Positions 1 through 29,320 of a DNA stretch of 29,320 nucleotides are shown here, one piece after another. Under the pieces are notes generated by a model that had not been told where the DNA came from, did not search any database, and was given only the letters and a program-made list of their open reading frames with translations. The stretch lies in IMG/VR virus record IMGVR_UViG_3300007900_000688, positions 1 through 29,320 of that record. One strand, 5' to 3'. Each line of letters opens with the position of its first letter. Position 1 is the stretch's first letter. The DNA comes from a virus. Position numbers and translations under genes: made by a program.

Positions 1-663
1 CGTGACCGTCTGGTTGACCGGGAAAGACGTGATTACCGGCGGCGGCGGGATGACTATCAGTGTCGCCGCGGTGCTCGTGACGTCCCCGCCCTCGTTCGTC
101 ACGACGCACGTGAAGAGCGCCCCGTCGTCCGCGAGCACCACGGCAGGCGTGATGTAGCTTGCGCTCGTGGCACCACCGATGTCTGTCCCGTCCTTCTTCC
201 ACTGGTACGTCAGTGTCCCCGAACCCGTTGCGGTTACGCTGAAGACCGTCGTCTGGCCCTCGGTCACGGCCATGTCGGCCGGATGCCCCGTGATCCGCGG
301 AGACAGTATGTTGACCGTCAGTGTGGCTGCGTTCGACTCGACACTCCCGACCGCATTCGTGACAAGGCACATGAATTGCGCTCCGTCGTCGGCGAAAACG
401 GTAGCTGGTGTCGTGCAGGATCGCCAGGTAGCGCCGAGGATCTCAACGGTGTTCCTATACCACTGGTACGTCAGTACCCCCGAACCCGTTGCAGCCACGG
501 TGAATGTGGTGGCTCCGCCCTCCGTAACCGTCTGATCGGACGGGTGTGTTGTGATGGTCGGAGGTATCAGCGCCGCCCCGCCATCGGCCCCATCATCGCA
601 ACCTACGCAGAGTGCAGCTACGAGCAACACGACAGTACAGATCACGGCCTGTTTCCCAAACAT
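1..663 (-). CDS. Putative lipoprotein with tandem Ig-like domains (3' part beyond window)
   Basis: The minus-strand frame is open from an ATG at 663 to the window edge (221 codons, no stop), so the C-terminal part is missing. GGAGTGAGACG lies just upstream as ribosome binding site, 21 bases after the rtcB stop. Residues 1-25 form a hydrophobic signal peptide ending LCVGC, a lipobox-like cleavage site, although Cys at -3 is unusual; an acidic/glycine-rich linker follows. Then come at least two complete Ig-like repeats of about 87 residues, each with the pattern THP.(D/N)..VTEG...TFSVTATGSG.LTYQW, a Cys and a DDGA.F.C.VTN strand, and the start of a third. This is the I-set/Ig_3-like fold common in bacterial surface and phage virion proteins. 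It was probably made with the genes before it. Its role is unknown: an envelope protein affecting superinfection, or a surface adhesin, are both possible. Confidence is high that it is coding, moderate for lipoprotein. Confidence 0.8.
   Translation of the reverse strand, partial: MFGKQAVICTVVLLVAALCVGCDDGADGGAALIPPTITTHPSDQTVTEGGATTFTVAATGSGVLTYQWYRNTVEILGATWRSCTTPATVFADDGAQFMCLVTNAVGSVESNAATLTVNILSPRITGHPADMAVTEGQTTVFSVTATGSGTLTYQWKKDGTDIGGATSASYITPAVVLADDGALFTCVVTNEGGDVTSTAATLIVIPPPPVITSFPVNQTVT
200..492. repeat. Direct DNA repeat marking tandem Ig-like domains
   Basis: A 32-base segment at 200-231 recurs at 461-492 with two mismatches. The 261-base period equals 87 codons, one Ig-like domain. 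The repeat codes the conserved ATGSG.LTYQW strand region. This suggests the Ig domains arose by recent in-frame duplication or are kept similar by recombination. Confidence 0.75.
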
Positions 664-684
664 CGTCTCACTCCGTTCGGCGTA

Positions 685-1950
685 TTACCTACGTCTTCCT
701 TTTCCTTTTCTCCTGGTGTTGTCGTTGGCTCCCTTGACACACAGGAATTGCTTCAAGACAGTCTCGACCTCAACCAGGTCTTTCTCGGCCTCTAGAACAG
801 CCCCGATATCCTTGTACGCTGCCACGCCCTCATCGAGGGTGGCTGCTGACTTATCGCACTCTACCCACTCAAGTGCCTTGGCGTGGTCCTCGATTGAAAT
901 TGTTCGCTTCGCCTGTCCGCGGCTCATGGTACGCCCCGCACCGTGGGAAGCCGAGCAGAACGAATCAACGGCCCCCTTGCCCCTTACGATATAGCTACGA
1001 GAGCCCATCGATCCAGGGATGATGCCGAGGTCAGTCTTACGCGCGCGGATTGCTCCCTTGCGCGTAATTAGTACATTCTTGCCGTAGTGATTTTCCATTG
1101 CAATGTAATTGTGGTGGCAGTTTATATTTTGAGCATCTGTGGGCAGTACGTCTGTGCCGAAAAACTCCTCGAGAAGCACAAACAGGCTGTCCATCATAAG
1201 CTCGCGGTTCCGCGCCGCGAACAGCTGTGCCCACTCCGCGGCCTTCATGTAATTATCGAACTCGGGCTCCCCTTTCGGAAGGAACGCCAAGTCCGGATGC
1301 ACAAGCGCGGAGGCCCACTGACTACACTTCTTCTGGGCCAGCCCGATGAAGAAGGCCCCAAACTTGTTCCCAGGGCCGCGGGAACCGGAATGGATCATGA
1401 GCCAAATACGTCCCTCTGCATCGGTGCACATTTCGATAAAGTGATTTCCGGTGCCCAGCGTTCCGAGATGGTTGACCTCATTGTACGGAACTGCGTCTGG
1501 GTACTCTATGATTACCTCCTGAAAGATTTCCTCCAACTCGTCGCACCATACCTTTTCGACTCGTGGGGGAAGAGCGTTCCTAGGCCATGCGCCACAGTCC
1601 CCAGCACCGCCATTGTGGCTTCTGCCCGTTGGGATGGTCGCCTCGATCTTAGCACGAAGCTCAGAGAGGCTTACGCCAGTTAGGGCGTCCTTAGAAAGGA
1701 GTGTCGGGCAGGCCATCATCCCACACCCGATGTCCACGCCCGTTACGGCAGGATAAGCAGCCCCCATCGTAGCGACGACAGCGCCGATACACGCTCCCTT
1801 ACCTAGGTGTGCGTCCGGCATGAGGGCGACGTGCTTGAATATGTGCGGAGAGTCGGAGATGTTCTTGGCCTGTTCCAGCGCGGAGTCCTCGATGGGAACG
1901 CCGTCGATCCAAGCCTTTACGAGCCCTCGGTCTGCTTTGATAACCTTCAT
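685..1950 (-). CDS. rtcB: RtcB-type RNA ligase (3'-phosphate RNA splicing ligase)
   Basis: A 421-residue protein that can be followed along nearly the whole length of E. coli RtcB (408 aa). RtcB joins RNA ends carrying 2',3'-cyclic or 3'-phosphate to 5'-OH ends, using GTP and Mn2+ through a GMP-histidine intermediate. Visible motifs: PDAHLGKG (45-52), DIGCGM with metal-binding D73 and C76, GTLGTGNHFIE (163-173), HSGSRG with H187, INCHHNY with H280, RKGA, PGSMG (312-316), and SHGAGR with the GMP-accepting H336. The family ends at CVKG; here a basic 14-residue tail is added. The ATG at 1950 is preceded by GGGGCAGAG. No archease or RNA cyclase partner is visible in the window. In a phage this enzyme could reseal tRNAs cut by host anticodon nucleases, as T4 does with its unrelated Pnkp/Rnl1 pair; that role is inferred. 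The family call is near certain. Confidence 0.97.
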   Translation of the reverse strand: MKVIKADRGLVKAWIDGVPIEDSALEQAKNISDSPHIFKHVALMPDAHLGKGACIGAVVATMGAAYPAVTGVDIGCGMMACPTLLSKDALTGVSLSELRAKIEATIPTGRSHNGGAGDCGAWPRNALPPRVEKVWCDELEEIFQEVIIEYPDAVPYNEVNHLGTLGTGNHFIEMCTDAEGRIWLMIHSGSRGPGNKFGAFFIGLAQKKCSQWASALVHPDLAFLPKGEPEFDNYMKAAEWAQLFAARNRELMMDSLFVLLEEFFGTDVLPTDAQNINCHHNYIAMENHYGKNVLITRKGAIRARKTDLGIIPGSMGSRSYIVRGKGAVDSFCSASHGAGRTMSRGQAKRTISIEDHAKALEWVECDKSAATLDEGVAAYKDIGAVLEAEKDLVEVETVLKQFLCVKGANDNTRRKGKGRRR

Positions 1951-1974
1951 TCTCTGCCCCGTTCGATCAGTGGT

Positions 1975-2011
1975 CCTCTACAAGTAACGCCCTGAAACGA
2001 GGAGCAGTCAA
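1975..2011 (-). promoter_or_regulatory. Candidate promoter upstream of rtcB
   Basis: On the minus strand TTGACT (2011-2006) resembles a -35 box, followed 31 bases on (first base to first base) by TAGAGG (1980-1975), 25 bases before the rtcB ATG. The -10 region (TTACTTG) is a poor match to TATAAT. It is listed because the same TTGAC to TAGAGG layout occurs at 7752-7715 and 10094-10058. Weak on its own. Confidence 0.3.
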
Positions 2012-2026
2012 GCCCAAATAGATAGA

Positions 2027-2051
2027 GGGCAGAGGTAATTTACCTCTGCCC
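2027..2051 (-). terminator. Perfect 12-bp inverted repeat between SPFH gene and rtcB
   Basis: Bases 2027-2038 (GGGCAGAGGTAA) pair perfectly with 2040-2051 around one central base, so in RNA the central A/T pairs would form the loop. It starts 20 bases after the SPFH stop. On the minus strand it is followed by TCTATCTATTTG, which is T-rich but not a clean U tract. It may be an imperfect intrinsic terminator or a processing/stability hairpin that separates rtcB from the genes before it. Confidence 0.55.
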
Positions 2052-2071
2052 CCTGAGTACGTCCCGCGTGA

Positions 2072-3340
2072 TTACTGCCCCGCTCCAACTGTGGCGTTGA
2101 GTACATTGCCGATTGGCGCGGACGGAAGGCCGATGGCTATGGCCTTCTGGAAGTCCTCTGCCAACGCGGTGATGTTCATGGACTCGGGCACGTAGTAGAT
2201 CTTCTGGATGCCTGCGCCGAGCGCACCGGCGATCTCCACCTGCGCGAACCGACGACCGCCCTCGCCCAGATAGGCTGCCAGCTTCAGCTTCTTGGCTTCA
2301 GCCTCTGCCTTACCGAGTGCCAACACACCCTGGGCCTCAGCGATCTTACGGAGCTTCAGGCCTTCGCCCTCCAACTCGTCACGGGCCTTCTGGGCTTCGG
2401 CTGCAAGAGTGACCTCGATCTTCTTGGCCTCGGCGGCAAGCTCGACCTTCTTGGCGTCAGCTTCAGCCGCAAGAACCTCTTTCCTGGCTGCTGCTTCTGC
2501 CTGAGCAATCTCCTCGCCCTTCTTAGTCTCGGCCTCTACGAGTCGCCTATTTTGCTCAGCCTTCGCCTCAGCTTCGGCCACCTTCGCCTCAGCATTGGCA
2601 GCTGCCTGTTGTTTCTTGGCCGTCTTTCCACGCTGCTCGGCCTGCGCCTCGGCAGTGATCATGGAAAGGAACTTCGGATCCTTCAACGTTATTTCACGAA
2701 TGACGAGCTTCTCGACCATGATACCATAGGCGTTGAATCGCTCGTCGTCCTGCAGTGAGTTCTCGATAGTCTGCTGCAAACGGACACGGCCGGCGCCTTG
2801 ATAGATTGTCCTAGCGTCGAGAATGGTGGTGTTGTCAATGATGTTCTGGAGCAGGACATCCTTAAGGAAAGTGGTCCGGAACGCGGACGTCTTCTCCTTG
2901 TGCAGCTTCACGAGCTTGCCCGGATCGAGGTGGAACTGCATGACGCAGCGCAGGATAACGGGCGTCGGACCGGTGGTCTTTCCGCTATCCATGTCCTCCA
3001 GCGTAAGGCGCTCCATCATGACCGGGATCTCGACAGGCTGGACGTCGGGTTGATTGAATTCCATCTCGTCGGCGTCCATGTATGTGTTCTTGGGGTTGAC
3101 GGTCTTGTCGTCGATAACGAATGTGTCGGAGCCGATGTAATACTTGTTCGGGGTCGTGGTCCAGCCGAAGTAAAAGTGAAGGCCGTCCTCAGCGATCTGC
3201 TCCCTAACTCCAGAGATGGTCTGCCATACGACCCTCTCGGAGCCCTCGACAGTCGTCCAGCGAAGCGACGTGAACAGCACGACGGCGCCAATTACGAGGC
3301 CGACGATGCCCATAAGCAGTGCGATTTCCTTCTTATTCAT
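2072..3340 (-). CDS. SPFH/prohibitin-like membrane protein
   Basis: A 422-residue protein. Residues 6-25 form one N-terminal transmembrane segment. Residues about 28-220 are a band-7/SPFH-like domain (VEGSERVVWQTISG start, the LVIREITLKDP strand near its end). A long Ala/Glu/Lys-rich coiled coil follows (about 225-345), then a C-terminal part ending in a small-residue tail. This is the architecture of prohibitins, stomatins, flotillins and HflK/HflC, which oligomerise as rings on membranes and organise proteases or lipid domains. The ATG at 3340 has AAAGGAATC upstream. The preceding gene encodes a small membrane protein that could be its partner, as NfeD-type proteins are for other SPFH proteins; that pairing is inference. 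SPFH genes are uncommon in phages. A role in envelope maintenance, lysis timing or exclusion is possible, and none can be shown here. Confidence 0.85.
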   Translation of the reverse strand: MNKKEIALLMGIVGLVIGAVVLFTSLRWTTVEGSERVVWQTISGVREQIAEDGLHFYFGWTTTPNKYYIGSDTFVIDDKTVNPKNTYMDADEMEFNQPDVQPVEIPVMMERLTLEDMDSGKTTGPTPVILRCVMQFHLDPGKLVKLHKEKTSAFRTTFLKDVLLQNIIDNTTILDARTIYQGAGRVRLQQTIENSLQDDERFNAYGIMVEKLVIREITLKDPKFLSMITAEAQAEQRGKTAKKQQAAANAEAKVAEAEAKAEQNRRLVEAETKKGEEIAQAEAAARKEVLAAEADAKKVELAAEAKKIEVTLAAEAQKARDELEGEGLKLRKIAEAQGVLALGKAEAEAKKLKLAAYLGEGGRRFAQVEIAGALGAGIQKIYYVPESMNITALAEDFQKAIAIGLPSAPIGNVLNATVGAGQ

Positions 3341-3390
3341 TTCGGATTCCTTTCGTTAACAATAAACGGCATATACGACACATACGGCAC

Positions 3391-3759
3391 CTATTCTGAA
3401 TCTACGCTCTTGTCTTTCCCGCTCTCTTGATCCTCCTCTCGTTTAGCTTGCTTCTTAGGACTCTCTAGAAAAGCCTTAATTGTAGTCCTCTGTTCCTCGA
3501 ATGTGCCAGTCACCGCGGCGACCATCCACCAACCTGTAAGTGCTGCCAGCAAAAGCCCAGCACAAAGTATGGCGGGGCCTCCAAAGATGCCTGCGATGAT
3601 CAGGCCTCCAGCCAGCAACGGCCAGCCCCCGAGAGGAGCCTTAGCTCTCTTTAGCCGGGATGATCCATAGAGCCAGCCCCACATGACGATCCATGAGACC
3701 GTTGCTATGCTATTCAGTACGATCATCGGAGCATACGGCAGTGTCCAAAACCCGTCCAT
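3391..3759 (-). CDS. Small membrane protein, unrecognised
   Basis: A 122-residue protein. The ATG at 3759 is chosen over one 26 codons upstream because GGAGGGG sits directly before it; it still overlaps the end of the hydrolase gene by 50 bases. Residues 10-31 and 45-85 are strongly hydrophobic (two or three membrane spans, the second block rich in Gly and Leu). The last 35 residues are highly charged (KKQAKREEDQESGKDK) and probably cytoplasmic. I recognise no family. Its place between the MBL-fold hydrolase and the SPFH gene, 50 bases before the latter's start, suggests co-expression and perhaps a membrane complex with the SPFH protein. Confidence 0.7.
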   Translation of the reverse strand: MDGFWTLPYAPMIVLNSIATVSWIVMWGWLYGSSRLKRAKAPLGGWPLLAGGLIIAGIFGGPAILCAGLLLAALTGWWMVAAVTGTFEEQRTTIKAFLESPKKQAKREEDQESGKDKSVDSE

Positions 3760-4615
3760 CGTCCCCTCCTTCACTGCGCTCAAAATCGAAGCTCTGCCCC
3801 TTGACCACGAAGCCCGCGAAGCCGTCCGCTCGCGCATGGGCCTGTGAGACGCGTCTCAGCTGATAGTGCATGAGCCACATCTTCGCCTTGATCTCCTTCG
3901 GCAGCGTGTTGAGATCGTCGTAGTGCGCGTGGACCGTACTCTTATACGGAGCGGTCTCGCAGTCCTGGAAGATCAGGTCGGCCTGAGCATAGAACACTTC
4001 GATCTGCTTCGGGCAGAACTGGGTGTCGCCCGTGAAGAAGATCCTCTTTCCAGGAAGCTCAGTAAACGTTGGTTTCACCAATGTCCTGCCAACGCAGCTA
4101 CTCACCTCGACGGGTCCAGGGAACGCGATCATCAGGCCGTAGCTGTGAGTGATCTTGTAGCCGGAAACGACGTGGACGGTCTGCACTGGCTGGCAGATCG
4201 CGCCGCGCCAACGGAAGTCGTCGTTCGGCCGCACCGGCAGGGGCTCGAAGAAGGTTTCGAGCGTTGCTACCTCTCCCTGGACTGACTCCATACCGCCCCG
4301 CAGCGACTGCCATATCTCGTACATAAGATCGTTGGACGCATGTAGGATGGGCCGCGCCAGACTCGGGTTGAAGTAGGTGCAGAAACCCAGCCACTCCAGT
4401 CCCCCCACATGGTCGGCGTGTAGGTGGCTGATATAGACGCGCTCGATGTCCTTCAGCAGGACATTGATCTCCTTGAGCGAGAATCGCGCGTCACTGCCAC
4501 AGTCGATCAGGAGGTGCTTCGGACCTTCGGACGTAGGGTCGGTCAGCACGGCGTTTGTCTGCCACTGATCCGATCCACAGAATGCGGACCCAACTCCTGC
4601 GAACGTAAGCTTCAT
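3710..4615 (-). CDS. Metallo-beta-lactamase-fold hydrolase (RNase Z / cyclic-nucleotide phosphodiesterase type)
   Basis: A 301-residue protein with the full metal-site set of the RNase Z-like branch of the MBL fold: HLHADH (64-69), H148, D197 in FTGDTQ, the DCET segment (218-221), VHAH (228-231) and H250 in WLMHY. The N-terminus LTFAGVGSAF is the usual first strand. Two-metal enzymes of this branch cleave phosphodiester bonds in tRNA precursors or cyclic nucleotides; phage Apyc1 enzymes that destroy Pycsar signals belong to it. No RNase Z flexible arm with a GP motif is obvious, so tRNA maturation is not assured. The ATG at 4615 overlaps the nadD stop (ATGA) and has GGAGGAG upstream, so translation is probably coupled to nadD. 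The last 25 residues (poor in hydrophobics) overlap the next gene. Fold confident; substrate open. Confidence 0.85.
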   Translation of the reverse strand: MKLTFAGVGSAFCGSDQWQTNAVLTDPTSEGPKHLLIDCGSDARFSLKEINVLLKDIERVYISHLHADHVGGLEWLGFCTYFNPSLARPILHASNDLMYEIWQSLRGGMESVQGEVATLETFFEPLPVRPNDDFRWRGAICQPVQTVHVVSGYKITHSYGLMIAFPGPVEVSSCVGRTLVKPTFTELPGKRIFFTGDTQFCPKQIEVFYAQADLIFQDCETAPYKSTVHAHYDDLNTLPKEIKAKMWLMHYQLRRVSQAHARADGFAGFVVKGQSFDFERSEGGDDGRVLDTAVCSDDRTE

Positions 4616-5277
4616 CTGAAATCTCCTCCGGTTTCTTCCTGTCCCCGCGCCGTACCGTAAAGTCCATTATGATAAATATAGCCCTCAACCGCCGCCGGAA
4701 CAAGCCCAGAAATCGATTCGCCAGCCGCGAGTTGTCTGCGGATCTCCGTCGACGAAACCTCGATGGATTGCGTGAGGCTAATCATGGAGTCGCGGAACTT
4801 ATCGGCAAGGCCCGTGGGCAAGCGTCCAGCAAGATCATCCCAGTCCATGGGATCGTCTCCCACCCGCTCCAACACGACTGGCGTAACATAACTAAAGATC
4901 TCCGATACGTTGCGCCAACGAGGCATGTCGCGTACGGCGTCAGTACCCATCAGTAAAAATAGATCCACAAGGTGACCGAGATCATGTGAGAGCTTTCGCA
5001 CAGTGTCGATGGTGTACGATGTTCCGCCGCGCCGAAGCTCGATACCTGACTCTACAAGCACTTGTCTGTCTCTTGTAGCGAGCCCGACCATCTCAAGGCG
5101 ATGGTTAGCATCGGCGTAGCCGTCCTTCAACGGCTGCAGGTTGGCTGGAATTAGCAACACACGGTCGATCCCTAACCTCTCGCAGGCGCCCTCCGCCGCG
5201 CGTAGATGGCCCTCGTGGATAGGATCGAAGGATCCACCAAATATCCCGAACCGTAGTCGCCCCAGAGGGGATGTCAT
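4612..5277 (-). CDS. nadD: Nicotinate-mononucleotide adenylyltransferase
   Basis: A 221-residue protein of the usual NadD length. It transfers AMP from ATP to nicotinate mononucleotide, giving deamido-NAD and pyrophosphate. Motifs: GGSFDPIHEGH (14-24, the nucleotidyltransferase HxGH signature), TSYTIDTVR (86-94), GTDAV (111-115), SSTEIR (175-180, second ATP-binding signature), and VPAAVEGYI near the end. The TSYTIDT and SSTEIR pattern fits bacterial NadD rather than NadR or NadM. The ATG at 5277 has GGAGAGCC upstream and lies 15 bases after the pncB stop. The 3' end overlaps the hydrolase start. It is the third step of the pathway completed by pncA, pncB and nadE in this operon. Confidence 0.96.
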   Translation of the reverse strand: MTSPLGRLRFGIFGGSFDPIHEGHLRAAEGACERLGIDRVLLIPANLQPLKDGYADANHRLEMVGLATRDRQVLVESGIELRRGGTSYTIDTVRKLSHDLGHLVDLFLLMGTDAVRDMPRWRNVSEIFSYVTPVVLERVGDDPMDWDDLAGRLPTGLADKFRDSMISLTQSIEVSSTEIRRQLAAGESISGLVPAAVEGYIYHNGLYGTARGQEETGGDFR

Positions 5278-5292
5278 GAGGCTCTCCTACTT

Positions 5293-6447
5293 CTAGTATC
5301 CAAATGTCCATCTGGCGACTTCGATGGCTTTCTTGTCACCCATCGCCTTACCTGGATCCTCACTGAGCTTCACAACATCGATGCCGTTAATTTGACGCAG
5401 CTTGATTACGATATTGAGGGGCTGGACTTTCGGGATATCGTTCGAGAAGTGCGTCCCTATCCCAAAGGAGCAGCCAATGCCCAGATCGACGCAGTGTAGC
5501 TTGATCCGCAGGGCGCGGCTAACGGTGAGCCCGTCGCTGAAAACGATGGTCTTCGTAGCAGGGTCCACCCCAACGCTGTTGTAGTGGCGTACGGCTCGGG
5601 TCGCAAACCCAAGGGGGTCGCCGCTGTCATGGCGAATGCCATCGAACAAGCGCGAAAGTCCTGGGTCGAAGTCCCGGAAGAAAGCCTCAACCCCGTAGGT
5701 ATCGGTCAGGGCAATTCCCAGCCTTCCACCATAGACCTCGTTCCAGGCCTCCATAGCATACTTGTTGGCGTATCGCAGCCCCCGAAGGGCGCTAATGGCC
5801 ATGATCAGTTCGTGTGCCATTGTCCCAACGAGGCCCAGCCTAAGTATCTTGGCAAGGTAGATATTGCTGGTGCCGACGAACGAAGTTTTCCCGCCCTCCG
5901 CCAGCCCCGAGGTAACAACCCGCTGGTTCTCAAAGCTGAATCGACGGCGTGTGCCGAATTCCGCAAAGCCGCATCCCGCCTCGTCTAGCCGTTGTCCTTT
6001 GGCCACGGCCTTCTTATGAGCGCCCTTGGGAACCTCGGGGGCTTGCCCCCACAAAGCCAGCTCCGAGATCAGCGCCAGGAGGGGAACCTCCCAATAGATG
6101 GCTTTGCACCATGGCCCCGACACCGTAAGCTTCAAACGCCCGTTCGAGACGCGAAAATCCACCATGTCCGTCTCGAACCGAAAGTCTTTGAGCCAGGTAA
6201 GATACCAATCATCCAGATAGGGACAGTTCTCCTTTAGCCAAAAATACTCCTCGTTGCTAAGGCGAAGCGAGGCCAGATCAGCGAGCTGCTCGGTAAGGCC
6301 GCGCACCAGCGTTTTTGAGAATTTTCTGGCGGGGTCGCGGTTGGTGAACTCATACACAACAGAAGCATTGGGAGCAAGCTTGAGGACAGCTTGTCCTTGC
6401 GTGAGCTTGTAAAGATCATTGTCAAGTATTGATTTGATAATACTCAT
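5293..6447 (-). CDS. pncB: Nicotinate phosphoribosyltransferase
   Basis: A 384-residue protein that aligns along most of E. coli PncB (400 aa). It makes nicotinate mononucleotide from nicotinate and PRPP, with ATP hydrolysis. Landmarks: LDNDLYKLTQGQAV (8-21), SGPW (110-113), FGTRRRFSFENQ (164-175), GTSN (192-195), GTMAHE with H212 at the place of the autophosphorylated histidine, LTDTY (248-252), RHDSGDP (272-278), SDGL (304-307), SFGIGT (327-332) and the IVIKL strand. These fit NAPRT rather than NAMPT (the NadV type), so it should prefer nicotinic acid, which the neighbouring nicotinamidase would supply. The ATG at 6447 overlaps the upstream small gene's TGA (ATGA) and has GAGGGAG as ribosome binding site, implying coupling. 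Confidence 0.96.
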   Translation of the reverse strand: MSIIKSILDNDLYKLTQGQAVLKLAPNASVVYEFTNRDPARKFSKTLVRGLTEQLADLASLRLSNEEYFWLKENCPYLDDWYLTWLKDFRFETDMVDFRVSNGRLKLTVSGPWCKAIYWEVPLLALISELALWGQAPEVPKGAHKKAVAKGQRLDEAGCGFAEFGTRRRFSFENQRVVTSGLAEGGKTSFVGTSNIYLAKILRLGLVGTMAHELIMAISALRGLRYANKYAMEAWNEVYGGRLGIALTDTYGVEAFFRDFDPGLSRLFDGIRHDSGDPLGFATRAVRHYNSVGVDPATKTIVFSDGLTVSRALRIKLHCVDLGIGCSFGIGTHFSNDIPKVQPLNIVIKLRQINGIDVVKLSEDPGKAMGDKKAIEVARWTFGY

Positions 6448-6647
6448 CGTGTTTCTCCCTCTGTGACGGAACTCGTAGAGCTAAGCCGTACGCATCGCCA
6501 CCCTTTGTGGTGAGCACGCTCACCGTTGGCTACCTTGACCATGTTTGGAGGGCTCAGACTATGCTGCTCACAAAATAGGGATAGCCCCTCTGTTGTGGTA
6601 TACACCTCTCCTCTGGGAGATATGACCTGAAATAACTTAGTGCCCAT
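6444..6647 (-). CDS. 67-aa protein resembling a homing-endonuclease-associated DNA-binding module
   Basis: The frame continues upstream, but the ATG at 6647 is the sensible start: it overlaps the end of the preceding gene by only 11 bases, whereas upstream codons would be read out of frame through that gene's lysine-rich tail. The ribosome binding site is weak, so coupling is likely. Residues 5-50 follow the pattern FQVISPRGEVY...LSLFCEQHSLS..NM.KV..GER.HHKGWR. This resembles the small helix-turn-helix modules (NUMOD-like, ending in HKGW) found beside HNH and GIY-YIG homing endonucleases and free-standing in T4-like phages. No nuclease domain is present. It may be a remnant or a stand-alone DNA-binding protein. 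The stop overlaps the pncB start. Confidence 0.65.
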   Translation of the reverse strand: MGTKLFQVISPRGEVYTTTEGLSLFCEQHSLSPPNMVKVANGERAHHKGWRCVRLSSTSSVTEGETR

Positions 6648-7692
6648 CAGGATTTTCTTTTGCCCTTCTTGGCCTTCTTGCCTTCTTGGCCTTCTTAGCT
6701 TTCTTGAAGAATTTAGCCTGCTCGGCGTTGTACGCCTCGTCCTCCTGCCGCCGCCTGATCTTTGACGTGACCACGCAGTACTGCCCATCATCATAATTTT
6801 GCTGCCCACGCTCGTCGTATTCCACCTTCAGCGCCCGGCATCGCGCGAGAGCCTTCTTTACTTTGGCTATGCTGATCTGGTCGGTTTTCTTCGCTTTCTT
6901 GTTGTGCTTCTGGAGCATCTCGAGCAGCTCTTTATGCTGGTGCTCGTAGTGGTATGAGCGCCCCACCAGGGTCAAGGTAATCAGCAGACGCTTTTCGGGT
7001 GGAAGCTTATCCTTCCCCTGGACTTCAGCCCAAAGTCTGCCCAACTCTTCAACGGGTATGCCGCGGTCGTTGCGTATATCGTGATGAAGATTATGCTGTC
7101 TCCACCACGTCGATACGAAGTCCACGTCCAGATAAGGAAGTGCCTTCTTGATCAGCTGGTTACGGTAGTGCGCCTCAAGAAAGCTCTCGTTGCCCGACAT
7201 CTGTCTATAGCATTCCCCATGGATCCGAGCAAACAGGTCGGCCAGAGGGCTGACCGCCTTGGCAAACTCATCATTGGGGTAGCGATTTATGTAATAGAAT
7301 CCGGCCTCTACTGCAGCATAAACCTGTATTACCAGAGAGGTTCGTAGCCCGCTATATCCTCCATCAGCTATTTTATCGATTGTGGGGGTATATCTGTAAA
7401 GATACTCAACTATCCCATCATCGAACCTCTCGGCCTCTTCGGGCTCTACCCCCTCCTGGAGAGCGACACCCCAGAGGCTCTTCCCGTCGATGTATTCGCT
7501 ATTGAGAGCTGAGCCGGTCAGCCAGAAAGAGGCCGACCCGGACCGGGAAAGGAGCGCGGGCCACAGCTCGTCTACCAGCTGTGCTAGCTTGCTGTCGTGC
7601 AGCATAGTCTTGTGGAGCTGGTCAGAAAGTTCCGTGAGTTCGTTAACAACTCTAACGGCCCCCTCGAACCTCTCTTCGTCGCATAGTCCCAT
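6637..7692 (-). CDS. Unrecognised 351-aa protein inside the NAD operon, Lys-rich tail
   Basis: I do not recognise a family. The start is placed at the ATG at 7692 (MGLCDEERFEG), 5 bases after GGAGG; the frame is open further upstream but would run into pncA in an unnatural composition. The protein is mostly predicted helical and soluble, with conspicuous aromatic stretches (YLYRYTPTIDKI, EAGFYYINRYP, STWWRQHNLHHD). From about residue 245 it is charged, and it ends in a run of KKAKKAKKARRPRR that could bind nucleic acid. No catalytic signature stands out. It sits between pncA and pncB, so it is presumably expressed with the pathway, but nothing in it suggests an NAD enzyme. A possible promoter and a hairpin lie in the 76 bases before it. 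Confidence 0.75.
   Translation of the reverse strand: MGLCDEERFEGAVRVVNELTELSDQLHKTMLHDSKLAQLVDELWPALLSRSGSASFWLTGSALNSEYIDGKSLWGVALQEGVEPEEAERFDDGIVEYLYRYTPTIDKIADGGYSGLRTSLVIQVYAAVEAGFYYINRYPNDEFAKAVSPLADLFARIHGECYRQMSGNESFLEAHYRNQLIKKALPYLDVDFVSTWWRQHNLHHDIRNDRGIPVEELGRLWAEVQGKDKLPPEKRLLITLTLVGRSYHYEHQHKELLEMLQKHNKKAKKTDQISIAKVKKALARCRALKVEYDERGQQNYDDGQYCVVTSKIRRRQEDEAYNAEQAKFFKKAKKAKKARRPRRAKENPDGH
6655..6715. repeat. Low-complexity tract coding the Lys/Ala-rich C-terminus
   Basis: On the plus strand the region is built of imperfect cttctt/ggccttctt units. On the coding strand they give repeated Lys-Lys-Ala triplets. It is a simple-sequence expansion within the 351-aa protein and may vary in copy number. 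Confidence 0.6.
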
Positions 7693-7712
7693 CGTATCCT
7701 CCAGTAATCCGG

Positions 7713-7732
7713 CGCCTCTACATATAGAGGCG
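7713..7732 (-). promoter_or_regulatory. Hairpin (8-bp stem, 4-base loop) before the 351-aa gene
   Basis: CGCCTCTA (7713-7720) pairs perfectly with TAGAGGCG (7725-7732) around the loop CATA. It lies between the pncA stop and the ribosome binding site of the next gene and has no U tract. Its core CCTCTATATGTAGAGG closely resembles the core of the 22-bp palindrome at 10054-10075 (CCTCTATATAGAGG), so both may be the same kind of control element, either an operator or an RNA hairpin. Confidence 0.5.
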
Positions 7733-7752
7733 TCAAACCTCAGGCCTGTCAA
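7715..7752 (-). promoter_or_regulatory. Candidate sigma70-like promoter before the 351-aa gene
   Basis: TTGACA (7752-7747), a perfect -35 consensus, is followed after 18 bases by TCTATATG, a partial -10, and then TAGAGG (7720-7715). The layout matches the candidate at 10094-10058. The spacing is somewhat long for sigma70. It would allow the 351-aa gene, pncB, nadD and later genes to be transcribed independently of nadE and pncA. Confidence 0.4.
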
Positions 7753-7768
7753 CCCACATTCCAGATTT

Positions 7769-8404
7769 TTACGGGCATGAGAAATGGCAGCTATGGTCCA
7801 GCTCGACCCCCATGGCCAACATCTCGCAGATTGCGGCCTCTGTCCCAGGAGGGGCGCCAACACCCCTGCATGCATCGAGCACGACCGTAGTGTGAATCTC
7901 GTGGTCGTATGCATCGAGGGCCGTAGCCTTAACACAGAAATCAGTGGCAAGACCACAAATATCGACTGAGGGGAACACCCCTAGGCTATCCGTAATCAGG
8001 GGGAGAAGGGGCGTCTCGCTGCCGTTGGCGTCCTTGAATCCCGAGTAGCTGTCATACTCAGGATCCATCCCCTTCTTTATGATAGTGAAGGGCTCTGGAA
8101 TCTCGAGACCGTCGGCCAGCTTGTGTCCTTCCGTGCCCTCTACGCAGTGATCCGGCCAAAGAACCTGGGTGATCCCATTAAGCTCAATTACGTCGAGCGG
8201 GTTCTTGCCTTCGTGATTCGATGCAAAGCTCTTGTGATTCTGGGGGTGGCTATCCATCGTCACGAAAATTGGGTTTCCATCGTCGGCATACACCTTAGCC
8301 AGCCGATTGACCACTGCGACAACCTCATCTCCTCCCGGAACGGCCAGATTTCCACCGGGAAGGAAGTCCTTCTGAACATCGACAATGATCAGTGCTCGCT
8401 TCAT
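7769..8404 (-). CDS. pncA: Nicotinamidase
   Basis: A 211-residue isochorismatase-fold hydrolase, full length for PncA, which deaminates nicotinamide to nicotinic acid and ammonia. The catalytic triad is visible: D9 in IIVDVQKDF, K111 in IIKKGMDPEYDSYSGF, and nucleophile C157 in GLATDFCVKATALDA. Metal ligands fit D51 and H53 (TMDSHP) and H86 in LWPDHCVEGTEG. These motifs separate nicotinamidase from other family members. The ATG at 8404 has AGGAGAG 5 bases upstream, 25 bases after nadE. Nicotinamide is the product of most NAD+-cleaving defence enzymes, so this gene sets the entry point of the pathway. The released ammonia could be used by the ammonia-dependent NadE next to it, though the amounts in the cell make this speculative. 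Confidence 0.96.
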   Translation of the reverse strand: MKRALIIVDVQKDFLPGGNLAVPGGDEVVAVVNRLAKVYADDGNPIFVTMDSHPQNHKSFASNHEGKNPLDVIELNGITQVLWPDHCVEGTEGHKLADGLEIPEPFTIIKKGMDPEYDSYSGFKDANGSETPLLPLITDSLGVFPSVDICGLATDFCVKATALDAYDHEIHTTVVLDACRGVGAPPGTEAAICEMLAMGVELDHSCHFSCP

Positions 8405-8429
8405 TTGTCTCTCCTATCTAACAAAGCCC

Positions 8430-9230
8430 TTACTCGCCTGCTCCCACCAAGAACGGCGGAATTGTACACACAGGCGGCACATGTCGTTTATGCTCGCTAC
8501 GCTTATACAAAAGATCGGCCGCGCGCTGAGCCTCGGTTGCGTCATCCGGCAGCCCATCTGACGCGAGGTTAGCGGCTACGGCCTCATCAAGCTCGGCATA
8601 AGGCATACCAAGCTCGTCCTCGTCTGTCTGGCCTTTCCACAAATCGGCGCTGGGCGGCTTTGTTATGACTCGCTCGGGAAGCTCCAAGAACTTGGCCATG
8701 TTCCATACGTCTGTCTTATAGAGATCCCCAATCGGCTCCAGATCAACTCCTCCGTCGCCGTACTTCGTGCAGTACCCGGTCATGATCTCAGTCAGGTTGC
8801 CCGTGCCGAGGACAAGATAATTGAACATATTGGCATAGATATACAGCATCACCATCCGTAGCCGAGACTTCAGATTTCCACGAACAAGATTGGATCCCTT
8901 CGGATCTGCCCAGGTCATGTTCTCGATATTGATCCTGCCGTTGAACACAGCGAAATGGTCGGCCATATCAACAAGCCGGTATCTGATGCCCAGCTTTCTG
9001 GCGACGGAGATGGCATCTTCCATATCTTCAGGGTTCGACTCACATGGCAGGATAAGCCCAAAGACAGCGTCTTTTCCCAAGGCCCGAGTGGCGAGAGCAG
9101 CAACAACCGCGGAGTCAACGCCACCGCTGAGCCCGATAACTCCGCCCGCGGTTCCAGACAGCTTTACCTTATCTTTGAGCCACCCTCCAATGATGTTTGC
9201 AACAGCCTCCATATCCTTAAGCTTGCGCAT
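8430..9230 (-). CDS. nadE: Ammonia-dependent NAD+ synthetase
   Basis: A 266-residue N-type ATP pyrophosphatase, the length of ammonia-dependent NadE; the glutaminase domain of eukaryote-type enzymes is absent. It amidates deamido-NAD to NAD+ with ATP and NH3. Motifs: LSGGVDSA (34-41, pyrophosphate loop), GTGNLTEIMTGYCTKYGDGG (142-161), PIGDLYKTDV (166-175) and GQTDEDELGMPY (200-211), all typical of NadE. The ATG at 9230 has GGGGGGAG upstream, 12 bases after the preceding stop. It is the last step of the pathway but the first of its four genes to be transcribed. Confidence 0.96.
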   Translation of the reverse strand: MRKLKDMEAVANIIGGWLKDKVKLSGTAGGVIGLSGGVDSAVVAALATRALGKDAVFGLILPCESNPEDMEDAISVARKLGIRYRLVDMADHFAVFNGRINIENMTWADPKGSNLVRGNLKSRLRMVMLYIYANMFNYLVLGTGNLTEIMTGYCTKYGDGGVDLEPIGDLYKTDVWNMAKFLELPERVITKPPSADLWKGQTDEDELGMPYAELDEAVAANLASDGLPDDATEAQRAADLLYKRSEHKRHVPPVCTIPPFLVGAGE

Positions 9231-9242
9231 CGGTTCTCCCCC

Positions 9243-10046
9243 CTAGGCCCAATACACATACAGCATTGGGCGAAGCTGCAGCACGGTACGCCTCTTACGA
9301 AACAAATTTAGAAATTCGCAGATTAGTTTCACCCCATCCGGAACTTCTGGGATGATATTCTGGTATGCCTCCCGAATATTCTTGAAGCCCATTTGCTTCA
9401 CGATTTTTCGTAAGAGTTTATCTTTCAGCTTATCGGGCCTGGCATAATCATTGAACTTCGAGATCAGATAGTCAATGTGCCATACAAATGCTGTGACGTC
9501 CTCGTGCTTTCTGCAATAGCCTAACCTACGCCCCGTACGCGCATCTAGCCAGCCTGAGTAGGGATATACTGGTCCCCAGCGATATACCTCCCATCGAGTC
9601 ATCTGCTCACGATGGGCCGTCTCCTCTATGTAATCAATCGCATCATCATGGCGAGACCAACCTTCCGCTACCATTGAATACTCTGGTGGAACGATTACCA
9701 TTACCTCTGATTTACCAAACTCAGGTTCATGATGCACGCAGTTGATAGGAAGCCAAGAAGGACGGCGCCGAGGGCCTTCCTGATTCTCCAACCACCGAAG
9801 CATGAGATGAACATGGGCACTCATGAAGCACGCACGCTTGCCCAGTGCATCATGTTTCGCCCGTAGAAATTGCTTCCAGGCCTTTACGCCAAAACGGCCG
9901 TTATCGTCCCAGGCCTCATCCCCGTCCCCCCCGGCCAACAACGCGCAGTTGCGCTTGAACCGAGGATCCGTGAGCTTCCAACGTGCCCCATCATAGACGA
10001 CGTCAGTTAGACCATAACCCAGAACTTTGTGAACACGGATGCCCAT
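9243..10046 (-). CDS. Unrecognised 267-aa protein, first gene of the accessory operon
   Basis: The ATG at 10046 (MGIRVHKVLGYGLTDV) is preferred because GGAGG lies 7 bases upstream; the frame can be extended to a TTG at 10094, but that crosses a palindrome and has no binding site. The protein is rich in Trp, Tyr, Arg and His with no membrane segment. N-terminal residues 1-90 contain a GYGLTD element and a DEAWDD acidic patch. The middle has VHHEPEFGKSEVMVIVPPEYS and WRVYRWGPVYPYSGWLDA-like aromatic segments, and the C-terminus is basic (KDKLLRKIVKQMGFKN). I cannot assign a function. It is followed 12 bases later by nadE, so it is probably co-transcribed. Its start is embedded in a terminator-like palindrome, which makes its expression unusual. 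Confidence 0.75.
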   Translation of the reverse strand: MGIRVHKVLGYGLTDVVYDGARWKLTDPRFKRNCALLAGGDGDEAWDDNGRFGVKAWKQFLRAKHDALGKRACFMSAHVHLMLRWLENQEGPRRRPSWLPINCVHHEPEFGKSEVMVIVPPEYSMVAEGWSRHDDAIDYIEETAHREQMTRWEVYRWGPVYPYSGWLDARTGRRLGYCRKHEDVTAFVWHIDYLISKFNDYARPDKLKDKLLRKIVKQMGFKNIREAYQNIIPEVPDGVKLICEFLNLFRKRRTVLQLRPMLYVYWA

Positions 10047-10047
10047 G

Positions 10048-10075
10048 AAAAAAGCCTCCTCTATATAGAGGAGGC
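10048..10075 (-). terminator. 22-bp perfect palindrome plus T6: intrinsic terminator overlapping the next gene's RBS
   Basis: Bases 10054-10075 form a perfect palindrome (half-site GCCTCCTCTAT and its complement). On the minus strand it is followed at once by six T (10053-10048) and then CATG, the start at 10046. It closes the tail operon, which ended at 10133. The right half of the hairpin supplies the GGAGG that binds the ribosome for the next gene, so read-through RNA would hide that site. Confidence 0.75.
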
Positions 10076-10094
10076 CAAACGGGGGGTGCGTCAA
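10058..10094 (-). promoter_or_regulatory. Candidate promoter of the NAD/accessory operon
   Basis: TTGACG (10094-10089) is followed after 19 bases by TCTATATAGAGG, whose TATA core would serve as -10. A start near 10057 would exclude the left half of the palindrome and leave GGAGG exposed. The spacing is not ideal for sigma70. The same layout recurs at 7752-7715 and, less well, at 2011-1975. Confidence 0.4.
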
Positions 10095-10111
10095 TAGGTA
10101 ACCCGAGAAAT

Positions 10112-10127
10112 GTGGCTAATGAGCCAC
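10112..10127 (-). terminator. Small hairpin just after the membrane metalloprotease gene
   Basis: GTGGCT (minus strand) pairs with AGCCAC around a CATT loop, five bases after the stop codon, followed by ATTTCTC. The stem is short and the U tract is poor. It may strengthen the termination at 10048-10075. Confidence 0.3.
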
Positions 10128-10132
10128 GCCCA

Positions 10133-10585
10133 TTACTGTGTCTTCTGCCGCTCTAGTGTATCGGACGCTGATTTGAAGTCCCCACTGTCCTTTATTTTCC
10201 ATTTCAGCAGATTGTACAGCGTGTCCACAGCGGGGGAGATGATGAACAGTACGACGAACGCTATCCAGGCATGTGGAGGCCACATAATATGGAGGCGTGA
10301 AACGGCGGCTACCCCGATACACAGCGCCGCCGCATTCACGTAGTACGGAGCCAGGCTCATATGTATGTTTGGCCGCTCTCTAAGATCAGTGGGGTGATTC
10401 CAGCGACAATAGCCCCAGTACCATTTGCCGTTTCTCTTGCTCGGCAGAACACTGATCTCGATGACATTCCACCCGCTCAAGACCGCAGCTAGAGCATGTG
10501 ACAACTCATGCCTTATCATACTAAGAACTTGGATGATCGGGTAGCATAACGCAGCATACAAAATGTCTTGCCAGTTCCAGTACAT
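10133..10585 (-). CDS. Small membrane protein with M50-like HExxH zinc-protease motif
   Basis: A 150-residue protein. H26-E27-L28-S29-H30 (RHELSHAL) lies in the first hydrophobic segment, as in site-2-protease-type (M50) enzymes, and SPAVDTLYNLLK with D121 in the last hydrophobic segment resembles the distal Asp metal ligand of that class. LAPYYVN (79-85) fits the Pro-containing segment between them. Membrane spans are likely at about 7-37, 78-96 and 104-127. The ATG at 10585 has GAGGTGATTC upstream, 16 bases after the preceding stop. It is the last gene before the terminator, hence transcribed with the tail genes. It may cleave a membrane protein of the host or phage, or be an inactive relative. 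Motifs are clear; the activity is not proven. Confidence 0.7.
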   Translation of the reverse strand: MYWNWQDILYAALCYPIIQVLSMIRHELSHALAAVLSGWNVIEISVLPSKRNGKWYWGYCRWNHPTDLRERPNIHMSLAPYYVNAAALCIGVAAVSRLHIMWPPHAWIAFVVLFIISPAVDTLYNLLKWKIKDSGDFKSASDTLERQKTQ

Positions 10586-10601
10586 GAATCACCTCATCCT
10601 A

Positions 10602-11090
10602 TTAAACATACTGAAAAGTCAACGTGCAATGCCAGTAGATATCCTTACCGTTAATACCTGTTACCTTAACTTCTAGATCATTACCATTCAGTACTAATTC
10701 AACATCACATGCAGCACTACCTGCATCTTCTCGTTCAAACACCATATCATCAGCACCTATTAATGCAGCAGCACCACCCCATCTTTGCACTGCTGCTCTT
10801 ACGATATATACACATCCTTGGCTATCAGTATGGTTATGAACTACGACTCTAGCCTCAAACAGATATGCTCTTGAACTACCGATAGGTACAGAAGCCATTG
10901 CTTCAGGTGTAGAATCAGTAGTTATAAGAGCATAATGCTTAAGGAAGTAGTTAACATCCTGAGTTGTAGCATCCGCATTTATGTTGGATATAAGATCGAG
11001 TACATCATTATCTGCTCCACCTGCAAGGGAATCACCATCAATTACTTCAAGATTTCCTTTGACAGTTTGACCAGTACTTTGAGTACTCAT
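10602..11090 (-). CDS. Probable tail fibre tip / receptor-contact protein
   Basis: A 162-residue protein starting at the ATG at 11090, which overlaps the fibre gene's TAA by one base (TAATG); an upstream in-frame ATG would run into that gene. After a polar N-terminus it contains RVVVHNHTD, YIVRAAVQRWGGAAALIG, and a C-terminal beta-rich domain ending LEVKVTGINGKDIYWHCTLTFQYV. That type of ending is familiar from the C-termini of phage tail fibres. By hand count two 60-base samples of this gene are 38% and 40% G+C, against 62% in a sample of the neighbouring fibre gene, so it was probably acquired or exchanged separately. It may sit at the end of the beta-helix spike. Confidence 0.7.
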   Translation of the reverse strand: MSTQSTGQTVKGNLEVIDGDSLAGGADNDVLDLISNINADATTQDVNYFLKHYALITTDSTPEAMASVPIGSSRAYLFEARVVVHNHTDSQGCVYIVRAAVQRWGGAAALIGADDMVFEREDAGSAACDVELVLNGNDLEVKVTGINGKDIYWHCTLTFQYV

Positions 11091-13597
11091 TAGATCACCT
11101 TCTCTCCTATTATGTCCCAACCTGTACCCACACCGGGTGTAGCTGTTGCTACAGAGACCGTATTCCCCACCAGCAACCAGTCGTCAGCGCCCGCTACGCT
11201 GTTCTCGATGGATTCGTCGGTTGCGTTCTCGCAGGTACACATTGACACCGTACACGCATCCGCGCCAGTGCCCCCAGGGACGACACAGGGGGCACTTATG
11301 CCGACTCTGTCTATGACGAGGTTGCTCAGCTTGGACCCGGAGCCGTTCATGTTCACGGCAGCTTCGGTGTTACTCTCTGGGAAGTAGATGTCCCCAGTAG
11401 ACATGGTCACGGACGTGCCTACGTCAACCCGTCCGTTCTTCACCGCGACACCGGAGCACACACAACGATCCAAAGACAGCGCGACCATGTCACTGGTCGC
11501 CGCAACCTTGACGTTGATTCCAGTAGCGACCATACATCGCGCTGAGCCACTCAGGATGAACCCACTAGTCGGCCCTACTGCCGCCTCCAAGGTAATATTG
11601 GACACCACGGAGTCGTCTTGAGTCTGGACACCCCCGAGGACACCGGTTGTAGTAGTCGTCCTGAGGGACTCACCATAGATGTCGCTTACGATGTTGCTGC
11701 TACCCCCGGCCGAGTAGAGGGGGTGCTCGTACGCGACCATGTGACACCCACGAACCTGGGAGTGAGTACAACTTTGTAGCAATATCCCACGACATCCCTT
11801 GCCCCCCGATGACGCGAAGAGGGTACACCCGGTTATCCTAACGCGACTCATACTGGTAGCTGAGAATGCCCTTGCTGTGTCGTCAGCACTCCCAGAGAAT
11901 TGTACTGTGATGTTCTCAGCAGAAGTATCATCCCCATCGAAAAGGACACCACTTGTCCAGGTGTTATCGGCCAACTCAATGTAGAAGTTCTTGACAGAGG
12001 CCCCCTCGGCCAGGTCCACAAAATCCACCGCTAGCCCTGAGCACAAGAGCTTGGGTTTGCCTACTCCGGACAGGTGCGTGTACGAAGGGACAATCAACTT
12101 ATTCGCGGGAGCCCACGGAGATCCGTTCTTCTTCCCGAACACCAGCACAGAGAACTGACGATCAACATCTGTTGCCAGTGTTCCTACGTATGTGAGGGCT
12201 GCCACTATCGTGGTGAAGTCGCATCCCTCTTCTCCAACAGTCACTGTACTGAGAATGGAGTCAGCTTCATTCGGACTATCCAGCCTCAATCTAGGGCGTA
12301 GCTCAAGCGCAAAGAGCGGACGAACGTCTACGATGTCGGCAGCGGCTACGATCACCCCAGGCCCCGCCAACTCGTCAATATAAATATGCGCAATCGGTAA
12401 CCCATCATCGGTAAAGTCCGGCTTCACTGGGGAGGCTGCCTCTGCGCCAGTAATAATGCCGAGTGTCGAGTTGTCCTTAAGATATACCAAATCCCATCGG
12501 GGATTCGCGCTTATTGGGCCAAATACAGGGCTGGTACTTCCGCCAATCCAGGCCACGGTCCCCTTGCCGTCCGTTTTGACGGACTGACCGCTATTCACAT
12601 ATACGGTGTCGGTTGGGACCGTCTCCGGAATAGCTCTCAGGTTCTCCAGGTCTTCTTGGCCGAAGCTACTGACCCCAAGAGTCGGAGCATAGTTAGTAAT
12701 CTCCCCTGTATTGATATCAGCGTCAGCCCTAGTATACTCAGCCAACTTGAAGAGATAATGAGCGTTGCCATCCGTGTCAGTATAAGTACCAAACAGCCCA
12801 TCCCAGTGAGCTATTGCAGCAGCATCCTCAGCGACATGAATATTCTGAATTGTTTTGAGTCTTAGCTGAGCTGGGATGCTCTGACTTCCAATGCTGTGAA
12901 TCAGAGTGGGATCGTCGACGCTGTCATACTCATCCATGTAAACATTCAGGTAAACCGCATCTGTACGGGAGCCTCCTGGAGTAGTTAAGTCGATACGATA
13001 GTGTATTCCAGTTGAGAGCAGAGCATAAATCGTCCCGCCTACGTCGGCAAAGTCAAATGTTGTAGCCGTGTTAGCAGTAACTGTTGGATGATACGTGCCC
13101 CCAGGTCCAAAATCCGTCGTATTGGTAACATCGAGAGTTACGTCACGGCCGACAAGCTCCCCCGTCAGCCAATTAGCAGACGAGTCCGTAACAGTAGTTA
13201 CATCTGTTGAGTAGCTTATATTCGTGATGCGGCTGTGGATTGATCGCTCACCCTCAGTTGCTCCAGCATCCATATAGTCGATGTCGTCAGCAAGAATACA
13301 CTCGTGGCCTTTCATGAAGAAGCGGCCAGCGGTTTCTGCGGTTCCCCCTCCACCGCGGATCTCAAAGTTGTTGGTTGGGGAGGACGCTTCAATTATGAAG
13401 AAAGCGTCGTTGGGGGTACCATAATCTCCGAAAAGCTGGACTAGCCGTCGCCTACTTGTGTAGTTGGCCATGCGGTAGTCATTGTCGTCAGCATCGACCC
13501 AGGGAATGCCTTCCTGGACAAGGCCAACTGGATACCGCTTCAGCTCGTCAAAGACGGCGCGGGGATCACGACTATACTCGCCTGAAAACTGACCCAT
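11090..13597 (-). CDS. Tail spike/fibre with beta-helix domain
   Basis: An 835-residue protein. The N-terminal 110 residues (FDELKRYPVGLVQEGIPWVDADDND) probably attach to the baseplate. A middle part of beta-rich sandwich-like sequence follows (about 110-430; YVNSGQSVKTDGKGTVAW). From about residue 440, TVTVGEEGCDFTTIVAALTYV is the typical first turn of a pectate-lyase-like right-handed beta-helix; it is followed by repeats with N/S/V-rich turns (VKNFYIEL, AENITVQF, SRVRITGCTLF, SQVRGCHMV, SNIVSDIY, SVVSNITL, SKLSNLVIDRV). Such domains trimerise and often bind or cut host polysaccharide. No catalytic residues can be assigned by eye. The ATG at 13597 follows the gpI-like gene by 20 bases. It would determine host range together with the next gene. 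Confidence 0.85.
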   Translation of the reverse strand: MGQFSGEYSRDPRAVFDELKRYPVGLVQEGIPWVDADDNDYRMANYTSRRRLVQLFGDYGTPNDAFFIIEASSPTNNFEIRGGGGTAETAGRFFMKGHECILADDIDYMDAGATEGERSIHSRITNISYSTDVTTVTDSSANWLTGELVGRDVTLDVTNTTDFGPGGTYHPTVTANTATTFDFADVGGTIYALLSTGIHYRIDLTTPGGSRTDAVYLNVYMDEYDSVDDPTLIHSIGSQSIPAQLRLKTIQNIHVAEDAAAIAHWDGLFGTYTDTDGNAHYLFKLAEYTRADADINTGEITNYAPTLGVSSFGQEDLENLRAIPETVPTDTVYVNSGQSVKTDGKGTVAWIGGSTSPVFGPISANPRWDLVYLKDNSTLGIITGAEAASPVKPDFTDDGLPIAHIYIDELAGPGVIVAAADIVDVRPLFALELRPRLRLDSPNEADSILSTVTVGEEGCDFTTIVAALTYVGTLATDVDRQFSVLVFGKKNGSPWAPANKLIVPSYTHLSGVGKPKLLCSGLAVDFVDLAEGASVKNFYIELADNTWTSGVLFDGDDTSAENITVQFSGSADDTARAFSATSMSRVRITGCTLFASSGGKGCRGILLQSCTHSQVRGCHMVAYEHPLYSAGGSSNIVSDIYGESLRTTTTTGVLGGVQTQDDSVVSNITLEAAVGPTSGFILSGSARCMVATGINVKVAATSDMVALSLDRCVCSGVAVKNGRVDVGTSVTMSTGDIYFPESNTEAAVNMNGSGSKLSNLVIDRVGISAPCVVPGGTGADACTVSMCTCENATDESIENSVAGADDWLLVGNTVSVATATPGVGTGWDIIGEKVI

Positions 13598-13617
13598 CTT
13601 GAATTCTCCTTACGGGA

Positions 13618-16158
13618 CTACGGACCCTCAACCCTGATCACATACCGAGTATCGACGGGCGCAAATTCGCTCATCACGCGAGCGATGCGCTCCGTATCCT
13701 CAGATGTTATTTCTTCGTCGCCAGTCAGAATAAACCAGAGACGAAGAATCTCAAAAGAATATAAAGCTGCTTCAGCAGTTACTCTACCATAGCTATCGAA
13801 TGTTGGCAACTCCCAAGAATGTCCCGCCCCACTATCGGCCCAGTCGTAAATCGATTCGTCTATGACAGTGGTCCACACTACAGGGCCATCATTGAACGTT
13901 GTGCCGATCCCCGCAGCGGGCGGATTACCTGTCCTCCAGGTCACAGTTCCGTCCGTAACGGTGTCGTCCAAGTTAGCCGGCCATGTAGGCTCAGTGCCTC
14001 CAGAAGTCCCAGCAGCCGTACATACATAGGCCCAGCCATTTACAGAGGTCGGTACAATTACGTCTCCTACTGAATATGTAGTAATGGCCCAGGCCGGAAC
14101 CCACTGCGGCTCCGTTCCCCCAGATGTTCCGGCTGTGGTGCACTCAAAGACGCGCCCCAGCGCCCCAAAAGTATCGGAGGGAGCTATGACTGCTCCCAAA
14201 ATGTAAGGGGCGCCAGTTTCCCACTTTCCAGCAAATACTACTGACTGTTTGGCCGCCCTATTCGAAACCAGAACGTGCTTTGCCATGGGATCAACATTAA
14301 CATTTGCCACGTCAACCGCAGATCGTAGGGCTCTCTCAAGGCCAGACTCGGTGCCACTCTGACGATGAACGGCAACGGCATTGCGAATCGTTGCGCGCTG
14401 GGCATCAACAGGAAGGGTACCATCAATTGTTACGCCCAGTACTGAGGCCAGCCTAGGTAGATATTTGGGAGGGCACTCATCGGGATTGATGAGCTGGGCC
14501 ATAAAGTCTATGGCCCCCTTGATCCTCGATGCAACGGACCCAAATATCATTAAGAAGCGTTCTAGCTGGCCCCGCTCAACGGCGCCATCCTCATGATAAG
14601 CACGGCGCTCTCCATCATCGTCGGAATCTGTCTCTACAGTCAAAGCTACCTGATCAGTTTCGGCGTCCTTGCTTCGATAGAGAGACGGGAGCAAGCCGAA
14701 AAGGACGTGAGTCATATACTCTGAATCCCAGGTAAAGTCTGATGCCCTCGAAGTTATGCCTCCGGTCTCCCAGCCTGGGTTGATGTTCTTGGTCTCCCAG
14801 ACTACGGTATCGTCATCGATGGTGTCCCCAATAGTGGTGGGCCACGTAGGCTCACCTGAATCCGATGTCCCCGCAGTAGTACACTCGTAAAAATAGCCGT
14901 TTGGAATAATCGGAATTATCCTATCCCCGACAACGTACGATGTGGTATCAGCCCAGGGTACGGTGCACGTATACTTAGTGAAGCCTTGGTAACACCAAAT
15001 AACGTTAGTGAGAATTCCGTAGTCCACAACAGATGTTTTAGTCATAGTGGTATCGTGCAAAACCTCGCTACCATCTGTATAGTCTGTGGGATATGTGTAC
15101 CTTCTTTTCCTGATCTTGAGTTCGGATGCGCCGGGGTCTATTGGCAAATCCCAAGTCACAACTATTTGCGGGCCTTCGATTCCAGGGCGGGTTGCGAAGT
15201 TAGTCAGCTGCCCCGTGAATGGCGTCGGAACATACGTGAAGGCATTCGGAAGCGTTGCATATTCTGAGTTCGGATTCGTCACTACGACATCGACCACACC
15301 GGCACCTGCTGGAGTCACACAATCAATTCGTGTGGAACTGACAACAACCACACTTGTCGCAGGATTTCCACCAAAGGTTACGGTAGCACCATCAACGAAA
15401 TCAGTACCTGTAAGAGATACTGGTGTGCTCCCCAAAGTCGAACCCACGGCCGGATTCACAGCAAGCAGCCTAAGTGCTTCATATGCTACCGTAGGAGGAG
15501 TGAAGTTGGCTGTCCACCTAGCATCACCTTTTGAAACACGAAACTCGTCAATCCAACCGGCGGGTAGATTCGCAACGGCACCAAGGGCTGGGCTGTTACC
15601 AATCCTGAATTCACCTGCCCAGTCGGGATATGGAAACGCTTGGACATACGTGTCTCGGAGGACACCATCTACAAACATACGATATGTATCACCGCTATGT
15701 GTTATCGCACAGTGATACAGGGTGTAAGGTGTCGGTTCCCAACTACTGTAGAACAGAGTGATTAGCCCGCCGCCATTCCTGACCACCTGAAAAACCAACT
15801 GGTGACTGCTGCCACCGCCATCTTGCCAATAGCAATGCGTATAGTTCTGGTAGTCCTGATATTGTGAGAAAAGGGCTTTGTTTCCCAGGTTGTTCGGAAG
15901 ACGAAAACGGAAATCAATTGCGGAGTCAACATCAAGTTGCCAGTCGGCATGATCGGCGGCCCAAAGGTAACCACTGCCATCGAACTCTACTGAACCAGTA
16001 CCAAAACCAAAGACTTTCCATGCGGTGTCAACCTGAGTATTACCGGTAGCTGTGATCACATGGGTTGGCGGGCTGAATGAGTCGTCAGGGAAAACCTGGG
16101 AACCATCTACCCCATCGCAGTGAAGGAGAAGCTTAGTATATGCGTCATTGCCTGGCAT
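13618..16158 (-). CDS. gpI-like baseplate protein fused to LamG, TIG, FN3 and carbohydrate-binding-like domains
   Basis: An 846-residue mosaic. Residues 1-228: LamG/concanavalin-like domain (LLLHCDG start, GSVEFDGSGYL, RMFVDGV, WIDEFRVSKG). Residues 229-310: IPT/TIG domain (VNPAVGSTLGSTPVSLTGTDF). Residues 318-395: fibronectin-III-like. Residues 400-455: a repeat of pattern Y.VGD.I.P...GY.YECTTAGTS..GEPTWP....T..D.TV.W. Residues 485-630: P2 gpI-like core (LFGLLPSLYR, FLMIFGSVASRIKGAIDF, YLPRLASVLG, IRNAVAVHRQSGTESGLERALRS). Residues 645-742: two more copies of the repeat. The end returns to the gpI fold (EILRLWFILTG to VIRVEGP). gpI links the wedge to fibres. It follows the gpJ-like gene, the usual order. 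The added modules probably bind glycans. Confidence 0.85.
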   Translation of the reverse strand: MPGNDAYTKLLLHCDGVDGSQVFPDDSFSPPTHVITATGNTQVDTAWKVFGFGTGSVEFDGSGYLWAADHADWQLDVDSAIDFRFRLPNNLGNKALFSQYQDYQNYTHCYWQDGGGSSHQLVFQVVRNGGGLITLFYSSWEPTPYTLYHCAITHSGDTYRMFVDGVLRDTYVQAFPYPDWAGEFRIGNSPALGAVANLPAGWIDEFRVSKGDARWTANFTPPTVAYEALRLLAVNPAVGSTLGSTPVSLTGTDFVDGATVTFGGNPATSVVVVSSTRIDCVTPAGAGVVDVVVTNPNSEYATLPNAFTYVPTPFTGQLTNFATRPGIEGPQIVVTWDLPIDPGASELKIRKRRYTYPTDYTDGSEVLHDTTMTKTSVVDYGILTNVIWCYQGFTKYTCTVPWADTTSYVVGDRIIPIIPNGYFYECTTAGTSDSGEPTWPTTIGDTIDDDTVVWETKNINPGWETGGITSRASDFTWDSEYMTHVLFGLLPSLYRSKDAETDQVALTVETDSDDDGERRAYHEDGAVERGQLERFLMIFGSVASRIKGAIDFMAQLINPDECPPKYLPRLASVLGVTIDGTLPVDAQRATIRNAVAVHRQSGTESGLERALRSAVDVANVNVDPMAKHVLVSNRAAKQSVVFAGKWETGAPYILGAVIAPSDTFGALGRVFECTTAGTSGGTEPQWVPAWAITTYSVGDVIVPTSVNGWAYVCTAAGTSGGTEPTWPANLDDTVTDGTVTWRTGNPPAAGIGTTFNDGPVVWTTVIDESIYDWADSGAGHSWELPTFDSYGRVTAEAALYSFEILRLWFILTGDEEITSEDTERIARVMSEFAPVDTRYVIRVEGP

Positions 16159-16194
16159 CGACTACCCGCTTTCTAGCATAGTGCTCACAAGTAC

Positions 16195-18144
16195 CTAGGA
16201 TACCAATTCATACTCAAGCGTAACCGTTCCCTGCCTGCGGACTTCGTAGTCCTCAATTTCGGCGTTACTGATATATTGAGATGTTCTGAATGTTCCTAGA
16301 TCCCCTATTCGCATATCGACTCCCGCGTCTATTTTAATTTTCAAAGACCCGTCGGACAGCGTATATTCAGCGTCTAGATTAGCGCCCGATAGTAACGTAG
16401 AGCCGGCAGCGTTGACAACCTTATATTCCGCTGATATCACATCTCCGCCCACTGTGAACTCAACGGACAGCTCCTGATCGACTAGATTAAGCGAGTTCTG
16501 AGGCGTTATATAATCTACCGTCGCTCCGTCTACGGGAGCAGAAATCCAATCAAAGGTTGTGACGGGATCCAGGGTCAACGTGGTAATGTCGACGTGGTCA
16601 ACCCCCTCTAGATTATCTATAAGGGCCATGATGTCCGACAGATTGACGTTCTTCCCGAACTTAGCGAGATCGCTGTCTACGCTGAAAAAATCACTGAGCG
16701 CTGTTGTAACCAGGGGCGCCACCTGGCTTTCAGAGTACCCAGATAGGAAATATACTTTCGCTGTCAGACTTATATCGACTACGTGGCGTGGCCCCTGAAC
16801 ATAGACTGTCATTCCAGCAACGTCTCGCGCAGCCAGGTAGGCCTGAACTTGATCTATCAGCGCCTGGGCTGGCACGTATCCTCCAGAGGGGAGCATATAT
16901 ACATCGATCTCCCGTAGCACGGCCGGCGGTCGGACTACGGCCTTGGCCTCCTCTACGCCCGCGACCTCGAGCGACAATGTTTCGTAGTCGTCTTCAGTAA
17001 CGGCCCGGCCCAGCGCCCTGAGGGAGCGGGGACCGAAGAACTTCGCATCCTCCAGAGACATCTCCTCGGCTCCCCCTGAGGCGGAGAGGGGGTTTGTGGC
17101 TGTTATGGCGACTGGGGCTCCGCCGAAGACGAGCGTAGAGATTAGGCTGGTTATCTTGCTCGCACCAACATTTCCCTGAGTGCCACCCCCAACTCTGTAG
17201 GTAGATGATATGGTGGACGCAATAGTCGGAATCGCGCCCGTTACGCCATCCCCGAACCTAGCATAGACAAAGCCAGCAGAGTCCCGAGATAGCTCGTACA
17301 CCTTATCTGTAGGATCAGAAGTAGCTAAGTTTTCAATTTCGGCCCACTGTGTAGGGACGGCCCCAACAGTAACCGTAATCTCAACGGACCCCTCTGCTAC
17401 GGGAGTTTGAGTAAGCTGAAAAAGCTGCCAGTCACTTCCGTCGCTGGTCCCAATATCCTCTGCTTGGGTTTGGCCTTGCTGTACCCCAACAGTGGCCTGG
17501 GTTGCGGATATCCGGGCGTTTGCCCCCGTTGTGTACGACCCGGAAATTCCGGCAACGAGGCTAATGGTGGTTGAGTCGGGGAGAGCGGCTATCTCCCCAC
17601 TCTCACCAGCTGGAGTGGAATCGTCGCGGATGTTTATTAGCTGGCCTACCTGAAAATCCGATGAATCTCCTACTATTATATCGGTATCGGGCGTACTAGC
17701 ATCGCTAGTCAGCGCTTGCCAAGCGAATTCCAAGTCGGCCAAAGTCTCGAACGTGACTGGCGTGGTGCCTGTTTCCCCAGTAGTGGACAGCTGGGTGTTC
17801 TCGGGAACAATGAAGTCCCCAGAAAGGGGGGAAACCAAAGTGAAGACCTCGTCGGCAATGGCGGCCGACTTCCCTGGAACTTCATAGTCGATCAGCTTAA
17901 GTATGTTCACTACGGACTCACGGGTAAAACAGGTGGTCAAGTACAGATTTTGGGCTCTTCGGTCAACGTAGAAATGAAGTATGTCCCCCATGTATGCGAA
18001 CAGCTCAATGAGAGTTATCCCAAAATCGCTGGCATTTCGATCTGTCCATTCAGGATTGAAGAACTGAATCTGGTCCATCAGATCCTGCCGGATAGATTCA
18101 AAGTCGCGGCTAAGATAATCTATCGATGGAATGCGCGTAGCCAC
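16195..18144 (-). CDS. Baseplate wedge protein, gpJ/gp47 type
   Basis: A 649-residue protein with the baseplate_J arrangement: N-terminus IDYLSRDFESIRQDL, then FGITLIELFAYMGDILHFYVDRRAQNLYL (about 62-90), a beta-rich middle with FARFGDGV-like and PTIASTISSTYRVGGGTQGNV segments, then the conserved ARSLRALGRAVTEDDYE-type helix (GPRSLRALGRAVTEDDYETL) and VYVQGPRHVVDISL. It forms the wedge ring around the hub with the gp25- and gpI-like proteins. The start codon is GTG at 18144, chosen because GGAGG lies 6 bases upstream and the gp25-like stop is two bases away. C-terminal residues 540-649 form an extra beta-rich domain beyond the core. Confidence 0.9.
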   Translation of the reverse strand: MATRIPSIDYLSRDFESIRQDLMDQIQFFNPEWTDRNASDFGITLIELFAYMGDILHFYVDRRAQNLYLTTCFTRESVVNILKLIDYEVPGKSAAIADEVFTLVSPLSGDFIVPENTQLSTTGETGTTPVTFETLADLEFAWQALTSDASTPDTDIIVGDSSDFQVGQLINIRDDSTPAGESGEIAALPDSTTISLVAGISGSYTTGANARISATQATVGVQQGQTQAEDIGTSDGSDWQLFQLTQTPVAEGSVEITVTVGAVPTQWAEIENLATSDPTDKVYELSRDSAGFVYARFGDGVTGAIPTIASTISSTYRVGGGTQGNVGASKITSLISTLVFGGAPVAITATNPLSASGGAEEMSLEDAKFFGPRSLRALGRAVTEDDYETLSLEVAGVEEAKAVVRPPAVLREIDVYMLPSGGYVPAQALIDQVQAYLAARDVAGMTVYVQGPRHVVDISLTAKVYFLSGYSESQVAPLVTTALSDFFSVDSDLAKFGKNVNLSDIMALIDNLEGVDHVDITTLTLDPVTTFDWISAPVDGATVDYITPQNSLNLVDQELSVEFTVGGDVISAEYKVVNAAGSTLLSGANLDAEYTLSDGSLKIKIDAGVDMRIGDLGTFRTSQYISNAEIEDYEVRRQGTVTLEYELVS

Positions 18145-18146
18145 GA

Positions 18147-18578
18147 TTAGCCTCCCGTCTCAGATTGAGTAAATAGATACACCATATTTCCCTCTTGATG
18201 GGAACGAAGAATTGTATACCCAATAAGGGCCTCTGTCACGCCTTTATTGGGCTGACTAGTAAAAGATATCTTATCAAAAGTAACCTGCTTTTCCCACCTA
18301 CTTAGTGCCTCGCCTATTTCAGTGGAAAGTTCTGACTCTGCTTGAGGCTGAGGCAAAAACAGTTTGGCGTGGATGCCCGAGCCGAACTCGCGCCGAATAA
18401 CTCGATCTCCCAGACGGGTACCGATTACTTGGCTCATTCTATCTTGTGTGTGCGCCTCAGCATAGCTAGTTACGACGCTCCCAGTAGACTCCGAGAAGCG
18501 GAAGGGGAAGGCTATTCCAACGCCCAACGCCCCCGCAGCCTGAGCCTCATCACTGGGCCTAGAAAAAATGCTAGACAT
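18147..18578 (-). CDS. Baseplate wedge protein, gp25/gpW type
   Basis: A 143-residue member of the GPW/gp25 family, close to the usual length. Characteristic features are IGTRLGDRVIRREFGSGIHAKLFLPQP (52-78), followed by EIGEALSRWEKQVTF and a closing strand pair (GVTEALIGYTILRSHQEGNMVYLF). It nucleates sheath assembly at the baseplate in contractile systems. The ATG at 18578 is two bases from the preceding stop, with GGGGGA upstream. The gpJ-like partner follows immediately. Confidence 0.92.
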   Translation of the reverse strand: MSSIFSRPSDEAQAAGALGVGIAFPFRFSESTGSVVTSYAEAHTQDRMSQVIGTRLGDRVIRREFGSGIHAKLFLPQPQAESELSTEIGEALSRWEKQVTFDKISFTSQPNKGVTEALIGYTILRSHQEGNMVYLFTQSETGG

Positions 18579-18580
18579 GA

Positions 18581-19030
18581 TTATCCCCCAGTCGTCGCCT
18601 GTTCTGGAAAGAGCCTCATCATGATTTCGTTGCCTATTTGCCGACCCTCTTCGAGCATCTGACGTTCACGAATAAGCTGATGCTTAACCTTTAGTTCCCC
18701 GTTTGGTCGCGTCTCCGCTATCTTGACCCTAAGAAAGTCCAGTCGGTTGGACAGCTCCATCTGCAGTAGTTTAAGCTCTAGATCGGGCTCCTGTCCAGTC
18801 AAAAATTTATCTAATAGTCGAAGGAGATTCTCCAAACGCATCTTTTCGCTTGTCAGGGCCTCTCTTTTCTGATTTACCTGGTTAATCTCCACGATGATAT
18901 CTGAGATCTCCTCTTCGATCTCATCTAGGCGTAGTTTCGCCAGCCCCTGCATCATTTCCTGGGCCGCAAAGATAAGCTCGTCCCGATCTGAGCTATTCAA
19001 TGAGGTAGCGAAATCTTCCAATGAAGCCAT
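18581..19030 (-). CDS. Coiled-coil protein of the baseplate cluster, unrecognised
   Basis: A 149-residue, highly charged, almost wholly helical protein. Residues 30-110 have heptad-like spacing (LRLDEIEEEISDIIVEINQV, MRLENLLRLLDKFL, LELKLLQMELSNRLDFLRV). No enzymatic motif or membrane segment is seen. The ATG at 19030 is 9 bases after the preceding stop, with AGGA some distance upstream. It sits between the HxHT protein and the gp25-like gene, so it is probably a structural or assembly component of the baseplate. No family was recognised. Confidence 0.75.
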   Translation of the reverse strand: MASLEDFATSLNSSDRDELIFAAQEMMQGLAKLRLDEIEEEISDIIVEINQVNQKREALTSEKMRLENLLRLLDKFLTGQEPDLELKLLQMELSNRLDFLRVKIAETRPNGELKVKHQLIRERQMLEEGRQIGNEIMMRLFPEQATTGG

Positions 19031-19039
19031 AGCAAAATC

Positions 19040-19669
19040 CTAAGATAATGTGTGCACATGCACTGAGCCAAACATTAATGCTAGTGTAGCATTGTCCTCA
19101 ATGTGCTCAAGCATCCCTTCACATATAGCCGTGAACATGATATCCATCGAGTTCTGATCACCTTGATCAGGCATAGCCGCACCAGCAATCCCCGCTGACG
19201 ACAAGGCCCCCACAATACCGCTTGCCATATCTGATGCAGCGCCTCCTATGTAGCTGGCTACAGGACTCTGAACGGGGGGGACGCCCGCGGGGCCAATTGT
19301 ATGATCATGAGCAAGTACCCCATCGGAAAGCGCGATCTGTGCCCCGCTTAGAAAGGTAGCCGTCTGGGCCGCAACAGTCGTAAAGAATGTCGATGTCTCA
19401 CTACCAGTATATCCGAGTGCGGTTACTGCCGTAGTTACAGGAACAAACGGAACTAATATAGTATGGTTATGTGTCCATGGACTGGGCGGAGCTACATCAG
19501 GCGGCCCAACTCCTGGAGATAATACTGCTGTTGCCCACATAGTTATCGTATCCTGACATATTGCTAATATAAACGCTTTAGGAGACTGCCCATCCTGCCA
19601 GTAATCCCGCCATCCCGAAGGCATTTTGGCCTTAATCTCGTCGGTCATATCCGTATCGCTCAGCGGCAT
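19040..19669 (-). CDS. Baseplate-cluster protein with three HxHT motifs
   Basis: A 209-residue protein whose ATG at 19669 overlaps the spike gene's TAA by one base (TAATG); longer in-frame starts would lie inside the spike gene. Residues 1-50 are helical (DEIKAKMPSGWRDYW). The rest is Ala/Gly/Ser/Thr-rich with three matching motifs: HNHT (67-70), HDHT (121-124) and HVHT (204-207). HxH pairs bind iron or zinc in other phage tail tips, so these may form one metal site in the folded chain. The position directly after the spike suggests it lines or plugs the spike region or is carried as cargo. I know no family for it. Confidence 0.75.
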   Translation of the reverse strand: MPLSDTDMTDEIKAKMPSGWRDYWQDGQSPKAFILAICQDTITMWATAVLSPGVGPPDVAPPSPWTHNHTILVPFVPVTTAVTALGYTGSETSTFFTTVAAQTATFLSGAQIALSDGVLAHDHTIGPAGVPPVQSPVASYIGGAASDMASGIVGALSSAGIAGAAMPDQGDQNSMDIMFTAICEGMLEHIEDNATLALMFGSVHVHTLS

Positions 19670-20373
19670 TATGGGCTCGCCTTCACAGTCCCTGACCCCG
19701 CCGGATGGGGACCGCCAGTAAACGCGCATAGATGTGCAGCAACGCCGGCACACACAACGCCGAAGGGAGCCGCTCCTCCTCCGCCCTTGAATTCAATTTC
19801 AGTGGCGCCGGTTAGGACAACTTTCCCAGCATTATCAATAACAAGTTCAGTGGTTCCCCCACTATGCTTTAACGTAACGGTAGTTCCGCCATCGTCTAGC
19901 TCAAACTCGTGACCTCCACTCGAGGTTATCTTTACTTTTTCAGACCCACTCGTATCGTCAAGCTCTACTGTGTGGTGTCCTGCCGATGTGACTTTGATCT
20001 TTGTGGCGTCCTCGGTATCGTCAAACTCTACTTTATGGCCTGCGGGCGTAGTCAGAACCCTTGTGTTTGGATAGTTGGTCTTGGCCTCATCCGGGAGAGT
20101 AGCTTCCTTACTAGTTTTGTCCTGTGGCCACCACGAACCGAGGTACAGCGGGCGCTCCGGATCTCCATTCTCAAACATAATCCAGACAAAATCGTCTACT
20201 GAAGGCTTCCAGGACCAGCCCGGGGCAACGGTTACAGGCCGTATTGTCCCTATGACCGTCCCACTGAAGAGTGCCGGGATAAAGGCTGCGATGCGGTCCA
20301 TCTTATCCTCATCTTCAACGCTAGTGACTGTTCCTTGATAGATACCAAGAAGCCGGTTGTCCGGAAGATTCAT
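19669..20373 (-). CDS. Baseplate spike, gpV/gp45 type
   Basis: A 234-residue spike protein. Residues 8-100 form the gp5/gpV OB-fold (GIYQGTVTSVEDEDKMDRIAAFIP; FVWIMFENGDPERPLYLGSWW). Residues 105-195 are short beta-helix repeats (AGHKVEFDDTEDATKIKVTS, GHHTVELDDTSGSEKVKIT, GHEFELDDGGTTVTLKH), the trimeric needle shaft. The C-terminus (GVVCAGVAAHLCAFTGGPHPAGSGTVKA) fits the tapered apex with a metal-binding His seen in P2 gpV and Mu gp45. No lysozyme domain is inserted. It would pierce the outer membrane, so a Gram-negative-type host is suggested. It ends one base into the next gene. Confidence 0.92.
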   Translation of the reverse strand: MNLPDNRLLGIYQGTVTSVEDEDKMDRIAAFIPALFSGTVIGTIRPVTVAPGWSWKPSVDDFVWIMFENGDPERPLYLGSWWPQDKTSKEATLPDEAKTNYPNTRVLTTPAGHKVEFDDTEDATKIKVTSAGHHTVELDDTSGSEKVKITSSGGHEFELDDGGTTVTLKHSGGTTELVIDNAGKVVLTGATEIEFKGGGGAAPFGVVCAGVAAHLCAFTGGPHPAGSGTVKASP

Positions 20374-20386
20374 AAGAGTACGCTCC

Positions 20387-21598
20387 TCAAAAAGTCGCGC
20401 TTCCAGCGGAAGAAGACCGGTCTGTTACGTCCGTCTGGCCCCCATCTAGGGAGCCCCCACTGGTCTGAGCTTTCTGATCAATGGGGGCGGTCTCCCCTAC
20501 AGGGTATGACCATCCACGAGCAGCCCAAAACTCGACTGTGTAGTCACCCCCAGGCTTAACCGTATGGAGGACACGCTTGATCATATATGCACCCTCAAAA
20601 CGCCCAATTCCGCTAATGACCACAAGTTGTTTAGGTTTCATCCATTGTCTTCCGAGCATCTTTACATGGGCCACAACTACAAACTTACTTCTATTCGTCT
20701 TGTCCTCAACGATATTTTGGGCTTCTTCGGGAGTCAGCGTTCCTCCGGTGCAGATAACATACTGAATTCTCCGTGCTGCTAGATCATCTACTCCGAGAAT
20801 ATTAGCCGAGGCCTCGACGCCAAGAATACCGTCTGATAGGTCATCAGAAACTACGTTGATTACCTCCCCGGTCAGAGGGTTGGGAGTTGAGGAAGCGAAA
20901 ATACAGGCCTTTCCCTCACCCTCTATCCTAACCTCAACGCTGTACACTTCGGGATCATCTAACATTATTGCAACTTCTCCCGTTGCCCCCCCGGGAACAG
21001 CGAAACACAGTCTGTGATCATCAACATAGACCGTACGGCCACACTTCCTGGCGATTCGGTTAAGAAATTCATAGTCAGTCTCGTTTGATTGAACAACCTG
21101 AGGCAAAACTATATCTGTTTCGTCAACGAACGACCTCATTTGCCATCTTTCGGCAACAGCCTCCGCTATTTGAGCGTATGTTTTCCCTTTATATACTCTT
21201 CTCTCCTTAATTCGCATGAGAACAGACTCTTCCCCCAAACCAGCCAGCGTTATCGTCTTTGGGTTTTTGAAACTAAATAGTGGCCTCCGAACTACGACCG
21301 AAGTTGTGGTAACAAGGCCACTAGTGGGGTAGCCTACAGAAACCTCCATATAGTTGCTCTCACGGATAATGGCGCTGTCCGTAATCAGAGGGCCGACATT
21401 TCGCAGAACAACTTCGGCATAGTCTGCCTTGTCGTCAGTTAGGTCTACTCTCACCTCGGTCAGGAGCTTGTGATAACCAAACTCAGAAAGCTCTCGACCA
21501 CCAATAATGACGGAGGCCATCCCCGCCCGTCTATCAGACTCAAATGCGGGCTTATTGGCCTCGCTACCTTGTGCCGCAACTGTCTCGCCCATAGCCAT
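20387..21598 (-). CDS. Baseplate hub, late-control gpD / VgrG N-terminal type
   Basis: A 403-residue hub protein. A typical family segment is residues 120-200, where YAQIAEAVAERW is followed by QSNETDYEFLNRIARKCGRTVYVDDHRLCF. The C-terminal part (about 315-360) has the SKFVVVAHVKMLGRQWMKPKQLVVISGIGRFEGAYMI pattern of gpD-like proteins, and the tail is low-complexity Ser/Gly/Asp. The trimeric hub joins tail tube to spike. The first ATG at 21598 is two bases from AGGA; the second ATG two codons on has better spacing, so either may be used. It lies just after the LysM gene and before the spike, as in Mu-like phages. Confidence 0.9.
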   Translation of the reverse strand: MAMGETVAAQGSEANKPAFESDRRAGMASVIIGGRELSEFGYHKLLTEVRVDLTDDKADYAEVVLRNVGPLITDSAIIRESNYMEVSVGYPTSGLVTTTSVVVRRPLFSFKNPKTITLAGLGEESVLMRIKERRVYKGKTYAQIAEAVAERWQMRSFVDETDIVLPQVVQSNETDYEFLNRIARKCGRTVYVDDHRLCFAVPGGATGEVAIMLDDPEVYSVEVRIEGEGKACIFASSTPNPLTGEVINVVSDDLSDGILGVEASANILGVDDLAARRIQYVICTGGTLTPEEAQNIVEDKTNRSKFVVVAHVKMLGRQWMKPKQLVVISGIGRFEGAYMIKRVLHTVKPGGDYTVEFWAARGWSYPVGETAPIDQKAQTSGGSLDGGQTDVTDRSSSAGSATF

Positions 21599-21602
21599 GT
21601 TC

Positions 21603-21875
21603 CTAGAACGGCAGATCCAATGCTGTCCCAGATGGGATATCCAGGGACCACTCTAGCTCATTAGCTTCGGCAATAGCCCACCAATTCCGCGCTCTGTGGG
21701 CGTACCTAAAAGCCAGAAAGTCGAGGGTTTGTTTGTCCTCAACCGTTACAGTAAGCCTCGTGGGCACTTCAAGAGGTACGCGCAAGTGCATAAAATTCTT
21801 TAGTGTCAGTCCCTCATCGGACGAGGTAACAGTGTAGGCTAGGCCCTCATATCTGCTTCCTGCAAAAATAGCCAT
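21603..21875 (-). CDS. LysM-type tail protein
   Basis: A 90-residue protein. The ATG at 21875 follows the preceding TAA by one base with TTGGGGGA upstream; a longer start inside the previous gene is unlikely. Residues 45-90 form a LysM fold (VEDKQTLDFLAFRYAHRARNWWAIAEANELEWSLDIPSGTALDLP), with the usual YG-like first helix and the final P.G..L.(L/I)P strand. In contractile tails a LysM domain often follows the tube-initiation protein and bridges to the hub. Here it is a separate gene rather than fused as in Afp7-type proteins. Confidence 0.85.
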   Translation of the reverse strand: MAIFAGSRYEGLAYTVTSSDEGLTLKNFMHLRVPLEVPTRLTVTVEDKQTLDFLAFRYAHRARNWWAIAEANELEWSLDIPSGTALDLPF

Positions 21876-21876
21876 G

Positions 21877-22887
21877 TTATTCCCCCAAGTTAGTGTACTC
21901 AACTGAGGTCAAAGGAGTGACCTTATCCCGCCCTGTAATCTTTCCTGCATTATCCCTGCTAGTCAGCGTCACAAGAGAATACGTTAATTCTGTGCGTGTC
22001 TTCGACGTTACCGCATTAGGAAAAATAGTTTCAATAGGGACATCTGCCTCTAGCGTTCCCCCGGGGTGCTGGACCAGATCGAGAGTAACCGTTGCCGCGC
22101 GAACGCGGCCCTCGGAATCGAGCCTAGTCACCTCATATTCAAGCCCCTCAATCACGCACAAAATATCGGTAAGGCCTGGAAGGACCACCACAACCGGTCT
22201 GGGTGGGAGAAGAACCTCAGAAAGGACGCGTTCCCCATTAGTTACCTCTACCGGCCCGTTGGTTATACGCGGCTTGGGAGTTGTCCCCCGATCAAGCGTT
22301 ACTGGATCAATATACGTAACTGGGTCGGCTGGGGTATCGGATATCTTGAATGGGAGGGGCTCTTGCCTTGTTACCTCCTTTATTAAGATATACTTTCTAA
22401 GCTCCTTATATATGGTCTGTGTCCTCGTCCAGTGTAACATTGCGCGAGGATCTTTCCATGGAAGGGCCAATCTCCTGAGGGATCGTATAGACTCAGCCGT
22501 ATCCTGATGATTACTTTGCTTAACATAATCATCAAAGCGTAGCACAAAGTCGCGTAGCCGTGTGGGCCTGGGGGACTCAGCCTCGTATCCAAAAAACATG
22601 CCGCCCCCAACGTCGCCCTCCCCTTTTTCCTCGTCCGTTCCCTTGGCGAGGATAGTGCCGTCAGATTTAGCCTCTTTCCACTTAACACCAAAGTTCTCCT
22701 CCAGCATTTCTGGGTCAAGATGAAAGTAGACTCTAGGAATATCGGCCGCCCTCACCGCCGTCTCATGTGGCTTCGATGCATCCGCAAACTTTTCAGGCCT
22801 TTCGTGCGGCATCGCCTTTGAAAAGTCTAGGTACCCCTCGGAATCATCTAAGTAGCCTTTCCATAATTCTATATATCCATAAGCCAT
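21877..22887 (-). CDS. Tube-to-baseplate connector with CIS-tube-like C-terminal domain
   Basis: A 336-residue protein. The ATG at 22887 overlaps the preceding TAA by one base (TAATG) with AAGGGGAC upstream. The N-terminal 200 residues are not recognised (GYIELWKGYLDDSEGYLDFSKAMP; a Gly-rich loop GEGDVGGGMFFGYEAESPRPTRLRDF). Residues about 215-285 (VLLPPRPVVVVLPGLTDILC, then EGLEYEVTRLDSEGRVRAATVTLDLVQH) match the pattern of the contractile-injection-system tube domain found before LysM in Afp7-like proteins. With the next gene's LysM domain this reconstructs an Afp7-like pair. The role is probably tube initiation or a joint between hub and tube. Family assignment is moderate. Confidence 0.7.
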   Translation of the reverse strand: MAYGYIELWKGYLDDSEGYLDFSKAMPHERPEKFADASKPHETAVRAADIPRVYFHLDPEMLEENFGVKWKEAKSDGTILAKGTDEEKGEGDVGGGMFFGYEAESPRPTRLRDFVLRFDDYVKQSNHQDTAESIRSLRRLALPWKDPRAMLHWTRTQTIYKELRKYILIKEVTRQEPLPFKISDTPADPVTYIDPVTLDRGTTPKPRITNGPVEVTNGERVLSEVLLPPRPVVVVLPGLTDILCVIEGLEYEVTRLDSEGRVRAATVTLDLVQHPGGTLEADVPIETIFPNAVTSKTRTELTYSLVTLTSRDNAGKITGRDKVTPLTSVEYTNLGE

Positions 22888-23819
22888 TATCGTCCCCTTA
22901 GTCGTGCTCTTGATCGCCCTCTTGCAATCCACTCCCTGTTAGAGACAGCCGCCTTAGATATAACTGCTGGAGCAGACTCACGGCCAACGGACGTTTCAGA
23001 CTCAGGCGCCTTAATTCTTACGCGTTCCTTACGAAATCCTTCTCTTTCAGTTATGAATTCCCGATGGCTTGGTCTGAAGGCTCGACTACTTAAGGTTCCC
23101 TCGTTGGGAATCCAAGTACTTACTCGTGTCATTATCTCCTGAAGCTCTATGCTAACTTCGGCCTCAGAAAGACCCTCCCACATTGGTCGCCACCCCTGAT
23201 AATTAAAGCTCAAATCAGTTATGATACAAGGAGCAATGCGCATAGCCCCGTACGTAAAGACCAACAACGGAACCCTGGAAACCTCTGGATATGTCGTCAC
23301 TGGGTGATAGGGCACAACAACTGTTTTGAGCCCTCCCCTCCCCCTAGTTATCATATTTTTTGGGTACATGGGGGCGCCAACCTCTGTGGGCCGCTGTGCG
23401 CGATGCTTAGACGCCATCTCCTTTAATACCCATACTGCTGATTCAGGAGTCAGATGATTTAGTTCTAGGTTATTGGGATCTAGTGGCTGATCAAGCCATG
23501 TAGGCCGAGATAAGAACGTACTGAATGAGATATGCCGTCCTCCATATCCCTTAAATTTTCTAGCTTGTGCTGTTAGCGCATCCCCTGATTCGTCCTTGGC
23601 CTCAGGATCCTTATAGCCCAGCTGCTCTGAGAACTTTAACTTGAAAGGGGGCTCATCTCCTCCACTAGTATGATAAGCAAGCCCAATATTGAATGAGTCG
23701 CCAAACCCGTAGAGCGCGGGATCGATCACACTGAGCCCTATATTATAGGACTCTGCAAAGCTACTTCCGATTTTGATAGTATCAACCATAGTATTCGGTA
23801 TCCAATGAACGACCCTCAC
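22887..23819 (-). CDS. Tail/baseplate protein, unrecognised
   Basis: A 310-residue protein when started at GTG 23819, which has GAGGAG 7 bases upstream and overlaps the tape measure gene by 38 bases; an ATG at 23789 (MVDTIKIG, 300 residues) is the alternative but has only a weak binding site. The sequence shows GGRHISFSTFLSRPTWLDQPLDPNNL, a VPLLVFTYGAMRIAPCIITDLSFNYQGWRPMWEGLSEAEVSIELQEI segment (beta-rich, tube-like), and a basic tail rich in Arg. The APCIITDLSF...AEVSIEL pattern is that of tail-tube-fold proteins, so it may be a tube terminator or distal tube protein. It lies between tape measure and connector. Confidence 0.7.
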   Translation of the reverse strand: MRVVHWIPNTMVDTIKIGSSFAESYNIGLSVIDPALYGFGDSFNIGLAYHTSGGDEPPFKLKFSEQLGYKDPEAKDESGDALTAQARKFKGYGGRHISFSTFLSRPTWLDQPLDPNNLELNHLTPESAVWVLKEMASKHRAQRPTEVGAPMYPKNMITRGRGGLKTVVVPYHPVTTYPEVSRVPLLVFTYGAMRIAPCIITDLSFNYQGWRPMWEGLSEAEVSIELQEIMTRVSTWIPNEGTLSSRAFRPSHREFITEREGFRKERVRIKAPESETSVGRESAPAVISKAAVSNREWIARGRSRARLRGR

Positions 23820-25689
23820 GTAGTTGCTCCTCTATGCTAACAGACTTCACGGAGCGAGCAATCTCTCTGCCGTCCAGATTGACCACAACGGGAACAGTTA
23901 CCGTCTTAATTATTTGCTCTCGTACGGCTGGCCGACGGTCACCGCCCACTGCCTTGGCAATTTGCCTGGCTATCTGATCTTCCGTCAGGACAAACTCCTT
24001 ATTCCTCTCGCCCAGCAAAGCTATCGTCGGCCTAGTTATCGCCCTGTTTCCAGTGGCCATTCCGGGAGCCGCTACGGGCTTAGCTTTCCCCCCTTTTGCG
24101 ATTCGCCTGCGCTCCATGGCGCTCATAGTTGAGCGCTCACGCGGGGTAAATTCTCTCCCGGTAGTTGCGGACATCTTGGGCGCGAGGTCCACAGATATGC
24201 CCCTACTGACTTTTTTGAATGCGTCGAATCCCCCAACAAGAGCAGCTATAAGGAAGACCAGGAGCGCAACTGCTGCTATGATAGCAATGAAAGGCCATAA
24301 CAAAGACCATGTGGCTATCGCCGCCCCGCCGGTTGCGAAGGCGTATAACGCCATGGCCAGCTTGAGGGCCAGAAATACTTTTGTGGCCCACAGGGCTACA
24401 ACAGCGCCCGCGAATAGCGAGACAGCAAGTATCTTAATCCACGGGGACAGCTCTATTATCCAGGTTAGTATACCAATTAGCTTGTCGGCCAACTCAGTGA
24501 GTACAGGAAGTAACTTCGACCCGAGGGTGATTTTTAGGTTGTCCCACGCACCTTGGAGGGCCACCATTTTCTGGTTAAAGGTTGCCTGCATTTTATTGAA
24601 TGCGTCCTCAATAAATATCGCATTCTTCATCTCGGCAGTAGCTAGCTCGCGTGTCCTCGTAAGACGCTCTGTGTTATTTGACATAGTAATAAGGTCCGAA
24701 ATGTAGTTACCCACAATGCCTAGATTCCTGAGCATGATGGCTGAGCTTCCGCCCCATTGTTTATTCGTCGCTTCCAGTACCTTCATGAAAGCTTCCATCG
24801 GAGCGGCTCTGAACATCTTCTTGAATTCGGCGGGATTAGCGACGACCTGGGCCTTGGTCATTGCCTGAGCAAAGTCATCTGTCCTGAGAACCATCTGCTG
24901 AAGTGTACGGTTGATTGCTGTTGAACCACGACGAATTAGGATACCTGAGTCCTTTACGTGGCCCGCCAGAGCGATGATATCCCCCTCGGTGAAGCCTAGG
25001 GCTTTAGCGAAGGCACCAAATCGCTCGGTGGCCTTAATTACGTCTATAGCGGTACCACGAATGAAGAAGCCGACCCTGGCAACAGCAGAACCGAGCTGTA
25101 GCAAATCTTGAGAAGTAGGCTTTGTTATGCCCATCCAAGTTGCTAATCTAGAAAGGAACAGCGCCGACTGTTCATCGGAAAAGCCTACGGCACGGCCAAA
25201 CTTAACTGCGACAAGAGCGAACTGTGCTAGATCCTTGGCACTTCTATTTATAGCAAAGCCCATCTTAGCGAAAGCAAACGTCGCCTTTGCAAGCTCTTTG
25301 GCCGTTGTTGGGAGGGGGCCTGTGACCTTTAGGATTTCCGACGCCAACTCGCTAAGATACTCACCAGTTTGGCCGCTAGCGATCCCAATTTGGGTAATAA
25401 CAGACTGATAGTCCCCACTTAGCTTAATCATCCTTTTGAATGAGGTAGTTAACGCCGCAGACATCCGTGAAACAGCGCTATAGGCCTGATGAGCAAGCAG
25501 CCCCATGGCCGCCCCGGCCCGCTGCGCCGCAAAGCCCCCAGCATCAACCGCTCCGCGAAGCCCTCCGGCCATCTTGGAGATGCCAGGAAGAAACCTACCT
25601 AGCCTCCGCTCAATGGCCAGCAGCTTACCCGAAAGCTGGTCTTTCGCGGTAAACCGAATTCCGATGCCGATTACCTGGGTCAAGGCCAT
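23782..25689 (-). CDS. Tail tape measure protein
   Basis: A 635-residue protein. The ATG at 25689 is preferred over the one at 25695 because AGGAG lies 6 bases before it and directly abuts the earlier codon. The N-terminal half is helical with the usual tape-measure pattern (LAKATFAFAKMGFAINRSAKDL, LGSAVARVGFF, ATERFGAFAKALGFTEGDIIALAGHVKDSGI, MEAFMKVLEA, LRNLGIVGNYISDLITM), followed by FNQKMVALQGAWDNLKITLGSKLLPVLTELADK. Residues about 410-495 contain several strongly hydrophobic stretches that could enter the host membrane during DNA entry. At about 0.15 nm per residue the tail would be roughly 95 nm long. It is preceded by the frameshifted chaperone gene, as expected. Confidence 0.9.
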   Translation of the reverse strand: MALTQVIGIGIRFTAKDQLSGKLLAIERRLGRFLPGISKMAGGLRGAVDAGGFAAQRAGAAMGLLAHQAYSAVSRMSAALTTSFKRMIKLSGDYQSVITQIGIASGQTGEYLSELASEILKVTGPLPTTAKELAKATFAFAKMGFAINRSAKDLAQFALVAVKFGRAVGFSDEQSALFLSRLATWMGITKPTSQDLLQLGSAVARVGFFIRGTAIDVIKATERFGAFAKALGFTEGDIIALAGHVKDSGILIRRGSTAINRTLQQMVLRTDDFAQAMTKAQVVANPAEFKKMFRAAPMEAFMKVLEATNKQWGGSSAIMLRNLGIVGNYISDLITMSNNTERLTRTRELATAEMKNAIFIEDAFNKMQATFNQKMVALQGAWDNLKITLGSKLLPVLTELADKLIGILTWIIELSPWIKILAVSLFAGAVVALWATKVFLALKLAMALYAFATGGAAIATWSLLWPFIAIIAAVALLVFLIAALVGGFDAFKKVSRGISVDLAPKMSATTGREFTPRERSTMSAMERRRIAKGGKAKPVAAPGMATGNRAITRPTIALLGERNKEFVLTEDQIARQIAKAVGGDRRPAVREQIIKTVTVPVVVNLDGREIARSVKSVSIEEQLREGRSLDTEYYG

Positions 25690-25691
25690 GA

Positions 25692-26656
25692 TCATCTCCT
25701 GGGGATGTTCGGAAGTTGCTTAGCGTTCTTGTTTTGTTCTTCCCAATATTCCTGGCAGCGCTCCAAAAGAGCCAATCTATCCTTGTCCTCTAATCCCAAC
25801 AAATCTTGCCAGCTAAGACCCTGAAGTGTCATTCCAATAAGAAATAGTTGGTCTACTAATTTATCATAGGAAGTTTTGCCTTCTTCCTCTTCCTCAGGCG
25901 ACAGAGCTAGGCTGGCGTCTTGAATAAAAAATCAGATTCACTCATATCTAAGATAGTTGGGCGCTCGCATGAGTGGCAATGAACGCGAGCATCCCAATCT
26001 GGGCCGGGCTGGGCATCGGCGAAAGCCTGCTCAAACCATTCGATCTCCGGCACCGCCAGGGCATCCACAAAAGCCTGACTATAGGGAGGAGGAATCTGCG
26101 TGCCGTTCTTTACCCAGCTGAGCAGTAGCCGTGCATACATATCATAGTTCGCCCCAAGAGGATCTACCTGCATCTTGGCCACTATTGGCTTCTGGTCATT
26201 CGCAGTAGGAAACTTACATTTGACCTCAATCCCCAGCTCATCGTTTTTAGCGGCGAAGACAGGAACCGTATTCAGAAGAACATATCCCTCCCCATCCACA
26301 AGTCGTTTTATGGGAACATCGTCCATATTTATATCTATTTGGTTAGTAGATTGGCATCGAGGGCAGGAGACAGTTGCATGAATAATGTTGCCTAGGGATA
26401 GCTTACGAATCTCGTAAAGCATGTAGTCCCGGTCTCCCAATGTCATGCTGTCCAGGAGCCGTTCGGTAGGGACTTTGTCTGCAACCATTTCGCAGCAATC
26501 AAGTAGAATGTTAGTCACTGCCTTGGTGGGGTTGCGCATACTGTCTCTGTTGAGAGCCTTACGGCGGGTACCGGCGGTCATGGGCTTTACGGTAAAGCTT
26601 TTTACAAGCCCTCCCTCTGTGACAATACCAAGGGGAAGATCGAATGCCTCACTCAT
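25692..26656 (-). CDS. Predicted -1 frameshift product of the baseplate/tail chaperone gene (321 aa)
   Basis: The 249-codon gene that stops at 25907 is followed, in the -1 frame, by an open stretch from 25925 to a TGA at 25694-25692, two bases before the tape measure ATG. That frame has 77 sense codons and reads as a natural protein: an acidic patch (SPEEEEEGKTSYDKL) and helices (LVDQLFLIGMTLQGLSWQDL, LALLERCQEYWEEQNKN). No good start codon or ribosome site opens it independently. A slip at T TTT TTA (25931-25925) joins residue L244 to these 77 residues. This copies the gpG/gpGT arrangement of tail chaperones placed directly before the tape measure gene. The frameshift is inferred from sequence only. 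Confidence 0.7.
25907..26656 (-). CDS. T4-type baseplate/tail assembly protein with paired CxxC motifs
   Basis: A 249-residue protein starting at the ATG at 26656, with AAAGGAAC upstream; an upstream in-frame start has no such site. It contains two CxxC pairs, CPRC (98-101) and CHSC (227-230), likely holding one zinc ion, and FDLPLGIVTEGGLVKSFTVKPMTAGTRRKAL near the N-terminus. The pattern resembles the T4 base plate protein family (gp26/gp51-like) found between tail tube and tape measure genes in contractile phages. It probably acts in hub or tail assembly. The last codons contain a slippery heptamer, so a longer form is expected too. Confidence 0.8.
   Translation of the reverse strand: MSEAFDLPLGIVTEGGLVKSFTVKPMTAGTRRKALNRDSMRNPTKAVTNILLDCCEMVADKVPTERLLDSMTLGDRDYMLYEIRKLSLGNIIHATVSCPRCQSTNQIDINMDDVPIKRLVDGEGYVLLNTVPVFAAKNDELGIEVKCKFPTANDQKPIVAKMQVDPLGANYDMYARLLLSWVKNGTQIPPPYSQAFVDALAVPEIEWFEQAFADAQPGPDWDARVHCHSCERPTILDMSESDFLFKTPA
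25925..25931 (-). promoter_or_regulatory. Slippery heptamer T TTT TTA (-1 ribosomal frameshift site)
   Basis: In the zero frame the codons are GAT TTT TTA. The heptamer T TTT TTA fits X XXY YYZ exactly and is the same as the HIV-1 gag-pol site. It lies five codons before the zero-frame stop. No upstream Shine-Dalgarno-like stimulator or strong downstream hairpin was obvious by eye. Confidence 0.7.
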
Positions 26657-26720
26657 GATTGTTCCTTTCACCACTGGTGAAAAAAGAAGTCTGGGTGGTA
26701 CAACCACTCAGTCCAATTTA

Positions 26721-27392
26721 TTAAGCTGAGTCCGTCTCGTATCTCATGCTATGATATACAATCTCCATATCCGATATTAATACTTCGCTTCGCGCAGCGT
26801 TAAAGTCTCCAAAGGTAATTGATGTCGGCCACGCCTCTTCCAGAATAATTTCAGAAAAGCGAACAGGCGTCCCCGCTCCTCCAACCCCATCTGGTCCAAG
26901 AACATGGGGGTCTCTAATGATCTTTCCAGGCGTCAGGGGGAATCTTGAATCTCCTGGAACTAATATCGTAATTCGAGAGCTGGGGAGTTCTTCAAGCTCT
27001 CCCATCATCGCCCCCCTCACAGTCTCGAACCATCTGACTAGCGCCTCATATTGAGGAAATGGGGCTATTCCCTTTCGAAACGTGGCCGCCTGAGTTATAC
27101 TACGAACCGGAACATGCTTTGGAAAAGGCGAGGAGCCCTCCCAATATGTCCTCGTCTCAACGCCCATTGAGACGCCGCTAAGTTCAGAAAAACCAATGCG
27201 CCCCGCCTTAGTATCGTCGTCGGGGCTAAGCATAAAGGGCTGTATGTGCTCGTATAATTTTTCAATCTCAACAAGGAATATCAGCGCCGAATGTGGTCCC
27301 TGATCATAGGTAGCCTCACTCCACACGTCATCTCGAGCAGCTCTATCAAGCTGAAGCCCAAGTCTCCCTCTTCTGATTCGTCCTAAAGGCAC
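26721..27392 (-). CDS. Second tail-tube-type protein (gp19 family-like)
   Basis: A 223-residue protein with a GTG start at 27392; a G-rich stretch upstream (GGGGG) may bind the ribosome. The N-terminal 45 residues are extra (Arg-rich LGRIRRGRLGLQLDRAARDD). The tube fold follows: FSELSGVSMGVETRTYWEGS, a central segment with VRWFETVRGAMMG, and EIILEEAWPTSITFGDFNAARSEVLISDMEIVYHSM, which parallels LDEAWPMRLEYSDLDASSSEILISSLVLAHEG in the preceding gene. The shared EAWP...(D/N)...S(S/R)(S)E(V/I)LIS pattern shows a common family. It may form the specialised first or last ring of the tube, as Afp5-type proteins do. Confidence 0.85.
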   Translation of the reverse strand: MPLGRIRRGRLGLQLDRAARDDVWSEATYDQGPHSALIFLVEIEKLYEHIQPFMLSPDDDTKAGRIGFSELSGVSMGVETRTYWEGSSPFPKHVPVRSITQAATFRKGIAPFPQYEALVRWFETVRGAMMGELEELPSSRITILVPGDSRFPLTPGKIIRDPHVLGPDGVGGAGTPVRFSEIILEEAWPTSITFGDFNAARSEVLISDMEIVYHSMRYETDSA

Positions 27393-27394
27393 GA

Positions 27395-27922
27395 TTAGCC
27401 CCCGCCAAAGAGACCCGCAGCCTGGCCCAAAGCAGCAAGCGTCGTGATTCCAGAGTTGACTCCCTCATGTGCCAGGACAAGGCTGGAGATAAGAATCTCG
27501 CTTGAGGATGCGTCTAGATCGCTATACTCAAGTCTCATTGGCCAAGCTTCATCGAGCTGGATAACATACGACAGGTCTCCCGTTCGATCCATTACCTCAA
27601 TGGTTACAGGAAGCTTGTAGAGCCCTAGGCCGTCCCGACCTCCTCCCCCACCAAGGGTGGTAGAGGCTGCTTCGCGCCATGCCAGTAATGCAAACATGTC
27701 GAGATTGTTAGACACGCCACGCTCCAGCGTGACTTCGCCCTGCTTGATCAAGCCAGGATATTTGCGCATGGTCAACGTCTGGTTTCCGTTACGATATTCG
27801 ATAACATCGCTCTCCTGCGATATTCCCGAAATCTTAGAAAACCCCATGTTCCCGATTCCCAGAACGGAAACCCTATACTTCATTGCACGATAGGGGTCAT
27901 TCCCGGAGATTTCAAATACCAT
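27395..27922 (-). CDS. Major tail tube protein (gp19 family)
   Basis: A 175-residue protein, typical in length for the T4 gp19-like tail tube family. Landmarks: N-terminal YRVSVLGIGNMGFSKISGISQESDVIEYRNGNQTLTMRKYPGLIKQGEVTLERGVSNN and C-terminal LDEAWPMRLEYSDLDASSSEILISSLVLAHEGV. The tube stacks inside the sheath as hexameric rings. The ATG at 27922 has GGAAGGAG upstream and follows the sheath stop by 25 bases. The order sheath then tube is standard. It is the strongest candidate for the main tube subunit because it lacks the extra N-terminus of the next gene. Confidence 0.92.
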   Translation of the reverse strand: MVFEISGNDPYRAMKYRVSVLGIGNMGFSKISGISQESDVIEYRNGNQTLTMRKYPGLIKQGEVTLERGVSNNLDMFALLAWREAASTTLGGGGGRDGLGLYKLPVTIEVMDRTGDLSYVIQLDEAWPMRLEYSDLDASSSEILISSLVLAHEGVNSGITTLAALGQAAGLFGGG

Positions 27923-27947
27923 TGGTGTCTCCTTCCAACAGGGGCTA

Positions 27948-29320
27948 CTAGCCCTCAGATGCCGTCACCGTATCCATAAGCGACAGCGTAACTACGATAA
28001 ACTCAGCTGGGCGTGGTGGATTAACTCCGATAGCAACGTTTACGCGGCCAGCATTGATCACGCTCTGCGGGTTATTCTCGGAATCAATTTTTACAAAATA
28101 TGCAGCTCCAGAGTCTGTGCTAGGATAAAGCATACCGTCGCGCCAGATGCCCTGTAGAAACGTCTCGCATGTAGTAGTCATACGCCGCCATAGACTGACA
28201 TCAATTGGGGCCTGCAGGTACTGTCGGAGAGCCCCCTTCAACGAAACCTTCACAAAGTTAAGCACTCGGCGAACGTTGATGTAGTGCTTACCATCCTGCG
28301 ATGACTGCAGCGTACGCGAGCCCATGACCCGTATACCCTGACCTGGGTACGCCCTAATTACGTTAACTCCGATAGGATTGAGGATGTCGTGCTCCCCATC
28401 CGTTGTGTCGTGGGTCAGCCCGACTATTCCGCTGATCACAATATTTGCCGGCGGGACGTGCGGGCCTGAAACGCTAGCAACATCGGCCCAAATCCCGGCC
28501 AAATAACCTGACGGCGGCTGATTGATTATCTGGCCACTGTTAACTGGATCGTTGATCTTAACCCATGGGTAGTATAGGGCACCATAGCTGGAGTCCTTGT
28601 TAAGAGTATTGAGTCTCCAGTCACGGATCTCCTCAGCCTTATCGTCGGCGAGCGGCGGGTCAACAATCGCCACCAGCTCCTCCCGACCATCACAGTAGTC
28701 CACAAGTGCTCCCTGAACTGCCGTAGTTGTGATTCCAGGAACGGCGACAAAGTTAACGTCCTGAACCAGATTAAGTGAGTAGATCCCAGTTGGGGGCTCA
28801 ACGTCCTCGCCAACATAGTCATTATCTACGGCCGCGGCCCCATCTGCGCCGCCCGTGAGGACTACAAGAGTGACAGGCTTTGGAGCCTTTTTGTAGTCGT
28901 CTGGATTCGTCGGTGCGGCGTTAACTGCAGCCTCGATGAACACGGACTCGTTGCTGTCGCCTGAAAGACGGGTGTCCACAAAGTCCTGTGCGTCGGTATC
29001 GGACATCGAGAGGAATTCGAATCTCTCAGCAAGGAAGCCATCGTCATAGATGTCGAGACGAAATTCCTGCGAGGCCACGTAGGCGAGTGCGACTGTAATC
29101 GCACCTGATAGGACTACCGCACCGAAGGTAATCTCATTGCCACTTACCCCAGTAATCGTAACCTCAACCAGCTGGGTACCGTCTGAGATCGTGACGAACT
29201 GACCTACCCGCGCATTAGATGCGCTAACCAGCGTAGCCGTTGTGTTCGACCCAGTCGGCATCTCCACGGCCAGCTGAGTGTGCAAACGGTGCTGCGATGA
29301 GGTATATACAGTCGCGCCAT
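27948..29320 (-). CDS. Tail sheath protein (5' part beyond window)
   Basis: The frame is open to the right edge (456 residues visible, no certain start). Residues just inside the edge read GATVYTSSQHRLHTQLAVEM, so a TTG codon at 29285 is not the start. The C-terminal half has classic sheath features: NVIRAYPGQGIRVMGSRTL, YINVRRVLNFVKVSLKGALRQYLQAPIDVSLWRRM, a FLQGIWRDGMLYP segment, then AAYFVKIDSENNP and GRVNVAIGVNPPRPAEFIVVTLSLMDT. Upstream are DGREELVAIVDPP and NTLNKDSSYGALYYPWVKI, typical of the domain facing outward. It contracts to drive the tube into the host. Confidence 0.95.
   Translation of the reverse strand, partial: GATVYTSSQHRLHTQLAVEMPTGSNTTATLVSASNARVGQFVTISDGTQLVEVTITGVSGNEITFGAVVLSGAITVALAYVASQEFRLDIYDDGFLAERFEFLSMSDTDAQDFVDTRLSGDSNESVFIEAAVNAAPTNPDDYKKAPKPVTLVVLTGGADGAAAVDNDYVGEDVEPPTGIYSLNLVQDVNFVAVPGITTTAVQGALVDYCDGREELVAIVDPPLADDKAEEIRDWRLNTLNKDSSYGALYYPWVKINDPVNSGQIINQPPSGYLAGIWADVASVSGPHVPPANIVISGIVGLTHDTTDGEHDILNPIGVNVIRAYPGQGIRVMGSRTLQSSQDGKHYINVRRVLNFVKVSLKGALRQYLQAPIDVSLWRRMTTTCETFLQGIWRDGMLYPSTDSGAAYFVKIDSENNPQSVINAGRVNVAIGVNPPRPAEFIVVTLSLMDTVTASEG

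Follow-up and report, generated by a model that had tools for sequence, protein, structure and literature searches.

Cleavage of NAD+ by NADase defences yields nicotinamide, along with ADP-ribose in linear or cyclic form. Among the phage pathways that supply NAD+, the one of the NadV + NadM type goes by the name NARP2. This KVP40-type salvage employs two enzymes and an NMN intermediate with no deamidation (PMC7824862, PMC9503650), and NARP1 (Adps + Namat) takes two amide-preserving steps from ADP-ribose pyrophosphate and nicotinamide to NAD+ (PMC12774641, PMC13232231). Two surveys, covering jumbo phages and viral NAD systems, describe only salvage by NadV, NadM and NadR (PMC7824862, PMC9503650); when their texts were searched, nicotinamidase, NadD and NadE did not occur in PMC9503650, nor did NadD and NadE in PMC7824862. 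The authors describing Atu_ph07 mention NadR and PnuC, and those describing Rheinheimera phages discuss pncB together with prs (PMC6715854). The literature searched, outside which most subscription papers lie, contained no paper on a phage pncA-pncB-nadD-nadE set, that of Bacillus phage G included. Phage NAD+ reconstitution is already known as a kind, and the deamidating four-enzyme set predicted here is an added variant.

The closest counterparts are found in public genome annotations. Along some 6 kb of one strand, Bacillus phage G carries four enzyme genes (gp275, gp277, gp281 and gp283, along with the Nudix gene gp273), annotated at gene level as an isochorismatase/nicotinamidase-family protein, NAPRT, NaMN adenylyltransferase and NAD synthetase. 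Compared with the window analyzed here (the entire 29,320-bp IMG/VR virus record IMGVR_UViG_3300007900_000688), the phage G genes stand in a different order with unknown genes interspersed, and the proteins are 25-33% identical. Sinorhizobium phage Phosso has all four steps within 6 kb (gp368, gp369, gp370, gp375 and gp377), with a Nudix gene in the cluster; its adenylyltransferase differs from that of the window in being annotated as NMN-type and is 21% identical.

Nearly all plausible genes of the window lie on the minus strand. The features needed below are the following, in gene order from the right end.

13618-29318, minus strand: contractile-tail gene cluster (sheath, two tubes, tape measure, hub, spike, gp25, baseplate J, P2-I-like tail protein)
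9243-10046, minus strand: 267-aa ORF immediately upstream of nadE, no family match
8430-9230, minus strand: nadE, ammonia-dependent NAD+ synthetase, 266 aa, with SGGVDS (PF02540 and NF010587 above cut-off) and the Shine-Dalgarno sequence GGGGGGAG
7769-8404, minus strand: pncA, nicotinamidase, 211 aa, with D9, K111 and C157 and the metal ligands D51, H53 and H86 (PF00857, PRK11609)
6637-7692, minus strand: 351-aa ORF inside the operon, between pncA and pncB, with a Shine-Dalgarno sequence, no family match
6444-6647, minus strand: 67-aa ORF resembling part of phage homing endonucleases (phmmer), between pncA and pncB
5293-6447, minus strand: pncB, nicotinate phosphoribosyltransferase, 384 aa, with H212 (TIGR01514 and NF003704 above cut-off)
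4612-5277, minus strand: nadD, nicotinate-mononucleotide adenylyltransferase, 221 aa, with HEGH and SSTEIR (TIGR00482 above cut-off)
3710-4615, minus strand: Apyc1-family metallo-hydrolase, 301 aa (PF23023, 66.2 bits, cut-off 50), overlapping nadD by 4 bp
2072-3340, minus strand: band-7/SPFH protein (PF01145)
685-1950, minus strand: RtcB-type RNA ligase (PF01139, 351 bits; phrog_1075)

Within the tail cluster a T4-type baseplate protein stands between the two tubes and the tape measure, and probable fibers follow the P2-I-like protein. The tail genes give way to an M50-like ORF (under its cut-off) and then to the 267-aa ORF and the genes from nadE to the Apyc1-family hydrolase, after which come a small membrane-protein-like ORF, the band-7 protein, RtcB and the edge of an Ig-domain protein. 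Among the best matches listed, the sheath and baseplate J show ∼29-34% identity to phage proteins. Neither a head gene nor a terminase turned up on the 29,320-bp record. RtcB is close to NAD genes in about eight of the loci described below, and its presence there fits RNA repair in large phages (PMC7824862).

The initial annotation had placed intact nadE, pncA, pncB and nadD on one strand at 4612-9230, and all four ORFs begin and end exactly where it put them, with every catalytic residue that it named. NadE scored 255.6 bits against PF02540 and 282.5 against the NCBIfam NAD+ synthase model NF010587 (cut-off 255), and it also passed TIGR00552. PncB reached 392.9 with the NAPRTase model TIGR01514 (cut-off 269.6), and its solved relatives are all NAPRTs; the match to the phage NadV family phrog_448 was weak (5e-13), and the NCBIfam equivalog assigns NAPRT. 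NadD scored 151 with TIGR00482 (cut-off 112.5), and its best solved relatives are NadD enzymes. Three of the four enzymes thus passed NCBIfam equivalog cut-offs, the exception being PncA, which scored 81.8 bits with PF00857 and 169.3 with the nicotinamidase model PRK11609, just under the cut-off of 174. The closest solved relative of PncA is the nicotinamidase 2wt9 (E 1e-42), and all catalytic and metal residues are present.

The active sites are also conserved among viral homologues (33 of PncA, 47 of PncB, 12 of NadD and 104 of NadE). The PncA catalytic residues are kept in 32-33 of 33, with C157 in all 33, and H212 of PncB is found in 47 of 47. H24 and R180 of NadD are invariant in 12 of 12, the outer motif letters being variable, and the SGG of NadE together with D39/S40 is present in 104 of 104. 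The module is under purifying selection in the pairs tested, with dN/dS values of 0.05-0.10 in PncA, PncB and NadE for the closest locus pair (L003/L023). Each NAD gene is preceded by a ribosome-binding-site-like sequence, the gaps are short, and some neighboring genes overlap.

The reaction order from nicotinamide through nicotinate, NaMN and NaAD to NAD+ is established enzymology of these families, and the route requires PRPP and ATP. In the infected cell, PncA would convert nicotinamide to nicotinate and ammonia, PncB would join nicotinate to PRPP to give NaMN, NadD would adenylate NaMN to NaAD, and NadE would use NaAD and ammonia, the latter being that released by PncA, to form NAD+. Since the first step would free as much ammonia as the last would use, the set would be neutral for the amide group, with ammonia presumably recycled within it. 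The phage could in this way hold or recover its NAD+ whenever NADase defences of the host, infection itself or both deplete the pool. We read the cluster as a deamidating (Preiss-Handler) operon for NAD+ salvage, carried by the phage and most likely adding NAD+-making capacity in the infected cell, with a probability of roughly 0.8. This reading draws on the enzyme families, the active sites, the tight same-strand spacing with Shine-Dalgarno sequences, recurrence (with full sets in phage G and Phosso), selection, the viral clade of PncB and the Apyc1-family neighbor. Family assignment and active sites lend good support to the deamidating chemistry predicted by the initial annotation; we infer flux and the in vivo role of the set from the sequence. 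As most bacteria already have enzymes for all four steps, the phage may gain capacity only.

The initial annotation was sound in separating this chemistry from those of NARP1 and NARP2. The set resembles NARP1 as a phage-borne means of rebuilding NAD+ from products of NADase action, and it resembles the NadV-NadM route as a phage-borne salvage from nicotinamide and PRPP. The latter route, however, needs NadV, whereas the phosphoribosyltransferase of the window is a NAPRT by NCBIfam equivalog. As for NARP1, in which Adps, an ADP-ribose phosphorylating enzyme, is paired with Namat, the NAPRT was the sole phosphoribosyltransferase-type enzyme among the scanned proteins of the 29-kb record, which covers part of a genome. 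Bacterial Preiss-Handler salvage shares the enzymes and the chemistry, but its genes are rarely clustered beside the closest cellular pncB.

Although the four enzymes given as the operon content by the initial annotation stand, it missed the 351-aa ORF, the 67-aa homing-endonuclease-like ORF and the Apyc1-family neighbor. The 67-aa ORF (queried as 66 aa without its first residue) gave phmmer matches to ORFs directly upstream of pncB in three other loci (L017, L029 and L043), and the L017 ORF is a phrog_314 homing endonuclease. For the 351-aa ORF there was no match in Pfam, NCBIfam, PHROG, PADLOC or the PDB and no relative among phages or viral contigs, the search queries for unknown ORFs carrying 2-19 extra N-terminal residues. 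Single-sequence folds of the two unmatched ORFs of 267 and 351 aa had pLDDT values of 37 and 41, too poor for use, and PADLOC gave no match.

Close-relative scans of IMG/VR with the PncB, baseplate J and 351-aa ORF of the window returned nothing, so that alignment-based scans were needed; IMG/VR was scanned separately with a PncB alignment and a NadE alignment. Among 43 metagenomic viral loci anchored on PncB alone, the number of enzymes found within 6 kb was four in 7 loci, three in 15, two in 14 and one in 7, so 22 of 43 had three or four. The corresponding numbers for the 80 closest cellular pncB loci were 0, 1, 4 and 75; this should be read as a contrast and not as an exact rate, since the comparison profiles were trained on viral sequences, which may undercount clustering in cells, and some viral loci are near-duplicates. 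After thinning to 47 loci (a few reached via NadE or picked from named phages), NadE was near PncB in 35, PncA in 32 and NadD in 12. The full set is therefore the exception, no NadD having been found in the vicinity of pncB in most relatives, and host NadD may serve; such phages would need either the host enzyme or an adenylyltransferase encoded elsewhere. A nucleotidyltransferase of that superfamily was present on 25 of 44 records.

Four-gene co-occurrence in phage genomes, for which the initial annotation had proposed a search, was found in clustered form in about eight lineages besides the window: Bacillus phage G; Sinorhizobium phage Phosso; MT835470 with the fragment MT839920; and the loci L013/L014, L021, L026, L038 and L047/L048. 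LR756501 and Atu_ph07 have all four genes scattered over the genome. Terminase passed its family cut-off on several records, including L014, L031, L049, phage G, Phosso, Atu_ph07 and LR756501, and the NadD frame of L013/L014 contains in-frame TAG codons, as expected of a TAG-recoded phage. Matches in Acinetobacter phage MD-2021a were set aside as likely bacterial contigs, and IMG/VR loci at prophage ends (about L051-L090) as probable flanking host DNA. The uniqueness implied by the initial annotation does not hold, because full sets are public in phage G and Phosso, and environmental phage contigs commonly carry the set in part or in full. Carried whole or in part by many unrelated phages, cultured ones included, the predicted module would be a common and little-described way to keep or restore the NAD+ supply of the host.

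The gene after nadD encodes a protein with the HxHxDH motif in the form HLHADH, and it resembles the solved Apyc1 structures 7u2r/7u2s, its best solved relatives, along both halves. It both passes the PF23023 cut-off and matches solved Apyc1 sequences, and activity on the cyclic pyrimidine nucleotides cCMP and cUMP is predicted here from sequence. Its phage relatives occur in phages of Bacillus-group hosts and in one Staphylococcus phage. The Apyc1 family cut-off was passed in 4 of 45 phage records bearing NAD genes and in 0 of 14 control genomes; phage G has such a gene elsewhere in its genome, and direct adjacency to NAD genes is seen in this window alone among the loci compared. Apyc1 is a known anti-Pycsar counter-defence family. 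Because Pycsar includes TIR effectors that degrade NAD+, a joint operon of Apyc1 and NAD genes would make sense, and we infer that the Apyc1-family gene may work in the same counter-defence programme as the NAD set.

Two uses of the added NAD+-making capacity appear about as likely as each other. Counter-defence may be the main purpose, at a likelihood a little short of even: the set would rebuild NAD+ after cleavage by NADases of the TIR/SIR2/SEFIR type, as a third chemistry beside NARP1 and NARP2. Such a role is consistent with a pathway that begins at nicotinamide, the cleavage product, with the recurrence of the NAD genes as a clustered phage module and, circumstantially, with an anti-Pycsar family gene following nadD, phage G having such a gene away from its NAD cluster; NAD+ replenishment is accepted as counter-defence in the literature (PMC11984713, PMC12774641). 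On the other hand, the Apyc1 linkage is not recurrent, the other cleavage product, ADP-ribose, is not reused by the route, and PRPP must be on hand. An anti-NADase role of the predicted set is plausible. We regard as rather unlikely the fuller proposal of a widespread third phage NAD+ reconstitution route, by deamidation and re-amidation with its own ammonia recycled, that is here co-transcribed with an Apyc1-type signal-destroying enzyme, one operon both removing the cyclic-nucleotide trigger and repairing the NAD+ loss due to TIR-NADases.

The set could instead meet the high NAD(P) demand of large-phage replication, e.g., by NAD-dependent ligase, ribonucleotide reduction or ADP-ribosylation, with no defence target, a tentative reading that we place somewhat below even odds. 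One family of related loci has nucleotide-metabolism genes nearby, such as ribonucleotide reductase, and similar reasoning has been applied to pncB in Rheinheimera phages (PMC6715854) and Erythrobacter phage L02 (PMC9127768). Metabolic support leaves the adjacency of the Apyc1-family gene unexplained, however, and NAD+ is usually made by the hosts themselves.

It is improbable that NadE acts as an NMN synthetase of the Francisella type, with NaMN amidated to NMN first and adenylation second. The second-best solved relative of NadE, 3fiu, is presumably the Francisella tularensis enzyme, but it scores 156 bits vs 194 for the best, 2e18, which we take to be Pyrococcus NadE; moreover, NadE passed both NAD+ synthase models and the adenylyltransferase belongs to the NadD rather than the NadM family.

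The closest PncB sequences are viral (L011, 50%; L015, 46%). In the PncB tree the window groups with these two, both of which keep the order nadE-pncA-pncB, with a support of 97; the cellular label clusters strongly, needing 5 changes vs a shuffled mean of 40.6. The window PncB lies outside the Bacteroidota/Halomonadaceae clade, which contains most of the sampled cellular sequences, and its nearest cellular relatives come from Methanosarcinaceae. In tetranucleotide profile, the segment holding most NAD genes shows correlations of 0.47 and 0.64 with the last two tail segments, values within or above the 0.21-0.55 seen among tail segments themselves. With PncB in a viral clade, the same cluster and gene order recurring in viral contigs, a NAD-segment profile no further from the last two tail segments than tail segments are from each other, a homing-endonuclease piece in the operon and a tape measure and baseplate of phage type, it is very improbable that an assembly error put host DNA into the left half, as the initial annotation had allowed, or that the sequence belongs to a tailocin or injection system and not to a phage, despite the higher GC on the left and the lack of a head or terminase gene among those found.

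If the counter-defence role is true, a four-enzyme route shared by divergent phages would be the third in a counter-defence repertoire of NAD+ rebuilding that so far consists of two amide-keeping routes. One module would account for pncA, pncB, nadD and nadE genes being scattered among large phages, and the cultured phages that carry the set, phage G and Phosso, make its role directly testable by gene removal.

The Apyc1-family protein encoded beside nadD has its phage relatives in phages of Bacillus-group hosts and in one Staphylococcus phage. Directly upstream of phage pncB, a homing-endonuclease-like ORF was found repeatedly, in the window and in the compared contigs L017, L029 and L043.

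Window 1-663: truncated protein with tandem Ig-like domains, left end of the record
Window 3710-4615: Apyc1-family (anti-Pycsar) metallo-hydrolase gene, 4-bp overlap with nadD
Window 6444-6647: homing-endonuclease-like ORF, 67-aa piece only
Window 6637-7692: 351-aa orphan ORF within the NAD operon
L017:2427-3188: homing-endonuclease-like ORF just upstream of pncB
L029:9241-9930: the same
L043:9212-9952: the same

The orphan, with a lysine/arginine-rich C-terminus, had no relatives in Pfam, NCBIfam, PHROG, PADLOC, PDB, phages or viral contigs. The N-terminus of the Ig-like-domain protein was lipoprotein-like.

The NadE frames of L016, L022, L042 and phage Atu_ph07 are 560-680 aa long, which suggests that a glutamine-dependent synthetase replaces ammonia-dependent NadE in some phages. 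In L013 and L014, in-frame TAG codons break the NadD reading frame (about 14149-14667), suggesting a TAG-recoded phage bearing the NAD set. The genes nadE-pncB-pncA also occur together on a Myxococcota MAG contig (L190:5117-7754); this is either one of the rare clusters in cells or a fragment of a phage that was binned with the MAG.
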